DNA of 64,000 nt, from positions 46,697-110,696 of the forward strand of contig NZ_JAUNTO010000012.1 of NCBI RefSeq assembly GCF_030538655.1, read 5' to 3'. Positions 1 to 64,000 of the stretch are shown piece after piece. The DNA is from Paracoccus sp. (in: a-proteobacteria). Its GTDB lineage: Bacteria > Pseudomonadota > Alphaproteobacteria > Rhodobacterales > Rhodobacteraceae. The notes below the pieces were generated by a model. The model was not told where the DNA came from. It saw nothing but the letters and a program-made list of their open reading frames with translations, and did not search any database. Every line of letters starts with the position of its first letter. Position 1 is the stretch's first letter. Made by a program: the position numbers and the translations under genes.

Positions 1-2
1 GT

Positions 3-812
3 TGGCCACAAGCGATCAGGCTGAACGGTTGTCGATATGGTGCTTTTGTTGGCAAGGCCGTCAGTGGCGCAGAGCGGATCAATTGGCTGGCCCGAATGCC
101 GCCATCGCCAGAGGGTGTGGATTTCTTACCTCACCCCTATCATGAATGTGCCCGTGCCTTGCAGGATGCCGGGCATGGTGCGGAAGCACGTGTCGTTTTG
201 ATCGAAAAGGAACGGCTTCAGCGTCTGGTGCGGCGGCAGAGGCAGTGGGATCAGGCAAAGGCGGCTCACGGCTGGCGTCGATCAAGCCTATATGTGCAAT
301 ACGCAGGGAGCCTGATCTCCGACTGGCTGCTGAAATGGACCGTGGCCTATGGTCGGCGGCCTTTGCAGGCGGCGGTGCCATTGCTGTTTCTGCTGCTGAT
401 CGGTGCGAATACCTTTCAGGTTGCGGCGAATGCGGGTGCGATCAAACCCAACCTACCGCAAATTCAGCGGGCGCCGGAATGGGCGGCTTGTGCTGTGCCG
501 CTTGGCCAGACGGTCCTTGGAAACGCCGCCTTGGACGGGCGTGCCCGCCCCGGTCAGTCGCAGGTGGCGTGCTTTCTGACCCAGCCCGAGGCGCATTCTT
601 ACCCGAAATTCGACGCGCTGATCTATTCCGCCGATACGCTGCTGCCCATCGTCTCGCTGGAAATGCAAAGCTATTGGATACCCGACGACCGCAAGCCGTT
701 TGGCTGGTGGGCGCGGTGGTATCTGTGGTTTCACATCATGGCGGGTTGGGCCTTGACGTTGCTGGCGGTTGCCGGTTTTTCTGGACTTATCAAGACGGAT
801 AACACCAAATGA
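3..812 (+). CDS. C-terminal part of a membrane protein, cut by the window edge
   Basis: The frame is open to the left edge of the window, so the true start lies outside; the first in-frame ATG at 96 is probably internal. The visible part begins with a short stretch of the L-x-G-C-x-Y type seen at the end of pentapeptide-like or beta-helix regions, followed by a charged helical part (about residues 40-100) and two likely membrane segments: one around residues 145-165 (AAVPLLFLLLIGA) and one at the C-terminus (FHIMAGWALTLLAVAGF). Similar tails occur in large Rhodobacteraceae membrane proteins annotated only as membrane-associated or oxidoreductase-like; I do not assign a function. The stop overlaps the next gene by four bases (ATGA), which suggests translational coupling. 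Confidence 0.7.
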   Translation, partial: WPQAIRLNGCRYGAFVGKAVSGAERINWLARMPPSPEGVDFLPHPYHECARALQDAGHGAEARVVLIEKERLQRLVRRQRQWDQAKAAHGWRRSSLYVQYAGSLISDWLLKWTVAYGRRPLQAAVPLLFLLLIGANTFQVAANAGAIKPNLPQIQRAPEWAACAVPLGQTVLGNAALDGRARPGQSQVACFLTQPEAHSYPKFDALIYSADTLLPIVSLEMQSYWIPDDRKPFGWWARWYLWFHIMAGWALTLLAVAGFSGLIKTDNTK

Positions 813-1237
813 CCGACCTGTTCGCCCGCATCCGCGCCAGTTTCGACCGCCAGACGATGATGGCCACATTTGGCGCGCAGCTGGATGTGGCGGAACCGGG
901 GCGCGTGGTCATTTCCGCCCCGGTCCTGCCCGGATCGCTGCAACAGCACGGGGCCGGGCACGCAGCGCTGACCTTTGGCCTTGGCGATTCGGCGGCGGGC
1001 TATGCCGCGCTGACCACTCTGCCCGAGGGGGCAGAGGTGATGACGGCGGAAATCAAGATCAACCTGATGGCCCCCGCCCTGGGCGAGCGTCTGGTGGCCG
1101 AGGGGCGGGTAATCCGCGCCGGGCGGCGTCTGATCGTGGTCGCCTCCGACGTCTGGGCCGAAACGGCCAAGGGGCGCAAACATGTGGCGATGCTGCAAGG
1201 GACGATGATCCCCGTTGCGCCGGATGCGATAGGCTGA
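809..1237 (+). CDS. PaaI-type hotdog-fold thioesterase
   Basis: A 142-residue protein of the usual single-domain hotdog length. The pattern QQHGAGHAALTFGLGDSAAGYAAL followed by a strand containing AEIKINLMAPALGE and then GRVIRAGRRLIVVASDVW is typical of the PaaI/YigI-like acyl-CoA thioesterase group, which hydrolyses acyl-CoA thioesters in the cytoplasm. The usual catalytic acidic residue position is occupied by D in GLGDSAAG. It starts on the ATGA overlap with the upstream membrane protein gene, so the two are probably one transcript. The natural substrate cannot be read from the sequence. The 114 bases after the stop, before convergent folD, show no clear terminator hairpin. Confidence 0.8.
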   Translation: MTDLFARIRASFDRQTMMATFGAQLDVAEPGRVVISAPVLPGSLQQHGAGHAALTFGLGDSAAGYAALTTLPEGAEVMTAEIKINLMAPALGERLVAEGRVIRAGRRLIVVASDVWAETAKGRKHVAMLQGTMIPVAPDAIG

Positions 1238-1351
1238 TCGCGCCCCGCCCTACATGAGGGGAAACAGGGCAGGGCGCGAAGCCGTTTCCGGGGAACGTCT
1301 TGCCCGGTTGATCTCTGACTAACTGATTCGGCTTAAAAAGCAGTTAACGGC

Positions 1352-2227
1352 TCAGGGCGTCAGACCTTCGGGATCGGGCAGACCGTTCGCGCGTGCCGTC
1401 GCTGTCAGCGTGTTGGCCAGCAGGCAGGCGATGGTCATCGGCCCGACGCCGCCCGGCACCGGAGTGATCGCGCCGGCCTCCGGCTGCACCGCATCGAAAT
1501 CCACGTCGCCCACCAGCCCGTCATCGGTGCGGTTGATGCCCACGTCGATCACCACCGCGCCAGGCTTGATCCAGTCGGCCCCGACCATTTTCGGGCGCCC
1601 GACCGCCGCGACGATAATATCGGCCTGACGGCACAGCCCCGGCAGATCGTGGGTGCGCGAATGCGCGACCGTCACCGTGGCGCTGTCGCGCAGCAGCAGT
1701 TGCGCCATCGGTTTGCCGACAATGTTCGACCGGCCGATGACCACCGCGTTCTTGCCGGACAGATCGCCCAGATGATCGCGCAGCAGCATCAGGCAGCCCA
1801 GCGGCGTGCAGGGCACCATCGCCTTTTGTCCGGTCGCCAGCCGCCCGACGTTCAGGATGTGAAAGCCATCCACGTCCTTTTCGGGGGCAATGGCGTTAAT
1901 GACCGCCGATTCGTCCATGTGCCGGGGCAGAGGCAGTTGCACCAGAATCCCGTTCACCGCCGGGTCATTGTTCAACTGATCGATCAGCGCCAGCAGATCA
2001 TCCTGCGCGGTGTCGGCGGGCAGGCGGTGTTCATAGGAATTCATCCCGACCTCGCGCGTCATCTTGCCCTTGGAGCGGACATAGACGGTCGATGCGGGAT
2101 CTTCGCCGACCAGAACCACGGCCAGACCGGGGGTGATGCCGCGCGACCTCAGCGCCGTAACTTCGTCGGCGATCCGGCTGCGCAGGCGGGCGGCAAAGGC
2201 TTTGCCGTCGATCAGCATGGCGGTCAT
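1352..2227 (-). CDS. folD: Bifunctional methylenetetrahydrofolate dehydrogenase / methenyltetrahydrofolate cyclohydrolase FolD
   Basis: FolD interconverts 5,10-methylene-, 5,10-methenyl- and 10-formyl-tetrahydrofolate in the cytoplasm and supplies one-carbon units for purine and formyl-methionine synthesis. The 291-residue length fits the family. Visible signatures are YVRSKGKM with the catalytic lysine, [10 protein letters not shown], the Rossmann-type stretch [18 protein letters not shown] that binds NADP, and PGGVGPMT near the C-terminus. The start codon overlaps the stop of the upstream chorismate mutase gene by four bases, so these two genes are likely translated together. No anomalies are seen. 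Confidence 0.97.
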
Positions 2228-2541
2228 GTGCGGTCCCCTTTCATCAGTGTTTCTTCGCGGGCGATGGCGTTTTCGATCAATTGCCGCCAGATATGTTCGA
2301 TCAGGTCGGGGTTCAGCCCGGCATCAGCGGCATGACCGCGCGCGTTTGCGACCACCTGTTCCACGCGGGTATCAATGCGGGCGGGCAGGCCATCGCGCAT
2401 CTTGATCTGCGCCGCACGGTCGATCAGCGCCAGACGGCGTGCCAGCAGGGCGATCAGATCAGCATCCAGCGCGTCGATGGCGGCGCGCAGGGCGGGCATA
2501 TCGGGCAGGTCGGACGGGTTTTCCATATCAGGGGAATGCAC
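2224..2541 (-). CDS. Chorismate mutase, AroQ class
   Basis: A small all-helical protein (105 residues from a GTG, or 100 from the ATG at 2526) of the AroQ type, which converts chorismate to prephenate on the way to phenylalanine and tyrosine. The first helix reads [30 protein letters not shown], with the arginine and lysine positions expected to hold the substrate, and the second carries [10 protein letters not shown] and [13 protein letters not shown]. It is a stand-alone mutase with no prephenate dehydratase domain attached. It overlaps folD by four bases; the pairing has no obvious metabolic logic. Neither start candidate has a strong Shine-Dalgarno sequence. Confidence 0.85.
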
Positions 2542-3088
2542 GCTGCGCGGCGCGGGTGCAAGCCTGTCGGGATAAGGATTGCGCTTGCGGGGCCGTCTGC
2601 AAAAAGCTTGCTGATCCTTTGGCCAGAAGATGCACGGCTTGATCCTGCCATCACAAAGCCGCGCGGTTCGTTATGCCAAGATATTGGCTGTCAGCAATGC
2701 CGAAAGTTTGCGCGATCGGGATGCCAGAAGGCTTTGATCCCCGATGACCGGCGTCTGCGGCTGTGCAATGTCAGTCTTGCGATGCCTGTTCCGCCGGAAT
2801 CGGGCGCTTTATTTTCAGCGCGGCTCGATTCATCTGCGACAGGGGCGCGGGCAGGTGGAACGTGAGTTCCGCCGGGCCGTGCGCGGTGCAAGGCTTTGCC
2901 CTATATTCCCCCGAGGGGTGCGTGATCGCATTGTGCAAGAAAATGGCACTTATGCCGGGGTGTTGTCGTGATCGGCGTGGGTATGCAGCCCTTGCAGCGG
3001 TGCGTCCGGCATCACGTTCCCGTAACCGTTCAGGGTGATTGCTGTCGGCGCGGATCAGGCCCTTGCCTCCGTCTGCATGTCCGTCAAA
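2542..3088. other. Gene-poor intergenic stretch upstream of ohr
   Basis: About 550 bases between divergent chorismate mutase and ohr. Short open frames on both strands lack ribosome sites and recognisable motifs, and codon use does not look coding, so I call none of them. A weak promoter-like CCCTATATT stretch lies near 2899-2907. I could not recognise a decayed gene here. Confidence 0.5.
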
Positions 3089-3107
3089 TGTGATAGCGGC
3101 AATCACA
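3089..3107. promoter_or_regulatory. Palindrome just upstream of ohr
   Basis: TGTGAT, seven bases, then ATCACA: a perfect six-base inverted repeat ending where the strong AGGAGG ribosome site of ohr begins (3107-3112). It could be an operator or a small hairpin in the leader. The spacing is three bases too long for a CRP/FNR-type site and it does not match the AT-rich OhrR box, so the binding protein is unknown. Confidence 0.35.
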
Positions 3108-3114
3108 GGAGGAT

Positions 3115-3546
3115 ATGATGCCGACGAAGATCCTTTATCAGACCAGCGCCACCTCGACTTCGGAAGGGCGTAACGGCCACGTTGCGGTCGATGACGGCAG
3201 TTTTGCTGCCGATCTGGCCATGCCCAAGGAACTGGGTGGTGCAGGTGGCGATGCCCTGAACCCCGAAAAGCTGTTTGCCTTGGGTTATTCTGCCTGTTTC
3301 AACAGCGCGCTGCGCAACGTTGCCATGCGGGAAAAGGTCAAGCTGCCAGAGGGCACCTCGGTTCAGGTCGGCGTCGGGATCGGCCCGCGCGAAGACGAAG
3401 GTTTCGGGCTGGCGGTTTCGATCAGGGTGGCGCTGCCCGGATTGGATCGTGCACAGGCGCAGGCGCTGATCGAGGCGGCCCATCGCGTCTGCCCCTATTC
3501 CGACGCGACGCGCGGCAGTTTAAAGATTACGCCTGAACTGGCCTGA
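3115..3546 (+). CDS. ohr: Organic hydroperoxide resistance protein, Ohr/OsmC family
   Basis: Ohr is a cytoplasmic thiol peroxidase that reduces fatty-acid and other organic hydroperoxides using a lipoylated partner. The 143-residue length is typical. Both redox cysteines are present: the peroxidatic one in YSACFNSALRNVA (about residue 60) and the resolving one in HRVCPYSDATRG (about residue 124). The start at 3115 or the ATG three bases later is preceded by AGGAGG. No ohrR-type MarR regulator is adjacent. The gene is monocistronic and ends at a bidirectional terminator shared with ftsH. Confidence 0.95.
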   Translation: MMPTKILYQTSATSTSEGRNGHVAVDDGSFAADLAMPKELGGAGGDALNPEKLFALGYSACFNSALRNVAMREKVKLPEGTSVQVGVGIGPREDEGFGLAVSIRVALPGLDRAQAQALIEAAHRVCPYSDATRGSLKITPELA

Positions 3547-3550
3547 ACAG

Positions 3551-3575
3551 AAAAAGCCCCCGAAAGGGGGCTTTT
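3551..3575. terminator. Bidirectional rho-independent terminator between ohr and ftsH
   Basis: AAAAAGCCCCC-GAAA-GGGGGCTTTT forms a perfect GC-rich stem with an A-run on one side and a T-run on the other, so it can stop transcription from both convergent genes. Confidence 0.92.
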
Positions 3576-3577
3576 CA

Positions 3578-5476
3578 TCAGGTTTGCGGAGCCGCAGCAG
3601 GGTCCGGGTCAGAGGTCGATCTGCCCGCCCTTGGGATAGATGCGACGGAAGGGATATGGCTGGAGGGCGTGTCGTCATCGCCGCCCAAAGCCTCGCCCCG
3701 GATGACCTTGCCGATTTCTTCGCCGGTCAGGGTTTCGTATTCCAGCAAGCCTTTGGCCAGACGTTCGAATTCCTCGGATTTTTCCAGCAGGATGCGACGG
3801 GCGTCCTGATAGCCGTCTTCGATCAGCTGGCGCACCTCGGATTCGATAAGTTCCTTGGTGGTGGCCGATACCGAAAACCCGCCGGTATTGCCCGAATAGC
3901 CTTCGTGCGCCTCGGCATAATCGACCGCGCCGACCTTGTCGGACATGCCCCAACGCATCACCATGGCGCGCGCCAACTGGCTGGCCTGCATGATGTCACC
4001 CGCCGGGCCGTTGGACACGCCTTCTTCACCGTATTTGATGATTTCGGCGGCCTTTCCGGCCATGGTCATGGTGATTTTCTGCTTGGCCTCGTCCTTGTGC
4101 ATGTTCAGCCGGTCCATTTCCGGCAGGCTGACGACCATGCCCAAAGCGCCACCACGCGGGATGATGGTGGCCTTATAGACCGGATCGCATTTCGGCAGCG
4201 ACAGACCGACGATGGCGTGCCCCGCCTCGTGATAGGCGGTCTTTTCCTTTTGTTCCGGGGTCAGCACAAGACTGCGGCGTTCGACGCCCAGCATCACCTT
4301 GTCCTTGGCGTTTTCGAAATCTTCCATGCTGACAAAGCGCCGCCCGATGCGCGCGGCCATCAGCGCGGCCTCGTTCACCAGGTTCATCAGATCGGCACCC
4401 GAAAAACCGGGCGTGCCGCGCGCGATGATGCGCAGATCGACATCAGGGCCAACCGGAACCTTGCGCGAGTGAACGCCAAGAATTTTCTCGCGGCCCTTGA
4501 TATCGGGGTTCGGCACGTGGATTTGCCGGTCGAACCGACCGGGGCGCAGCAGCGCCGGGTCCAGCACGTCTTTGCGGTTGGTGGCGGCGATGATGATGAT
4601 GCCTTCGTTCGCCTCGAACCCGTCCATTTCCACCAGAAGCTGGTTCAGCGTCTGTTCGCGTTCGTCATTGCCGCCGCCGATGCCGACACCGCGCGCCCGG
4701 CCCACCGCGTCAATTTCGTCGATGAACAGGATACAGGGCGCGGATTTCTTGGCCTGTTCGAACATGTCACGGACGCGTGACGCGCCAACACCGACGAACA
4801 TTTCCACGAAATCGGACCCCGAGATGGTAAAGAACGGCACGCCCGCCTCGCCCGCGATGGCGCGGGCCAGCAGGGTTTTCCCGGTGCCGGGCGGGCCGAC
4901 CAGCAGCGCGCCTTTCGGGATTTTCCCGCCCAAGCGGCTGAATTTCTGCGGATTGCGCAGGAATTCGACGATTTCTTCCAGCTCTTCCTTGGCCTCGTCG
5001 ATGCCGGCCACATCGTCAAATGTGACGCGTCCGTGCTTTTCGGTCAGCAGTTTGGCCTTGGATTTGCCAAAGCCCATCGCGCCGCCGCGCCCGCCGCCCT
5101 GCATCCGGTTCATGAAGAAGATCCAGACACCGATCAGCAGAATGAACGGCAGCCACACCCCCAAGAGAGACATGAAGCCCGAACTTTGCTGTTTCACCAC
5201 CCGCACCTCGACATTGCGGTCGATCAGGCGGTTGGCGATTTCCTCGCCCTCGGGGCGGACGGTGGCATAACGCTGGCCGTCGCGGGTCACAAAGCCGACA
5301 TCCTCACCATCAATGGTGACGGATGCGACCTGATCGTTATTCACCCGCTGGATGAAGTCGGAATAGCTGATCTGGCGGCTGTTCATCTGCGCGGATTCGC
5401 CGCCGAACAGATTGAACAGCGCCAAAATCATCAGGAACAGGACCACCCAAAAGGCGATATTGCGTGCGTTACCCAA
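3578..5476 (-). CDS. ftsH: ATP-dependent zinc metalloprotease FtsH
   Basis: FtsH is a hexameric inner-membrane AAA+ protease that degrades short-lived cytoplasmic and membrane proteins. I place the start at a TTG (5474-5476) just after a clear GGAGG; this gives 632 residues, the normal length, whereas the longer open frame upstream adds a proline/arginine-rich run that looks non-coding. Two membrane segments are visible ([16 protein letters not shown] near residue 15 and [16 protein letters not shown] near residue 110), then Walker A GPPGTGKT (about 195), Walker [13 protein letters not shown], the second region of homology with [17 protein letters not shown], and the zinc site HEAGHA (about 418). 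tilS ends 68 bases upstream on the same strand, the usual alphaproteobacterial order. Confidence 0.97.
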
Positions 5477-5544
5477 GCGGGAGCCTCCGATACCACGGTT
5501 TCCCCGCAAGATAGGGATTATGGCGTCAGGTTCAATGCGAATGC

Positions 5545-6777
5545 TCAATGAAGGTGAACAAGTCGGCCAAATTCCCCTGCATTCCGCAGCGGTTCGACCC
5601 GCCACGGGGCCTGCGGTTGCAGGACGGGGGTTGCCAAAAGCCGCCCGTCGGCCCTGATCGCGGGCGTTGCCGCCGCTTCGTCGCGTGACAGGCCCGACAG
5701 ACGCCAATTCACCTGATCCAGCGATTCGTATCCGACCGCCGCAACGGTTTCGCCCGGTGACAACCCCTCGATCCGCCAGCGATTGTCCCAGACCGGCGCA
5801 TCATTCGCAGGCGCGCGCATGGCTGCCGCCGGTTCACGGATGACACGGATGCGATCGCCGGTGGGGCAGAACAGCGCCCCGTCCAGCGTCACCCGGCTGC
5901 CTGCCGCCAAGGCGGCCAGCGCATGGGCGACAGTGGCGCGGCGGGGGGGATAGTCGGCGCCGGTGATCCAGCGGGCGGCGGCCACCGCCAGACGGCGCTG
6001 CACCTCGGGTGGGCTGTGACGAAAGGGGGCGCGCGGCAGGATCAGACTGCCCCGGTCGGCCACCGCTTCACCCGCCGTCTGTGCCGCGTAATAGGCCAGC
6101 GCGTCGCGGGCCTGTGCGATGTTCTGCGCCGATTGCGCCAGTGCTGCGGCATCCAGTTGCAGCGCGGCCATTGCCTTGCGGATGCGGATGCGGTCGAAAT
6201 CGTCATTGTCGTTGCTGGGATCGTCGATCCAGCGCAGGTTGCGTTCGGTCAGCCAGTCGCGCAGGCTGGCGCGGCTGACCCTCAGCATCGGGCGCAGCCA
6301 GCGGACGCCAAAGGCGTCGCGCCATTCCGCCATTGCGGCAAGGCCATCCACCCCCGCCCCGCGCGCCAGCCGCATCAGCAGGGTTTCGGCCTGATCGTCC
6401 TGCGTATGCCCCAGCAGCACAGCAGACAGGTCGTTATGCCGCGCCCAGCCCGACAGCAGCCGCAGCCGTGCATCGCGGGCATTGGCCATCAGGTTTCCCT
6501 CGGTCGTGTCGCGCTGCCATAGCAGGGTGACATGCGCAATGCCCAGCGATTCAGCAGTCTTTTGCGCCGCGCGGGCCTCGGCGGCGCTTTCGGGGCGCAG
6601 GCCGTGATCGACGGTCGCGGCCATCAGCCTGCGCCCGCGCCCCCAGCCATGTGCCATGTGCAGCAGCGCGGTGGAATCGCCGCCGCCGGACAGGGCGATG
6701 CCAACGGCGGGCATGTCACCGGCCAGCCGGTCCAGCGCGGCACGGACATGGGCTTCCGTGCTGGCGGTGTCAGCCAT
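5545..6777 (-). CDS. tilS: tRNA(Ile)-lysidine synthase TilS
   Basis: TilS attaches lysine to C34 of tRNA-Ile(CAU), which lets it read AUA instead of AUG; it is essential. The PP-loop SGGGDSTALLHM (about residue 30) binds ATP, and the HTQDDQAETLLMRLARGAG stretch is the family signature. 410 residues is within the normal range; the C-terminal half is a variable RNA-binding region. It overlaps cpoB by eight bases and lies between cpoB and ftsH, continuing the tol-pal operon order seen in related bacteria. Confidence 0.95.
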   Translation of the reverse strand: MADTASTEAHVRAALDRLAGDMPAVGIALSGGGDSTALLHMAHGWGRGRRLMAATVDHGLRPESAAEARAAQKTAESLGIAHVTLLWQRDTTEGNLMANARDARLRLLSGWARHNDLSAVLLGHTQDDQAETLLMRLARGAGVDGLAAMAEWRDAFGVRWLRPMLRVSRASLRDWLTERNLRWIDDPSNDNDDFDRIRIRKAMAALQLDAAALAQSAQNIAQARDALAYYAAQTAGEAVADRGSLILPRAPFRHSPPEVQRRLAVAAARWITGADYPPRRATVAHALAALAAGSRVTLDGALFCPTGDRIRVIREPAAAMRAPANDAPVWDNRWRIEGLSPGETVAAVGYESLDQVNWRLSGLSRDEAAATPAIRADGRLLATPVLQPQAPWRVEPLRNAGEFGRLVHLH

Positions 6778-7708
6778 GCTCGGCCAGGTCGGCAGCGGCC
6801 TCGGGGTCGTCGATCAGGGGCAGCGACTGGCTGGCGCAATCCAGCGCGGCCAGGCGGCGGTTGGCCTCGTCCGCGGCGGCACTGCCGGGAAAGCGCGCCG
6901 GGATTTCGGCCAGATACAGACAGGCAGCCAGGGCATCGCCGCTGTCGCTGATGACCCGCGCCAGACCCAGCAGGCTGGCCCCGGCCTGCGGCCCGTCGGG
7001 GGCGGCGGCAAAGGATTCCAGCCATGCGGCCCCCGCGCCCTGCGGATCGCCCGCGCTGTCCAGCGCCGCGCCGCGCAGGAACAGTGCATGGGCCGTCAGC
7101 GGCCCACCCGCGTGGGCTTGGGCAAAGGCCGCGAAAAGCTCGGCCGCGCGCGGAAAGTCACCCTGACCGAGCACCTCCTGCGCCCGGTCGAATTCAGCCT
7201 GTTCGGTGGTCGAGGCGGGCGCCGCGCCCGTACCGCCGTTGCCGCCAGAATCGGGTGCGATCACCGGGGCCATGACCGGCGCACCGCCCTGTGCCATGCT
7301 GCCCAGATCAGGCTGCGTCATCACCGCGCCCAGATCACAGGCCGGGTCCATCTCGCACAGGCGGAATTCGATGTCGTTAATGCGTCGGGTGCCGTCGGTG
7401 ACGATACGCCCGATGCGGTTCTGCAACTGCTCGGTCTGGCCGGTCAGGCGGGCGATCTGTGTTTCAATGGCGTTCATGCGGTCAATGGCGCTGTCGCCGC
7501 CCGCCGCCTGAAAGCCTGCCGCGCCCGAGGCGTTCAGTTCGGCCCGCAGCGATTGCAGCTCGCCCGCCAGCGCGCGCAACTGGGCGCGCAGATCGGCCAG
7601 CGTGGCGACGGTTTCGGGCGCGGGCTGTGCCGGTGCGGCCAGCGGCACGGCCACGCACAGCGCCAACGCGGTCAGCCCGGCCCGCATCATAACCCGCCCC
7701 CGGATCAT
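6770..7708 (-). CDS. cpoB: Tol-Pal system periplasmic protein CpoB (YbgF)
   Basis: A secreted 312-residue protein with an N-terminal signal peptide (LTALALCVAVPLAAPAQPA), a coiled-coil part (about residues 30-95, LADLRAQLRALAGELQSLRAELN) and C-terminal tetratricopeptide repeats (about 165-300). In enteric bacteria CpoB links Tol energy use with peptidoglycan synthesis during constriction. The start at 7708 overlaps the pal stop by four bases; an internal ATG pair at 7690/7687 is an alternative with a GGGCGGG stretch before it. The spacer between coil and repeats is rich in Gly, Ala and Met. Identity rests on position and domain order. Confidence 0.9.
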   Translation of the reverse strand: MIRGRVMMRAGLTALALCVAVPLAAPAQPAPETVATLADLRAQLRALAGELQSLRAELNASGAAGFQAAGGDSAIDRMNAIETQIARLTGQTEQLQNRIGRIVTDGTRRINDIEFRLCEMDPACDLGAVMTQPDLGSMAQGGAPVMAPVIAPDSGGNGGTGAAPASTTEQAEFDRAQEVLGQGDFPRAAELFAAFAQAHAGGPLTAHALFLRGAALDSAGDPQGAGAAWLESFAAAPDGPQAGASLLGLARVISDSGDALAACLYLAEIPARFPGSAAADEANRRLAALDCASQSLPLIDDPEAAADLAEHG

Positions 7709-8286
7709 ACCCCGGCCCCCGCGACAGGCGGCGCAACCGGCGCGTCAGAGGGTGTGACTACGGTCACGGCACGGCGGTTGCGAGCAAAGCAGACCTCGGT
7801 TGAACAGACCTCAATCGGGCGTTCCTTGCCAAAGCTGCTGGTCTGCACCCGTGCGGTGTCGATACCCTGCGCGATCAGATATTCCTGCACTGCCCCGGCC
7901 CGCCGCGCGCCCAGTGCAAGGTTATATTCCCGCGTGCCCATCTCGTCGGCGTGCCCCTCGATCCGGGCGGTAAAGTTGGTGTGCTGGCGCAGCCATTCCG
8001 CCTGTCGGGTCAGGATGGCGCGCGCCTCGGCGGACAGGCTTACCTCGTCCTGAACAAAGCTGACCGTATCGCCTACGGTGCCGCTGAAATAAGCTGCCGT
8101 CGCCTGGCCGCCCAAGGCACCTTGCGTGATATTGCCCTGATACACGGCCCCGCTGCCGGTGTTCACATAGGGATCGGCCACCAATTGCGGCGGGGCGGGC
8201 TGGGTGCAGGCCATCAGCGCCAGCAGGGGCAGGGCAGCGGCGGCGGCGATCAGGGGGAAACGGGGCGTCATGGCCGGTGTCCTCAT
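7705..8286 (-). CDS. pal: Peptidoglycan-associated lipoprotein Pal
   Basis: Pal is an outer-membrane lipoprotein that holds the outer membrane to peptidoglycan and moves to the division site with the Tol proteins. A lipobox LLALMAC is followed by a spacer and an OmpA-like domain with the peptidoglycan-binding signature IEGHADEMGTREYNLALGARRA (split here into its family parts) and SFGKERPIEV. Two cysteines in VCSTEVCFARNRR could form a disulfide. The frame begins at 8286 with an ATGA overlap on tolB; the ATG at 8271 is preceded by GAGGAC and may be the real start. A short proline/alanine tail ends the protein. Confidence 0.96.
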   Translation of the reverse strand: MRTPAMTPRFPLIAAAAALPLLALMACTQPAPPQLVADPYVNTGSGAVYQGNITQGALGGQATAAYFSGTVGDTVSFVQDEVSLSAEARAILTRQAEWLRQHTNFTARIEGHADEMGTREYNLALGARRAGAVQEYLIAQGIDTARVQTSSFGKERPIEVCSTEVCFARNRRAVTVVTPSDAPVAPPVAGAGV

Positions 8287-9611
8287 GGCAAAAGCGGCCC
8301 CCAGGACGGGTCCGAGGCGGCGAAATCCAGATCCAGCGGCCGCATATTGCGGCCGGTGATGTCCACGGAATGCAGGCGCGGCGCGCCATCGCCGCCGGGC
8401 GTTACGCGGGTGAACATCACCACACGGCCATTGGGTGCCCAGCTTGGGCCTTCGTCAAGAAACGATTCTGTCAGGCTGCGTTCCTCGGACCCGTCGATGC
8501 GCATGGCGCCGATGTGGAAGGTGTCGCCGTTCTGGCGGGTAAAGGCGATCATGTCACCGCGCGGCGACCAGACGGGGCTGCTGTAACGCCCCTCACCAAA
8601 GCTGATGCGCGTGGCCTCGCCGCCGGTCAGCGGCTGCACATACAGTTGCTGCGTGCCAGAGCGGTCGCTTTCAAAGACGATCTGGCTGCCGTCGGGGCTG
8701 AAATCGGGCGAGGTGTCGATGCCGGGCGATTCGGCCAGAGGCCGCGCGGCCCCGGTGGCGACATCCATCAGCCAGATGTCGGAATTACCCCGCTTTTCAC
8801 GGGAATAGACGATCCAGCGCCCGTCCGGTGACCAGCGCGGGGCAAAGGCCATGCTGTCGCGTGCCGCCGTCAGCGCGCGCGAGGTGACAGAGGCCACATC
8901 CATCACCCGGATCTGCGGCAGGCCGGTTTCAAAGCTGGTAAACAGAATGCTGCTGCCATCGGGGGAAAAGCGCGGCGACAGCACCAGATTCGAATCGTCG
9001 GTCAGCCAGACGGGGTTGGCCCCGTCGAAATCCATCACCCCCAGCCGCATCCGGCGCGCATCCTTGGGGCCGGTTTCCTGAACAAAGGCCACACGGCTGT
9101 CGAAATAGGGGCCTTCGCCCGTCAGCCGGACATAGATCTGATCGGCGATCTTATGGGCCGCGCGTCGCCAGTCGGCGCGGGCGGTGACGAATTGCATTCC
9201 CTCGCCCAAGGGCTGGCCTGCCACGACGTCGAACAGGCGGAACTTGACCGTGACTTCGGCGGCCTCGCCCTCGCCTGTCACGGTCACATCGCCCGTGACC
9301 AGCGCCTGCGCGTTGATCGCGCGCCATTCGGCATAGGCGACCGGGCTGCGAAAGCTGGCCGGGGTGGCGATATGGGCATCAGAGGGGATGGCGCGGAACA
9401 GGCTGGTGCCGGTCAGATCAGCAATAACGACCTGCTGCACCTCGGCAGCCATCTGTTCGTCGCCGTGAAAGGGGGCGATGGCAAGGGGCATCGGCTCGGT
9501 GATGCCATCGGTGATCTCGATCCGCAGGGGGCCATCCTGCGCAAAGGCAGGCACCGCCAGCGGCAGGGCGGCGGTCAGCAGGGCGCAAAACGGGATCACA
9601 CGGCAAAACAT
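8283..9611 (-). CDS. tolB: Tol-Pal system beta-propeller protein TolB
   Basis: TolB is a periplasmic protein with a six-bladed beta propeller that binds Pal and the TolA C-terminal domain. A signal peptide (ALLTAALPLAVPAFAQ) precedes an N-terminal alpha/beta domain and repeated blades with the motif SPDGSSILF, SPDGRWIVY, SPDGSQIVF and SPRGDMIAF. The 442-residue length is normal. The start is preceded by AAGGA. It sits in the canonical tolA-tolB-pal order. Confidence 0.97.
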   Translation of the reverse strand: MFCRVIPFCALLTAALPLAVPAFAQDGPLRIEITDGITEPMPLAIAPFHGDEQMAAEVQQVVIADLTGTSLFRAIPSDAHIATPASFRSPVAYAEWRAINAQALVTGDVTVTGEGEAAEVTVKFRLFDVVAGQPLGEGMQFVTARADWRRAAHKIADQIYVRLTGEGPYFDSRVAFVQETGPKDARRMRLGVMDFDGANPVWLTDDSNLVLSPRFSPDGSSILFTSFETGLPQIRVMDVASVTSRALTAARDSMAFAPRWSPDGRWIVYSREKRGNSDIWLMDVATGAARPLAESPGIDTSPDFSPDGSQIVFESDRSGTQQLYVQPLTGGEATRISFGEGRYSSPVWSPRGDMIAFTRQNGDTFHIGAMRIDGSEERSLTESFLDEGPSWAPNGRVVMFTRVTPGGDGAPRLHSVDITGRNMRPLDLDFAASDPSWGPLLP

Positions 9612-9648
9612 ATCCGGTCCTTAGCAAGGTTAACCCTGCGGCGAAAGG

Positions 9649-11268
9649 TCAGTTCACGTTGACACCTTGCGGGCGAAAATCGACGATAATTTCACGCCAA
9701 CGGTTGTATTTTTCCGGTGGCAGCGCGTAACCACCCCGGCCACATTCCAGAATCGCGCGGCTGGCCACCTCGAACGCCTGCTGGACGGCGGCGGGCGATC
9801 CGCCATCCGAGGCATCCAGCCGCAGCGTGGCCTGATCGGGGATGCCGCTCATGCTCATCTGGAAACGCACCGAAACCGAGGTCTGCGCCGCATCCAGCGA
9901 CAGCATGGCGCGGTTCCAGCAGGCGTTGATGGCGACCATCAGCCCTTCGCGTTCCGACAGGGACAGCGGCGGGCCGTCAGTGGCCCCGGCATTTGGGGCG
10001 CCCAGGGCGCGGTCCAGCGCCATAGCCAGGGCGTCGCCCTGCGGTTCGGTGCGCGATGCCCCGACCGCTGCTGCCGCACCCGCATCGCGCACCGCCTGTT
10101 CGGCGCGCGCGGCATCATCCAGCGCCGCCTGCAATTCCGCTGACAGCCCGCCGCCGGTGCTGGCCGATGCGTCGGGATCAGAGGCAAAGGCATCCGCCAA
10201 GGCCTCGGCCAGTGGGTCATAGGGCATTTCCGCCGACCGCCGCCGCGCAGCTTCTTCTTCGGCCTGACGGGCAGCCTCGGCGGCCTGTTCCTGCGCGATG
10301 CGGTCTACCTCGGCCTGACGCGCGGCTTCTGCCGCACGTTCCTGCGCGATACGGTCGGCTTCGGCCTGGCGCGCGGCCTGTTCGGCTTGTTCCTGTGCGA
10401 TCCGTGCGGCCTCGGCTTGCCGTTGTGCCTCGGCCTGACGCACCGCTTCTGCCGCACGTTCCCGTGCGATGCGGTCTGTCTCGGCCTGACGCGCGGCTTC
10501 GGCGGCTTGTTCCCGGGCAATACGGTCAGCTTCGGCCTGCTGGCGTGCGGCCTGTTCGGTTTGCTCCTGCGCGATCCGCGCGGCCTCGGCCTGACGGGCG
10601 GCTTCCTGGGCCTGCTGGCGTTCGGCCTCGGCTGCGGCCAGCCGCGCCTCGCGGGCGGCAACCAGCCCATCGGGGCGGGCCTGCGGACGGGGCGAGACGT
10701 CCAGCGCCAGTTCGGAACGCGGCGGCGGGGCGGTCTCGGGCGGGGCGGGCGGTGTCATGCCGGTTTCCGCCTGCGGTATCGTCGGCGCAATCGGGGCTAA
10801 TGCTGTCTGCGGCGGGGTGGAGGACGGCGGCGGTGGCACCGGGGCGGGTGTGCTGTCAGGTGCGGGCGCGGCCATCTGTGGCAGTTCCGTGGCCGCGCTG
10901 ACCGGGGCCGTCGGGGTGACGCCGCTCAGATCCGGCTGGTCTTCCGGTGCCTGCGGCGCGGGTAGAGGGGCGGCGGCGTCGGGCGTGTCCATCGGCGCGG
11001 CGGCATCCGGCACAGGGGTGGCGCTGTCATCAGCGGGCGGCTGTGGCAGTGCGGCAATATTGGTTGTGCCCGGCCTCACCGGCCCGGCCCCGCGCGATGC
11101 GGCGGCGAAGTCCTGAAATTCGGCCTCGGACATGGTGGTGACTTCGGTCTGGCGGATCGCCGGGCCATCTTGCGGGCGCAGGAAAGCCCCCGCCAGCACT
11201 GCCCAGAGGATCAGCCCGCCATGCGCCACCCCCGAGGTCCAGCGCCCGATGCGTTCGGCCCGCTCCAT
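9649..11268 (-). CDS. tolA: TolA-type energy-transducing membrane protein
   Basis: TolA crosses the periplasm and passes proton-motive force from TolQR to TolB-Pal. One N-terminal membrane segment (VAHGGLILWAVLAGAFL, residues about 12-30) is followed by a long Pro/Ala-rich part, then a strongly helical region (about residues 200-345) of 17-residue units built on EADRIAQEQAAEAARQA, and a C-terminal globular domain with VAINACWNRAML and GYALPPEKYNRWREI. At 539 residues it is longer than enteric TolA mainly because of the disordered and helical parts. It starts three bases after the tolR stop, so the genes are coupled. Confidence 0.93.
   Translation of the reverse strand: MERAERIGRWTSGVAHGGLILWAVLAGAFLRPQDGPAIRQTEVTTMSEAEFQDFAAASRGAGPVRPGTTNIAALPQPPADDSATPVPDAAAPMDTPDAAAPLPAPQAPEDQPDLSGVTPTAPVSAATELPQMAAPAPDSTPAPVPPPPSSTPPQTALAPIAPTIPQAETGMTPPAPPETAPPPRSELALDVSPRPQARPDGLVAAREARLAAAEAERQQAQEAARQAEAARIAQEQTEQAARQQAEADRIAREQAAEAARQAETDRIARERAAEAVRQAEAQRQAEAARIAQEQAEQAARQAEADRIAQERAAEAARQAEVDRIAQEQAAEAARQAEEEAARRRSAEMPYDPLAEALADAFASDPDASASTGGGLSAELQAALDDAARAEQAVRDAGAAAAVGASRTEPQGDALAMALDRALGAPNAGATDGPPLSLSEREGLMVAINACWNRAMLSLDAAQTSVSVRFQMSMSGIPDQATLRLDASDGGSPAAVQQAFEVASRAILECGRGGYALPPEKYNRWREIIVDFRPQGVNVN
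10258..10610 (-). repeat. Tandem units of about 51 bp inside tolA
   Basis: About seven degenerate 51-bp units (17 codons) encode the helical rod of TolA. On the plus strand each unit starts with TCGGCCTG. One unit is truncated to 18 bp. The array contains the only CCCGGG hexamer I found in the window (10512-10517). Confidence 0.8.
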
Positions 11269-11271
11269 GGC

Positions 11272-11730
11272 TTAACCGCCCATCCGCGGCCCGCCGGTTT
11301 CCGTCACCAGCACCAGATCGGTCAGGCCCGCCGCGTTCAGCGCCCCCATCACCTGCACCACGCGGGCATAGGGGATGCTGCCATCCGCGCGCAAAAAGAT
11401 TCGCTGCGACTGGCGTTCGGCCAGCACCGCGCCAAGCCGGGCGATCAGTTCGGATTCGGCCACGGCGCTGTCCATCACCCGGATGTCGCCCTCGACCGGG
11501 ATCGAGACGACCAGCGGTTCTTCGGGTTCGGTCGGGACGGCCTGCGCGGCGGTGCGCGGCAGTTCCAGCGGCACACCCACGGTCAACAGCGGGGCTGCGA
11601 CCATAAAGATAATCAACAGCACCAGCATCACGTCCACAAAGGGGGTGACGTTGATTTCCGCCATCGGCGCATTGCGCCGCCGCCCGCGTGCGCCGCGCCC
11701 CCGCGCGATCCGTCTGACCACCTGCGCCAT
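11272..11730 (-). CDS. tolR: Tol-Pal proton-channel subunit TolR
   Basis: TolR belongs to the ExbD/TolR family, a single-pass inner-membrane protein that works with TolQ as a proton-driven stator. The membrane segment is PFVDVMLVLLIIFMVAAPLLT (about residues 30-50) with the conserved essential aspartate in FVDVMLVL. A periplasmic domain follows (residues 60-150). 152 residues is typical. Two bases separate the tolQ stop and this start, and three bases separate it from tolA. Confidence 0.96.
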   Translation of the reverse strand: MAQVVRRIARGRGARGRRRNAPMAEINVTPFVDVMLVLLIIFMVAAPLLTVGVPLELPRTAAQAVPTEPEEPLVVSIPVEGDIRVMDSAVAESELIARLGAVLAERQSQRIFLRADGSIPYARVVQVMGALNAAGLTDLVLVTETGGPRMGG

Positions 11731-11732
11731 GG

Positions 11733-12425
11733 TCAGTCCGCCGCCATCTGCCGCGACAGCAGGGTGGAAAATTCGTCGGCGAAGGTTTCGTAATTGCCGA
11801 CGATGCGGTCGGCATCACCCGACAGTTTGTTATAGAACACCACCGCCGGGATCGCGGCCAGCAGGCCAAGCGCGGTCGCCAGCAGCGCCTCGGCAATGCC
11901 GGGGGCGACGACGGCAAGATTGGTGTTCTGGCTGACGGCGATGCCTTCAAAGGCGTTCTTGATGCCCCAGACGGTGCCAAACAGCCCGATGAACGGCGCG
12001 GTTGCGCCAGTGGTGGCCAGAAAGGACAGGCCGCGCATCAGCCGCGATTCCTCGCGCTGGATGGCGACGTTCATGGCGCGGTCGATGCGCTGATCGGCAC
12101 CGGGGATCAGCGCGCCATCGTCGCGGTGGCTGCGCCGCCATTCGGTCATCCCGGCGGCAAAGATGCGTTCCGCCGCGCCGCGCGGGGTGTCGCCGATGCG
12201 GTCATACAGATCGTCCAGCGGCTCGCCCGACCAGAAGCTGCGGTCGAAACGCCCGGCAGAGGTGCGGGCGGCGGCGAAGGCCAGCAGTTTCTGAATGATG
12301 ATCGCCCATGCCCAGAAGGACATCAGGATCAGCACCACCATCACGACCTTGACGGTCAGCGAGGCGCGGGCAAACAGCGCCAACAGCGAAAAGTCGATGG
12401 CCTGTGCGGCCTGAAGGGTTTCCAT
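11733..12425 (-). CDS. tolQ: Tol-Pal proton-channel subunit TolQ
   Basis: TolQ belongs to the MotA/TolQ/ExbB family and forms the proton channel with TolR. Three membrane segments are visible: VKVVMVVLILMSFWAWAII near the N-terminus, FLATTGATAPFIGLFGTVWGI around residue 135, and ALLATALGLLAAIPAVVFY around residue 175. The cytoplasmic loop between the first two carries the family pattern. 230 residues is the normal length. It is first in the tolQRAB-pal-cpoB run and lies 173 bases downstream of ybgC. Confidence 0.96.
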   Translation of the reverse strand: METLQAAQAIDFSLLALFARASLTVKVVMVVLILMSFWAWAIIIQKLLAFAAARTSAGRFDRSFWSGEPLDDLYDRIGDTPRGAAERIFAAGMTEWRRSHRDDGALIPGADQRIDRAMNVAIQREESRLMRGLSFLATTGATAPFIGLFGTVWGIKNAFEGIAVSQNTNLAVVAPGIAEALLATALGLLAAIPAVVFYNKLSGDADRIVGNYETFADEFSTLLSRQMAAD

Positions 12426-12527
12426 GCTCTGCCTCTTGTGTGCCCGTCTGTAGCGGGCTTCTAGCGGCAGTTTACGCCGCCGTCAGCGGCTTGGCCAACA
12501 CTTTGGCGCGAGGGCGGGGTGAGCAGG

Positions 12528-12574
12528 CCGGGGACCAGCCCCCGGACCCCCGGCGTATTTGGGCAAACAGGAGG
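12528..12574. repeat. Rhodobacterales-type intergenic repeat, copy A
   Basis: A C-rich/G-rich run followed by CGTATTTGGGCAAACAGGAGG lies between ybgC and tolQ. Degenerate relatives occur at 43001-43030 and 46084-46129. Repeats of this shape are familiar from intergenic regions of Rhodobacteraceae; the role is unknown, and the ones flanked by stems may act as transcription stops. Confidence 0.6.
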
Positions 12575-12598
12575 CCGGGCGACGGTTTTCCGGTGCGG

Positions 12599-13003
12599 TT
12601 AACTGGTGGGTTCATCCAGAAACAGCGCCGCCGCGACCGGGGCGGGGATACGCGTCGGGCGACCGCTGTTCAGCGCGACGCAGACCACGGTCACGGTGGC
12701 CCGGAACAGCGGCACGCCGTCGCGCAGCACATCCTGCCCCACCACGATGCGCGATCCGCCCAGCTGGATCGTGCGTGTTTCCACTGTCAGCAGATCGTCG
12801 AAACGGGCCGGAGACAGATAATCCGCCTCGACCCGGCGGACGGCAAAGACAGTTCCTGCATCCTTGAGCGCGGCCTGATCCACGCCAAGGTCACGCAGCC
12901 ATTCCGACCGTGCCCGTTCAATGAATTTCAAATAGTTGGCGTAATAGACGATTCCGGCAAGGTCGGTATCCTCGTAATAGATTCGGATCGGGAATTGGTG
13001 CAT
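12599..13003 (-). CDS. ybgC: Tol-Pal-associated acyl-CoA thioesterase YbgC
   Basis: A 134-residue 4-hydroxybenzoyl-CoA-thioesterase-like hotdog protein. The signature YYEDTDLAGIVYYANYLKF near the N-terminus contains the catalytic aspartate, and IERARSEWLRDLG follows. In other bacteria YbgC hydrolyses short-chain or acyl-carrier thioesters and is linked to phospholipid metabolism. It is the usual first gene of the tol-pal cluster. ruvB, often just upstream in other bacteria, is not present here. Confidence 0.93.
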   Translation of the reverse strand: MHQFPIRIYYEDTDLAGIVYYANYLKFIERARSEWLRDLGVDQAALKDAGTVFAVRRVEADYLSPARFDDLLTVETRTIQLGGSRIVVGQDVLRDGVPLFRATVTVVCVALNSGRPTRIPAPVAAALFLDEPTS

Positions 13004-13489
13004 TCTGGGTCTCTTTCAGGTGGTGGCCGGGGCAGGGTGCCGTTCTTTGGGGCGCGCGTCCAGCCATGGGTTGTCTTGCTTGGGCTGGTTGCTGTGCGCG
13101 GCCGCAAGGCCCTGACGCTTTTATTCGGCACCTGGAATGAATGTTGAAAGTCTTGGGAAAAGCTCGCGCGGTTCGCGTGTTGTTTGCCGCTGGCGTTTCT
13201 GATCGTCCCATCGGGGGTGCGCGCAAGAAGATATTGCGCAGCAGGCCCAAAATCTGCGTCAGATCGTTGATAATCCGGGACAGGCCGCCAGACGGTGGGT
13301 GACATCGGCGGCGGCTTCCTGTTCGATCGCCTCGGGCGACAGGGATTGCGCCTATCTACGATCAGCAGGATTTTCCGGCCTTCGGTGTGGCGGCCTTGCA
13401 GAAAGGTCCGCCGCCGGCGCAGCGGTTCAAAGGGGCGACATCATCCTGCCCGAACGTCTGCAAAACCCAACGCAGCGGATTTATCGGAT
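13004..13489. other. Gene-poor region with possible decayed coding sequence
   Basis: Between ybgC and the tsaE-like remnant there is no frame with coding character for its whole length. On the minus strand, short runs such as SPEAIEQEAAADVTHRLAA and, after a shift, LSRIINDLTQILGLLRNIF look like fragments of a real protein broken by frameshifts, but I do not recognise the family. Confidence 0.4.
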
Positions 13490-13648
13490 CAGGCCAATAT
13501 GAGTGCGCCGCCGATGCAATTCGACAAAACTGCGGATCAGCAAGGTCTTGTCGGCGCCGACATCGCCGGTCAGCAGGGAAATGGCCTGACCTATTGGCAA
13601 GCGAAAACGCCATCATCGTCATGGCCTGACGGTGGTTGGCCAAAGTGA
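13490..13648 (-). pseudogene. Decayed tsaE-like ATPase fragment
   Basis: On the minus strand one frame reads RLPIGQAISLLTGDVGADKT followed by LLIRSFVELH. This closely follows the TsaE (YjeE) P-loop region, where LSGDLGAGKTT-x-x-R-x-F is expected. The Walker glycine before the lysine is replaced by aspartate (GADKT), the frame stops soon after, and the part before it is in another frame. TsaE normally helps make the t6A modification of tRNA and is essential in most bacteria, so a functional copy should exist elsewhere. This fragment is too short and broken to work. Confidence 0.55.
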
Positions 13649-13722
13649 ATGACGGGCCGGGAAGGCGTCATTGGGCGGGGACAGAATTGTGAAGAAATGC
13701 CCGTCGATTTCAGGGGTTCCCG

Positions 13723-14538
13723 TCATGATGCCGGAATGTCGCAGATCAGGCCGGGCAGGCTGGCCCTCAGCCCGGTGATGCCGCCGGGGTGCCAGCCCAT
13801 AGCCGCTAGCCCCGTGCAATCAGGCACGCGCAGCCCGCTGGCATCGGCGCGGGCGGGCAGAGGGTGGCGGCACCCGGTCAGCGCGGCGACCTCGGCCAGC
13901 AGATCGCGACGGTCCAGCACCAGATCACTGGCATTCAGCGTGGCGGGCGGGGCAGGGTGGCGCAGGATCAGGGCGATTGCGGCGGCCAGATCGTCGCCAT
14001 GCAGTTCGGTGGCGACATGCGGCTCTATCGGCTGCCCGGCCAGAAAATCGGCGAACAGCGGTGCCCATTTATGCGCCCGCCCCGGCCCATAGACGCCGGT
14101 TGCCCGCAGGCTGGTGCCGTGCAAGGGCAGGGCGGCCAGCGCGGATTCCGCCTGCGCCTTGATCTGCCCATACAGGCTGGTTGGCGCGGGGGGCAGGTCG
14201 TCGGGCAGGCGCATCCCCGGCGGGTGGCCGTCATGCACCGCGCGCGATGACAGAAACACCACGCGGCCCACGCCATCGCGGATGGCGGCATCCCACAGGC
14301 GCAGGGTGCCGTCCAGATTGGCGGCGCGGAAACCCGCCGGGTCGTCGCCCTCGCCGCCGCGATAGCGACCGGGGGCATGGGACAGCGCCAGATGCACCAG
14401 CGCATCGGTGCCGCGCAGGTCGGGCGTGTCGCCCAGCCGCCAGCCGGGCAACAGGTTCAGATCATACCCGGCAGCGGCCAGCGCGGGGGCGATCATGCCG
14501 CCCAGGCGCCCGGTTGCGCCGGTCAGCGCCACCCTCAT
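13723..14538 (-). CDS. NAD(P)-dependent epimerase/dehydratase-family protein (extended SDR)
   Basis: The N-terminus MRVALTGATGRLGG carries the TGxxGxxG nucleotide-binding loop of extended short-chain dehydrogenases. The catalytic YxxxK is present as SLYGQIKAQ (about residue 140), preceded by VVFLSSRAVHDG with its serine. 271 residues is a little short for sugar epimerases. It overlaps the glycosyltransferase gene behind it by four bases, which suggests a shared role in cell-surface sugar metabolism; the substrate cannot be told. Confidence 0.85.
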   Translation of the reverse strand: MRVALTGATGRLGGMIAPALAAAGYDLNLLPGWRLGDTPDLRGTDALVHLALSHAPGRYRGGEGDDPAGFRAANLDGTLRLWDAAIRDGVGRVVFLSSRAVHDGHPPGMRLPDDLPPAPTSLYGQIKAQAESALAALPLHGTSLRATGVYGPGRAHKWAPLFADFLAGQPIEPHVATELHGDDLAAAIALILRHPAPPATLNASDLVLDRRDLLAEVAALTGCRHPLPARADASGLRVPDCTGLAAMGWHPGGITGLRASLPGLICDIPAS

Positions 14539-15434
14539 GCGGCGGGGCGGATTTGTGCGCTCAGATCAGGCAGCGGGCCGCCTGCCGCGATGTCGCGCCA
14601 TATCTGGATCAAAGGACGCAACGCCGCCGCCTTGGCATGATCCGACCATGGCTTTTCGTATTGGTAATGAATGACATGCACGCTCTCCCAATCCCACAGC
14701 GCGGGCATATTGATCCAGACATATTGCAGCATGTTGTATTGGATTGGTAGCCCGTGCCAGTCGGGGAAAAAGTCCTGCAAGAAGGTCTGGTCGGTGCGCC
14801 GCCAGAACACGCCGGGCCGGTCCAGCTGCGCCATCATCGCATCAAAGGTCGCTGCATTGGGGCGGGCGGTGAATACGCCGGAATTCATACGGTGGAACCC
14901 GTCCAGCCCCTCATAGACATTGGGCGCGGCGCAGAATTCGGGAAAGCCGAACAGCTTGTCGATATTACGCACCACCAGCGCATCGGCGTCGATGAACACG
15001 GTGCGGGCATAATCCAGCTGCCACAGCCGCAGTTTCACGAAATTATCCAGCGGTGTGTGGAAATCGGGCTTGCCGCCACGGGTAAAGGCGGCACGGCTGT
15101 GCAGGGCGTCGCGGGCATGGGTGCGGTCGAATTCGGTCGAAGTGGGCAACAGATCCGCCGCGATCAGCCGCGCGCCAAGGCGGCGCAACCCATCCAGTGC
15201 GTCATGTGGGATGCCCCGGTGCATCACGGCGATGTCGGCCCCAGCCCCGGTGCCGGTCAGCCGCAGCGAGCGCACAAGTGCCTGTGCCCCCGGCAGATAG
15301 TCGGCATTTGTGACCAGCGTCACATAGGCGCGATCACCCTGCGGCCCGCGTTCGGCCTGCAAGCCGGGCGCAAGGGTGTAACAATCAGCAGGCGATTCTG
15401 TCCTGGTGATCGGGGGCGATGGTTGTATCGTCAT
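14535..15434 (-). CDS. Glycosyltransferase, family 8-like (glycogenin type)
   Basis: The protein opens with AYVTLVTNADYLPGAQALVRSLR, the usual beginning of family 8 (GT-A fold) glycosyltransferases, and has the metal-binding DxD as VFIDADALVVRNIDKLF (about residue 130), followed by FHRMNSGVFTARPN. Such enzymes use a UDP-sugar donor and retain the anomeric configuration. I prefer the ATG at 15434 (299 residues); an upstream frame to 15488 adds basic residues without a ribosome site. It is coupled to the SDR gene downstream. Confidence 0.85.
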   Translation of the reverse strand: MTIQPSPPITRTESPADCYTLAPGLQAERGPQGDRAYVTLVTNADYLPGAQALVRSLRLTGTGAGADIAVMHRGIPHDALDGLRRLGARLIAADLLPTSTEFDRTHARDALHSRAAFTRGGKPDFHTPLDNFVKLRLWQLDYARTVFIDADALVVRNIDKLFGFPEFCAAPNVYEGLDGFHRMNSGVFTARPNAATFDAMMAQLDRPGVFWRRTDQTFLQDFFPDWHGLPIQYNMLQYVWINMPALWDWESVHVIHYQYEKPWSDHAKAAALRPLIQIWRDIAAGGPLPDLSAQIRPAA

Positions 15435-15575
15435 GCTTTTCAATCTCTTGCGGGGCTTTTGCCGGGATTGCCGGGGCAACACTGTCACAATCGGATAAAT
15501 GAATTATGACAGCCGCCACGCGCCTTGGACAGAGCGCGGGATCACGCTAGAACCCCCTTCAGCGAGGAGACGCCC

Positions 15576-16955
15576 ATGCCCATTTCTGAACCTGCCATCG
15601 CCGCTTTGACCGATGTTTTCGGCGACCGCCTGTCGCAGCGCACAGCCGACCGCGATCACCACGCCGGGTCGGAAACCTTTCACCGCGCCCCGCCGCCCGA
15701 TGCGGTGATCTGGCCGCTGACCACGGCCGAGGTGTCGGCTGCGCTGGCGATCTGCAACGAACACCGCGTCCCGGTGATCGGCTGGGGCACCGGCACCTCG
15801 CTGGAGGGGCATGCGCTGGCGATCCACGGCGGGGTGGTGCTGGACCTGAGCCGGATGGACAAGGTGATCGACCTGCGCCCCGGCGATATGCAGGTGACGG
15901 TTCAGCCCGGCGTCACGCGTGAGGCGCTGAATACCGAATTGCGCGCGACGGGGCTGTTTTTTCCGGTTGATCCGGGGGCCAATGCCAGCCTTGGCGGCAT
16001 GGCTGCCACGCGGGCCAGCGGCACAACGGCGGTGCGATACGGCACCATGCGCGACAATGTGCTGGCGCTTGAAGTCGTGCTGGCCGATGGCCGGGTGATC
16101 CGCACCGGCACCCGCGCGGCGAAATCCAGCGCCGGTTACGATCTGACCGGGCTGATGGTCGGGTCTGAAGGCACGCTGGGCATCATCACCGAACTGACCT
16201 TGCGGCTGCACGGCCAGCCTGAACATGTCGCGGCGGCGGTTTGTGCCTTTCCGACGCTGGAATCGGCGGTCGAATGCGTCACTGCAACGATGCAGTCGGG
16301 CATTCCGATGGCACGGATCGAATTTGTCGATTCGCTGGGGATCAGGGCGGTGAACGCGATGGCGCATCGCAGCTATCCCGAAACGCCGCATCTGTTCGTG
16401 GAATTCAACGGCAGCGCGGAATCGGTGCGCGCCGATGCGGCGGCTTTCGGCGATCTGGCGCAGGATTTCGGCGGCACCGGATTCGACTGGGCCGACACGC
16501 CCGAGGCGCGCACGGCCTTGTGGAAGATGCGGCATCAGGCCTATCCGGCCTGTCTGGCGCTGCGCCCCGGTGCGACGGCGGTGGTGACGGATGTCTGCGT
16601 GCCGATGTCGCATCTGGCCGAGGCGGTGGCGGCAGCCAGCGCCGATATTGCCGAACAGGGGATGACCGGCCCGATTCTGGGTCATGTCGGCGACGGCAAT
16701 TTCCACGCCGCGCTGCTGGTTGACCCCGGCGATGCCGATCAACTGGCCCGCGCCAAGGCCATTGCCCGCCGCATGGCCGAACGCGCGTTGGCCGTGGGCG
16801 GCACGATCAGCGGCGAACATGGCATCGGCGTTGGCAAGCGTCCGCTGATGGCTGCCGAACATGGTGAAGGCTGGGCGGTGATGGGTGCGATCAAGGCGGC
16901 GCTGGACCCGCACAATATCCTGAATCCGGGTAAATTGATACCCGACCGGAATTGA
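15576..16955 (+). CDS. FAD-linked D-lactate/glycolate-type dehydrogenase (GlcD/LDHD-like)
   Basis: A 459-residue flavoprotein of the vanillyl-alcohol-oxidase fold. The FAD-binding part (residues about 40-220) shows VIGWGTGTSLEGHAL, DPGANASLGGMAATRASGT and GSEGTLGIITELTLRL. The C-terminal cap domain contains GHVGDGNFHAALL and the final ISGEHGIGVGKR, both typical of D-2-hydroxyacid dehydrogenases that feed electrons to the respiratory chain. The start at 15576 follows GAGGAG. It is divergent from the glycosyltransferase gene. D-lactate is the best guess for substrate, glycolate or D-2-hydroxyglutarate are alternatives. Confidence 0.85.
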   Translation: MPISEPAIAALTDVFGDRLSQRTADRDHHAGSETFHRAPPPDAVIWPLTTAEVSAALAICNEHRVPVIGWGTGTSLEGHALAIHGGVVLDLSRMDKVIDLRPGDMQVTVQPGVTREALNTELRATGLFFPVDPGANASLGGMAATRASGTTAVRYGTMRDNVLALEVVLADGRVIRTGTRAAKSSAGYDLTGLMVGSEGTLGIITELTLRLHGQPEHVAAAVCAFPTLESAVECVTATMQSGIPMARIEFVDSLGIRAVNAMAHRSYPETPHLFVEFNGSAESVRADAAAFGDLAQDFGGTGFDWADTPEARTALWKMRHQAYPACLALRPGATAVVTDVCVPMSHLAEAVAAASADIAEQGMTGPILGHVGDGNFHAALLVDPGDADQLARAKAIARRMAERALAVGGTISGEHGIGVGKRPLMAAEHGEGWAVMGAIKAALDPHNILNPGKLIPDRN

Positions 16956-17072
16956 CTTACCAAGCATTTGGATAAAATCATACAAATGTTAAATTCATCA
17001 TTTACCTTTTTGCTGACAAAAGTCTGTTCGTGGATGCTGACCGTCTGCTGATTCACGTCTGATGAATGTGCT
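16950..17072 (+). promoter_or_regulatory. AT-rich leader, possible sulfotransferase promoter
   Basis: A short stretch much richer in A and T than its surroundings separates the dehydrogenase from the sulfotransferase. TTGACT at about 16951-16956 followed 15-16 bases later by TAAAAT looks like a sigma-70 type promoter. The match is by eye only. Confidence 0.3.
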
Positions 17073-18074
17073 ATGAACACTGCTGACGCAATCACGGGTG
17101 ACAGGGTGGCTGCCGACCGTGCAGTGCGGGCGGCGGGTGTGATTGAGGTGCCGCCGGTTATTCTTTATGGCGCGCTGCGATCCGGCACGACCATGCTGCG
17201 GCTGATGCTGGATATGCACCCGCAGTTATCCTGCCCGACCGAGGCGGATTTCCTGTTCGATCACCTGCGGCCATCCGGTGGCGGCTGGATTCTGGATCGT
17301 AACCGCCTGCTGGGCGACCGGATTTTTATGCAGTCTTCTATTGCGCCGCCCCTCAGCCATCACGGCCAGCCTGCGGTGGCGGCGATGGTCGCGGCACTGG
17401 CGGCGAAAAAGCCGCAGGCACGGCTGATTCTGTTGCTGCATCGCGGGCTGGATGCCGCGCTGGCGCTGTTGCCCGATGCCCATGTCATCCACCTTGTCCG
17501 CGATCCGCGCGATGTGGCGATCTCGTCTGTTCGGATGGGCTGGGCGGGGGATGTGTATCATGCCGCGCAGCATTGGGTCGCAACCGAACATGACTGGGAC
17601 AGCGCGGCCACCGATCTGGCTGGCAGGCCGGTGGCGGTGCTGCATTTCGAACAACTGGTCGATGAGCCCAGGGAACAGCTCGCACGCCTGTGCGATTTTC
17701 TGGGTGTCGGCTTTGATCCGGCGATGTTGCACTTTCACGAAACATCCAGCTATCGCCCGGTCGATTCGTCCTCGTCCTTTCGATGGCAGCGGAACGCCAG
17801 GCTGTCGGATGTCGCCCTGATTGAAAGTGCTGTCGGTCCGCTGATCGCGGGGCGGGGCTATTCGCGCAGTCAGGCCGAGCCGGTGCGGCTGACACGGGCC
17901 CGGCTGCTGTGGGTCAAGCTGCGCGGCAAGGCCAAGCGGCTGGGGTTCCGCATCGACCGCTATGGCCTGCGCGATACGCTGCTGGAAAGCGCCTCGAACC
18001 GGCTGGGCCTGCCATGGCTGGGGCGCAATGCGCGGCTGCGGATTATGCAGGAAGACCTGCGCCATCTGGAATAA
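17073..18074 (+). CDS. Sulfotransferase-family protein
   Basis: A 333-residue P-loop protein that would transfer sulfate from PAPS to an acceptor. The 5'-phosphosulfate loop reads ILYGALRSGTTMLRLMLD (about residue 30) and the 3'-phosphate site VIHLVRDPRDVAISSVRMGWAG (split family motif, about residue 145). Further on, VLHFEQLVDEPREQLARLCDFLGV matches the region seen in the same family. Acceptor unknown; surface polysaccharide or a lipid is a reasonable guess given the glycosyltransferase nearby. It has its own AT-rich upstream region. Confidence 0.85.
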   Translation: MNTADAITGDRVAADRAVRAAGVIEVPPVILYGALRSGTTMLRLMLDMHPQLSCPTEADFLFDHLRPSGGGWILDRNRLLGDRIFMQSSIAPPLSHHGQPAVAAMVAALAAKKPQARLILLLHRGLDAALALLPDAHVIHLVRDPRDVAISSVRMGWAGDVYHAAQHWVATEHDWDSAATDLAGRPVAVLHFEQLVDEPREQLARLCDFLGVGFDPAMLHFHETSSYRPVDSSSSFRWQRNARLSDVALIESAVGPLIAGRGYSRSQAEPVRLTRARLLWVKLRGKAKRLGFRIDRYGLRDTLLESASNRLGLPWLGRNARLRIMQEDLRHLE

Positions 18075-18226
18075 GCGACCCCGCCACCCGCTGACCTTGC
18101 CCCGGCATCCCGGCACATAAAGCCGTGCCCGCCCTGTCCATACGGCGGGCGCGGCATTGGGCGCAGGTGGTGGCGGAACCCTGCACCGTCTCTGGCGTTG
18201 TCTTTTCAACCAGCAGGAGAGGCAAT

Positions 18227-18523
18227 ATGTCCCATAATCCGAATCCCGAAAAACAGACCCGCAAGCACAGCCCTGCCTTACTGGCGATTCTGGTGGCGCT
18301 GGTCGTTGCGGCAATGGTGTTTTTTGTGTTTGGCGGCTCGGACCCGTCCCCCGATGATCTGACACAGGTCGAGGTGCCGCAAACGGGTCAGGCCGCGGGC
18401 ACTGACACGACCCCGCCCACCCCCGCGGTCGAGCCGACGCCGGGCGATGAACCGCCGCAGGCCGAGGGTCAGCCCGCCACCTCGCCCCCTGATGAGACAC
18501 TGCCCACAGCACTGTCGAACTGA
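18227..18523 (+). CDS. Small single-pass membrane protein with proline-rich tail
   Basis: 98 residues starting at an ATG preceded by AGGAGA. A basic N-terminus (KQTRKHS) leads into one membrane helix (PALLAILVALVVAAMVFFVF, residues about 15-36); the rest is a low-complexity Pro/Thr/Glu/Ala tail predicted to lie in the periplasm. Proteins of this shape are common in Rhodobacteraceae but I know no function. The basic end inside and the acidic tail outside fit the positive-inside rule. Confidence 0.65.
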   Translation: MSHNPNPEKQTRKHSPALLAILVALVVAAMVFFVFGGSDPSPDDLTQVEVPQTGQAAGTDTTPPTPAVEPTPGDEPPQAEGQPATSPPDETLPTALSN

Positions 18524-18632
18524 TGCGCAGGGTGCCTGCACGCTGACGCTTTCGTGAAACTCGCGCACCCGTGACTTTGGGCGCGGGTTTTGCGATAGAG
18601 ACGAAAAGCTTTTCAAATCATCCGGGGGCAGG

Positions 18633-19436
18633 GTGCGTCAGGCAACGAAACTTCTTTTGGGGCTGGTTCTGGCCGTCATGGCCGCTTGTGGTCCCGCGCC
18701 GCAGCAGCGGGCGTCCGGTCCGGCGGTTATGGCAGGTAGCGTGCCGACCACAGTGCCGCAACTGGGCGACCGCGCGCCGCATCCATGGATCGGCGGTCAT
18801 CCCTATGCCCATCCGGTGCATGGCATCGACGTGTCACGCTGGCAGGGCAGTGTTGACTGGAACCGCGTGCGTAATGCCGGTGTCAGCTTTGTGTTCATCA
18901 AGGCGACCGAGGGCGGCGACCACGCCGACCCGAACTTCCGCCGTTACTGGTATGAAACCGCACAGGCCCGCATCCCGCGCGGGGCCTATCATTATTTTTA
19001 CTTCTGCCGCTCGGGGCGTCAGCAGGCGGAGTGGTTCATTCGTAACGTGCCGCGCGAACGCGGCGCGCTGCCGCCGGTGCTGGATCTGGAATGGACGGCA
19101 TCGCGCACCTGCCCGCGCCGCCCGCCCAGCCACGAGGTTCTGCGCGAGGCCAAGATCTTCAAGGACATCCTGCATCAGCACTATGGTCAGCGGCCGATCA
19201 TCTACACCACGGTCGATTTCTATCGTGACAATGACATGCGGTCCTGGCCCGAAGAATTCTGGCTGCGCAGCGTCGCGGGCCACCCGCGCATCGTCTATCC
19301 GGGGCAACGCTGGACCTTCTGGCAATACAGCGGCACCGGCATCGTGCCGGGGATCAGCGGCGATGTCGATCTGAACGTCTTTGCCGGCTCGCCCGCGCAA
19401 TGGCGGCAATATCTGAACCAGCGACTGCAACGATGA
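18633..19436 (+). CDS. GH25-family lysozyme-like lipoprotein
   Basis: A GTG start gives 267 residues with a lipoprotein signal (LLLGLVLAVMAAC). The mature part is a glycoside hydrolase family 25 domain (muramidase): HGIDVSRWQGSVDWNRV, FVFIKATEGGDH, and the catalytic DxE as PVLDLEWT (about residue 150). GH25 enzymes cut the MurNAc-GlcNAc bond of peptidoglycan. As a lipoprotein it would act in the periplasm on the cell's own wall. The stop overlaps the start of the following CPBP gene, so they form an operon. Confidence 0.9.
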   Translation: MRQATKLLLGLVLAVMAACGPAPQQRASGPAVMAGSVPTTVPQLGDRAPHPWIGGHPYAHPVHGIDVSRWQGSVDWNRVRNAGVSFVFIKATEGGDHADPNFRRYWYETAQARIPRGAYHYFYFCRSGRQQAEWFIRNVPRERGALPPVLDLEWTASRTCPRRPPSHEVLREAKIFKDILHQHYGQRPIIYTTVDFYRDNDMRSWPEEFWLRSVAGHPRIVYPGQRWTFWQYSGTGIVPGISGDVDLNVFAGSPAQWRQYLNQRLQR

Positions 19437-20101
19437 CGACCAGCGATTCCCTGCCGCGCGCCAACCGCCGCCTGCGGCTGGGCATCGAATTTGCGCTGCT
19501 GTATGTCGGCGCCCCGTTGGCGATTGCGCTGTTTCTGCCGCCGCGGCAGATGTTTTCGGCGCTGTTTCTGCTGACACTGGCCGGGCTGGTTCTGCTGCAT
19601 TGCACGGGTGGGTTCGACTGGCGGTCGCTGCTGCGCGGCTGGCGCCAGATTCCGTGGCGCGAGGCAGCGGTTCTGGCCGCTGTCACCTTGGTCAGCGGTA
19701 TCGTTATCTTGTGGTTGTCGGGGCGGCAGGACGCGATTTTTAATATTCTGCGGGTGCAGCCCGAAATGCTGCTGATGATCTGGGCGTTATATCCGCTGCT
19801 GTCCGCTTTGCCGCAGGAACTGATCTTTCGCCCGCTGTTCTATCACCGCTATGGCAGCCTGTTTGCCAGCCGCAAACAGGCGCTGATGGTGAACGCGGCG
19901 GTCTTTTCCTTTGCACATCTGATGTATTGGTCGGCCATCGTCTTGCTGATGACCTTTGTCGGCGGCTGGATTTTCGGTCGCGCCTATCTGAAACATGGCT
20001 TTCCGGCGGCCTGGCTGCTGCACGCCATTGCCGGGAATATCATCTTTGCCGTCGGCATGGGGGTGTATTTCTGGTCCGGCAATGTTCAGCGCCCCTTCTG
20101 A
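19433..20101 (+). CDS. CPBP-family intramembrane protease homologue
   Basis: A 222-residue multi-pass membrane protein of the CAAX-protease/bacteriocin-processing (CPBP) family. Motif 1 reads [17 protein letters not shown] (family EExxxR, with Q in place of the first E), motif 2 is FSFAHLMYW (FxxxH), and motif 3 is HAIAGNI (HxxxN). About six membrane helices can be seen. The Q at a position normally held by a catalytic glutamate may reduce activity. The start is on an ATGA overlap with the GH25 gene. Confidence 0.85.
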
Positions 20102-20160
20102 CGGTTGACTTTGCCGCGCGCCCGCGCCTTATGCGGGGGCTGAACAACCGGGATCTGACC

Positions 20161-21933
20161 ATGCACGCCTATCGCAGCCACACCTGTGCCGATCTGACCG
20201 CCGCCCAAGCCGGGGAAACCGTCCGCCTGTCGGGCTGGGTCCATCGGGTCCGCGATCACGGGGGCGTGCTGTTCGTCGATCTGCGCGATCATTACGGCAT
20301 GACGCAGGTGCTGGCCGACAGCGACAGTCCGGCCTTTGCCGCGATGGAACGCCTGCGCGCCGAAACCGTGGTGCGTATCGACGGGCGGGTGAAACTGCGC
20401 GATGCGTCCTTGGTGAACCCCAAACTGCCCACTGGCGAGATCGAGGTCTATGCGACCGGCGTCGAGGTGCTTGGCCCCGCCGAAGAACTGCCCCTGCCGG
20501 TGTTCGGCGATCAGGACTACCCCGAGGAAACGCGACTGGCTTACCGTTTCCTCGACCTGCGCCGCGAGTCGTTGCACAACAACATCATGCTGCGTTCGCG
20601 CGTGGTGAAATGGCTGCGCGACCGCATGTGGGAGGGCGGCTTTACCGAATTTCAGACGCCGATCATCACGGCCAGCAGCCCCGAGGGCGCGCGCGACTTT
20701 CTGGTGCCGTCGCGCCTGCATCCGGGCAAGTTCTACGCGCTGCCGCAGGCCCCGCAGCAGTTCAAACAGCTGATCATGGTCGCCGGTTTCGACCGCTATT
20801 TCCAGATCGCGCCCTGTTTCCGCGACGAAGATCCCCGCGCCGACCGCTCGCCCACCGACTTTTACCAGCTTGATCTAGAAATGTCCTTTGTCGATCAAGA
20901 GGATGTTTTTGCGGCCGTTCAGCCGGTCATTCAGGGTCTGTTCGAGGAATTCGGCGGCGGCCGCCGCGTCGATGCCGACTGGCCGCGCATCCCCTATGCG
21001 ACCGCGATGCTGAAATACGGCAGCGACAAGCCCGACCTGCGCAACCCGATCGAGATGGTTGATGTGTCCGATCATTTCCGCGGTTCGGGCTTCGGCATTT
21101 TCGCCAAACTGTTGGAACAGGACGGCACCGAGGTCCGCGCCATTCCCGCGCCGACAGGCGGCAGCCGCAAGTTCGCGGACCGGATGAACGCCTTTGCCCA
21201 ACAGCAGGGCCTGCCGGGCATGGGCTATATCTTCTGGCGCAAGGGTGATGCTGGGATGGAGGCCGCAGGTCCCATCGCCAAAGCCTTGGGTGACGCCCCG
21301 ACCGAGGCCATCCGCACCCAACTGGGCCTGAACGAAGGCGACGCCGTGTTCTTCCTCGGTGGCAAGCCCGAGACTTTCGAGGCCGTCGCGGGCCGCGCCC
21401 GCAACGAAATCGGGCGCGAGCTTGGCCTGACCGACGAAAACCAGTTCAAATTCGCCTGGATCGTCGATTTCCCGATGTATGAGCGAAGCGACGAGGGCAA
21501 GATCGACTTTTCGCACAACCCGTTTTCCATGCCGCAGGGCGGGCTGAATGCGCTGAATGGCGATCCGCTTGCGGTCAAGGGGTATCAATACGACCTCGCC
21601 TGCAACGGCTATGAACTGGTCAGCGGCGCGATCCGCAACCACAAGCCCGAGATCATGTTCAAGGCGTTTGAACTGGCCGGCTATGGTCAGGACGAGGTGG
21701 AAAAGCGGTTCGGCGGCATGGTCAAGGCCTTTCGCTATGGCGCGCCCCCTCACGGTGGTTGCGCGGCGGGGATCGACCGCATCGTGATGCTGCTGGCCGA
21801 TGAGCAGAACATCCGCGAGGTCATCATGTTCCCGATGAACCAGCGCGCCGAAGACCTGATGATGGGCGCGCCAAGCGAACCCACGAACGAACAGTTGCGC
21901 GAATTGCGTCTGCGGGTGCTGCCCAAGGAATAA
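20161..21933 (+). CDS. aspS: Aspartyl-tRNA synthetase
   Basis: AspRS charges tRNA-Asp (and probably tRNA-Asn in organisms using the GatCAB route). The start at 20161 gives 590 residues. The N-terminal OB-fold anticodon domain reads [26 protein letters not shown], the class II core has motif 2 [19 protein letters not shown], the bacterial GAD insertion domain occupies about residues 290-400, and motif 3 is [19 protein letters not shown]. The start is 59 bases after the CPBP stop. No anomaly is seen. Confidence 0.97.
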
Positions 21934-21936
21934 GGC

Positions 21937-22611
21937 TCAGGCCAGCGCCAGATCCAGCGCGGCCTGACAATGGACCCGCGCGGTGTCGAAAACCGGCACC
22001 GCGACATTGCCCTGATGCAGCAGCATCCCGACCTCGGTGCAGCCAAGGATCAGACTGTCCGCCCCTTGCGCGATCAGCCGGGCGGCGATGGTTTCAAAGG
22101 CGACGCGGCTGGCCGGGGTGGTGATGTCGCGGCAAAGTTCGTCGTAAATGATGCGGTGGATCGTGGCGCGGTCAGCCGGCGACAGGATGACGGGCCGCAG
22201 CCCGGCGGCGATCAGGCAGTCGGTGTAGAAAGGTTGCTCCATCGTGAAGGCGGTCGTCATCAACCCCGGTGCGGCAGCCCTGCCGCAGTGATCTGCGCGG
22301 CGGTCGCGTCGGCGATATGCAGCAGCGGGATTGGCACGCCTGCCATCATCTGATCCGCAACCTTGTGCATGGTGTTGGTCGCCATAATCAGCAGATCCGC
22401 CCCGCCTGCCGTCAGTGCTTCAGGATCGCCGCCGCCCCGTCCCAATCCCCTGCGGCCTGCAACGCCGCAATGGGCGCGAAATCGACCGACCGGATCAGTA
22501 GTTCATGCGAATGCAGCCCGCCCGCCGATTTCGCGTCAGATCGCAGAGGGTGCGGTAATAGATCTGCGTCGAGGCGGCGGACATGCTGCCCGGAATGCCG
22601 ATGGTTTTCAT
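21937..22611 (-). pseudogene. Aspartate/glutamate racemase-family gene, broken by three frameshifts
   Basis: Reading the minus strand through three frames gives a nearly complete racemase: MKTIGIPGSMSAASTQIYYR at the N-terminus, then LLIRSVDFAPIAALQAAGDW, then ADLLIMATNTMHKVADQMM, then LMTTAFTMEQPFY and LILGCTEVGMLL near the end. Breaks fall near 22535, 22423 and 22266, and about six codons are missing overall. The conserved GGMS loop is GSMS here. Intact members interconvert amino-acid enantiomers with two cysteines; both regions (ATNTM and GCTEV) survive in part. The last break is repaired by one extra base, which would create a CCCGGG. It lies convergent with aspS. Confidence 0.85.
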
Positions 22612-22762
22612 CTGTTCCTGTGTCCCCTGATATGGACAGGCTAGGGGCAGCTTTTGCGTGCAGGCCAGTTCCCCTGTGCGGGGTTGCCGGTCAAGAGGGG
22701 GGCGCTGTAGATATGGGCCGCACGCCCGTTTCAGTATGGACAGGTGCTGCCAGCCATGGCTC

Positions 22763-22790
22763 CTGTCGCTGTCGCTGTCGCTGTCGCTGT
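22763..22790. repeat. Hexanucleotide microsatellite (CTGTCG) x 4.7
   Basis: Four full copies and a partial fifth copy of CTGTCG lie in the roughly 270-base non-coding stretch between the racemase pseudogene and dprA. Such arrays are prone to slippage. No gene is seen over it. Confidence 0.75.
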
Positions 22791-22878
22791 TCTGATCCGC
22801 GACGGCTGGCTGAGGATACCGTGGATCTGCGCCGTTGTGTTTACAGCTACTTTGGCGTCCGTTCTGCCCTCTGCCGCG

Positions 22879-24087
22879 TCAGGTCAGCGCCAGCCGCCCC
22901 CCTGCCAGCCGCGTCAGGCGGCCTTGCAGTTCCAGTGACAGGATCGCCGGGGTCAGCGTGGCCGCAGGCAGGCCGAGGTCGCGGATCAGGCTGTCCTCCT
23001 CGGTCGGGCTGGGCGAAAGCGACGACAGGATGCGGCGTTCCAGATCGGCCGGGGTTGGCAGCCCTTCGCGGGCGCGGGCCAGTGTGGCGGCGGCGCGGTC
23101 GCGTGATGATGCCGGATCGACGGCGGGGCCAGCGGGCACCACCACCATACGCGGGTGGTGCGGTGCGGGCGCGGGTTGCGCCGCCTGTTCCATATCACGC
23201 TGCGGGGCATTCGCCAGCGCCTCGGCCACATCGGCGGCGCTGCGCACCAGCGTTGCGCCATCGCGGATCAGCGTGTTGCAGCCCGCCGCGCGTGCATCCA
23301 TCGGGTGTCCGGGCACGGCCATCACCTCGCGCCCCTGATCCAGCGCGGCCTTGGCGGTAATCAGACTGCCCGAGCGGTGCGCTGCCTCGATCACCACAAC
23401 GGCGCGGGACAGGCCCGACACGATGCGGTTGCGCATCGGGAAATGCCGCGCCATCGGTTCGGTGCCCGGCGGCTGTTCCGACACCAGCGCGCCGCGTTCG
23501 GCGATTTGCGCCGCCAGAACGTTGTTTTCCGACGGATAAATCACGTCGATGCCGCCCGCCATCACGGCCACGGTGCCGCTGTCCAGCGCGGCGTTATGGG
23601 CGGCGGTGTCGATGCCGCGCGCCAGACCGGCCACAACGCAATGCCCGGTCTCGCCCAGCCCCATGGCCATGCTGCGCGCCATGCGCAGCCCCAGCGACGA
23701 GGCATTGCGTGCCCCGATCACCGCGATCGGATCGGCGGTCAGCCATTTCACATCGCCCCGCAGCCACAGCACCGGCGGGGCACCGTCGATGTCGCGCAGT
23801 GCGGAGGGATAATCGGCGCTGTCCCAGCGAATCAGCCATGCCCCGGCCCGGCGCCCGGCGTTCAGTTCTGCCGCCGCCACGCCTTCGGGGCAGGGGGCAT
23901 AGCTGTCCATTCCGGCGGCACGCGCCACCTCGGGCAACGCCTCCAGTGCGGCACGCACCGAGCCATGTTCCGCAATCAGTCGATAAAACGTCGCCGGCCC
24001 CACGCGGCGCGAGCGGATGAGACGGAGGACGCAGAGATCGTCTTCCTTCGTGGTGGGTGGGGTGTTGGGGGTGTCGAAAGAAAACAT
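22879..24087 (-). CDS. dprA: DNA-processing protein DprA
   Basis: DprA binds single-stranded DNA taken up during transformation and loads RecA. The Rossmann-like core contains IAVIGARNASSLGLRMARSMA (about residue 115), VVAGLARGIDTAAHNAAL, and the GTEPMARHFPMRNRIVSGLS loop, all family hallmarks; an N-terminal helical part and a C-terminal winged-helix-like part (EEDSLIRDLGLPAATLTPAI) complete it. The ATG at 24087 gives 402 residues; an upstream frame to 24129 is less likely. No competence operon is adjacent. Confidence 0.95.
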   Translation of the reverse strand: MFSFDTPNTPPTTKEDDLCVLRLIRSRRVGPATFYRLIAEHGSVRAALEALPEVARAAGMDSYAPCPEGVAAAELNAGRRAGAWLIRWDSADYPSALRDIDGAPPVLWLRGDVKWLTADPIAVIGARNASSLGLRMARSMAMGLGETGHCVVAGLARGIDTAAHNAALDSGTVAVMAGGIDVIYPSENNVLAAQIAERGALVSEQPPGTEPMARHFPMRNRIVSGLSRAVVVIEAAHRSGSLITAKAALDQGREVMAVPGHPMDARAAGCNTLIRDGATLVRSAADVAEALANAPQRDMEQAAQPAPAPHHPRMVVVPAGPAVDPASSRDRAAATLARAREGLPTPADLERRILSSLSPSPTEEDSLIRDLGLPAATLTPAILSLELQGRLTRLAGGRLALT

Positions 24088-24191
24088 CCCGATACCTTGC
24101 TGCCCTCGTCTCATCCTGAGCGCAGGCATAACCGGCGAATGGTTAACAAAACGTTAGCGGAATCGATTCTTTTCGCCCGCAGCGCGAAAAT

Positions 24192-25613
24192 TTACGCGGC
24201 AGATCCGCCCACCGTCAGCCCGCCGATCATCAGCGTGGGCTGGCCGACGCCGACCGGAACCCATTGTCCCTGCTTGCCGCAATTGCCAATGCCGGGGTCC
24301 AGCACCATGTCATTGCCGATGGCGCGCACCTGTTTCAGCGCGCTGGCCCCGTCGCCGATCAGTGTCGCACCGCGAATCGGATCGCCGACAACGCCGTTTT
24401 TCACCCGATAGGCTTCAGTGCAGGAAAAGACGAACTTGCCGTTGGTGATGTCCACCTGTCCGCCGCCGAATCCAACCGCATAGATGCCGTCCCGCAGATC
24501 CGCCAGAATCGCCGCCGGGTCGGCATCGCCGCCGGGCATATAGGTGTTGGTCATCCGCGGCATCGGGGCATGGGCGAAACTTTCGCGGCGTCCATTGCCG
24601 GTCGGCGTCACGCCCATCAGCCGGGCGTTCATGCGATCTTGCAGATAGCCGACCAGAATCCCGTCCTCGATCAGCACGTTGCGCGCGGGCGGCGTGCCCT
24701 CGTCGTCGATGGCGATCGAGCCGCGCCGCCCCGGAATCGTACCGTCATCCACTACGGTCACGCCGGGGGCGGCGATGCGCTGGCCCATCAGCCCGGCAAA
24801 GGCCGACGCCTGTTTGCGGTTGAAATCGCCTTCCAGCCCGTGGCCCACTGCCTCGTGCAGCAGGATGCCGGGCCAGCCGGGGCCAAGAACCACATCCATC
24901 ACCCCCGCAGGCGCAGGCACGGCGCGCAGGTTCACCAGCGCGATGCGCAGCGCCTCGTCCGCCTGGGCGCGCCAATGCGCCGGTTCCAGCAGCTCGGCCA
25001 GCGGCATCCGCCCGCCGCCGCCGGTGCTGCCCGATTCGCGGCGGTCGTTGTTTTCGGCGATAACGGTGATCGACAGCCGCGCCATCGGCCGGATGTCGGT
25101 GGCCAGCCCGCCTTCGGGGCGCAGAATCGCCACCTCTTGCAGCGAGGTGGCGATGGCCGCCGTCATCTGCACCACACGTGGATCGGCAGCGCGGGCATAG
25201 GCGTCGATTTCACGCAGCACCGCGACCCGCTGCGCAAAGCTGACGCCCTCGGCCGGGTCGATGGCGGGATACATGCTGACCGGGCGCATCGGCGCGGCTT
25301 CGGCGGCTACGCCGCCGCCCGCACCCACCGCCAGCCGTGCGGTTTCTGCGGCGCGGCGCAGGGCGGGCAGGCTGATCTCGGTCGAATGGGCATAGCCGGT
25401 GGTGCCACCGCGCACGGCGCGTAACCCGAACCCCTCGCCCGCCGCATAACCGGCGCTGCGCAACCGGCCATCGTCCAGCACCAGCGTTTCCGACAGGCTG
25501 CGTTCCAGAAACAATTCGCCATCATCGGCCCCTGCCACGGCGTCGCGCAGCACCGCCAGCGCGGCCTCGCGATCCAGATGCTGGGCGAAGGGGTCAAATG
25601 CGGCGCGGCTCAT
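24192..25613 (-). CDS. tldD: Metalloprotease TldD
   Basis: TldD pairs with TldE (PmbA) to form a zinc protease that degrades unfolded peptides and matures some modified peptides. The unusual zinc site HExxxH is present as LLHEAVGHGLEGDFN (about residue 255). Other family stretches are VVDDGTIPGRRGSIAIDDEGTP (as separate motifs) and FGGGQVDITNGKFVFSCTEAY. The ATG at 25613 gives 473 residues and follows GAAAGG. tldE is not in this window. The gene is divergent from ctaC, with about 175 bases between them that should hold both promoters. Confidence 0.95.
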   Translation of the reverse strand: MSRAAFDPFAQHLDREAALAVLRDAVAGADDGELFLERSLSETLVLDDGRLRSAGYAAGEGFGLRAVRGGTTGYAHSTEISLPALRRAAETARLAVGAGGGVAAEAAPMRPVSMYPAIDPAEGVSFAQRVAVLREIDAYARAADPRVVQMTAAIATSLQEVAILRPEGGLATDIRPMARLSITVIAENNDRRESGSTGGGGRMPLAELLEPAHWRAQADEALRIALVNLRAVPAPAGVMDVVLGPGWPGILLHEAVGHGLEGDFNRKQASAFAGLMGQRIAAPGVTVVDDGTIPGRRGSIAIDDEGTPPARNVLIEDGILVGYLQDRMNARLMGVTPTGNGRRESFAHAPMPRMTNTYMPGGDADPAAILADLRDGIYAVGFGGGQVDITNGKFVFSCTEAYRVKNGVVGDPIRGATLIGDGASALKQVRAIGNDMVLDPGIGNCGKQGQWVPVGVGQPTLMIGGLTVGGSAA

Positions 25614-25787
25614 GCGTGGGGGCCTTTCGGAAAAGATGATCTTGGGCATCGGGCACAGGTATGACTTGCCGGATAGATCGATATATGGTCATAAATCCCA
25701 AAGGATGAAAGGGACAGGGGCGGCAAATTGCCGCAACCGGCCCGGCGCTTGTCCGATAAGGCAGCGCCCAGCGAACGGGATGGGACA

Positions 25788-26954
25788 ATGGCAATAGCGA
25801 TGATTCGCAAGGCTTTGGCGGCGGGAACGGGGCTGACCGCAGCTTTGACGGCGGGGATGGTGCACGCGCAGGACGTGCTGGGCGATCTGCCCACCATCGG
25901 CAAGCCGCACGCACGCGGCATAGGTTTTCAGGAGCCGGTGACAGAAATCGCGCGCCAACAGCAATGGCTGGATCATTTTGTTCTGATTATCATTACGGTC
26001 ATCACGATCTTTGTCTGTCTGTTGCTGCTGTTCGTCATCGTTCGTTACAACAGCCGCAGCAACCCGACCCCGGCTAACTTCACCCATAACACGCCGCTGG
26101 AAATCGGCTGGACGCTGATTCCGGTGCTGATCCTGATCGCCATCGGCGTATTTTCGCTGCCCAAGCTGTTCTATTCGCAGGAAATGCCGGAAAACCCGGA
26201 TGTGGTTATCAAGACCATCGGCAACCAGTGGTTCTGGTCCTATGAATACCCTGACAACGGCATTGCCTTTGATGCGATCATGCTGTCCAAGGACGAACTG
26301 GCTGATTACGGCTATGCCGAAGATGAATATCTGCTGGCCACCGACAATGCCATGGTGGTGCCGGTCGGTCAGAACGTGCTGTTGCAGGTGACCGCGAATG
26401 ACGTGATCCACAGCTGGACCATCCCCGCCTTTGCGATCAAGCAGGACGGTGTGCCGGGCCGGATCGCGCAGGCGTGGTTCAACGTGGACAAAGAGGGTAT
26501 CTATTTCGGCCAATGCAGCGAGCTGTGCGGCATCAACCACGCCTATATGCCCATCGTTGTCAAAGCCGTTCAGCCCGAGGTTTACGCCGCATGGGTTGCC
26601 GAACAGGGGGGGACCATGCCGGGCGTCGAGGCCGATTTCGCCCCCGCCAGCGCCGAGTCTGCTTTTGATGAAGGCGAAGAATCCGCTGTGGCCGAAGTGC
26701 CTGTCTCGGAAGACCCCGTAGCCGGGGAGCCTGTGGCAGAGACTGCACCCGAGGCCGAGGCCCAGCCCGCCGCAGCCCCTGCCGGGGAAGCCGCCGCGCC
26801 CGCAGCAGAACCGTCAGCCGATGCTGAATCTGCCACAGAACCCGCGGCGGCATCGCAGGATGCCCCGCCTGCCGCCGAAGAACCGGCCCAGGAACCCGCT
26901 GTAACGGTCGAACCCACCGACGCGCCGGACGCTGCGCCTGCGGCCACCAACTGA
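25788..26954 (+). CDS. ctaC: Cytochrome c oxidase subunit II with long C-terminal tail
   Basis: Subunit II of the aa3 oxidase takes electrons from cytochrome c through its binuclear CuA centre. A signal peptide (to about MVHAQ) is followed by two membrane helices and a periplasmic cupredoxin domain. The CuA ligands are all visible: H in [10 protein letters not shown] and C, E, C, H, M in [14 protein letters not shown] (about residues 240-253). The sequence is very close to the Paracoccus subunit II up to residue 272. After that comes an extra tail of about 110 residues made almost only of Ala, Pro, Glu, Ser and Val, making the protein 388 residues instead of the roughly 300 I know for Paracoccus. 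It leads the ctaC-B-x-G-E-surf1 cluster. Confidence 0.96.
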
Positions 26955-26968
26955 TCTGAAACGGACCT

Positions 26969-27886
26969 ATGACCGACGTTCGTGTATATGACAGCGCCCC
27001 CGAGGCCCAGTTCGGCGATTATGTTGCGCTGCTGAAACCGCGCGTCATGTCGCTGGTGGTGTTTACGGCGTTCGTGGGTCTATGGGTGGCGCCGGTGTCG
27101 GTGCATCCTTTCGTCGCCTTTTGCAGCGTGCTGTTTATCGCGCTTGGGGGCGGTGCTTCGGGTGCGCTGAACATGTGGTATGACGCCGACATCGACGCGG
27201 TGATGCGCCGTACGCAGGGCCGCCCGATCCCCTCGGGCCGTATCGCCCGGCCCGAGGCGCTGGCCGTAGGACTGGCGTTGTCGGGCATCGCCGTGCTGAT
27301 GCTGGGGCTGGCGGCCAACTGGTTTGCTGCCGCCTTTCTGGCGTTCACGATCTTTTTCTATGCCGTGGTTTACACCATCTGGCTCAAACGTAGCACGCCG
27401 CAGAATATCGTTATCGGCGGTGCTGCCGGGGCGTTTCCGCCGATGATCGGCTGGGCCTGCGCCACCGGCGGGATCAGCATCGAATCGCTGCTGATGTTCG
27501 CGCTGATCTTTTTCTGGACGCCGCCGCATTTCTGGGCCCTGGCGCTGTTCATGAAGGAAGATTACCACAAGGCCGGGGTGCCGATGCTGACCGTCACCCA
27601 TGGCCGGGCTGCGACCCGTCGCCACATCTTTGCCTATACGCTGGTGCTGGCCCCCTTTGCGCTGTGGCTGGGCTTTACCAGCATCGGCGGGCCGATTTAT
27701 CTGGCGGTGTCCATCGTGCTGAACGCGCTGTTCATCGCCGGGGGCTGGCGGATTCTGCGCCGGTCCGAGGAACAGGCTACGGCAGATAACTATCGGGTCG
27801 AGAAATCTTATTTCCGCCTGTCGCTGTATTACACCTTCCTGCATTTCGCCGCACTACTGGCGCAATCTGTCATGGGGGGCTGGTAG
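26969..27886 (+). CDS. ctaB: Protoheme IX farnesyltransferase (heme O synthase)
   Basis: CtaB adds a farnesyl group to heme b to make heme O, the precursor of heme A for the oxidase. The 305-residue protein has about eight membrane helices and the UbiA-type acidic motif [22 protein letters not shown] (split into [12 protein letters not shown] and RTQGRP), plus the second region [15 protein letters not shown]. It follows ctaC by 14 bases and precedes the small gene by one base, so it belongs to the same operon. Confidence 0.97.
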
Positions 27887-27887
27887 G

Positions 27888-28121
27888 ATGGGGGCGTTCC
27901 GGGCCGAACATGAGCTGCATCGCCGGCGCTGGTCGCGTAATGCCGGGCTGGCCGTGGTGCTGGCGCTGTTCGTGGCAATCGTCTTTGGCCTGACCGTCGT
28001 CAAGGTCAGGGTGGGCGAGGGGAATATGCTGAAAGGCTATGACCACCGGGTGCAGGACAGCACCTATCTGCCCCCACCCGAACCGCATGAGATGAATCCG
28101 CAATCGCAGGCAGGCCAATGA
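27888..28121 (+). CDS. Small single-pass protein of the cytochrome oxidase cluster (CoxF-like)
   Basis: 77 residues: a basic N-terminus (ELHRRRWSRN), one membrane helix (AGLAVVLALFVAIVFGLTVVKV, about residues 19-40) and a short outer tail. A small gene at exactly this place, between ctaB and ctaG, is usual in alphaproteobacteria and is sometimes labelled coxF or simply oxidase-associated; its role in assembly or as an accessory subunit is not settled. It overlaps ctaG by four bases (ATGA). Confidence 0.75.
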   Translation: MGAFRAEHELHRRRWSRNAGLAVVLALFVAIVFGLTVVKVRVGEGNMLKGYDHRVQDSTYLPPPEPHEMNPQSQAGQ

Positions 28122-28705
28122 CCGACAGACCGCAGCCCAATCATATGAAAACCGTCTGGTATCTGCTGGGCCTTGTCGTGTTCATGGGCGCGATGGCCTG
28201 GGCGGCGGTGCCGTTTTATGACTGGTTCTGCCGCGTCACCGGCTATGGCGGCACGACCCAGCGCGCGGAATCGGCCTCGGAAACCGTGGTTGATCAGGTC
28301 GTGCGGGTGCGGTTCGACGCCAATACTGACCGCAATCTGGACTGGACCTTTCGGCCGATGCAGAACCGCGTTGATCTGAAAATCGGTGAAACCGCGCTGG
28401 TCTTTTATGAAGCGACCAACAATTCCGATGAACCGATCACCGGCACGGCCAGCTTTAACGTCGCGCCCGAGGTGGCGGGGTATTTCTTCGACAAGGTAGA
28501 ATGCTTCTGCTTTACCGAACAGACCCTGCAACCGGGCGAGCGGATGGAAATGCCCGTCACCTTCTACGTCAACCCCGACATCGTTGGGGATCGTGACGCG
28601 GGCTGGGTGCGGGACATCACGCTGTCATATACCTTTCACCGCACCGATCCGCCGCGCGCCACACAGGCCGCGCTGCCGGTCGATGCTGCGGCCAATTTGA
28701 ACTGA
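28118..28705 (+). CDS. ctaG: Cytochrome c oxidase assembly protein CtaG (Cox11)
   Basis: Cox11 delivers copper to the CuB site of subunit I. One N-terminal membrane helix (WYLLGLVVFMGAMAWAAVPFY) anchors a periplasmic immunoglobulin-like domain. The copper-binding CFCF motif is present in VECFCFTEQTLQPGE (about residue 128), followed by MPVTFYVNPDI. 195 residues is normal. It is coupled to the upstream small gene and followed 35 bases later by ctaE. Confidence 0.97.
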   Translation: MTDRPQPNHMKTVWYLLGLVVFMGAMAWAAVPFYDWFCRVTGYGGTTQRAESASETVVDQVVRVRFDANTDRNLDWTFRPMQNRVDLKIGETALVFYEATNNSDEPITGTASFNVAPEVAGYFFDKVECFCFTEQTLQPGERMEMPVTFYVNPDIVGDRDAGWVRDITLSYTFHRTDPPRATQAALPVDAAANLN

Positions 28706-28740
28706 TGACGCCAACCATAACCTAAAGGGACGGGGCACAT

Positions 28741-29571
28741 ATGGCACATGCGAAGAACCACGATTACCACATCCTGCCGCCCTCGGTCTGGCCGTTCATG
28801 GGGGCTATTGCCGCGTTTCTGATGCTGTATGGCGCGGTCGGCTGGATGTCCACCGAGGATGTGCGCCTGATTGGCATCCCGGTCAACGGGCCGTGGCTGT
28901 TCCTGATCGGTCTGGTGGCGACGCTGTATGTCATGTTCGGCTGGTGGGCCGATGTGGTGCATGAAGGCGAAACCGGCGATCATACCCCGGTGGTGCGGAT
29001 CGGCCTGCAATACGGCTTTATCCTGTTTATCATCTCCGAGGTGATGTTCTTTGCGGCATGGTTCTGGAACTGGTTCAAGAACGTGCTGTATCCGATGGGG
29101 CCAATGTCGCCGATTCAGGATGGCGTCTGGCCGCCCGCCGGGATCGTGCCCTTTGATCCGTGGCATCTGCCGTTCATCAACACCGTGATCCTGCTGCTGT
29201 CGGGTGTCGCCGTGACCTGGGCGCACCATGCGCTGGTGCATGACAACGACCGCCAAACCACCATCCGCGGTTTGACCGTCGCCGTCATTCTGGGTGTCGC
29301 CTTCAGCATCCTTCAGGCTTATGAATACAGCCACGCCGCCTTTGGGCTGGCCGACACCGCCTATGCCAGCGGCTTTTATCTGGCGACCGGCTTTCACGGC
29401 TTTCACGTCATCGTCGGCACCATCTTTCTGCTGGTTTGCCTGATTCGTCTGATGAAAGGTCAGATGACCCAGAAACAGCACGTCGGGTTCGAGGCCGCTG
29501 CGTGGTATTGGCACTTTGTTGATGTGGTCTGGCTGTTCCTGTTCTTCTCGGTTTATGTCTGGGGCCGGTAA
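28741..29571 (+). CDS. ctaE: Cytochrome c oxidase subunit III
   Basis: Subunit III is a seven-helix membrane protein that binds lipids and stabilises proton uptake in the oxidase core. Recognisable parts are [36 protein letters not shown] with the conserved glutamate, [10 protein letters not shown] and [15 protein letters not shown] with paired histidines, ending with [14 protein letters not shown]. 276 residues is typical. A strong hairpin follows directly after the gene, which may separate it from surf1. Confidence 0.97.
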
Positions 29572-29594
29572 GGCACCGCATCATCGCTGAAACG

Positions 29595-29621
29595 GGCGCG
29601 GGGCCAAATCCCGCGCCTTTT
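29595..29621 (+). terminator. Rho-independent terminator after ctaE
   Basis: GGCGCGGG, a seven-base loop, CCCGCGCC, then TTTT: a perfect eight-base GC stem with a short T-run. It lies between ctaE and surf1 and probably lowers read-through into surf1-thrC. Confidence 0.8.
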
Positions 29622-29637
29622 CATTGGGAACCCGACC

Positions 29638-30309
29638 ATGCGCCGTTATATCTTTCCCGTTCTTGTCGGCGTCATCGGCTGTGCCATCCTGATCACGCTT
29701 GGCGTCTGGCAATTGCAGCGTATGGCGTGGAAAGAGGCGATGCTGGCCGATATTCAGGCCAGCATTGACGCCGCGCCGGTGCCTTTGCCTGCCAGCCCCG
29801 ACCCGTCGATGAAATACCTGCCGGTGATGGTCAGCGGCACCACCACCGGGCAGGAAATCAACGTGCTGTCGGGCGACCGAGAACTGGGCGGCGGTTATCA
29901 GGTGGTGTCGGCCTTTGTCACCGATGACGGGCGGCGGATTATGGTGGACCGCGGTTTCGTGCCGCAGCAGGCGCGTCATCAGGATCGCCCGCCGGTGCAT
30001 CTGGCCGTTCGTGGCAACCTGCACTGGCCCGATGAAAAGGGCAGCGCGACGCCCGACCCGAACCTGACCGAAAACATCTGGTTCGCCCGCGATGTGCCCG
30101 CCATGGCCGCGCTGCTGGACACTGACCCCGTTCTGGTCGTCGCTGCCGCCGTTCAGGGCGACACGCAGGGCGTGCGCCCGATCCCCGTCGCCATCGAGGG
30201 AATTCCGAACAACCACCTGTCTTATGCCGTGCAATGGTTCCTGATCGCGGCCACATGGGCAGGGATGACAGGGGCGCTGATCTGGCGTATCAGACAGCGC
30301 ACTTATTAA
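29638..30309 (+). CDS. SURF1-family oxidase assembly protein
   Basis: SURF1 helps insert heme A into subunit I of the oxidase. The 223-residue protein has the two expected terminal membrane helices (FPVLVGVIGCAILITLGVWQLQRMAWK at the start, given here as the region of residues 5-30, and WFLIAATWAGMTGALIW at the end) with a periplasmic domain between. The family motifs GVWQLQR, VDRGFVP and NNHLSYAVQWF are all present. It sits after ctaE and a hairpin, then thrC follows 11 bases later. Confidence 0.95.
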   Translation: MRRYIFPVLVGVIGCAILITLGVWQLQRMAWKEAMLADIQASIDAAPVPLPASPDPSMKYLPVMVSGTTTGQEINVLSGDRELGGGYQVVSAFVTDDGRRIMVDRGFVPQQARHQDRPPVHLAVRGNLHWPDEKGSATPDPNLTENIWFARDVPAMAALLDTDPVLVVAAAVQGDTQGVRPIPVAIEGIPNNHLSYAVQWFLIAATWAGMTGALIWRIRQRTY

Positions 30310-30320
30310 AGGGAACGTGG

Positions 30321-31703
30321 ATGCGGTATGTTTCGACGCGGGGTCAGGCCCCGGTGCTGGATTTCGAACAGGCGATGCTGACCGGGCTGGCGCGCGACGG
30401 CGGCCTTTATCTGCCCGAGGCGGTGCCGGTGCTGGACGATCTGGCCGCCTTTGACGGGCTGTCGTATGAGAACGCCGCGTTTCGCATTCTGAAACCCTTT
30501 ACCGGCGACAGTTTTACCGATGACGAATTGCGCGGCGCCATCACCCGTGCCTATGCCGGTTTCGGCCATATTGCCCGCGCCCCGCTGACGCAGCTTGCGC
30601 CCGGTCATTTCCTGCTGGAACTGTTCCACGGCCCGACGCTGGCCTTCAAAGACTTTGCCATGCAGCTGATCGGGCAGTTGTTCCAGATCGCCCTGGCGCG
30701 GTCGGGTCAGCGCATCACCATCGTCGGCGCGACCAGCGGCGACACCGGGTCAGCGGCGATCGAGGCGTTCCGGGGCCTGCCCAATGTCGATGTGTTCATC
30801 CTGTTCCCGCATGGCCGCGTCAGCGAAGTGCAGCGTCGTCAGATGACCACGCCGCCGGATGCCAACGTCCACGCGCTGGCGCTGGACGGGCATTTCGATG
30901 ACTGTCAGGCGCGGCTGAAGGATCTGTTCAACGACCATGATTTCCGCGACAGCGTGGGTCTGGCTGGGGTGAACAGCATCAACTGGGGCCGGGTGCTGGC
31001 GCAGATCGTTTACTATGTCACGGCGGCGGTCAGCCTTGGTGCGCCGGGGCGGCAGGTGGATTTCACCGTCCCGACCGGCAATTTCGGCGACATCTTTGCC
31101 GGGTCCATCGCGCGGCAGATGGGCGTGCCAATCCGCCGCCTTGTGGTGGCGACGAACCAGAATGACATCCTGCACCGCGCTTTGACCACCGGCGATTATC
31201 GCACCGGCAGTGTCGAGCCGTCGATCAGCCCCTCGATGGATATTCAGGTCAGCAGCAACTTTGAACGTGCTCTGTATCTGGCCTATGGCGGTGACGCGGG
31301 CGCGATCCGTCAGCTGATGGATGAATTGAAAACCGGCGGGTTCAGCATCAGCCAGGGCGCGTTGCAGGCCCTGCGCGATCAATACGCCTCGGGCCGCGTG
31401 TCCGAGGATGAGACCCGCGCCATGATCCGCACGATCCGCGAGGAAACGGGGCAGGTGATCTGCCCGCATACCGCCGTCGGCGTCCATGTTGCGCGCCAGC
31501 ATATCGAACCCGGCGTGCCGATGGTGACGCTGGCCACCGCCCATGCGGCGAAATTCCCCGATGCGGTGCAGGATGCCATCGGCCTGCGCCCCGCACTGCC
31601 GCCGCATATGGCCGGGCTGTTCGATCTGCCCGAACGCGTGACACGGGTTGAAAATGACAATGACGCGCTTAAATCGCTGATCCTTGAACGGAGGACAGCT
31701 TGA
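30321..31703 (+). CDS. thrC: Threonine synthase
   Basis: ThrC is a PLP enzyme that makes threonine from O-phosphohomoserine. The start at 30321 (460 residues) is the second methionine of a longer open frame and is preceded by AAAGGGAA. The N-terminal part MRYVSTRGQAPVLDFEQAML and the PLP lysine in PTLAFKDFAMQLIGQL are typical, as are ATSGDTGSAAIEAFRG and NSINWGRVLAQIVYY. It overlaps the M16 peptidase gene by four bases; the ctaE-surf1-thrC-M16 order is common in Rhodobacterales. Confidence 0.97.
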   Translation: MRYVSTRGQAPVLDFEQAMLTGLARDGGLYLPEAVPVLDDLAAFDGLSYENAAFRILKPFTGDSFTDDELRGAITRAYAGFGHIARAPLTQLAPGHFLLELFHGPTLAFKDFAMQLIGQLFQIALARSGQRITIVGATSGDTGSAAIEAFRGLPNVDVFILFPHGRVSEVQRRQMTTPPDANVHALALDGHFDDCQARLKDLFNDHDFRDSVGLAGVNSINWGRVLAQIVYYVTAAVSLGAPGRQVDFTVPTGNFGDIFAGSIARQMGVPIRRLVVATNQNDILHRALTTGDYRTGSVEPSISPSMDIQVSSNFERALYLAYGGDAGAIRQLMDELKTGGFSISQGALQALRDQYASGRVSEDETRAMIRTIREETGQVICPHTAVGVHVARQHIEPGVPMVTLATAHAAKFPDAVQDAIGLRPALPPHMAGLFDLPERVTRVENDNDALKSLILERRTA

Positions 31704-32971
31704 CCGACCCATTCGTGCAGATTTCGACCCTTCCGAACGGCCTGCGTGTTGCGACCCGCACCATGCCGGGCCTGCATTCGGCCACCATCGGCATCTGGGT
31801 GAACGCCGGCGGCCGGGATGAGCGTGCCGAACAAAACGGCATCGCGCATTTTCTGGAACATATGGCCTTTAAAGGCACGCCCCGCCGCAGCGCCGTGCAG
31901 ATTGCCGAGGCAATCGAGGATGTGGGCGGTTACATCAACGCCTATACCTCGCGCGATGTGACCGCCTATTATGCGCGCGTGCTGGACAGTGACGTCGATC
32001 TGGCCTTTGACGTGATTTCCGACATCGTGCTGAATCCGCTGTTCGACGACCGCGAGATCGAGGTGGAACGCGGCGTGATCCTGCAAGAGATCGGGCAGGC
32101 GCTGGATACACCCGACGATGTGATCTTTGACTGGCTGCAAGAGGCCGCCTATCCGGCGCAGGCGATGGGTCGCACCATCCTTGGCCCGGCGTCCTGCGTG
32201 ACGCGGTTTGGTCGGGCCGATCTGTCGGGCTTTGTGGCCGAACATTATGGGCCGGGGCAGATGATCGTCGCAGCGGCGGGGGCGGTGGATCACGACCGCA
32301 TCGTCCGGCTGGCAGAGGCGGTCTTTGGCCATCTGCCCGCCATCAGCATCAGCACGCGCGAAGGTGCGCGCTGGCAGGGTGGCGAATTACGGCGGCAGAA
32401 AAAGCTGGAACAGGCGCATTTCGCGCTGGCGCTGGAGGGGCCGTCTTATCTGGATGCCGATTTCTACCCGGCGCAAATCTTTTCCAGCGCGCTTGGCGGC
32501 GGCATGTCCTCGCGCCTGTTCCAGAAGATCCGCGAGGAACGCGGGCTGTGCTATACCATCTTTGCGCAATCGGGCTTTCACGACGACACTGGTATGATGA
32601 CCATCTATGCGGGCACAGGCGGCGATCAGATCGCCGATCTGGCGAATCTGACCGTCGATGAAATCCGCCGCGCCGCCGATGACCTGTCCATGGCCGAGGT
32701 CGAACGCGCCAAGGCACAACTGCGCGCCGGGCTGTTGATGGGGCTGGAAAGCGCTTCGTCGCAGGCGGAACGGATGGCCCGGTCGCTGGCGATCTGGGGC
32801 CGCGTCCCCGACCCGGCCGAGGTGGCGCAACGCATTTCGACCGTGACGGTGCAGGATGTGCGGGCGCATGGTGAACGGCTGCTGGCAACGGCGCGTCCGG
32901 CGTTGGCCCTGTATGGCCCGGTGTCGCGCGCACCCGCCGTCGCCGCGCTGGCGGAGCGTCTGGCAGCGTGA
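31700..32971 (+). CDS. M16-family zinc peptidase (mitochondrial processing peptidase-like)
   Basis: A 423-residue pitrilysin-clan peptidase with the inverted zinc motif HxxEH as GIAHFLEHMAFKGTPRRS (about residue 55), plus the downstream glutamate in VERGVILQEI. The second half is the inactive M16 domain, with the glycine-rich ALGGGMSSRLFQKIREERGLCY that helps hold the peptide. Alphaproteobacterial members are the closest bacterial relatives of mitochondrial processing peptidase; the bacterial substrate is not known. It is coupled to thrC and to the acetyltransferase gene by overlaps. Confidence 0.93.
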   Translation: MTDPFVQISTLPNGLRVATRTMPGLHSATIGIWVNAGGRDERAEQNGIAHFLEHMAFKGTPRRSAVQIAEAIEDVGGYINAYTSRDVTAYYARVLDSDVDLAFDVISDIVLNPLFDDREIEVERGVILQEIGQALDTPDDVIFDWLQEAAYPAQAMGRTILGPASCVTRFGRADLSGFVAEHYGPGQMIVAAAGAVDHDRIVRLAEAVFGHLPAISISTREGARWQGGELRRQKKLEQAHFALALEGPSYLDADFYPAQIFSSALGGGMSSRLFQKIREERGLCYTIFAQSGFHDDTGMMTIYAGTGGDQIADLANLTVDEIRRAADDLSMAEVERAKAQLRAGLLMGLESASSQAERMARSLAIWGRVPDPAEVAQRISTVTVQDVRAHGERLLATARPALALYGPVSRAPAVAALAERLAA

Positions 32972-33552
32972 TGATCTGGCGGCGCACGTCGGTTCGGCTG
33001 GAAACCGAACGCATGATCCTGCGCCTGCCTGCTCATGCGGATTTCGTCGGCTGGAGCCGCCTGCGCGACACCAGCCGCGATTTCCTGACCCCGTGGGAAC
33101 CCGTCTGGTCGCCCGATCACCTGACCCGCCGCAGCTTTACCAACCGTGTCTATTGGGCCGCCCGTGCCGCCCGCAGCGGCAGCGCGCTGCCGCTGTTCCT
33201 GATCCGCCGCGATGGTGTTCTGTTGGGCGCGATCACGCTGGACAACATCCGCCGCGGTCCGGCGCAGTCTGGCACCGTCGGGTATTGGATCGGGGCACCT
33301 TTCGCGCGGCAGGGTTACATGCGCGAGGCGATTGGTGCGCTGGTCCATCACGCTTTCACACAGATGGACCTGTCGCGGATCGAGGCCGCCTGCCTGCCTG
33401 AAAACGCCGCCTCGCGCGGGGTGCTGGAACGGTCGGGTTTCAAATACGAAGGCGTGGCGCAAAGCTATCTTCAGATCAACGGGCGTTGGCGCAACCATGT
33501 GCTGTATGCCAACCTGCGCAGCGACCGGCGCGGGCGCACTGACGTGCGATAA
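32971..33552 (+). CDS. GNAT N-acetyltransferase, RimJ/RimL type
   Basis: About 193 residues from the ATG at 32971 (a GTG three bases earlier is possible). The N-terminal LETERMILRLPAHADFVGWSRLRD and the acetyl-CoA loop region GYWIGAPFARQGYMREAIGAL, followed by IEAACLPENAASRGVLERSGF, are typical of RimJ-like enzymes, which acetylate protein N-termini such as that of ribosomal protein S5, or other amines. The target is not evident. It overlaps the M16 gene. Confidence 0.9.
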   Translation: MIWRRTSVRLETERMILRLPAHADFVGWSRLRDTSRDFLTPWEPVWSPDHLTRRSFTNRVYWAARAARSGSALPLFLIRRDGVLLGAITLDNIRRGPAQSGTVGYWIGAPFARQGYMREAIGALVHHAFTQMDLSRIEAACLPENAASRGVLERSGFKYEGVAQSYLQINGRWRNHVLYANLRSDRRGRTDVR

Positions 33553-33578
33553 GCAAGGGCCGCCCCCGCAGCACGCTG

Positions 33579-34406
33579 TCAGCCCGGCACCGGGCGGTGT
33601 GTGCCCAGAAACGGGCCGTCGCCCGCATCCTGAATCCGGGCCTGTGCATGGGCGATGTCTTCGCGGATGACCGACATTTGCCAGGCGGTGGCGTGGATCA
33701 TGCTGCTGTCGCTTTCGGCGATGGCGACATGGCCGGGCCAGAACAACAGATCGCCGCGCCGGATCGTGTCGGTCGGCGCAAAGGCGGCACGTTGCAGATC
33801 GCTGTCGCCGGGGCAGGGGATGTCGGCTGCCGTCAGCGCCGCCTGCACCAGACCGGAACAGTCGATCCCCCAATCGCTGTTGCCGCCCCACAGATAGGGG
33901 GTGCCGATCATCCGTTCGGCAATGGCGACCGGATCAGCGGCGGGATGGTTTGCGATATGCTGCACCGGCACCCAGCCCCCGGTCGCCAGCCGGGCAAAGT
34001 TGTTTTCGGTGGCCGTGACAGACAGGCGTGCACCGATGGACAGGGCATGTAGCTGATGGGTTTTCATGTCGGGTTCGGGGTAAACATGGGTCGCGGGGGC
34101 GCGGACGCGATGCGTGATCGCTGCGGCCGGATCGCTCAGCCCGCCGCTGCGCAGCCAGCCGCAATAGCCGTCCAGCGCCGCGCGGACAAAGGACCAGCCG
34201 TCGCGATCCTCGATCACGGTCAGGTCGGCCCCGAAGTTCAGCTGCCGGTCACGCGTGCCGCCGGGGGTGCGGCACAGGTCGGCCAGCGGCACGGCCAGCC
34301 GGGCGGGACGGCCTGCGGTGATGGTGGGGCGGGGGGCGCGGTCCTGCCAGCCCTCTAGCACGGTGCGGTCAGTGGCGGGGGTCAGGCGGCGATCCGGCGT
34401 CATCAC
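33579..34406 (-). CDS. NlpC/P60-family cell-wall peptidase with SH3-like N-terminus
   Basis: 275 residues. The C-terminal NlpC/P60 domain has the catalytic cysteine in GGNSDWGIDCSGLVQAAL (about residue 178), the histidine in WPGHVAIA and a further polar residue near MIHATAW. The N-terminal part (about residues 30-140) has two SH3b-like segments (DRDGWSFVRAALDGYCGWLRS and ARLATGGWVPVQHI). No signal peptide is seen. Such enzymes cut gamma-D-Glu-meso-DAP bonds in wall fragments; a cytoplasmic place would fit peptide recycling next to the aminopeptidase it overlaps by four bases. Confidence 0.88.
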   Translation of the reverse strand: MMTPDRRLTPATDRTVLEGWQDRAPRPTITAGRPARLAVPLADLCRTPGGTRDRQLNFGADLTVIEDRDGWSFVRAALDGYCGWLRSGGLSDPAAAITHRVRAPATHVYPEPDMKTHQLHALSIGARLSVTATENNFARLATGGWVPVQHIANHPAADPVAIAERMIGTPYLWGGNSDWGIDCSGLVQAALTAADIPCPGDSDLQRAAFAPTDTIRRGDLLFWPGHVAIAESDSSMIHATAWQMSVIREDIAHAQARIQDAGDGPFLGTHRPVPG

Positions 34407-35785
34407 AGCACCTGCGGCAGTGCGGCCAGAATGGCGCGCGCGCCTTGGCCGACGCCGCCCTTGGGGCGGCCTGGCGCGGCAGTGGGTTGCCAGCCGTAAA
34501 TGTCGAAATGCGCGTATCGTTTCGCCCCCCCGGCAAAGCGGCGCAGGAACAGCGCGGCGGTGATCGACCCGGCCATGCCGCCTGATGGCGCGTTGTCCAG
34601 ATCGGCAATACCGGGTTCGATCAGGGATTCGTAGGGTTCCCAGAACGGCATCCGCCAGATCGGGTCGGCCACCGTCACCGAGGCGCGCGCCAGTGCCGCA
34701 GACAGCGCATCATCATCGCAATAAAACGGCGGGATGTCGGGGCCAAGCGCCACCCGCGCCGCCCCGGTCAGCGTTGCCATCGAGATCATCAGATCGGGGC
34801 GTTCCTCGGCGCCAAAGGCCAGCGCGTCGGCCAGCACCAGCCGCCCTTCGGCATCGGTGTTGTTCACCTCGACCGTCAGTCCCTTGCGGCTGCGCAGGAT
34901 GTCACCGGGGCGGATCGCATTGCCCGACACGGCGTTTTCCACCGCCGGGATCAGCACCCGCAGATTCATCTGCCGCGTCGCGCCGGTATCGGCCAGCATC
35001 TGCGCCAGCCCCAGCACGGTGGCCGCGCCGCCCATGTCCTTTTTCATCAGCCCCATCGAGGCACCGGGTTTCAGGTTCAGCCCGCCGGTGTCAAAACACA
35101 CGCCCTTGCCGACCAGGGTCACTGCCGGGCCGCTGCCGCCCAGCCGCAGGTCGATCAGGCGTGGCGCGCGGTCGGGGGCGGCGGCACGACCGACGGCGTG
35201 GATCATCGGGAAACCCGCCTCAAGCAGCGCGTCGCCGGTGGTCACGCTGATTGCGGCCCCGATGCGGCGGGCCAGATCGGCGGCGGCATCGGCCAGATCC
35301 GCCGGTCCCATATCGGCGGCGGGGGTGTTAATCAGGTCGCGGGTCAGAAACTCGCCCGCCGCGATGGCCTGCGCCTGTGCGGCATCCACACCGTCTGGTG
35401 CGACCAGGCGGGCACGGGGCGCGGAAGAACCAGCATAGCGATCAAAGCGATACGCCGCCAGCAGCCAGCCAAGCGCCGCCTGATCGGGGTCAACCCCGCC
35501 CGGCAGATCGCCGGCCAGATACCAGTCGCCCGGCGGCAATGTCTCGGCCGCGCGGGCCAGCGCAAATCGCCCGCGCCCGGCCCGCGCCGGATCGCCAAGG
35601 CCGAACAGCGCCCCGCGTAACCCGCCGTTGCCATCCGGCAGCAGGCAGAGTTCGCCCGCCCTGGCCGTGAAACCCGCCGCCGCAGGCCAGTTGCCCGCAT
35701 TTGCGGGCAGCGGCCCGTCCTTGACCACCAGCCACAGCGGGCGGGCATCGGGTGAGGGCGGGGCAAAGGCGGGGCTGGCGGTCAT
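34403..35785 (-). CDS. M17 leucyl aminopeptidase-family protein
   Basis: The start at 35785 gives 460 residues. The two-metal site of the M17 family is complete: lysine and aspartate in VGKGVCFDTGGLNLKP, aspartate in MKKDMGGAATVLG, and the DAE pair in NTDAEGRLVLADAL. The N-terminal domain is of the shorter, alphaproteobacterial kind. The enzyme removes N-terminal residues from peptides in the cytoplasm. It overlaps the NlpC/P60 gene, so wall-peptide cleavage and peptide breakdown are probably linked. Confidence 0.93.
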   Translation of the reverse strand: MTASPAFAPPSPDARPLWLVVKDGPLPANAGNWPAAAGFTARAGELCLLPDGNGGLRGALFGLGDPARAGRGRFALARAAETLPPGDWYLAGDLPGGVDPDQAALGWLLAAYRFDRYAGSSAPRARLVAPDGVDAAQAQAIAAGEFLTRDLINTPAADMGPADLADAAADLARRIGAAISVTTGDALLEAGFPMIHAVGRAAAPDRAPRLIDLRLGGSGPAVTLVGKGVCFDTGGLNLKPGASMGLMKKDMGGAATVLGLAQMLADTGATRQMNLRVLIPAVENAVSGNAIRPGDILRSRKGLTVEVNNTDAEGRLVLADALAFGAEERPDLMISMATLTGAARVALGPDIPPFYCDDDALSAALARASVTVADPIWRMPFWEPYESLIEPGIADLDNAPSGGMAGSITAALFLRRFAGGAKRYAHFDIYGWQPTAAPGRPKGGVGQGARAILAALPQVL

Positions 35786-35852
35786 GCAATCCTCGGCAGG
35801 TGAAAACCATGCCAGATTAGCCATGTGCCGCCTTGCCTGCCAGCCCGTTGCG

Positions 35853-36230
35853 TCAGGCGAAATCGGCGCTGTCCCAGATTTGTGTCAGCGATCGGTTGCC
35901 GACCCGCATCAGCCGCGCCCGCACGGCGGACAACGCACCCGCATCACGTCGTTCCGCGCAGCCTGCCAGATCGGCGGCCACCCCCGCCAGCGAGGTCAGC
36001 CCCACCTGCCATGCCAGCCGTGACAGCCGGTCGGCCTGGGCTATGATATCGGCCAGATCGTCGCGGCCCACAGCATCGTCTATGGCGGTCAGCGCGGTTG
36101 CCAGCTGTTCCAGCGCAAGGCCGATAACGGTCTGTGCCGCCACCTCGCCCAGTTCGTTCACGATGTCGCCCACACGCCGCGCATCCACGCGCACAGGTTC
36201 GTTTACGGCCAAAGCCGTGACATGAGCCAT
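35853..36230 (-). CDS. Helical protein of unknown function
   Basis: 125 residues, almost all predicted helix. Readable parts are VDARRVGDIVNELGEVAAQTV, LEQLATALTAIDDAV and a C-terminal RLMRVGNRSLTQIWDSADF, which is a phrase I have seen in short hypothetical proteins of Rhodobacterales. It resembles a four-helix phosphotransfer (HPt) fold in layout but has no histidine in a HxxKG setting, so I do not call it one. It faces carbonic anhydrase divergently across about 150 bases. Confidence 0.65.
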   Translation of the reverse strand: MAHVTALAVNEPVRVDARRVGDIVNELGEVAAQTVIGLALEQLATALTAIDDAVGRDDLADIIAQADRLSRLAWQVGLTSLAGVAADLAGCAERRDAGALSAVRARLMRVGNRSLTQIWDSADFA

Positions 36231-36378
36231 TGCCCACCTCCAACAAAATCAGTGTCCCCACACGTCTGGGCAACATGGCGCGAAAGCGTGAAAAAAGGCT
36301 TATCCGCACACGCATAAGTCTTTTGAATTTTCAGCGAATGATGCCTATTGGTTGGCGCATAACCGATGAGAGATCGCC

Positions 36379-37023
36379 ATGCCCCTGACCCGCCCTTTGC
36401 CGAAATACCTTGTCCAGCGTTATCAGGGCTGGAAAGCCACCGCCTATGCGGAAAACCGGGCATGGTTCCGGCGACTGGCGCATGACGGTCAGCGGCCGCG
36501 GGCGATGATTGTGTCGTGCTGCGATTCACGGGTGCATGTCAGCAGCATCTTTGGCGCGGATTCGGGCGAGTTTTTCATCCACCGCAATATCGCCAACCTT
36601 GTTCCCGGCTATGCGCCGGATGGGGAACAGCATGGCACATCGGCGGCGGTGGAATATGCGGTGCGCACGCTGCGGGTGGCGCATGTGATCGTGCTGGGGC
36701 ACACGCAATGCGGCGGTGTTGCCGGGTGTCATGCCATGTGCAGCGGTCATGCGCCTGAACTGGAGGAACGCACCAGCTTTGTCGGGCGCTGGATGGATAT
36801 TCTGCGCCCCGGCTATGAACGGGTGCGCGACCTGCCCCCCGAACAGCAGGTTGGCGCGCTGGAACAACAGGCGGTGCTGATCTCGGTCGAAAACCTGATG
36901 ACCTTCCCCTTTGTCCGCGAGGCGGTCGAGCAAGAGGAACTGACCCTGCACGGGCTGGTGCATGATATCGCCGAAGGCGTGCTGTGGCAGGCGGATGAAA
37001 AGGGCGAGTTTCATCCGCTGTAA
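36379..37023 (+). CDS. Beta-class carbonic anhydrase
   Basis: A 214-residue zinc enzyme that interconverts CO2 and bicarbonate. Zinc ligands and the catalytic Asp/Arg pair are visible: IVSCCDSRVHVSSIFGAD (about residue 43) and VLGHTQCGGVAGC (about residue 108). The dimer-forming N-terminal helix and the final helix are present. Monocistronic; convergent with the DUF4139 gene, with only six bases between the stops and no terminator. Confidence 0.95.
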   Translation: MPLTRPLPKYLVQRYQGWKATAYAENRAWFRRLAHDGQRPRAMIVSCCDSRVHVSSIFGADSGEFFIHRNIANLVPGYAPDGEQHGTSAAVEYAVRTLRVAHVIVLGHTQCGGVAGCHAMCSGHAPELEERTSFVGRWMDILRPGYERVRDLPPEQQVGALEQQAVLISVENLMTFPFVREAVEQEELTLHGLVHDIAEGVLWQADEKGEFHPL

Positions 37024-37029
37024 GGGCGC

Positions 37030-38661
37030 TTACCAGCCGCGCAGCAGGATATTGCCCTCGGGCCAGGTCAGGTCGGTTTGCACCGTCACCTGACGGGTTT
37101 CGCCGGGGGCGATGTCGAAGCGCCAGATCAGCACGCCGCGCTTGCCCTCGGGGTCGGTTTCGCTGGGGGTCGGGTCGGCGGACCATGACAGCCGCAGCGA
37201 TTCCTGTTCCGACACAGGAACCCGATCCACCAGCCGCAGCGGCCACGCCGTGTCGGTCAGGTTTTCCACCCGCAGGATGGCAGTTTCAGTTTCGGTGTTT
37301 GACCGCCGGATCAGGCCACTGCTGCCTTCGCTGCGATCCGGCAGGCGGCGTTCGATTTTCAACCCGTCAATCGGGCCAAAGCCCAGATGCAGCCTGTCCC
37401 CGGCTGCCAGCAGATCCAGATGCGTCTGCCCGGTCAGCGTGCCGTCGGCAAACAGCGTCGCCGGACCGGGCAGGATCGGTGCGCCGCTGTCATTGACGGC
37501 CTCGACGGTCAGATAGGCGCTGCTGTCGTAACGCGGGGCGGCCTCGGCATAGATCTCGGGCGTCGTCAGCGAGGATTGATCCAGCGTCAGGCGCAGCGCA
37601 TCTGCGCCGTCGCGGATGGTGACGGGGGCAGGCATATCATAGGCGACGGTCAGCCCCAGATCGACCTTGCGCGCGCGATAGCCCATTGCGGCAGGTTCGG
37701 GTGCGGCCAGCGCCTCGGGCATGGTCATCTCCATATCCATGCTGCGGCCCATGGGTTGCATCGGTGGTTCGGCCTCGGTGCGGACGATTTCGGGCGCGAC
37801 CTCGGTTGCCTGGGACTGGCCGCCGGGGCGGGCGGTGGACAGGCGCAGGGCGACATCCGTCCAGTCCTCGCCGGTGGATTGCGACACCAGCGCGCCGCGC
37901 ACAAGGATCAGGCTGTTGGCCGCGCGGTCCAGCCGCAGGTCATAGACCGGCTGCCACGACGCCTGCGGGCTGTCGTGGCTGATGCGCAGCGTGGCAGGGG
38001 TTGCGGTGATCTGCACATCCAGCACCAGCGCCGGGCCGATCAGCGGCGATTCGGTCAGGGTGTTCAGCCGGGCGCGGGCGGCGTCCAGCGCGCGTTGATC
38101 GTTGTCACGCCCGGTTTCGGCATCACGGGCGGCGTTTTCGGCCCAGATCGCCTGCCGCCGCACCGTAAGGATCTGCGCCTGCACCGTGCTGGCCAAGGCC
38201 GCCACATCGCCCGCCGCAGCGCCTTCGGATTTGGCCAGATCGCGCAGGAAAGCGATGGTGTCCTCGGCCGTCTGCGCCTCGGCCCGGATGGCGGCGGTGG
38301 CGGCGTCGCGGTCGCGCAAGGCTTTTTCCAGGCGGTCCACCTCGGCCCTGGCCTCGGTCATGTCCGGGGTTTCGGGGCGGTCGTCCGGGGTGGCGCGGCT
38401 GTGTTGCAGGTTGAGCGAAGCGACCGTCGCCCCGTCAGCCTGAATGCGCAGGCTGGCGGCGTCGATGCCTGCGGGCAGACCGGGCAGGATCAACTGATGC
38501 TGCCCCGCAGGCGCGTCGATCACCGCCTCGCGCGTGATGGTAGCGCCTTGGGAATGCAGCAAAATATCGCTGATGCGGGCCTGTGCCCGAATCACATCGG
38601 CCAGCGCGGGCAGGCTGGTCAGGGCGGTGGTGGCGGCGAAAAGGGCGGCGAGGCGGGTCAT
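37030..38661 (-). CDS. Mucoidy inhibitor MuiA-like protein (DUF4139)
   Basis: A secreted 543-residue protein: signal peptide (LAALFAATTALTSLPALA), an N-terminal DUF4140 beta domain (ITREAVIDAPAGQHQLILPGLP), a coiled coil (about residues 85-190, EARAEVDRLEKALRDRDAAT), and a C-terminal DUF4139 beta-sandwich region containing SWQPVYDLRLD and EDWTDVALRLSTARP. Family members are widespread in bacteria and animals with little known function beyond the old mucoidy link. A methionine-rich spacer (about residues 325-345) is unusual. Confidence 0.85.
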   Translation of the reverse strand: MTRLAALFAATTALTSLPALADVIRAQARISDILLHSQGATITREAVIDAPAGQHQLILPGLPAGIDAASLRIQADGATVASLNLQHSRATPDDRPETPDMTEARAEVDRLEKALRDRDAATAAIRAEAQTAEDTIAFLRDLAKSEGAAAGDVAALASTVQAQILTVRRQAIWAENAARDAETGRDNDQRALDAARARLNTLTESPLIGPALVLDVQITATPATLRISHDSPQASWQPVYDLRLDRAANSLILVRGALVSQSTGEDWTDVALRLSTARPGGQSQATEVAPEIVRTEAEPPMQPMGRSMDMEMTMPEALAAPEPAAMGYRARKVDLGLTVAYDMPAPVTIRDGADALRLTLDQSSLTTPEIYAEAAPRYDSSAYLTVEAVNDSGAPILPGPATLFADGTLTGQTHLDLLAAGDRLHLGFGPIDGLKIERRLPDRSEGSSGLIRRSNTETETAILRVENLTDTAWPLRLVDRVPVSEQESLRLSWSADPTPSETDPEGKRGVLIWRFDIAPGETRQVTVQTDLTWPEGNILLRGW

Positions 38662-38734
38662 GGCTGTTCCTGCATTGGGGTGGGAGCAGGGTTGTCGCGC
38701 GCGGCACAGAAAATCAAGCGCCGCGCGCCGCAAT

Positions 38735-39757
38735 TCAGCCTTTGTTCAGCACACGATTGCCCAACAATTCCGCGATCTGCACCATATTCAGCGCCGCGCC
38801 CTTGCGCAGATTGTCGCTGACGCACCATAGGTTCAGGCCGTTTTCCACCGTCGAATCCTGCCGGATGCGGCTGACGAAAGTGGCAAATTCTCCAACAGAT
38901 TCAATGGGAGTGATGTAACCACCGTCTTCGTGCTTGTCGATGACCAGCAGGCCGGGGGCTTCGCGCAGGATGTCGCGGGCTTCGTCTTCGTCCAGAAAAT
39001 CCTGAAACTCGACGTTGATGGCTTCGGCCTGACCGACGAACACCGGCACGCGCACGCAGGTGACGGCCAGCCGGATTTTCGGATCAAGGATTTTCTTGGT
39101 CTCGGCGACGATCTGCCATTCCTCGCGGGTGGCGCCATCCTCCATAAAGTCGCCGATCTGCGGAATGACGTTAAAGGCGATCTGGCGCGGAAACTCTTTT
39201 GGTTCAACCTCTTGTCCGGGAACATACAGGCCCTTGGTCTGGTTCCACAGCTCGTCCATGGCCTTGGTTCCGGCGTCGGAAACCGACTGATAGGTGGACA
39301 GCACGACGCGGCGGATGCGGGCACGGTCGTGCAGCGGTTTCAGCGCCACGACCAGCTGTGACACCGCACCCAAGGGGCTGGCGATGATGTGCTTTTTCGC
39401 AGCGTTTTCAATGGCTGCCGCGTTCACCTCGGGCACGATCAGCGGCACGTCGGGGTCGGTGGACCAGCTGCCCGATCCGTCGATGACGAAACATCCGGCG
39501 CGGGCGGCGGCGGGGGCATGGGCGCGCGCGGTTTCGGCGTCGGTGGCGAACAGGGCGATGTCCCAGCCAGAGAAATCGAACCCCTCAATATCACGGCATT
39601 TCAAGGTTTTGTCGCCAAAGCCGACCTCGGTTCCGATGGAACGGCGGCTGGCCAGCGCGGTGATCTGATCGACGGGAAATTCCCGTTCGGCCAGAATGTT
39701 CAGCATCTCGCGGCCCACATCGCCGGTGGCCCCGGCGACGACGATGTTATAGCCCAT
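38735..39757 (-). CDS. asd: Aspartate-semialdehyde dehydrogenase
   Basis: Asd reduces aspartyl-phosphate to the semialdehyde used for lysine, threonine, methionine and diaminopimelate, and so works upstream of DapB and ThrC also encoded here. The 340-residue protein has the NADP loop VVAGATGDVGREMLNIL, and the family stretches VIDGSGSWSTDPDVPLIVPEVN (as parts) and VAVTCVRVPVFVGQAE. The usual active-site cysteine motif N-C-x-x-x is here N..NAAKKHIIASPLGAVSQLVVALK, where the position expected to be Cys reads as Ser/Leu-rich (IIASPLG); a check of that residue is worthwhile. The tandem repeats at 39897-39951 lie upstream. Confidence 0.93.
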   Translation of the reverse strand: MGYNIVVAGATGDVGREMLNILAEREFPVDQITALASRRSIGTEVGFGDKTLKCRDIEGFDFSGWDIALFATDAETARAHAPAAARAGCFVIDGSGSWSTDPDVPLIVPEVNAAAIENAAKKHIIASPLGAVSQLVVALKPLHDRARIRRVVLSTYQSVSDAGTKAMDELWNQTKGLYVPGQEVEPKEFPRQIAFNVIPQIGDFMEDGATREEWQIVAETKKILDPKIRLAVTCVRVPVFVGQAEAINVEFQDFLDEDEARDILREAPGLLVIDKHEDGGYITPIESVGEFATFVSRIRQDSTVENGLNLWCVSDNLRKGAALNMVQIAELLGNRVLNKG

Positions 39758-39896
39758 CGGTCAGTCCTTTCCTGCAACCTGTTCCACATAGGTGGCGGCG
39801 GGCCAGCGCGCAACAGCCGCGCGCGTTGCGCGACACGTGTTGCGTGACCGGAATGTGATCGGCTGCCCGCATGGGCCAGCAATTGCCGGGTTTGGG

Positions 39897-39951
39897 GCTG
39901 CACAACCAATGCACAACCCGTGCACAGGCTGTACACAACCTGTACACAGCC
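39897..39951. repeat. Five tandem 11-bp repeats upstream of asd
   Basis: Five units in perfect 11-bp phase: GCTGCACAACC, AATGCACAACC, CGTGCACAGGC, TGTACACAACC, TGTACACAGCC. The shared core is TGYRCACARSC, with the half-palindromes GTGCAC and GTACAC. Spacing of one helical turn would place all units on one face of the DNA, as in an operator array or iteron set. They lie 140-195 bases upstream of the asd start and in a non-coding 300-base gap between asd and the next minus-strand gene. Confidence 0.7.
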
Positions 39952-40055
39952 CGCGCGCGCTGAACGGGAGGGATACGCAACAAAAGCGAGTTGGCCCAAC
40001 CGTGCGGCAAGGCACGCCTGAGTGTCGGTTCGATGGTTCGACGGTTCGGCGGGGT

Positions 40056-40682
40056 TCAGGCGGGGGGCAGGTGCAGATGCAGGCGCGGATCGGCGGCGGC
40101 CAGCCCCTGCACCCAGTTCCGTTCGGCCCCGAAATCATGCGGCACCTGATCGGCACTGCGACGGCCCGACAGGCTTTGGCTGGCAAAGAAATCGAACCCA
40201 TACAGAGACAGCGCCGACAGATCGGAGCGCAGAGCCAGGTCGATCAGCATCGCGCCGGTGGTCGGCGGTGCGCCCAGCGTTTCGGCAAGGCGTTCGTAAT
40301 CGGCCAGCGGGTGCAGATAGAATCCGGGACTGTGCGCGGTTTCCCAATCCAGCCGCTTGCGCTTGGGCGACATCCACAGGATGCGGCCGGGGGCCAGCCG
40401 GGCGCGATCATCGGCGGGCAGGCTGGTGGCCAGGCCCAGCCAGTCGGTGCGGGTGCCATGGCTGGCGGCATCGGGCATCGGCGCGCGGTTGATGCGCACC
40501 ACGACATCGGCGGCGTCGATGGCCGTGCCTTGCGCGCCATCGGCCAAGGCGCGGGCATTGCCGACCAACGCCACCGTGCGGCCCTGCAACGGGGCCAGCA
40601 GGCTGGCCTGCGACACCGACAGCGCGGCCATCGCCGGTTCGTTGCGCAGGGTGCGGGCCATGTAAAAGCGTAGCGGGGTCAT
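40056..40682 (-). CDS. Sialyltransferase-like (GT29-like) protein
   Basis: 208 residues. The order of motifs resembles family 29 sialyltransferases: TVALVGNARALADGAQGTAID (nucleotide loop region), VVRINRAPMPDAASHGTRTDWL, then PPTTGAMLIDLALRS and LSLYGFDFF, and a late D/H-rich stretch. Bacterial GT29-like proteins of about this size are known near surface polysaccharide genes. Real donor and acceptor are unknown. It precedes nothing on its strand except asd, 298 bases away, and follows the GT4 gene by 39 bases. Confidence 0.65.
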   Translation of the reverse strand: MTPLRFYMARTLRNEPAMAALSVSQASLLAPLQGRTVALVGNARALADGAQGTAIDAADVVVRINRAPMPDAASHGTRTDWLGLATSLPADDRARLAPGRILWMSPKRKRLDWETAHSPGFYLHPLADYERLAETLGAPPTTGAMLIDLALRSDLSALSLYGFDFFASQSLSGRRSADQVPHDFGAERNWVQGLAAADPRLHLHLPPA

Positions 40683-40721
40683 GGAAGCCTTTCTTGTTCC
40701 GCCCAGTATAACCGCCGCGTC

Positions 40722-41759
40722 TTATCGCGCCAGCAATTCGCGATAAACGCCGACGATGGCCGCCGCTTCGTCGCGGATCGCGTGGTTGGCGGTGACATGC
40801 GCGCGCGCGGTCTGCCCTGCCGCGGCCCGGCCTGCGTCGTCATCCAGCCAACGGGCCAGCGCGGCAGTCAGTGCCGCCTGATCGTCACGCGCGACCAGCG
40901 ATCCGGTTTCGCCGTCGCGGATCAGGGTTTCATAGGCCCCCACGCGGCTGGCCACCACCGGAACGGCGCAGGCCATCGCTTCAAGCGGGGTGAGGCCAAA
41001 GCCTTCCCACCGGGCGGGGGCGGCGAACAGGTCCAGCGCCTGATAGCTGCGCACCACCTGTTCCCACGGGATTTCCCCCAGAAAGCGGATGCGATCCGAC
41101 AGGCCCGCCGCCGCGATGCGCCGTTCTAGGTCATCGGCAAAGCCCTGATTGTCGGCGGTGATGCGTCCGGTCAGGATCAGCCGCGCGCGCGGGCGTGCCG
41201 GGAACAGGTCCAAGGCCGCATTCACCAGCAGATCGACGCCTTTTTGCGCCCGCACCCGGCCAAAGCAGCCGATCACGATGTCATCCGGCGCAAAGCCCAT
41301 CTCTGCCCGGATCGCGGCGCGGTCGGGGGCGGGGTGGAACGTGTCCAGATCGACGCCGTGCAGGATCACCGTTGCCGGCCGTTCCAGATAGCTGGCGGCC
41401 TGCGGCGATGTGGCGATCAGCGCGTCCTGTTGCCGGATCAGCCAGCGGGTAAAGCCGGTGTGCCGCCTTTGCGCGGCCGATGTGAACAGCAGCCGGAACC
41501 GGCGGCGCAGGATATGGCGCAGGATCAGCCCCAGCGCCATTTCCGTATTGCGCCGCGCGTGCCAGACTCGCCAGCCATCACGCGGCAGGCTGGCCGCGCG
41601 CAACAGCGGGATATGCGGCAGCTCGGGCGGCAGGCCGGGGCCGGTGGCGGCGATGGCGATCATCTGCGCCTGCACCGGAATCAGCCGCACCACGGTGGCC
41701 GTGACCCCCGACAGGCGGCGTTTCAGGTTGGGCGCGATCACAAGCGGGGGGGCGGTCAT
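40722..41759 (-). CDS. Glycosyltransferase family 4
   Basis: A 345-residue GT-B enzyme. The C-terminal donor-binding domain has IGCFGRVRAQKGVDLLVNA, ILTGRI, and the signature WEGFGLTPLEAMACAVPVVAS with the two glutamates of the EX7E motif (about residue 255). The N-terminal half contains LSGVTATVVRL and ATSPQAASYLERPATVILHGVD. It probably transfers a sugar in cell-surface lipid or polysaccharide synthesis. It overlaps the MFS gene by four bases and sits next to the GT29-like gene. Confidence 0.92.
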   Translation of the reverse strand: MTAPPLVIAPNLKRRLSGVTATVVRLIPVQAQMIAIAATGPGLPPELPHIPLLRAASLPRDGWRVWHARRNTEMALGLILRHILRRRFRLLFTSAAQRRHTGFTRWLIRQQDALIATSPQAASYLERPATVILHGVDLDTFHPAPDRAAIRAEMGFAPDDIVIGCFGRVRAQKGVDLLVNAALDLFPARPRARLILTGRITADNQGFADDLERRIAAAGLSDRIRFLGEIPWEQVVRSYQALDLFAAPARWEGFGLTPLEAMACAVPVVASRVGAYETLIRDGETGSLVARDDQAALTAALARWLDDDAGRAAAGQTARAHVTANHAIRDEAAAIVGVYRELLAR

Positions 41760-42937
41760 GGGGCCTCGGGCGTCAGCAGATACAGGGCGGTGGCGATGGC
41801 CAGCGGCACGGCGAAGAACAGAAACAGCAGGCCATAGACCTGCGCCGGGTCCATGCCCGCCATGGCGTTATACAGCGGACGCGAGGCGAATTGCATCAGC
41901 GCGACACCGGAAATGGAAAACATGTTCAGAAATGTGACCCCTCGGCCCAGCAGATGCGGCGGCAGGAACGGGCGGCCATGCGCCATCAGCAGCACATAGC
42001 CCGCCCCGGAAAATCCGATCAGCGTCAGCAGCAGGGTCGAGGGCCAGATCCCGGCAGCGGGGGCGATCCACAGGGCGAACAGGATCGCGGCGGACAAGCC
42101 GTTCAGCAGCACGACCGTGCGCCGCAGCGACCCGACCAGTCGCACCATCGGCCCGATCAGGAAATTGCCCACCACCATCGCCAGCCCCATGGCCAGCGTC
42201 GCCCGCCCGATCAGGGTGGCGTCGGCGTCATAGACCTCGGTCAGATATGGTCCGGCCCACAGCCCCCGGATGGCGGCGGATGCGGCATAGCCGACCAGCA
42301 GCAGCGGCAGCATGAACCACAGCCCGCGCAATTGCAGCACGGCCAGCAGCGAGCCGGGCGGCTGATCCGTCTCGGGCCTGGCCGGATCGCGCAGCAGACA
42401 CCAGATGGCGGCGGCGGCGATCAGCGTGAGGGCCGCCAGCCCCCACAGGGTTTCGCGCCAGCCCAGCGCCTCGGTCACCCAGACGAGCGGGGCGGCGCCA
42501 AGGATATTGCCCAAAGATCCGATGCCGACCACCGCCCCGGTCAGCACGCCAAAGGCGGCGGGCGGAAATTCGCGGGCGATGATGAAATAGGCCCCCATCA
42601 GGGCCGGCGCACAGCCCACACCCAGCAGCGCCATGGCGACATGCAGGTGCCACGGCTGGCTGGCCAGCGCAAAGACCGCCGCGCCCGTCGCCCCGCCTGC
42701 GGCCAGCAGCACAGCCACCGTCGCGCGGGGGCCGTATTGATCCAGCCCCCGCCCCACCGCAGGCTGCATCAGCGCAAAGGCGATGAACCACATCCCCGAT
42801 GACAGCGCCAGATCGCCGGGGGCGGCACCCAGCTCGGCTTGCAGCACCGGGGTCAGCACCGCCAGAAACGCGCGGTAGAACTGGCTGAGCATATAGGCAA
42901 GGATCAGGCTGAGGATCCCCGGCGACAGAAACGACAT
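41756..42937 (-). CDS. Major facilitator superfamily transporter
   Basis: The ATG at 42937 gives 393 residues and about twelve membrane helices. Early helices read SLILAYMLSQFYRAFLAVLTP and MWFIAFALMQPAVGRGLDQYGPR, the latter carrying the G-x-x-x-D-x-x-G-x-R loop of the superfamily between helices 2 and 3. The substrate cannot be judged. It starts the short minus-strand group MFS-GT4-GT29-like. Confidence 0.9.
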   Translation of the reverse strand: MSFLSPGILSLILAYMLSQFYRAFLAVLTPVLQAELGAAPGDLALSSGMWFIAFALMQPAVGRGLDQYGPRATVAVLLAAGGATGAAVFALASQPWHLHVAMALLGVGCAPALMGAYFIIAREFPPAAFGVLTGAVVGIGSLGNILGAAPLVWVTEALGWRETLWGLAALTLIAAAAIWCLLRDPARPETDQPPGSLLAVLQLRGLWFMLPLLLVGYAASAAIRGLWAGPYLTEVYDADATLIGRATLAMGLAMVVGNFLIGPMVRLVGSLRRTVVLLNGLSAAILFALWIAPAAGIWPSTLLLTLIGFSGAGYVLLMAHGRPFLPPHLLGRGVTFLNMFSISGVALMQFASRPLYNAMAGMDPAQVYGLLFLFFAVPLAIATALYLLTPEAP

Positions 42938-43000
42938 GGCGGCTCCGCTTTTTGGGCAGGCTGCGGGATTGGTCGCGTCTGCGCAAGGGGCGGCGTTGCG

Positions 43001-43030
43001 CCCCAGGCTGCGTATTGGGGCAAACAGCAC
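43001..43030. repeat. Rhodobacterales-type intergenic repeat, copy B
   Basis: CCCCAGGCTG followed by CGTATTGGGGCAAACAGCAC, a degenerate relative of the repeat at 12528-12574, in the 115-base gap between the MFS gene and truB. Confidence 0.5.
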
Positions 43031-43052
43031 GCGGGGTTGCCTGATGGGCGTG

Positions 43053-43946
43053 TTACAGGTTGAACACCCGGTCGGGGTGGACCTGCCCGGCCATATAGCG
43101 CCCGATGCACAAGGGGCCGTCGGGACCGGCGACCCAGACGATTTCGCCATAGTCCGCGCCGGTGGTCACGTCGCCGGGGTTGCCGTTGCGGATGCGGGTG
43201 GCGCCGGTTTCGGTGGCGCGCAGGCAGGGCAGGTCGGCCAGCGCCGATTGCAGCGGCAGCAGGCGGGTTTCCAGTTCGGATTGGTTGGCGCGGTCGATCA
43301 GGTCCAGCGGCACGCCCTGTTCGGCGCGGAAGGGGCCGGACCAGATGCGGCGCAGATGCGCGACATGGCCAAGGCAACCCAGCGTGCGACCCAGATCACG
43401 GGCGATGGCGCGGACATAGCCGCCCTTGCCGCAGACCATCTTTAACCGGGCGGTGCCCTCGGTGCTGTCCAGCAGGCGCAGCGATTCGACCCACAGCGGG
43501 CGGGCGGCCAGATCGAGGGGCTGCCCGTCGCGCGCAAGATCATAGGCACGGGCGCCATCGACCTTGACGGCGGAAACGGCGGGGGGCACCTGCATGATCT
43601 CGCCGGTGAAACCGGGCAGGGCGGCGGTGATGTCGCTGGCGGCGGGGCGTTGGTCCGACTGGCGGGTGATCTGGCCCGATGCATCGTCCGTGTCGGTTTC
43701 GCTGCCCCAGTTCACCGTGAAATCATAGGCTTTCAGCGCCTCGGTCAGATAAGGGACGGTTTTCGTTGCCTCGCCCAGCGCAATGGCCAGAACGCCGGTC
43801 GCATCCGGGTCCAGCGTGCCCGCGTGGCCAGCCTTTTTCGCATCCAGCGCCCAGCGGACGCGGCTCACCACATCGGTCGATCCGATGCCCGCCGGTTTGT
43901 CGACGATCAGCCAGCCGGTGATCTCGCGTCCTTTTTTGCGTGCCAT
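43053..43946 (-). CDS. truB: tRNA pseudouridine(55) synthase TruB
   Basis: TruB makes pseudouridine 55 in the T-loop of tRNAs. The catalytic aspartate is in [24 protein letters not shown] (motif GTLDPDATG, about residue 45), preceded by [18 protein letters not shown]. 297 residues from the ATG at 43946. The C-terminal domain (about 240-297) is PUA-like. It belongs to the rbfA-x-truB group that is usual near infB/nusA elsewhere, although those are not here. Confidence 0.96.
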
Positions 43947-43987
43947 TGCTGCCCCCAAAGCGGAAATGCGGCGGGATAGCTGTGCCT

Positions 43988-44755
43988 TCAGCCGCCGTCA
44001 ACAGTCGCGTCAACGAGCCCGATCATCGGGCCAAGCGCGCGGCCCCAGTCGGCGCGGCGCAGGGCGGGGGCATAAAGGCGGCTGATCGAGCCGTCGAAAT
44101 ACAGCGCATTCGGCGTGCCCAGCCCGTCGCGGAACAGCCGCCCGAATTCGTGGAACGTCACCGGGCGGTCAGAAATGGCGAACCATGCCGTCTGGCCATC
44201 GGCGGATACGCCCACCCCGTTGCGGATATAGCGGCTGTCGGAATCGACCAGAAAGCGCGGGTGCAAATCGCCCTCGATCACCAGCATCGGGCCGGATTGG
44301 CTGGCAAGGCGGCAGGCGGGCGGGCGGGCGGCAAAGGCGCGGCTTTCGATCACCGCGAAGGGTCGGTCGCCGCCGGTGCAGAACACGCCATTCGGGCGCA
44401 TTCCGAAATTGCCGCCGCCCCCTGCGGTGACGATGGGGGCGCGTTCGGTGCCCTCGATCACCAGCAGGCCGACGGGGCTGTAATCGGCATGATACATGCC
44501 TGCGTTCATCGCCCAGCGGATTTGCTGGCCTTGGGGCAGGATTTTCCGCAAATTGGAAAAATTATTCAGCGGCTTGCCGTCCGGCCCATCCTGCCACAGC
44601 CGCAGTTGCGGTTCCTGTGCGGCGTCAACCTGACAGACGATATAGCCCTGACCATCATGGGTCATGCGCCCGCAGCCATCGGCCAGCGCGGGCGTGATCG
44701 TGGCAATCAGCGCGCCGATGGCGATGCCCAGGCGGCGGCGCAGATCAGCGGTCAT
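43988..44755 (-). CDS. Phosphodiester glycosidase-family protein (DUF2233)
   Basis: The ATG at 44755 gives 255 residues with a signal peptide ([19 protein letters not shown]). The domain, related to the mannose-6-phosphate uncovering enzyme, shows [57 protein letters not shown] and [11 protein letters not shown] (motif order as in the family). It would be exported to the periplasm. The start overlaps rbfA by eleven bases, so it is in the rbfA operon. Substrate unknown. Confidence 0.88.
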
Positions 44756-45206
44756 TCGTATCCGGGGTGTCGTCGCCATAATCGATCGCATCGCCGTCAA
44801 GCTGGGGGTCGTCGGCCTGAACGTCGCGGCGCACACGCGCGTCGGCGAACATGCGGCGGGTGTCGTCCATCCGGTCGAAGGTCTCATCCAGCCGGAACCG
44901 CAGTTCGGGGGCGTATTTCAGGTTCATGCCCTTGGCGACCAAATGGCGCAATTCGCGCTGGTTGCGGCGCAGGGCGGCCAGCGCATCCTGTGCGTCATGC
45001 CCGCCCAGCGGCAGGACATAGGCCGTCGCCACCTTGAGATCGGGCGAGGCCGATACCTCGCCCACGGTGATCGAGTGGCGGTTCAGGTCGGGATCGTGGA
45101 CCTCGGCCCGCAAGAGGATGTCGGACAGGGTGCGGCGGATCAGCTCGCCCACGCGGAGCTGACGTTGCGAGGGGCCGGTGCCCTGATGAAAGCGGTTCTG
45201 TGCCAT
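44745..45206 (-). CDS. rbfA: 30S ribosome-binding factor RbfA
   Basis: RbfA is a KH-fold protein needed for late 16S rRNA maturation and cold growth. The 153-residue protein from the ATG at 45206 has [20 protein letters not shown] at its N-terminus and [14 protein letters not shown] and [14 protein letters not shown] later, the expected order. An acidic C-terminal tail is normal in alphaproteobacteria. It is divergent from dapB with 68 bases between starts. Confidence 0.95.
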
Positions 45207-45274
45207 GCGTCCCGATGTAGGGGGTCGCGGGGCGCGCCGCAACGGGCTAGGAAGCAGGAAAGCAGGAGGCACGC

Positions 45275-46081
45275 ATGGAAAAACCGGGAATCGTCATCAC
45301 CGGATGTTCGGGGCGGATGGGGCAGATGCTGGTGCGCGCGGTGATCGAATCGCCGGATGCGCGGCTGAGCGGCGCGCTGGAGCGACCGGGCAGCGCCTGG
45401 ATCGGCCGCGATCTGGGCGAGGCGATGGGGGGCGCGCCGCTGGGCGTGACCGTCAGCGATGATCCGGTCGAGGTGATCGCGGGCGCGCAGGCGGTGATTG
45501 ATTTCACCGCACCCGCCGCGACCGTTGCCTTTGCCGAACTGACGGCGCAGGCGCGGGCGGTGCATGTGATCGGCACCACCGGGTTGTCGGACGATGATCT
45601 GGCGCTGATCGCCGCCGCCGCGCGTCATGCGCCGGTGATCCGGGCCGGGAATATGTCTTTGGGTGTGAACCTGCTGGTCGGGCTGACCCGCAGGGTGGCC
45701 GCCGCGCTGGGCGAGGATTGGGACATCGAGGTGGTCGAGGCGCATCACCGCCACAAGGTTGACGCGCCCTCCGGCACCGCGCTGATGCTGGGCGAGGCCG
45801 CGGCCCAGGGTCGCGGCGCGGCTTTGGCTGATCTGCGCGTTCCTGCGCACGAGGGGATCACGGGTGAGCGGCGTGTGGGCAGCATCGGTTTCGCGGCGAT
45901 CCGGGGCGGCGATGTGGTGGGCGAGCATGACGTGATTTTCGCCGGCGCGGGCGAGCGGGTGGTGCTGCGCCATCTGGCGACGGATCGGGCCATCTTTGCG
46001 CGCGGCGCGCTGCGTGCGGCGCTGTGGGGGCAGGACAAGGGGCCAGGGGAATATACTATGGCCGATGTTCTGGGGTTGTAA
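45275..46081 (+). CDS. dapB: 4-hydroxy-tetrahydrodipicolinate reductase
   Basis: DapB reduces the product of DapA with NAD(P)H in lysine and diaminopimelate synthesis. 268 residues starting after CAGGAGG. The nucleotide loop is [18 protein letters not shown]; the active-site motif [22 protein letters not shown] carries the catalytic His pair and Lys (about residues 155-165); [17 protein letters not shown] and YTMADVLGL end the protein. Monocistronic; a hairpin with repeat copy C follows. Confidence 0.97.
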
Positions 46082-46083
46082 GA

Positions 46084-46129
46084 GTGGGGGTTTCACCCCC
46101 ACACCCCCAGGATATTTTCAGACAGGAGA
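46084..46129. terminator. Hairpin and Rhodobacterales-type repeat, copy C, between dapB and the RND gene
   Basis: GTGGGGG, loop TTTCA, CCCCCAC forms a seven-base stem (46084-46102) right after dapB; it continues into ACCCCCAGGATATTTTCAGACAGGAG, which matches the tail of the repeat at 12528-12574. The element probably ends transcription of the two convergent genes. Confidence 0.6.
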
Positions 46130-49100
46130 TGCGGTGGGATCGTGTTCCGGGGCAATCGGGTCGCCGTGGTCGCGCACGCCGAAAACCGCGCAATAGAGCG
46201 CCGGGACGAAGATCAGCGTAATCAGTGTTCCGGCGATGATGCCGCCCATCATCGCAAAGGCCATCGGTCCCCAGAACACCTGACGCGAGATCGGGATCAG
46301 TGCCAGCGAGGCCGCCGCCGCCGTCAGCAGGATCGGGCGGGCGCGGCTGTCCGATGCCAGATAGACCGCATCCCAGCGGTTGCGGCCGCGTTTGATGAGT
46401 TCCTGAATCTCATGCACCAGAATGACCGAGTTGCGGATCAGGATGCCGATCAGCGCCAGAATCCCCAGAATGGCGACAAAGCCCATCGGCACGCCAAAGG
46501 GCACCAGCACCGCCACCACCCCGATCAGCCCCAGCGGCGCGGCGGCAAAGACGATCAGCGACAGGCGGAAGCTTTGCATCTGGGCCATGACCAGCACGGC
46601 CATAATCAGGATCATCACCGGCACGACGGCGGCAATCGGTTCCTGACTTTCGGTCGAGGTTTCAACCGTGCCGCCGATTTCAACGGTGACGTTCGCGGGC
46701 AGGGCGGCGGTGAAAGCCTGAATCTGCGGGCGCAGCGCATCCACCAGGGTGGCGGGCTGATCCTTGCTGGCGATGGCGGCCTTGACGGTTGCGGTCGGCA
46801 GCCCGTCGCGCTGCATGATAAGCGGCTGTTCGGTGGTCCATGTCAGGCGCACCAGAGAGGCCAGTGGGATGTTCGGGCCGCCGGCTCCCGATGACATCTG
46901 CATGTTCTGGATCGCCTCAAGCGAGGTGCGGTCCTGCGCATCGCCGCGCGCCAGCACGTTAATCAGGAAGATGCCGTCGCGGATCTGGGTCACGATGGTG
47001 CCGGAAAAGACCGCGGACATCGCCCCGGCAATATCCTGACTGGTGACGCCCAACTGCCGCGCCTTGTCCTGATCCACCTCAAGCCGGACGACGCGGGCCG
47101 GTTCGTTCCAGTCCAGTTCAATGTCACGCAGCCTGCTTTCCGAGGCGAGGATGGTGGCCAGATCGCGGGCGGCATCGCGGGCGGCATCAATGTCGGGCGA
47201 ACTGACACGGTATTGCACCGGCTTGCCCACGGGCGGGCCGATTTCCAGATTCTTGATGAACACGCCGGTGCCGATCAGGTCGCGGGCGGCAATATCCGCC
47301 AGCTTGGACTTGAGCCGGTCGCGCGCCGCCAGATCGGGGGTCTGGATCACGATCTGGCCCATATGCGGCCCGGCGGTCGGCACGTCAGCCGATAGCACGA
47401 AACGCGGTGCGCCGCGCCCGACGTAAGATGTCCAGAACAGCACGTCCGGGTCATTGGCCAGATGCGATTCCAGCTGATCCATATCGGCGCGGGTCTTGGC
47501 GATCGAGGCGTTCTGGCGTTCGTTTATGTCAACGATCACCTCGGTCCGGTCCGAGGTGGGGAAGAACTGCTGTTCGACAAAGCGCATTCCCCAGACTGAA
47601 ATGGCAAAGATGGCCAGCGTGATGCCGATGGTCAGCCATTTCGCCCGCATCGCGATCAGCAACAGCCGCCGGAAGCCGCGGCGCAGCAGGCCCGCGCGGC
47701 CTGCGTGATGATCCATTTTGCGCGGCAGAAAGGCCACGCCCAGCAGTGGCGCGAACAGCACCGCCACAACCCACGAGATCACCAGCGACACGGCGATGAC
47801 CACGAACAGCGAAAAGGTAAACTCACCCGCCGCCGAGCTGTTCAGCCCGATGGGAATGAAACCCGCGACCGTCACCAGCGTGCCGGTCAGCATCGGAAAG
47901 GCAATCGAGGTCCAGGCATAGCTGGCGGCGCGATCCAGACTTTCGCCGATTTCCAGACGGGTTATCATGGTTTCGATGGCGATCATCGCGTCATCGACCA
48001 GCAGGCCAAGGGCGATAATTAATGCCCCCAGTGAAATCCGCTGCAAGGTGATGCCATACAGATCCATGACGACAAAGGTGATCGCCAGCACCAGCGGAAT
48101 CGTCAGTGTCACCACGAAACCGGCGCGGAACCCAAGGCTGATAAAGCTGACGATCAGCACGATGGCCACCGCCTCGGCCAGAGCGGTGATGAAATGGCCG
48201 ACAGCGTTTTTCACCACGGTGGGCTGATCGGCGAATTTTGCCATCTCGATCCCGATGGGCAGATCGGCGGCGATGCGCGTCATCAGCGCATCCAGATCAT
48301 GCCCGAAATCCATGATGTTTTCGCCGTCGCGCATCGCCACCTGCAACCCGATGGCGGGCCGGCCATTATAGCGGAACAACTGATCCGGCGGGTCTTGATA
48401 GCCGCGGCGGATGGTGGCCACATCCGCCAGATTGAAGAACCGCCCGCCCACACGCAGGTTCACGGCGGCAATCGACGATGCGTCATCGAACTGGCCGCCC
48501 ACGCGCAGCAGCATCCGTTCCGGCCCGGCCTGAATGACGCCCGAGGGGGCGATGGCATTCTGGCTGGCCAGTGAGGCCATGACCTGTTGCTGGTTCAGAC
48601 CCAGCGCGGCCAGACGCGCGGTGGAAAATTCAAGGTGAATCACCTCGTCCTGTTCGCCCAGCAATTCGGTTTTGCCCGCAGCGGGCAGGGCGGCGACCTG
48701 ACGGCGGATGGATTCTACCCGGTCGCGCAATTCGCGCCGGGAAAAGCCGTCGGTGGTAAAGGCATAGATATTGCCGAACACGTCACCAAAACTGTCGTTG
48801 AACTGGAAACCGGCGAATTCCTGCGGGAAATCGGGCCGGATGTCAGACATCATGGAACGGACCCGCTTCCACACCTCGGGCACCTGAGCACCCCGGATGG
48901 TGGACAGCAATTCGACGTAAACCACCGCCTGACCGGGCATGGTGACCGAGCGGGTGAATTTCAGCTCGTCCAGTTCTTCCAGCTTTTTTTCGATGCGGGT
49001 GGTGACCTGAAGCAGAGTTTCTTCGGTGCTGGCACCGGGCAGGGATGCGCCGATCACCATGACCTTGACGGTGAAATTCGGGTCTTCCTCGCGCCCGAGG

Positions 49101-49201
49101 TTGATATAGCTGATCGTCCCCGCGATCATCGACACGATCAGCAGGAACCAGACGAACGACCTGTGATGCAAGGCCCAGTCGGACAGGTTGAAGCCCTTCA
49201 T
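46118..49201 (-). CDS. RND efflux transporter permease (AcrB/MdtF-like)
   Basis: A 1027-residue inner-membrane proton antiporter of the HAE1/RND superfamily with twelve membrane helices and two large periplasmic loops. Recognisable parts are the first helix FVWFLLIVSMIAGTISYINLGREEDPNF (region of residues 14-40), DPPDQLFRYNGRPAIGLQV, the proton-relay helix LGALIIALGLLVDDAMIAIETM with the DD pair (about residue 405), and GFVAILGILALIGILIRNSVIL. The sequence is nearer to the group of heavy RND pumps with two adaptors found in Rhodobacteraceae than to AcrB itself. No outer-membrane TolC gene is adjacent. Coupled to the adaptor by an ATGA overlap. Confidence 0.93.
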   Translation of the reverse strand: MKGFNLSDWALHHRSFVWFLLIVSMIAGTISYINLGREEDPNFTVKVMVIGASLPGASTEETLLQVTTRIEKKLEELDELKFTRSVTMPGQAVVYVELLSTIRGAQVPEVWKRVRSMMSDIRPDFPQEFAGFQFNDSFGDVFGNIYAFTTDGFSRRELRDRVESIRRQVAALPAAGKTELLGEQDEVIHLEFSTARLAALGLNQQQVMASLASQNAIAPSGVIQAGPERMLLRVGGQFDDASSIAAVNLRVGGRFFNLADVATIRRGYQDPPDQLFRYNGRPAIGLQVAMRDGENIMDFGHDLDALMTRIAADLPIGIEMAKFADQPTVVKNAVGHFITALAEAVAIVLIVSFISLGFRAGFVVTLTIPLVLAITFVVMDLYGITLQRISLGALIIALGLLVDDAMIAIETMITRLEIGESLDRAASYAWTSIAFPMLTGTLVTVAGFIPIGLNSSAAGEFTFSLFVVIAVSLVISWVVAVLFAPLLGVAFLPRKMDHHAGRAGLLRRGFRRLLLIAMRAKWLTIGITLAIFAISVWGMRFVEQQFFPTSDRTEVIVDINERQNASIAKTRADMDQLESHLANDPDVLFWTSYVGRGAPRFVLSADVPTAGPHMGQIVIQTPDLAARDRLKSKLADIAARDLIGTGVFIKNLEIGPPVGKPVQYRVSSPDIDAARDAARDLATILASESRLRDIELDWNEPARVVRLEVDQDKARQLGVTSQDIAGAMSAVFSGTIVTQIRDGIFLINVLARGDAQDRTSLEAIQNMQMSSGAGGPNIPLASLVRLTWTTEQPLIMQRDGLPTATVKAAIASKDQPATLVDALRPQIQAFTAALPANVTVEIGGTVETSTESQEPIAAVVPVMILIMAVLVMAQMQSFRLSLIVFAAAPLGLIGVVAVLVPFGVPMGFVAILGILALIGILIRNSVILVHEIQELIKRGRNRWDAVYLASDSRARPILLTAAAASLALIPISRQVFWGPMAFAMMGGIIAGTLITLIFVPALYCAVFGVRDHGDPIAPEHDPTASPV

Positions 49202-50316
49202 GGATCAACCCTCGGCCCGACGGCCTGACCTTCGGTCAGGGAATAGACGCCGCGTGTCACGATTTCGTCGCCAGCAGCCAGACCGCCGGTGACAAGCACC
49301 CGCCCTTCCAGTCGGGGGCCGGTCTGAACCGGGGTCAGATGCACGGTTGCCGTGTCGGCATCGGGGCGGCTGATCCGCCAGACAAGAGTTTCGTTGCCGC
49401 GTCGCACGATGGCCGTATCCGGCAGGGTCAGCACCTCGCCCGAGGCGGTGCCCATCCGCACCCGGATCAGCGCCCCCAGCCGGAAAGCGTCGCCGTTTTC
49501 CAGCGACAGGTGGATACGCCGGGTGCGGGTGGCGCTGTCGGTCATCGGCTCGATCCGGTCGATGCGGGCGCGGGTTTCCAGTGGCGGCGTGCTGTCCTGA
49601 AAGGCGATGAACAGGCTGTCACGGGGCAATGAGGCTGCCAGCGCCTCGGGCAGATCGACCACGGCTTCGCGCCCATCCTCGGCCGACAGGCGCAGGATCG
49701 GGGTGCCGGCGGTGACGATGGCGCCGGGGTTTTCATAGACGCCGCTGATAACACCGCTGAACGGGGCGGTGATCTGGGCGAACCCTTCGGCGTCGCGGGC
49801 GCGCACCAGTTCAGACCGCGCCTGATCGGCCGCAGCCTGTGCCGCGGCCAGCGCCTGTTCCGCCTGTTCCAGTTGCGCGCGCGAGGCGACATTGCGCCGG
49901 GCCAGTTCGCGGGTGCGTTGTTCGGTGGCCTTTTGCGTGGCCAACTGCACCTCGGCGGCATCGACGCTGGCCTGGGCGGCGCGGACGTCGCCGGTCAGAT
50001 CCTCGGGGTCGAGCCGGGCCAGTTCCTGCCCCTCGGCCACGTGATCGCCCAGATCGACGCTGCGCGAAATCAGGCGGCCAAGGGTCTGAAAGGCCAGATT
50101 CACCTCGGTATGGGCGGAAATCACGCCGGGAACGGATCGCTGGCGCTGATCGGTGTCGGCCAGAATTTCGCTGACCACCGGGCGCGGCTTTGCCTGCGAT
50201 TCGGCGGCGTTTCCCCGCATCCAGGGCAGGGACGACAGATCGAACGCGACGGCAGGTCCGGCCAGCATGACAGCCAGCATCAGCTGTGGCAGTATCCCCC
50301 CCCCGCGCGCCATCAT
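49198..50316 (-). CDS. RND efflux periplasmic adaptor, second of two
   Basis: About 372 residues from the ATG at 50316 (or 50313). A signal-type helix (LPQLMLAVMLAGPAVAF) is followed by the membrane-fusion layout: lipoyl halves around LGRLISRSVDLGDHVAEGQELARLDPEDL and ITAPFSGVISGVYENPGAIVTAGTPIL (both as parts), a helical hairpin (about 130-195) and beta-barrel. It is overlapped by the RND gene at its end and by the first adaptor at its start. Confidence 0.9.
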   Translation of the reverse strand: MMARGGGILPQLMLAVMLAGPAVAFDLSSLPWMRGNAAESQAKPRPVVSEILADTDQRQRSVPGVISAHTEVNLAFQTLGRLISRSVDLGDHVAEGQELARLDPEDLTGDVRAAQASVDAAEVQLATQKATEQRTRELARRNVASRAQLEQAEQALAAAQAAADQARSELVRARDAEGFAQITAPFSGVISGVYENPGAIVTAGTPILRLSAEDGREAVVDLPEALAASLPRDSLFIAFQDSTPPLETRARIDRIEPMTDSATRTRRIHLSLENGDAFRLGALIRVRMGTASGEVLTLPDTAIVRRGNETLVWRISRPDADTATVHLTPVQTGPRLEGRVLVTGGLAAGDEIVTRGVYSLTEGQAVGPRVDP

Positions 50317-51389
50317 CGCAGGCCCCCGCCTGCGTCGATGACCGGGCGGCCCGGATACATCATCTGCGATCCCGCGCCGACCACGGTTTCGCCGGGGGTC
50401 AATCCCTGGGCCACGATGACGGAACTGTTCAGAAACCGCGCGATGGTGATCGGGCGCAGGTTGACGCGGCTGTCGGCCCCCACGACCCAGACGGCGGGGC
50501 TTTGCCCCTGACGGGCCAGCGCCGTCCACGGAATCCTGATGCCCGCCCCTTCGGAATAGGTCATGCTGCCATAGACGGCGGTGCCCAGCAGGTCGGCATC
50601 AGCCGGGGCATCGTCGATCCGCACCCGCATTTCCACCGCCCCCGTCGCCGGGTTCACCAGCGGCGAGATTTCGGCCACCTGCCCGGTCAGTTGCGGCATG
50701 TCCACGTCGATCAGGTCCAGCGTGACGGTGCTGCCGACGGAATCGTTCAGATGCGGTGCGTCGGGCACCTGAAACACCGCCTCGAAACTGGTCAGGCTGG
50801 ACAGGCCGATGACCGGCTGCGCGGCGCCGACGATCTGTCCGGGTTCGGCTGCGCGCAGGGTGACGACGCCATCGGCGGGTGCGCGCAGCACGGTATCCTC
50901 GACCGCGCGGCGGGCCTGATCGACGGCGGTGCTGGCGCGTTCGACCGCACCTTCGGCCTGCGACAGCGCCTGCCGCGCCTGATCGGCGGCGGCGCGGGTG
51001 CCGACACCGCGCGCCAGCATCGCATCGGCCCGGCGCGAGGCCGCCGCCGTCTGTTCCTGCGCCGCCTGCGCCGAGGTCAGCGCCGCCGTGGCAACCTGCA
51101 ACGCCTGATCCTGCTGCAACGGGTCGGTGCGTGCCAGCGGATCACCGACGGAGACCTGATCGCCTTCGCTGACCATGACCTCGGCCACGCGCCCGCCAAG
51201 GCGAAAGCCCAGCGACATGTTATCCTTGGCCTCGATCGTGCCGGTTACGGCAAAACCGGCATTTTGCAGCGTGGGTGTGATGGACACGAATTCAACGCCC
51301 AGCGCCCGCCCTTCCGCCCCGACCGGAGAGCCGTGGCCGGTCAGCGACAACAGGCAGAAAACAAGGGCAGCGCGGCATAATTCGAACAT
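50313..51389 (-). CDS. RND efflux periplasmic adaptor, first of two
   Basis: 358 residues with a signal peptide (AALVFCLLSLTGHGSPVGA). Same family as its neighbour but clearly different in sequence: lipoyl halves MSLGFRLGGRVAEVMVSEGDQVSVGDPLAR and VLRAPADGVVTLRAAEPGQIVGAAQPVI (as parts), an alanine/glutamine-rich helical hairpin (about 95-160), barrel domain with LDLIDVDMPQLTGQVAEISP. The two adaptors and the pump are one operon. Two different adaptors may form a mixed ring with one pump; that is inference. Confidence 0.9.
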   Translation of the reverse strand: MFELCRAALVFCLLSLTGHGSPVGAEGRALGVEFVSITPTLQNAGFAVTGTIEAKDNMSLGFRLGGRVAEVMVSEGDQVSVGDPLARTDPLQQDQALQVATAALTSAQAAQEQTAAASRRADAMLARGVGTRAAADQARQALSQAEGAVERASTAVDQARRAVEDTVLRAPADGVVTLRAAEPGQIVGAAQPVIGLSSLTSFEAVFQVPDAPHLNDSVGSTVTLDLIDVDMPQLTGQVAEISPLVNPATGAVEMRVRIDDAPADADLLGTAVYGSMTYSEGAGIRIPWTALARQGQSPAVWVVGADSRVNLRPITIARFLNSSVIVAQGLTPGETVVGAGSQMMYPGRPVIDAGGGLR

Positions 51390-51508
51390 CCGGTTCTTTT
51401 GCGTGATTCGCCCGTTTTTGGGAAGCCGTCTTGTGGAATTCCGGTTTCCGGTGACGTGGCGTCCGAATTAACTTTTATTGATATTTCCTTGAGTTCGGAC
51501 AAGGCGGG

Positions 51509-51913
51509 TCACGGTTTGGTCGTGCCGCCCATCTCGATCAGGCGCTGAATCAGCGGATGCACGGCAGGGCCAAGCCGGTCGCAGGCCGAAGGTTCGTCCA
51601 GCAAGGCGAAGGCGGGGCCGTAAAATTTCCGCTCATACGTGGTCGGGTCCAGTCCCAGCAGGGCGGCCAGCTGATTGCCGGTGCCGTTAATCAGCGCCCA
51701 TTCCCCGTTGCTGATCGCATGGCCGGGGCAGTTGGCGGTGATGACATCCGCCTGTGCCACTTCTCGGGTCAGCGATTCGGCCTGTGCGCGGGACAATGAT
51801 GACAGGTCGGGCAGCGTGACCTGCACCCGGTCCTGCGCGCGCGCAAGCTGCGCCCCGGCCAGAACAGCCCCGATCAGCACCACAACCACCATAATCATAT
51901 CCCAAAGTCGCAT
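51509..51913 (-). CDS. Small exported protein of unknown function
   Basis: 134 residues from the ATG at 51913; a longer frame to 51976 is possible. The N-terminus is a signal peptide or membrane anchor (MIMVVVVLIGAVLAGAQLARA). The rest (residues 30-134) contains two cysteines in VITANCPGHAISNGEW and EPSACDRLGP that could form a disulfide, and ends with LIQRLIEMGGTTKP. I do not recognise the family. It stands alone between the RND operon and divergent leuB. Confidence 0.7.
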   Translation of the reverse strand: MRLWDMIMVVVVLIGAVLAGAQLARAQDRVQVTLPDLSSLSRAQAESLTREVAQADVITANCPGHAISNGEWALINGTGNQLAALLGLDPTTYERKFYGPAFALLDEPSACDRLGPAVHPLIQRLIEMGGTTKP

Positions 51914-52047
51914 CGACTGCCCTGGCATCCTGTTTTCAGTCGCGCGCATCGGGCCTGATCGGGATGCAAATCTCAACCAAATTCGGCGTGAACTTGACCC
52001 CGCCGGGCACCGGGTCTAGGCGGGTTTGAACCCAACAGGAGGCCGTG

Positions 52048-53175
52048 ATGACACAGACATATAACCTGCTGATTCTGCCGGGCGACGGCATCGGCCCCGA
52101 GGTGATGGACCAGGTGGTCCGGGTGATCGGCTGGTTCCGTGACAATCGCGGGCTGGATTTCCGCGTCGAACATGATCTGGTCGGCGGGGCTGCCTATGAT
52201 GCCCATGGCGTGCCGCTGTCGGATGAGACGATGGCGCGTGCGCAGGCTGCCGATGCGGTGCTGCTGGGCGCGGTCGGCGGGCCGAAATACGATGTGCTGG
52301 ATTTCAGCGTCAAACCCGAACGCGGCCTTTTGCGGTTGCGCAAGGAAATGGACCTTTACGCCAACCTGCGCCCGGCGCAGTGCTTTGACGCGCTTGCGGA
52401 TTTTTCCTCGCTGAAACGCGAGGTGGTGGCAGGTCTGGACATCCTGATCGTGCGCGAACTGACCTCGGGCGTTTATTTCGGCGAGCCGCGCGGTATTCAT
52501 CTCGACGACAACAACCCTGAAAACGAGGGCGGGCGCGTCGGTATCAACACCCAGCGTTACACCAGCGGCGAGATCCGGCGCGTGGCGCGGTCGGCCTTTG
52601 AGCTGGCGCGGCGGCGCGGCAACAAGGTCTGTTCGATGGAAAAGGCCAATGTGATGGAATCGGGCATTCTGTGGCGCGAAGAAGTCCAGTGGGTCCATGA
52701 TAACGAATATCCCGATGTGGAACTGTCGCATATGTATGCGGACAACGGCGCGATGCAGCTGGTCCGCAACCCGCGTCAATTCGATGTGATCGTGACCGAC
52801 AACCTGTTCGGCGACATTCTGTCGGATGCGGCGGCGATGCTGACCGGCAGCCTTGGGATGCTGCCCTCGGCCAGCCTTGGCGCGCCGATGGCAAATGGTC
52901 GCCCCAAGGCGCTGTATGAACCCGTCCACGGCTCGGCCCCCGATATCGCCGGGCAGGGCAAGGCCAACCCCATCGCCTGCATCCTGTCCTTTGCGATGGC
53001 GCTGCGTTATTCCTTCGATCAGGGGCAGGCCGCCGACGATCTGGAAGCCGCCGTGCAGCGTGTGCTGGCCAAGGGCGTGCGCACCGCCGACCTGATGGGG
53101 CCAAAGGGCGGCATGGCTGTGTCCACCGCCGGCATGGGCGACGAGATTCTGGCCGAACTGTCGGCCGGGGCCTGA
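52048..53175 (+). CDS. leuB: 3-isopropylmalate dehydrogenase
   Basis: LeuB oxidises and decarboxylates 3-isopropylmalate in leucine synthesis. 375 residues from the ATG at 52048, five bases after AGGAGG (GTG at 52045 is possible). Visible parts: [19 protein letters not shown], the substrate arginines in [15 protein letters not shown] and [15 protein letters not shown], the metal aspartates in [24 protein letters not shown] (as parts), and [19 protein letters not shown] that binds NAD. No anomaly. It precedes tRNA-Pro. Confidence 0.97.
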
Positions 53176-53311
53176 TTTTGATCCCCGTCAGGCCGGTCAA
53201 AGCGGCGCAATCCCCTGCGCCGCCACTTTCCCCATCGACCGGATCACACCGCTTTCCTGCCTGACCCCCCTTGCAATCCCCGCCGGGCCGCGCTACCTGC
53301 CCCGTCACGGT

Positions 53312-53388
53312 CGGAGCGTAGCGCAGCCTGGTAGCGCACCTGCTTCGGGAGCAGGGGGTCGGAGGTTCGAATCCTCTCGCTCCGACCA
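53312..53388 (+). tRNA. tRNA-Pro(CGG)
   Basis: A complete 77-base cloverleaf: acceptor CGGAGCG pairs with CGCTCCG, anticodon arm CCTGC-TTCGGGA-GCAGG with CGG at 53346-53348, a T-arm with TTCGAAT, discriminator A and an encoded CCA. Its 3' end is a common target for tyrosine integrases, and accessory DNA begins right after it, but no integrase and no second copy of the 3' end is visible in the window. Confidence 0.97.
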
Positions 53389-53860
53389 GTTTTGGCGTTG
53401 GAAAGAGGCAGATGGTTTTGCCTTCTTCGCCAGAAGGATTGCCTCGACCTTCTGCTGTATATTGCCACGATTTCCACGCTTCTTCCCTTGCGGCAGGGAT
53501 GCTGACGTATTTAAACCGGCGATGACGCCTCTTGGCTGTGGATTGCCGCTGAGACCTTTCTTAAGCGGCCATGATGTTTCCTCTAGAATGGCGCATGGCA
53601 GCCACGTCGGCCGGTTGATCGCGCATCATCCAGTTCGAAAGCGCGTTGGAGTATCGAAGGCGGTTGGCCTCAGTCAGATTGCAAAGCATTTGAGCTGCAA
53701 ATAGGCCCGAAAGGGCAACACGTCGTGGGGTGATGCTGACTCGGGTATCTGCTAAAACGGGCACTACTTCGCCGCATTTCAGCGCATACAGCACGAATAC
53801 GCAGAATTTATGCGCTTACAGCAAGCGATCCTCTGGATATAACGCGGTTTAATCTGGATC
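53389..53860. other. Gene-poor start of accessory region
   Basis: About 470 bases with lower GC and no convincing gene. A 77-codon minus-strand frame at 53561-53794 has no ribosome site or familiar motif, so it is not called. I see no integrase remnant or duplicated tRNA end here. Confidence 0.45.
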
Positions 53861-53884
53861 GTGATCGCCTTCTGTGGAGAGCAT

Positions 53885-55063
53885 ATGATTCCTCTGCCAT
53901 TCCATCGCTCGGAATATGCCGAGCGCCTGCAAAATGTCCGCGCAGAAATGGCGCGGCGAGACTTGCAGTTGCTTATCATCAACGATGTGGCGAACCAGCA
54001 CTACCTCACAGGCTATGACGGCTGGTCCTTCTATACACCTCAGCTGGTCGCGGTGCCGATCGAAGACAATCAGGACCCCGTTTGGATTGGTCGTGCGATG
54101 GATGCGGTTGGGGGTCGGTTGACGGCATGGATGCAACCCGAGAATATCGTGGGCTTTCCAGAAGATTATGTCCAGCGCGCAGACTGCCACCCCATGGACT
54201 GGATCGCTGCACATCTGGCCGAGCGGGGCTGGGGGAAACGTCGGGTTGGGATCGAGCTTGAGGCATATTTCTTTTCGCCCAAGGCGCATTCCAGGCTGAT
54301 AGCCGGGCTGCCCGACGCCACTTTCGTGGACGCAGATCTGCTGGTGAACTGGGTCCGTGCGATCAAATCCGAAGCGGAAATTAATTATCTGCGCAAGGGG
54401 GCAAGACTAGCGGAAGGCGCTGTGCGCGCCGCCTACGAAATTATCGAACCAGGTGTGCGCGAATGCGATGCCATCGCCCATATTCAGGCGGCCCAGATCG
54501 CGGGGCACGCAGATTTTGCCGGTGACATAACTGCGCTGCCCCCGACCATACTTGGCGGAGAAAATGCCTCGGCCCCGCATATCATGTGGAGTGACCGGCG
54601 CTTTGGCGCAAACGAAACCGTAGCATTGGAGCTTGCGGGTGTGTGCCGCCGCTATACATCCGGTCTGGCACGAACGCTGCAATTGGGGCCGAAACCCGCA
54701 AAAGTGGCCGAGGTTGAAAAAGCCGTGCTGGAGGGGATGGAAGCCGTGCTGGAGGCCGCACGCCCCGGTGTCACCGCCGAGGGCGTTGAGCAGCAGTGGC
54801 GCAACGTTATTGCCCGCTACGGTCTTAAGAAAGAATCCCGTATTGGCTATTCGATCGGCCTTGCGTATCCCCCTGATTGGGGTGAGCATACGATCAGCCT
54901 GCGTGCGGGAGACAAAACCGTGCTCGAACCGGGAAACGTCGTTCACTCAATTCTTGGTATGTGGATGGACGGATGGGGAATCGAGGTCAGCGAAACCATT
55001 CTGATCACAGAAGCGGGGAATGAAACCCTGACAAACTTCTCGCGCGAGATTTTCGTCAAATGA
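53885..55063 (+). CDS. M24-family hydrolase, creatinase/ectoine-hydrolase (DoeA)-like
   Basis: 392 residues from the ATG at 53885, preceded by GGAGAG. The N-terminal creatinase domain (HRSEYAERLQNVRAEMARRDL, NQHYLTGYDGWSFYTPQ) and the pita-bread C-terminal domain closely follow ectoine hydrolase and related non-peptidase M24 proteins. Metal ligands of true aminopeptidases are missing: the place of the first Asp pair reads LELAGVCRRYTSGLARTL. This loss is shared with creatinase and DoeA, which hydrolyse small cyclic or guanidino compounds without metal. Overlap with the M20 gene suggests two steps on one substrate. Ectoine itself is not proven, and no ectoine transporter is adjacent. Confidence 0.8.
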   Translation: MIPLPFHRSEYAERLQNVRAEMARRDLQLLIINDVANQHYLTGYDGWSFYTPQLVAVPIEDNQDPVWIGRAMDAVGGRLTAWMQPENIVGFPEDYVQRADCHPMDWIAAHLAERGWGKRRVGIELEAYFFSPKAHSRLIAGLPDATFVDADLLVNWVRAIKSEAEINYLRKGARLAEGAVRAAYEIIEPGVRECDAIAHIQAAQIAGHADFAGDITALPPTILGGENASAPHIMWSDRRFGANETVALELAGVCRRYTSGLARTLQLGPKPAKVAEVEKAVLEGMEAVLEAARPGVTAEGVEQQWRNVIARYGLKKESRIGYSIGLAYPPDWGEHTISLRAGDKTVLEPGNVVHSILGMWMDGWGIEVSETILITEAGNETLTNFSREIFVK

Positions 55064-56229
55064 AAATCCAACCTGATATCATTACACGGATGGTGGCCTT
55101 GCGCCGCCATCTGCATCAATACCCCGAACTTTCGGGACAAGAGTTCGAAACGCAGGCTTATTTGCTGCAACAAATTGTAGCTGAGGGGATCACAGGTGCG
55201 CAGGTGGCGGCTGATACGGGTATCGTCGTCGATATTATCGGAAATGTTCCCGGATCGAATCGCTGCGTAGCTGTCAGGGCCGATATTGATGCTCTGCCGA
55301 TCACAGAGGATACCGGGCTGGAGTTCGCCTCAGTTCGACCAGGGATCATGCACGCCTGCGGTCATGATGTCCACACGGCCATGGTGTTCGGTGCCATGCT
55401 TGCGCTTCACCGTCGGCGCGACTTTTTTTCAGGCAGCGTGCGGTTCATCTTTCAGCCCGCCGAGGAAGCTGCGCCCACAGGTGCGCCGCGCATTATCGCC
55501 GAGGGCTGGTTAGACAGCGTTGACAGCGCCATAGGCCTGCATGTTGACCCTTATCTGGACAGCGGTCTGATCGCAGTAGGGGCTGGTCCTTATACACTTG
55601 CTTGCGACGATTTCGACCTGGTGATCCATGCAGCGCAAACACATGCCGCAAAGCCGCATGAGGGGATAGACGGTATCAGCGTCGGATGCTCGGTCGTAAA
55701 TGAGCTACAGCGGCTTGTTTCGCGCGAGACTGGCCCATTCGATCCACTCGTGCTTTCGATCACAAAGTTCAATGCCGGTAGGTCGTATAATATTCTGCCA
55801 TCAACGGTCGAAATCGGTGGAACCCTGCGCAGCGGTTGTCCCGAAAGCCGCATTCGCGGCCAAAGGCGTTTGGCCGAGATTGCGCAGGGAGTTGCCGCCG
55901 TTCATGGCGCGCAGGCAGAGCTTCGCATGGTTCCGGGGGAACCTCCGGTCATTAATGATCCCGGCATGGTTGATATGTTTCGCGATGCCATCACCAACGC
56001 TTTAGGAAGCGGCGTTCTGGTCAACGCTCCGGGCTGGGAAGCCGCCGACGACTTCGGCTTCTTCTCGGAAAAGGTGCCGTCCGTCTATTATCGTCTTGGG
56101 GTGAGACAAGTTGGCGTAGAGGCATTTCCACTTCACCACCCCAAAATGATGATCGACGAAGCCGCGATGACCATTGGCCTGCAAAGCATCACCGCAGCGG
56201 CGGTAGTCGCCCTGAGCGGGGAGGGCTGA
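55060..56229 (+). CDS. M20-family amidohydrolase (N-acyl-amino-acid hydrolase type)
   Basis: 389 residues. The two-metal M20D site is complete: HACGHDVHTAMVFG (about residue 100), FQPAEEAAPTGA (about 135), HVDPYLDSG (about 162) and a late FPLHHPKMM. Such enzymes remove acyl groups from amino acids (hippurate, N-acetyl-amino acids, indole-acetyl conjugates). Starting on the M24 stop, it may deacylate the product of that enzyme, which would parallel DoeA-DoeB, although the known DoeB is from another (M14-like) family. Base use is less GC-biased than core genes, which hints at transfer. Confidence 0.87.
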   Translation: MKIQPDIITRMVALRRHLHQYPELSGQEFETQAYLLQQIVAEGITGAQVAADTGIVVDIIGNVPGSNRCVAVRADIDALPITEDTGLEFASVRPGIMHACGHDVHTAMVFGAMLALHRRRDFFSGSVRFIFQPAEEAAPTGAPRIIAEGWLDSVDSAIGLHVDPYLDSGLIAVGAGPYTLACDDFDLVIHAAQTHAAKPHEGIDGISVGCSVVNELQRLVSRETGPFDPLVLSITKFNAGRSYNILPSTVEIGGTLRSGCPESRIRGQRRLAEIAQGVAAVHGAQAELRMVPGEPPVINDPGMVDMFRDAITNALGSGVLVNAPGWEAADDFGFFSEKVPSVYYRLGVRQVGVEAFPLHHPKMMIDEAAMTIGLQSITAAAVVALSGEG

Positions 56230-56500
56230 ATATATTTTTATGTCAGCATTGATTTTATGTTGGTGTTTTGCTGTGCCGTATGGTTGGGGGGTATTTTGGT
56301 AATGGAAATATATCGCGGTGGGGGGCGGATGTGTGATACCTCAGTGGCAATAGTGATGTAACGGCTTCCATCGGACGCTTGCATTAGCTTGCGTCAGAGT
56401 AAGCGTCGATGGTGTCGTGGATTTTTGCGGAATGGATGGTGTTAAATTTTTGTGATTTGCATCCCCTCGCCGGAGATCATGACGCCTGAGGCGTTGTCCT
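56230..56500. other. Non-coding spacer before the IS remnant
   Basis: About 270 AT-richer bases after the M20 gene with no gene or hairpin that I can support. Confidence 0.4.
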
Positions 56501-56723
56501 AGACCGTAAACTCATAAACTGACTTGCATGATCTGGGATGGATTGCTTCAAGGCTTTTGAAGGAGCCTTCGATGACGCATCGCAGATTTGAGCTTACCGA
56601 TTTGGAATGGGATGTCATCGAGCCATTATTGCTGAACAAGGTGCGCGGTGTGCCGCGAGTGGATGATCGGCGTGTGATCAACGGGATATTGTGGCGCTTT
56701 CGCACGGGCAGCCCATGGGCGGA
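56501..56723 (+). mobile_element. 5' part of an IS5-family insertion sequence
   Basis: The left end appears to lie near 56501, where CTAGACCGTAAACTCATAAA begins; ends of this look and a CTAG-type target are usual for IS5/IS427-group elements. A transposase gene starts at 56572 after AAGGAG and reads THRRFELTDLEWDVIEPLLL and later VDDRRVINGILWRFRTG, ending at SPWAD where the Mu-like element is inserted. It continues in frame at 63799. Confidence 0.8.
56719..56723. repeat. 5-bp target-site duplication GCGGA, left copy
   Basis: GCGGA directly precedes the TG end of the inserted element; the same five bases follow its CA end at 63794-63798. Five base pairs is the duplication made by Mu-type transposition. 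Confidence 0.85.
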
Positions 56724-56730
56724 TGTTATC

Positions 56731-56748
56731 GGTCATCAAAACCTGCAG
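56731..56748 (+). promoter_or_regulatory. Left-end transposase-binding motif (L1)
   Basis: GGTCATCAAAACCTGCAG, seven bases inside the left terminus. It matches 14 of 18 positions of the right-end motif R2 when that is read from the right terminus inward. Confidence 0.75.
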
Positions 56749-57170
56749 TAAGCCGGGATTATCTGGGATCAGCCGATCAGAGGTGAAAAGGCCAAGGATT
56801 ACCGAGCCTTGAGGGGCGAGGGTTGGTTGATCGGGCGCGGGCGCAAGTGTCTTGCAGTCGAGCCTGAAAACGGCATTTAGGGCGCCTTAAACGCCGAGGC
56901 AGCGTGGCAGTGTAAGAGCATATGTCGTACGCATTTGAGCCAATAAAATAAGGCGTTCGGGGCCGTGTCGTGGTCGTTGAACATGGCACTATGCCCGATC
57001 CAGGTGGTGCCAATGGTCGATGCTAGCGCGCCGACCGGGGCCGAAGTCCGGCTGATCCGGCCATCCTGTAAAGCGATAATTGTGCCGGGCAGCTTCGATC
57101 CCGGCTGGGGGCGCAGCGGCGGGATGCGATCCGGCGTCACCTTCACCTGCCAGCAGACGATGAGATAGCC
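56749..57170. other. Phage left-end remnant and deletion zone
   Basis: About 420 bases between the left terminus and the first tail gene. Open frames exist on both strands (for example 56965-57168 plus) but none has a recognisable product. The large internal deletion that removed most of the phage must have its junction here, or just before 57171. Confidence 0.5.
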
Positions 57171-57782
57171 ATGGTTGCCCATATCTCCCAAGCAGAGCAC
57201 GATCATCTGCGGTCCCGCGCGACACGCGATGTGGCGATATTGCTGTGGATCGTTGCGAAGGACATTCACGATGGCAGCATCGTTCGCACCGGGTTATGGA
57301 CTGGCAAGGATCACCGCGAATTTCGGGTCGAAGGGCAGAGCCGTGGCTACTTCGGCGCGGGCGGCCTCGTGTCGGTCGGGCCGATCCGGTCGGTAATCGG
57401 CACGGATGTCCAGGAGACGACGGCCTCTTTCGCGCTGACCGCACCTGAGGTCGAACTGGCGGTGCGGCGTTATGAGCTGCGTCAGGCCGATGTTGAAATC
57501 CATCGCGCGCTTTTCGACGCCTTTAGCGGCGAGCTGATCGGCATCACCCGGAAATTCAAGGGCTGGATCGATCGGCTTGAGATCACCGGGGTGACAGACA
57601 CAGCACCCGGTCGCTGTGAGGTTGTGATGGCCGGGGCCGCGCGGTGCGGCACGCGCGGGCTGTCGCTGAAACGATCCGATGCCAGCTATCAGCTACGGAA
57701 GCTGCCCGACGGCCGCCCCGATCTGTTCGGGCAGTATGGCGATATTTCAGGCTCCGTTCCCGTCAAATGGGGGGGCGCATGA
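57171..57782 (+). CDS. Phage tail-tip protein, DUF2163-like
   Basis: 203 residues. A beta-rich protein with RGYFGAGGLVSVGPIRSVIGTD, a middle VELAVRRYELRQADVEIHRALFD, then KFKGWIDRLEITGV, and a C-terminal RSDASYQLRKLPDGRPDLFGQYG with V..KWG at the very end. That ending and the place just before an NlpC-like gene fit the DUF2163-type baseplate or tail-tip proteins of Rhodobacterales phages and gene transfer agents. It is coupled to the next gene by an ATGA overlap. Confidence 0.65.
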   Translation: MVAHISQAEHDHLRSRATRDVAILLWIVAKDIHDGSIVRTGLWTGKDHREFRVEGQSRGYFGAGGLVSVGPIRSVIGTDVQETTASFALTAPEVELAVRRYELRQADVEIHRALFDAFSGELIGITRKFKGWIDRLEITGVTDTAPGRCEVVMAGAARCGTRGLSLKRSDASYQLRKLPDGRPDLFGQYGDISGSVPVKWGGA

Positions 57783-58183
57783 GGGTTTATAACTGGGAAG
57801 CCCGGCTGTCCGATTACATTGCGCAGGTCGCTGAACGACCCTTTGAATATGGCGTTTATGATTGCGCGCTGTTCGCCGCCGGCGGCGTCGAAGCCGTCAC
57901 CGGTACCAATCCGGCGGCGCAGTGGGTCGGTCGATACCAGTCTGATCTGGCCGGACGGCGGCACATGCGCCGCGCCGGATATGCCGACCATATCGATTGC
58001 GCCATGACCATGTTTCCCCCGATCGGCCACGCCATGCGCCTGCCAGGCGATCTGGCGGTGGTCCTTCAGGGCGATGCAGGAGCGCTTGGTATCCTGCATG
58101 GCGCGCTGATCTATGTCCTGCGCCCCGACGGGCTTGGCATCATCGGCATCGAGCGCGCCGATCTTATCCTCGGGGTGCGCTGA
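57779..58183 (+). CDS. Phage tail protein, DUF6950/NlpC-like
   Basis: 134 residues with the N-terminal phrase WEARLSDYIAQVAERPFEYGVYDCALFAAGGVEAVTG (quoted in parts: FEYGVYDCALF holds the cysteine) followed by GDLAVVLQGDAGALGILHGAL. In the phage tail cassette this protein is the counterpart of the NlpC/P60-type peptidase that opens the cell wall; the expected Cys is there and a His in LHGAL may be the partner. It starts on the stop of the DUF2163-like gene and stops on the start of the next. Confidence 0.7.
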   Translation: MRVYNWEARLSDYIAQVAERPFEYGVYDCALFAAGGVEAVTGTNPAAQWVGRYQSDLAGRRHMRRAGYADHIDCAMTMFPPIGHAMRLPGDLAVVLQGDAGALGILHGALIYVLRPDGLGIIGIERADLILGVR

Positions 58184-58713
58184 TGCCCGCCGTCGGAGCC
58201 GCCATCGCCGTCGTCGGTAGCTGGGCCACCACAGCTGTGGTTGGCAAAATTGCCACAAACCTGCTGATCAGCGCCAGCTTGACGGCCGTTCAATCAGCGC
58301 TGCAGCGCAATGCCGCAAAGCGCCAGCCGCAGCCGGGCATCCAGACGGAATTCACCACCAGCGGCGGCGCGCAGCCCATGGCCTTTCTGGTCGGGCGCTA
58401 TGCCACCGGCGGTCATATGGTCTGCCCGCCGATGTCGCATGGCAAATCGGACCGCAACCCCAATGCCTTTCTGACCTATGTGATTTCACTGGGCGATGTG
58501 CCGGGCGCGGCACTGAACAAGGTGATTATCAATGATAGAGAAGTCAGGTTTTCCGACGTGCCCAAGGATATGCCCATTGGCGGTCCGATTCCGCAGGGCA
58601 AAAGCGCGCGCTGGTATCAGCCAGACGACAATCACGGGGCAAATCAAGCTGCCGGATGGCAATGCAGCACAGATCACAGCAGTCGATTTTACGTTGGCCG
58701 CCGCCGATTTTGA
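58183..58713 (+). CDS. Host-specificity/tail-tip protein, N-terminal part only
   Basis: 176 residues. The N-terminal helices AAIAVVGSWATTAVVGKIATN and the following QPGIQTEFTTSGGAQPMAFLVGRYATGG, then LGDVPGAALNKVIINDREV, are the usual start of the large (often over 1,000-residue) phage/GTA host-specificity protein. Here the homology ends at about KDMPIGGPIPQGK (near 58605) and the frame runs on into a sequence that belongs to the next gene in another frame. A deletion has removed the body of this protein. Confidence 0.65.
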   Translation: MPAVGAAIAVVGSWATTAVVGKIATNLLISASLTAVQSALQRNAAKRQPQPGIQTEFTTSGGAQPMAFLVGRYATGGHMVCPPMSHGKSDRNPNAFLTYVISLGDVPGAALNKVIINDREVRFSDVPKDMPIGGPIPQGKSARWYQPDDNHGANQAAGWQCSTDHSSRFYVGRRRF

Positions 58714-59041
58714 AGCTGGTCAGATTATCGCTGCTCATAAGGTCAGCGCCACGGTCGATGCTCAGGGAGCATTCAGCGTGACATTGTGGCCCAACAGCGC
58801 GGGAGAGAGGGGAAATACCAGCTACAAGGTGGTGTTCAAGCTGGTCGACGGGGCGGTGGTTTCCGAAATCAAGAGTCTGTTTGTGCGGGCGTCTGAATCG
58901 CCACGAAACATCGAGGATGTGGTGATCGAGAACACCAAAATTTTGTCAAATTTTGGCACCATATTGCTGTCAGAGGGGGAATGGCAGGCGCTGACGGTAA
59001 TGAAGCCGAATACCGTCTACTTCGTTCTGCGTGAGGTGTAA
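58532..59041 (+). CDS. Phage tail beta-sandwich protein, start lost at a deletion junction
   Basis: The open frame starts at 58532, but its first 27 codons are the shadow of the upstream gene; real coding character begins at about 58613 (ISQTTITGQIKLPDGNAAQ). The rest reads like a beta-sandwich domain of phage tails (FTLAAADFEAGQIIAAHKVSA, TSYKVVFKLVDGAVVSEIKSLF, ESPRNIEDVVIE). It is 2 bases upstream of the next tail gene. Original start and N-terminus are missing, so it may not be made. Confidence 0.55.
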   Translation: MIEKSGFPTCPRICPLAVRFRRAKARAGISQTTITGQIKLPDGNAAQITAVDFTLAAADFEAGQIIAAHKVSATVDAQGAFSVTLWPNSAGERGNTSYKVVFKLVDGAVVSEIKSLFVRASESPRNIEDVVIENTKILSNFGTILLSEGEWQALTVMKPNTVYFVLREV

Positions 59042-59043
59042 TT

Positions 59044-60465
59044 ATGCATGGCTTCATCGGACGGGTTGCGCAGATCTATATCACCGACAGCCAAGGTCGC
59101 CCTCGGCGTACGGACATGTTTCTTAATGGCCGAGATATGCTGAGTGGCCTGCGGTTCACAGCGCATCCACAGATCAATGGCGAGCCGTTGATCGGCCAGA
59201 CGCTGACCGTCAGTGCGGATGCCGAGGGAGCAGCACTCAGCTATCAGTGGATACGAGACGGCGCAGTCATCAGCGGTGCAACTGCAGCAAGATATGAGGT
59301 GGTTCCGGCAGACGACCTTTGCCAGATTGGTGTACTCGTGACCGCTGCGGTTGGCGAGGACGGCATTAGTGCTGCGGTATCTGCAGGTGTCGCGCGCTGG
59401 CCAGCACCGGTTGCAATCGGCTCGATCGGAAATCGCAGCTATATGGTCGGTCAGACCGTGCCTGCCACTGATCTGCGAACCAAATTCCGTGGCGGTGCGC
59501 TAAACTATACGATTATGCCGGACGACGGTCAGCTTTTGATCGATGGCCATAACCTCATATTTGCGACTGAGGCTGCCTATAGCGGATCATTCGTGATCAC
59601 GGCCAGCAATAGCGGTGGAGAAGCCATTCTGCCCGCGTTTTCAGTGACCATTGAGGCGGTGCATCATTCCGACCCCGACCCGCCGAACGACCTTCTTAGC
59701 ACCAGCGAGGGCGCGATCAGCAATGTGGTCGAGCGGCAGGACGGGGCGAATTCGTTCACCCTGATAGGGACAGAACATGCTGGTGATTACTCCGTATTTG
59801 CTACTGACATCGCATCGGGGCACCCGATTGTTCTGGTCCCGCCGACTGTCGGGGAAAGCCCCGCCGGGACGTTCCGCATCAGCAAATTCGGCTTCTATGT
59901 CTACCCGTCTGACGCGCCGGCTGTGGCAACGCATGCCTGGCTGGTTGACAATCTGGAGGTTGCCACAGGGACGGAGTTTGTCAGTGAAAATACTCACGCG
60001 TTCGGGCAGATCGAACTGGAATTGCGCGTCTCGAATATCAATAGCATGGTGTCCGGGACAACGATTGCGACCCGCGTGACCGCGCAGGAGCCGCAAATGT
60101 TCACTGCGGCACCGTCTGTCTTCCGCAAGTCGGATAGCAGCCGTGTGCACTTTGCGGAACAGGCGATCCCTATTGATCCGGTTAACGAACTGATCCTGGC
60201 AGGCCGCATCAAATACGAGCCACACACTGGCGAATCGCGGGTGGCGGGTCTTGCTTTCCGGCTGGCGGATCAGGCCGAGCATTTGGCAATCAATGTGACA
60301 CAGACAGGCACGCTTAACATCCGCACACGTTTTGCTCATGCAGACGGGTCCTCTCGTGCGATCAATTATCTGGACGGGATGCCCGCGATCCACCCGGAGA
60401 CGTGGTTGATTTTGTCCAGGTCGCTGGTCCGATTGGCACCAACGCGGCGCGCACAAGCTATGTGA
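59044..60465 (+). CDS. Phage tail protein with Ig-like repeats, frameshifted near its C-terminus
   Basis: A 473-residue open frame. Early MHGFIGRVAQIYITDSQGRP is followed by bacterial Ig-like and fibre-type domains (TLTVSADAEGAALSYQWIRDG, GSFVITASNSGGEAILPAFSV). The proper frame is lost at 60393-60397: in the next frame HPGDVVDFVQVAGPIGTNAAR continues sensibly, while this frame goes on as LSRSLVRLAPTRR before stopping. Restoring one G makes CCCGGG and joins the frames. If both frameshifts in the region are repaired the protein would be 594 residues, ending at 60826. Confidence 0.7.
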   Translation: MHGFIGRVAQIYITDSQGRPRRTDMFLNGRDMLSGLRFTAHPQINGEPLIGQTLTVSADAEGAALSYQWIRDGAVISGATAARYEVVPADDLCQIGVLVTAAVGEDGISAAVSAGVARWPAPVAIGSIGNRSYMVGQTVPATDLRTKFRGGALNYTIMPDDGQLLIDGHNLIFATEAAYSGSFVITASNSGGEAILPAFSVTIEAVHHSDPDPPNDLLSTSEGAISNVVERQDGANSFTLIGTEHAGDYSVFATDIASGHPIVLVPPTVGESPAGTFRISKFGFYVYPSDAPAVATHAWLVDNLEVATGTEFVSENTHAFGQIELELRVSNINSMVSGTTIATRVTAQEPQMFTAAPSVFRKSDSSRVHFAEQAIPIDPVNELILAGRIKYEPHTGESRVAGLAFRLADQAEHLAINVTQTGTLNIRTRFAHADGSSRAINYLDGMPAIHPETWLILSRSLVRLAPTRRAQAM

Positions 60466-60826
60466 CGGCACGGGTGAACGGCGGCGACTGGGTGGCGCCA
60501 ATTCATGGGCGGTCTCTGCTGCCCATCGGTGATCGACAATTCATGTGGCCCGATGGGGCCACCAGTTATGCGCCCAAAATCAGCGCACTCGCGGATAATA
60601 CTGCCGCGCAAGACAATGGTTCGATTTCTTTCGATGCACCCGGCTTCTGATCTCTCTGGGCGAAACCCTGACGCTGGACGAGGCAAAGTCTCTGTTCTGG
60701 CGACCAGACGGAACCATGCAGCCGCCGGGTGTGATCCGTCTCAGGATCACCGCCCCGATCATCGACTTTTATGGTGGCCGGAATCACGGAACGATTGGCG
60801 CGCCGACCATCAACACCGCAGCGTAA
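60393..60826 (+). pseudogene. Displaced 3' part of the same tail protein (two frameshifts)
   Basis: After the first shift the frame reads DFVQVAGPIGTNAARTSYVT and RQFMWPDGATSYAPKI to FDAPG, then shifts again at 60639-60643 and continues as LLISLGETLTLDEAKSLFWR, GVIRLRITAPIIDFYGGRN and stops at 60826. Both breaks are cured by one extra base in a CCCGG context. The sequence on each side keeps coding quality, so the breaks are recent or are sequencing errors. Confidence 0.75.
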
Positions 60827-60835
60827 GGGGGTATC

Positions 60836-61144
60836 ATGTCGAAAAAATATCATCTGTCGGTCGCGAACGAGGACGCCAGTGCGCATCTGTTCTGGTCCAC
60901 GGAAAATGACGGCTTTGAAACCATTGGCCTCAGCATGAATGAGGAGGGCATGTTCGGGAACACACTGGGTTCCCGAACGGGTAAGGTGTCCAAGGGCCGC
61001 ATTCGCCCCGTCACCATGGATATTCACGCATGGCGCCCGACCGCTTTTGACAAGGCGTCACGCAAGATCAGCTTCGGGCCGAATACTGTCGCCGGATATG
61101 AGTTTTTATCGACGGATGGGCGAATGGCGGCACGGTGGATGTGA
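60836..61144 (+). CDS. N-terminal part of tail-fibre gene, cut by a one-base frameshift
   Basis: 102 residues from an ATG after a GGGG stretch: MSKKYHLSVANEDASAHLFW, then GSRTGKVSKGRIRPVTMDIHA and FGPNTVAGYEF. At the T-run 61103-61107 the frame is lost; one extra T would give GYEFFIDGWANGGTVDVMRVV and join the protein to the long frame that starts at 61135. I therefore think this and the next entry were one gene of about 943 residues. Confidence 0.65.
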   Translation: MSKKYHLSVANEDASAHLFWSTENDGFETIGLSMNEEGMFGNTLGSRTGKVSKGRIRPVTMDIHAWRPTAFDKASRKISFGPNTVAGYEFLSTDGRMAARWM

Positions 61145-63666
61145 TGCGTGTCGTCGATGACAAAATGACCGAAATAGGTCGGGTCAACATTACAGACACT
61201 ATCGCACGCCAGATTGTCCCAATCGGTGGCGCCACGCGCGGCCTGGTTGCGGGTCACGGAGAGCTGATCCACCAATTTTCCAGATACTATGGGCTGGAAG
61301 TGCCCATGTATATCGCCGTTGCGGCGGTCAGCGAGAATGGCGAGATCAGCGCATGGTCCGAACCTGCCAAGGTCGATCTGGTGGCCGGTTCTGATGCAAT
61401 CACCCCCACGCCGGCGGATCATTTCACCACTGTACCCAGCTATCCACACGCCTCCCCGGACGTCTCGGTTCCGAAGCCCACGAACGTCACTGTGCAGGCT
61501 GTCGGCAATCGCGCCATCAAGGTCAATTTCGCCCCCGCCCTCGGCCTGCGTCACGTTGTGGCCATGTCGTGGCACCCCTCCTTCACCAATGAAGAAGCTA
61601 TCACCGTGGATGGTGATATTGACATTGAACTGACCGATTTTCTCGTGGTCCGCACGACCTTTGTGGACATGGATATGGCCAAATATGCCTGCGGGCGCAT
61701 GGTCCATGTAGAGTCGTTCAATGCGAACTCCCCCGGCGTGCCCAGCTTCAATCAGTGGATGCCCAAGGGTGTTACGGGTGAACTTCTGACGGATGTGGAC
61801 GGCACACCGTTCGGACGGATCAGGATCGAGGATGGGGTGGAATACAATATCAACGCCTATGTGCATCAGGGCACGGATGGGGCCTGGTATCCCATTCTCG
61901 ACCCCGCCCGCCGCTATCGCTGGATTACCGGCATTCGCGCGCAATCCCCGACAACCGCTCGATTCCAGGTATTGGGATCGACAACGCCCCGCTCGATCCA
62001 GGAGATCGGAACGGATTGGAGTGATGTCGAGATCGCGTTCGGCGTGAATGAACCTCGCATCGATGGAACGGCACAACCGGCCCGGATCACATTAACCGGC
62101 CCTTGCGTGGTGGATCTGCGGCGTTTCGCGGTATTCGAGGACGGCACCGAATACCTGCATTTCCGCGAGCAAGAGCGGCGAACGCTGCTGGACGGCACAC
62201 TGCCCTATCTACGCATTCATTCGATGTGCAAATCGCGACCCAGGGTTTATATTGCGGCTGATGCCCTGCATCCTTGGGGCACGAACGCGCGCGGTTATTC
62301 GTTTTGGGCGTTTTTCAACAGTCTGAAGCAACTCAAGGAAAGCCTGGAAGGTCAGGCGGCGCAGGCAAAGGTTGGCCGCCCGTGTTTCAATCCATGGATA
62401 CAGATCGAACCGCCCCATGCGCGCAGGGACGAACTGCGGACCTATGCGGGCTGGCTGTGCACGACCTATGACGCGAGCGCCGAGCAAACCCCCGAGCAGG
62501 TCGGCGCAAAAATGCGCGTTGACGCCGGGCAGGTCGAGCCGTGGCAGGATGTGTTCGAAACCATCATGATCGAGATGGGGAACGAGCCGTGGAACAACAT
62601 GTCCGCATTTTTCTATTATGAAGGCATTGATGGTGTTGCGTCGGGCGGCAAGCTTAATGGCATGTGGCTGCAACGGTTTGCCAACATCATGGAGGCCACC
62701 CCCGGTTATAACCCGGACAAGTTCAGATTTTACCTGAACGGCACGGGCAACAATCCCAATTACATCCCGGACGGCCTGTCCGTGTGCCCCGCCGCCGATT
62801 ACACCGGATTTGCCTATTATATCATGGGCTGGGACGTCGGCATGAATATCATGCCAGATTCCAGAAATCAGGACCTGATGGCATATCAGGCGGCGTCTAC
62901 ACATGCCACCTATCAAAGCAAAAACCTGCCAGGTACCAAGTATGTTACCCTGATGAACAGCCTGGAAGACATCAACAAGACCCGTGAAAAGAAGGTCCGG
63001 GTCATAGGATACGAATATGGGCCGGGTTATGAGACTGTGGGCGGCACGATCTGGCAAGAGCGCAGTCAGAAATCCAAGCTGCTCGGGAACTCGACCCTTG
63101 ATGTTTTGATGACCAACGCCAGTCTCGGCAATATTTCCGACACCTTCTTCACGGTATCTACGGGGCGGCTGTTCAGGGGTCGCACACAGCCTCCACAGGG
63201 CGGCGCTTATGCTCCGTCGCTGATGTGGCAAAATTTCGTGAACGAACATCTGCTTGGTAAAACCACGCGGGTCATGCCGGTGAAGGGCGCGTCTCTGCCG
63301 GGTGTGACGCTTGAAACCCGCGATGATGAAGGCAATCCGGCCCCCGGAACGTCCTCGCTGGCGGCCCGCTTCGTGCAAGAGGCTGTTCGCGTGTTCCGGG
63401 TCGATCGCAAGGATGGCAGCATCGCTTTTGTTCTGATCAGCACTGACACGCAAAATATGCAGACCATGAAGCTGGGCTTCCCGCCCCGCGCCCGCCGCTG
63501 GACGAAATGGACGATGGAGGGCGACATGCTGGCCTATAACCAGACCTTGGCCACCAAGGATGATGTCCGCTTTGAAAGCCAGCAGATGCCTGACGATTGG
63601 GGAGGCAGCATGATCGAGATCGCCCTGCAACCCGGCACGGCCGAGGTGTATATTGAGAGTGCGTGA
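61135..63666 (+). CDS. Phage tail-fibre protein with clan GH-A glycosidase-like domain
   Basis: 843 residues. A fibronectin-like N-terminal part (about 85-150) precedes a beta domain and a TIM-barrel region. Around residue 480 the motif IMIEMGNEPWNNM has the Asn-Glu pair that carries the acid/base residue in clan GH-A glycosidases; the likely nucleophile is in RVIGYEYGPGYE, around residue 625. A C-terminal beta part (FVLISTDTQNMQTMKLGF) completes it. This would fit a tail spike that cuts host surface polysaccharide. Family within the clan is not clear. It lies at the right end of the Mu-like element where tail-fibre genes belong. Confidence 0.7.
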   Translation: MDVMRVVDDKMTEIGRVNITDTIARQIVPIGGATRGLVAGHGELIHQFSRYYGLEVPMYIAVAAVSENGEISAWSEPAKVDLVAGSDAITPTPADHFTTVPSYPHASPDVSVPKPTNVTVQAVGNRAIKVNFAPALGLRHVVAMSWHPSFTNEEAITVDGDIDIELTDFLVVRTTFVDMDMAKYACGRMVHVESFNANSPGVPSFNQWMPKGVTGELLTDVDGTPFGRIRIEDGVEYNINAYVHQGTDGAWYPILDPARRYRWITGIRAQSPTTARFQVLGSTTPRSIQEIGTDWSDVEIAFGVNEPRIDGTAQPARITLTGPCVVDLRRFAVFEDGTEYLHFREQERRTLLDGTLPYLRIHSMCKSRPRVYIAADALHPWGTNARGYSFWAFFNSLKQLKESLEGQAAQAKVGRPCFNPWIQIEPPHARRDELRTYAGWLCTTYDASAEQTPEQVGAKMRVDAGQVEPWQDVFETIMIEMGNEPWNNMSAFFYYEGIDGVASGGKLNGMWLQRFANIMEATPGYNPDKFRFYLNGTGNNPNYIPDGLSVCPAADYTGFAYYIMGWDVGMNIMPDSRNQDLMAYQAASTHATYQSKNLPGTKYVTLMNSLEDINKTREKKVRVIGYEYGPGYETVGGTIWQERSQKSKLLGNSTLDVLMTNASLGNISDTFFTVSTGRLFRGRTQPPQGGAYAPSLMWQNFVNEHLLGKTTRVMPVKGASLPGVTLETRDDEGNPAPGTSSLAARFVQEAVRVFRVDRKDGSIAFVLISTDTQNMQTMKLGFPPRARRWTKWTMEGDMLAYNQTLATKDDVRFESQQMPDDWGGSMIEIALQPGTAEVYIESA

Positions 63667-63670
63667 CGCT

Positions 63671-63705
63671 GGGTGCTGTCGGTGCGTGTTACACCGACAG
63701 CACCC
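63671..63705 (+). terminator. Long perfect hairpin after the tail-fibre gene
   Basis: A 14-base perfect stem (GGGTGCTGTCGGTG and its complement) with a seven-base loop, five bases after the stop. There is only a weak T-run, so it may act as a terminator with help or protect the mRNA end. Confidence 0.75.
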
Positions 63706-63746
63706 TTGAAACGCCGTTTCACGCCCCGTGAAACATTTTCTGCGTG

Positions 63747-63786
63747 CTGCAACTTTTGATGTCAAACACTGCAAGTTCTTGTGTCA
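63747..63786 (-). promoter_or_regulatory. Right-end transposase-binding motifs (R1 and R2)
   Basis: Read from the right terminus inward: R1 TGACACAAGAACTTGCAG (63769-63786) and R2 TGACATCAAAAGTTGCAG (63747-63764). They are 14/18 identical and spaced 22 bp apart, like the contiguous 22-bp MuA sites of Mu attR. R1 has the same offset from the end as the left motif. Confidence 0.75.
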
Positions 63787-63793
63787 TGCTGCA

Positions 63794-63798
63794 GCGGA
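63794..63798. repeat. 5-bp target-site duplication GCGGA, right copy
   Basis: Directly follows the CA terminus of the Mu-like element and matches the left copy at 56719-56723. Confidence 0.85.
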
Positions 63799-63900
63799 TA
63801 TCCCTGAGCGCTATGGCCCGCACACCACCTGCTACAATCGCTTCGTGCGGTGGCGTGAAGCGGGCGTGTGGGACCGGCTTCTGGCTTCGGTTAGCGCGGC
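63799..63900 (+). pseudogene. IS5-family transposase, continuation after the inserted element
   Basis: IPERYGPHTTCYNRFVRWRE and GVWDRLLASVS continue the transposase interrupted at 56723. After about 63900 the match to IS5 proteins fades; another frame (RLADAEGITVHHSAVCTLL) is open to the window edge. So the IS may carry a further lesion, or its end lies beyond the window. Confidence 0.75.
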
Positions 63901-64000
63901 TTGCCGATGCCGAGGGGATCACCGTTCATCATTCAGCCGTGTGTACCCTGCTTGCAGGATGCAAGGCTGAACCTGTTGGCCTAGGCATTTACTGCGAGAA

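What the first reader, a model, noticed from the sequence alone, without database searches (positions are those of the whole stretch)
56719..63798. Mu-like prophage remnant with both ends and target duplication intact, sitting in an IS5 transposase
TG...CA termini, a perfect 5-bp duplication (GCGGA), and in-frame restoration of the IS5 transposase when the element plus one duplication copy is removed. Only 7 kb is left, of which most is tail genes. The ends could still be substrates for a helper transposase, so the element may be a phage-derived satellite that can be mobilised in trans.
Basis: partly seen in the sequence, partly recalled or inferred. Interest (0 to 1): 0.85.

Follow-up and report, generated by a model that had tools for sequence, protein, structure and literature searches.

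The report
Gutted Mu-like prophage inside IS5
A 7-kb leftover of a Mu-type virus of bacteria, with both original ends and the insertion scar still readable but its transposase and most other genes deleted, sits inside an old insertion sequence of a Paracoccus-like bacterium; related leftovers occur in the genus, and nothing found shows that this one can still move.

Summary
A 7,070-bp element (56724-63793) lies in an IS5-family transposase gene between perfect 5-bp duplications (GCGGA). Four relatives' IS copies run through the site with one copy of the 5 bp. Both ends belong to a Mu-like phage family of Paracoccus and relatives: the right-end pattern occurs in 16 of 125 genus genomes, never in the reversed control, and begins the record of induced phage vB_PeaS-P1. 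Full-length prophages with these ends, a duplication and MuA exist (G043 37.2 kb, G056 40.3 kb).

No transposase or repressor gene was found in the element. Its left end is joined to the end of a tail gene, and the tail-tip gene is cut after 145 codons: a deletion derivative.

The satellite idea has no positive support: one copy, no relative found with its junction, an altered outermost left site, and an only MuA in the assembly that belongs to a prophage with other ends. It is not excluded.

By-product: three other elements with both ends and duplications but no MuA match (1.3, 18.1, 25.7 kb) occur in the genus.

The parts
56572..56723 (+). 5' part of IS5-family (DUF4096) transposase gene, including the first copy of the target duplication
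   Evidence: Pfam PF13340 positions 1-49; relatives' IS copies align up to 56723
56719..56723 (.). target-site duplication, copy 1 (GCGGA)
   Evidence: exact 5-bp overlap in four relatives' IS copies
56724..56963 (+). left phage end: terminal site TGTTATC-GGTCA-...-CTGCAG (TGACA in the other left ends seen) and left-end non-coding region
   Evidence: alignment with left ends of G028, L034, G033 (two)
56963..56998 (.). deletion junction 1 (approximate): left-end region joined to the end of a minor tail gene; the genes that lie between these in full-length relatives are missing
   Evidence: left-end homology runs to about 56963; tail homology starts at 56986-56998 in four relatives
56998..57155 (+). 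3' stub of a minor tail protein gene
   Evidence: tblastx to G028, G043, G013, G030; alignment with the stop codon in place
57171..57782 (+). tail protein, 203 aa, complete
   Evidence: PHROG 2048; 63% identical over 201 of 203 aa to G028
57779..58183 (+). DUF6950 tail-associated protein
   Evidence: PF22262 E 4.8e-38, PHROG 2134
58183..58617 (+). first 145 codons of the tail-tip (J-like) gene, cut off
   Evidence: 73% identical to residues 1-145 of a 1273-aa protein of G028; PHROG 5616 positions 10-131 of 873 only
58616..59041 (+). tail accessory gene directly after deletion junction 2
   Evidence: 44% identical to a 144-aa protein of G028 that lies beyond the J gene and a 196-aa gene there
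59044..60650 (+). Ig-like virion/tail protein gene, reading frame apparently broken near 60.4 kb
   Evidence: ORFs 59044-60465 and 60402-60650; weak PHROG matches, Hoc-like head decoration 2e-5 and tail protein 3e-5; break not confirmed by a homologue
60836..63666 (+). large virion/tail-associated protein gene, frame apparently broken near 61.1 kb
   Evidence: ORFs; 33% identical to residues 42-884 of the 884-aa protein G000:C36:82291-84945, aligned from 61114 in the downstream frame
63700..63793 (-). right phage end: two sites TGACA-N8-TGCAG (at 63786 and 63764, reading on the - strand)
   Evidence: 79% identical over 84 bp to G028:C213
63794..63798 (.). target-site duplication, copy 2 (GCGGA)
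63794..63913 (+). continuation of the IS5 transposase; IS homology stops at about 63913
   Evidence: PF13340 positions 48-75; plasmid IS matches shown cover query 1-120 only

Best explanation
A Mu-like siphovirus with vB_PeaS-P1-type ends integrated by transposition into an IS5-family transposase gene, making a 5-bp duplication. Two internal deletions then removed roughly 30 kb (estimate from the 37-40 kb of full-length relatives): one from the left-end region to a minor tail gene, one from within the J gene to a downstream tail gene. Two remaining genes have apparent frame breaks. What is left is a decaying, transposase-less prophage. Shown: both ends, duplication, unoccupied site in relatives, both deletion boundaries, no MuA in the element. 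Inferred: that the deletions happened in place after insertion and that the element no longer moves.
For: Ends, duplication and empty site. End family: right-end pattern in 16 of 125 genomes, none in control; left-end alignment. Full-length elements with the same ends, duplication and MuA: G043 37,159 bp and G056 40,313 bp; L034 carries MuA, a MuB-like ATPase, Gam and an S24 repressor behind the same left end. Target choice is Mu-like: 19 of 30 right-end flanks have the YSR core of Mu's CYSRG consensus (PMC7350765, passages) against 15.4% of 1,200 control 5-mers, p 3.6e-9, the 30 ends not being fully independent. Collinear with G028 except for two gaps. Partial elements are common: 24 of 30 right ends had no accepted left partner, a number of them for want of contig.
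Against: The two frame breaks could be sequencing errors (draft assembly, 48 contigs). At least one gene (57171-57782) is complete. Four elements keep both ends and a perfect duplication without a MuA match, somewhat more order than random decay might leave, though my pairing selected for exactly that. No longer version of the prophage at this IS site was found, so decay in place is not shown directly.
Confidence: 0.88

Rival explanations
1. A non-autonomous Mu element: it was already deleted when it inserted here, moved by the transposase of a related phage in the same cell, and could be moved again.
For: Both ends and a clean duplication are present without a transposase gene. Three more elements in the genus have the same design: G045 1,314 bp (duplication GCGGA), G039 18,119 bp (CCCAT), G047 25,700 bp (CAGGC), none with a MuA match. 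Right-end sites are intact in sequence. Mini-Mu units moved by helper transposase are a laboratory tool (PMC5847225, start of abstract in listing).
Against: One copy only in the genome. No relative among 101 genomes was found to join left end and tail as here (only two candidates per genome were scored), and the exact junction 25-mer is absent from viral contigs. The outermost left site reads GGTCA where 10 of 10 other left ends of the family read TGACA (several of these were found with patterns that favour TGACA). The only MuA of the assembly (C26) belongs to a prophage whose ends read GGGACACTTGAATC. Where one genome holds two right ends, the inner sequences compared share no long common deletion derivative (some copies were short of contig).
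Confidence: 0.08
2. An assembly artefact that joined phage fragments between two IS pieces.
For: Draft assembly, and the contig ends in or just after the IS, about 200 bp past the element.
Against: A perfect 5-bp duplication with an exact 5-bp overlap in four relatives' IS copies and phage termini at both boundaries would be an improbable artefact.
Confidence: 0.03
3. Tail genes kept for host use (a tailocin-like module) rather than decaying.
For: The remaining genes are almost all tail-type genes, and a 203-aa tail protein is intact.
Against: No tape measure, sheath, lysis or regulator gene was recognised among the ORFs scanned; the J gene is cut after 145 of about 1,273 codons; two other genes have apparently broken frames.
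Confidence: 0.01

Closest known systems
Pelagibaca phage vB_PeaS-P1 (KT381865), induced Mu-like roseophage (PMC5488378: start of abstract in listing, and one find call, 72)
   Same: Right end of the same form: the record begins GG then TGTAGCGTGACA...TTGCAGTGTTTGACA...TTGCAGCA. Its MuA is 67% identical to that of the full-length relative G056.
   Different: 38.9-kb phage record with transposase, head and tail genes; no convincing similarity of its tail genes to those of the window.
   Same: Same ends and 5-bp duplication. G043 also has tail genes 65% identical in DNA to the window's, on another contig, C11.
   Different: 37.2 kb with complete MuA; the window's element keeps 7 kb and no MuA. 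Whether the C14 prophage is one of the named ones in that paper was not established.
Bacteriophage Mu and laboratory mini-Mu (recalled, apart from the papers cited)
   Same: TG...CA termini, 5-bp duplication, YSR-type target core, repeated transposase-type sites at the ends.
   Different: Different end sequence; natural deletion rather than construct; no evidence of activity.

Membership tests
Mu-like transposable (pro)phage, vB_PeaS-P1-type ends | 5'-TG...CA-3' termini with end sites shared with full-length phages | tested here: met
   the left terminal core departs (GGTCA for TGACA)
Mu-like transposable (pro)phage, vB_PeaS-P1-type ends | 5-bp target duplication at the insertion site | tested here: met
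   GCGGA on both sides; overlap of exactly 5 bp in 4 of 4 relatives' IS copies compared
Mu-like transposable (pro)phage, vB_PeaS-P1-type ends | MuA (DDE) transposase and MuB ATPase genes | tested here: not met
   No such Pfam match in the 8 element ORFs scanned; PF02914 in G000 only at C26; no MuA or MuB match by tblastn in the stretch holding the element. Hence filed as a defective remnant, not as an autonomous member
Mu-like transposable (pro)phage, vB_PeaS-P1-type ends | Tail module collinear with a full-length-type relative | tested here: met
   Collinear with G028:C177 from 56998 to about 59026 apart from the gaps; no significant match there for the genes right of 59044
Phage satellite / non-autonomous mobilisable element | Same element at more than one site, or in more than one strain, with different duplications | tested here: not met
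   Single copy; no other genome found with the junction among 101, two candidates scored per genome; exact junction absent from viral contigs
Phage satellite / non-autonomous mobilisable element | Helper transposase recognising its ends | tested here: inconclusive
   No matching helper in the 90%-complete assembly: C26 MuA is 35-40% identical to the family's and its prophage has other end sites, sharing the outer half (TGTAGCG, one base, GACAC). Binding itself is not testable here
Phage satellite / non-autonomous mobilisable element | Own regulatory or capsid-hijacking genes | tested here: not met
   The 8 ORFs scanned gave tail-type matches, one DUF6950 and weak Ig/Hoc-like matches, or nothing

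The most novel reading that the evidence does not exclude
The genus carries a population of natural non-autonomous Mu elements (1.3 to 25.7 kb, both ends, clean duplications, no MuA) that arise by internal deletion of Mu-like prophages and are spread in trans by full-length relatives, the way MITEs follow their parent transposons; the window's element is one of them.
Probability: 0.08. Interest if true: 0.65.

Novelty: new member of a known kind. Interest (0 to 1): 0.3.

Why it matters
It is a clean natural example of how a transposing phage dies: ends and scar survive, the core is lost. The end motif found on the way is a sequence tag for Mu-like prophages and their remnants in Paracoccus and relatives (17 stretches in genome contigs). 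It makes the question 'do natural mini-Mu elements move?' testable by looking for one deletion junction at two sites.

Tried and rejected
A DNA search of the 'phages' collection with the whole region found nothing. A scan of viral contigs with the 203-aa tail protein gave 9 pattern matches and no confirmed relative, and a 21-mer of the window's right end was absent there. L033, one of two viral contigs with the left-end 20-mer, has it inside an ORF and shows no phage end; it was dropped as a chance match.

I first read a frame break at 57168. The alignment shows that 57171 is the start of the next gene, so this was dropped.

Pairs that I did not accept, because the left candidate lacks the TGACA or TGCA core or the duplication mismatches: G056 25,073 bp; G004 4,289 and 2,087 bp; G153 8,420 bp (duplication matches, left site does not); G043 15,138 bp; G002 17,840 bp; and 17,446 and 5,361 bp in G000. 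Of the 30 right ends (22 genomes) examined were paired (G047, G056, G043, G045, G039, G000) and 24 not. Those 30 come from two searches, are not a random sample, and leave out G000:C26 (weaker score) and G117 (no right end found in the stretch taken).

'No MuA' in G047, G039 and G045 rests on PF02914 and on tblastn with two MuA queries; another type of transposase was not searched for.

A PDB sequence search with the 843-aa protein found nothing. Papers: the rows listed by the searches show no paper on natural non-autonomous Mu elements. The lists are capped (for example 8 of 395), and the library holds open-licence papers only. The find searches added nothing used here.

Full report
What was checked. 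The window is G000:C44:46697-110696 and ends where the contig ends. The element is 56724-63793, 7,070 bp, between two copies of GCGGA. The left flank carries DUF4096 profile positions 1-49 and the right flank positions 48-75. Joined, the flanks read in one frame across the site. I searched 125 genomes of the genus for the left IS flank; 17 matched, this genome included. Of the 20 places listed in other genomes, 4 were compared with both flanks. In all four, left homology ends and right homology begins with a 5-bp overlap, so the site occurs without the element and with a single copy of the 5 bp (in three of the four the right flank matched only in translation). The IS copy here is itself cut short: in the rows shown, IS homology stops about 120 bp into the right flank.

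The ends. The left end aligns with the left ends of G028:C177, two contigs of G033 and IMG/VR contig L034. L034 shows what I read as host genes up to that point and then a Mu-like phage with S24 repressor, MuA (DDE_2, E 4.4e-45), a MuB-like ATPase and Gam. The right end carries two sites of the form TGACA-N8-TGCAG. The pattern TGNAGCNTGACANNNNNNNYTGCANNGTTTGACANC, with up to 2 mismatches, occurs in 16 of 125 genus genomes (19 places), and in none when read backwards. In genome contigs a stricter form occurs in 17 stretches, titled Paracoccus, Gemmobacter, Salipiger, Ruegeria, Pseudogemmobacter, Puniceibacterium or Rhodobacteraceae bacterium; that all these belong to the Rhodobacteraceae in the older sense is recalled. 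In viral contigs it occurs in 7 stretches. Contig lengths identify some handles: G039 as P. sphaerophysae HAMBI 3106, G043 as P. sanguinis DSM 29303, G045 as Paracoccus sp. 2205BS29-5, G124 as P. lutimaris. The window's genus is therefore Paracoccus; this is inferred from kinship, not from a record name. The record of the induced phage vB_PeaS-P1 begins with the same right end (induction from the start of the abstract of PMC5488378).

Full-length and deleted relatives. Pairing right and left ends by identical 5-bp duplications gave six elements with this end family. G056 is 40,313 bp and G043 37,159 bp, both with MuA. G047 (25,700 bp), G039 (18,119 bp), the window (7,070 bp) and G045 (1,314 bp) have no MuA match. 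PF02914 matches 14 of 125 genomes of the genus. Against G043, the G039 element aligns in blocks with two large gaps, of about 8.6 and 11.6 kb. The first is where what I read as a portal gene is fused to a tape-measure gene in one 1,293-aa ORF; the second holds G043's MuA. The G045 element keeps about 30 bp of left end, the 3' part of a late gene, a regulator-like gene and the right end (gene names my reading). The right-end flanks prefer the Mu target core: 19 of 30 fit NYSRN against 15.4% of 1,200 control 5-mers, p 3.6e-9. The published Mu consensus is CYSRG (PMC7350765, passages). The duplications of the seven paired elements (C26 included) fit in 4 of 7.

What is missing in the window's element. 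The closest relative of the tail region is G028:C177, a 38.4-kb contig with a left end at one side and MuA inside; 72% DNA identity over 1.56 kb. Left-end homology runs to about 56963, and tail homology starts at 56986-56998 in four relatives. There the left end is joined to the last 50-odd codons of a minor tail gene. The next gene is complete (203 aa against 203 aa in G028, 63% identical). The J gene is cut after residue 145 of 1,273, and the following sequence matches a 144-aa gene that in G028 lies beyond J and a 196-aa gene. Further right there was no significant match to the G028 proteins. The two remaining large genes have apparent frame breaks near 60.4 and 61.1 kb; for the second, a homologue in the same genome (G000:C36) aligns from 61114 in the downstream frame. 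These breaks could be sequencing errors.

Can it still move? For: the right-end sites are intact in sequence, and mini-Mu units are moved by helper transposase in the laboratory (PMC5847225, start of abstract). Against: one copy; no other genome among 101 found to join left end and tail in this way, two candidates scored per genome; the exact junction 25-mer absent from viral contigs. The outermost left site reads GGTCA where 10 of 10 other left ends of the family read TGACA (G028, L034, two of G033, G039, G043, G045, G047, G056, G112). L034 and the two of G033 came from a pattern outside that core; most of the others were found by scores or patterns that favour it, so the 10 of 10 is partly by selection. 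The only MuA in the assembly is at C26. It belongs to a 35.9-kb prophage (C26:56-35955, duplication AGCAG) whose ends carry GGGACACTTGAATC sites; only the outer half resembles this family's ends. Its MuA is 35-40% identical to the family's. The assembly is 90% complete, so a matching helper could be missed. In genomes with two right ends I found no two copies sharing one long deletion derivative: G153's copies share 81 and 582 bp, G004's 191, 567 and 127 bp, G047's 726 bp, and those of G048, G115, G039 and G033 about 50-60 bp; several of these copies are cut by contig ends.

Verdict. An ordinary defective Mu-like prophage with unusually readable borders. Three further elements with both ends and clean duplications but no MuA match are the most interesting by-product. 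They do not by themselves show mobilisation, because the pairing picked elements with both ends.

Noticed in passing
G045:C31:11055-12368 (L090): A 1,314-bp element with both ends of the same Mu-like family and a 5-bp duplication (GCGGA), holding only the 3' part of a late gene and a regulator-like gene: a natural mini-Mu by structure. No second full-length match among 125 genus genomes (three candidates scored per genome).
   Followed up: partly
L024 (G039:C54) 1420-19538: An 18.1-kb element with both ends and duplication CCCAT, no MuA match, and an apparent in-frame fusion of portal and tape-measure sequence in one 1,293-aa ORF. A second right end of the same family ends 30 bp before it (position 1389).
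   Followed up: partly
G047:C1:415936-441635 (L064-L066): A 25.7-kb element with both ends and duplication CAGGC, no MuA match, an IS-like transposase fragment near the left end and a sulfatase-like gene among its late genes (gene names my reading of ORFs).
   Followed up: partly
L039/L040 (G000:C26:56-35955): A complete-looking Mu-like prophage in the window's own genome with a different end motif (GGGACACTTGAATC) and duplication AGCAG.
   Followed up: partly
L031 (G000:C36:82291-84945): An 884-aa homologue (33%) of the window's last large gene, downstream of a 964-aa ORF and next to genes that look like dTDP-rhamnose synthesis (my reading); possibly another phage remnant.
   Followed up: no
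L023 (G033:C130) and L041 (G033:C164): Two left ends of the same phage family in one genome, alike for about 650 bp by eye and then diverging, one apparently into an IS and the other into a host gene: they look like solo left-end remnants.
   Followed up: partly
window 63905-64000: IS5 homology stops near 63913; the first 36 bases from 63905 match three Roseovarius plasmids at a gene annotated IS630 family transposase (97%), so another IS may begin at the contig end.
   Followed up: partly
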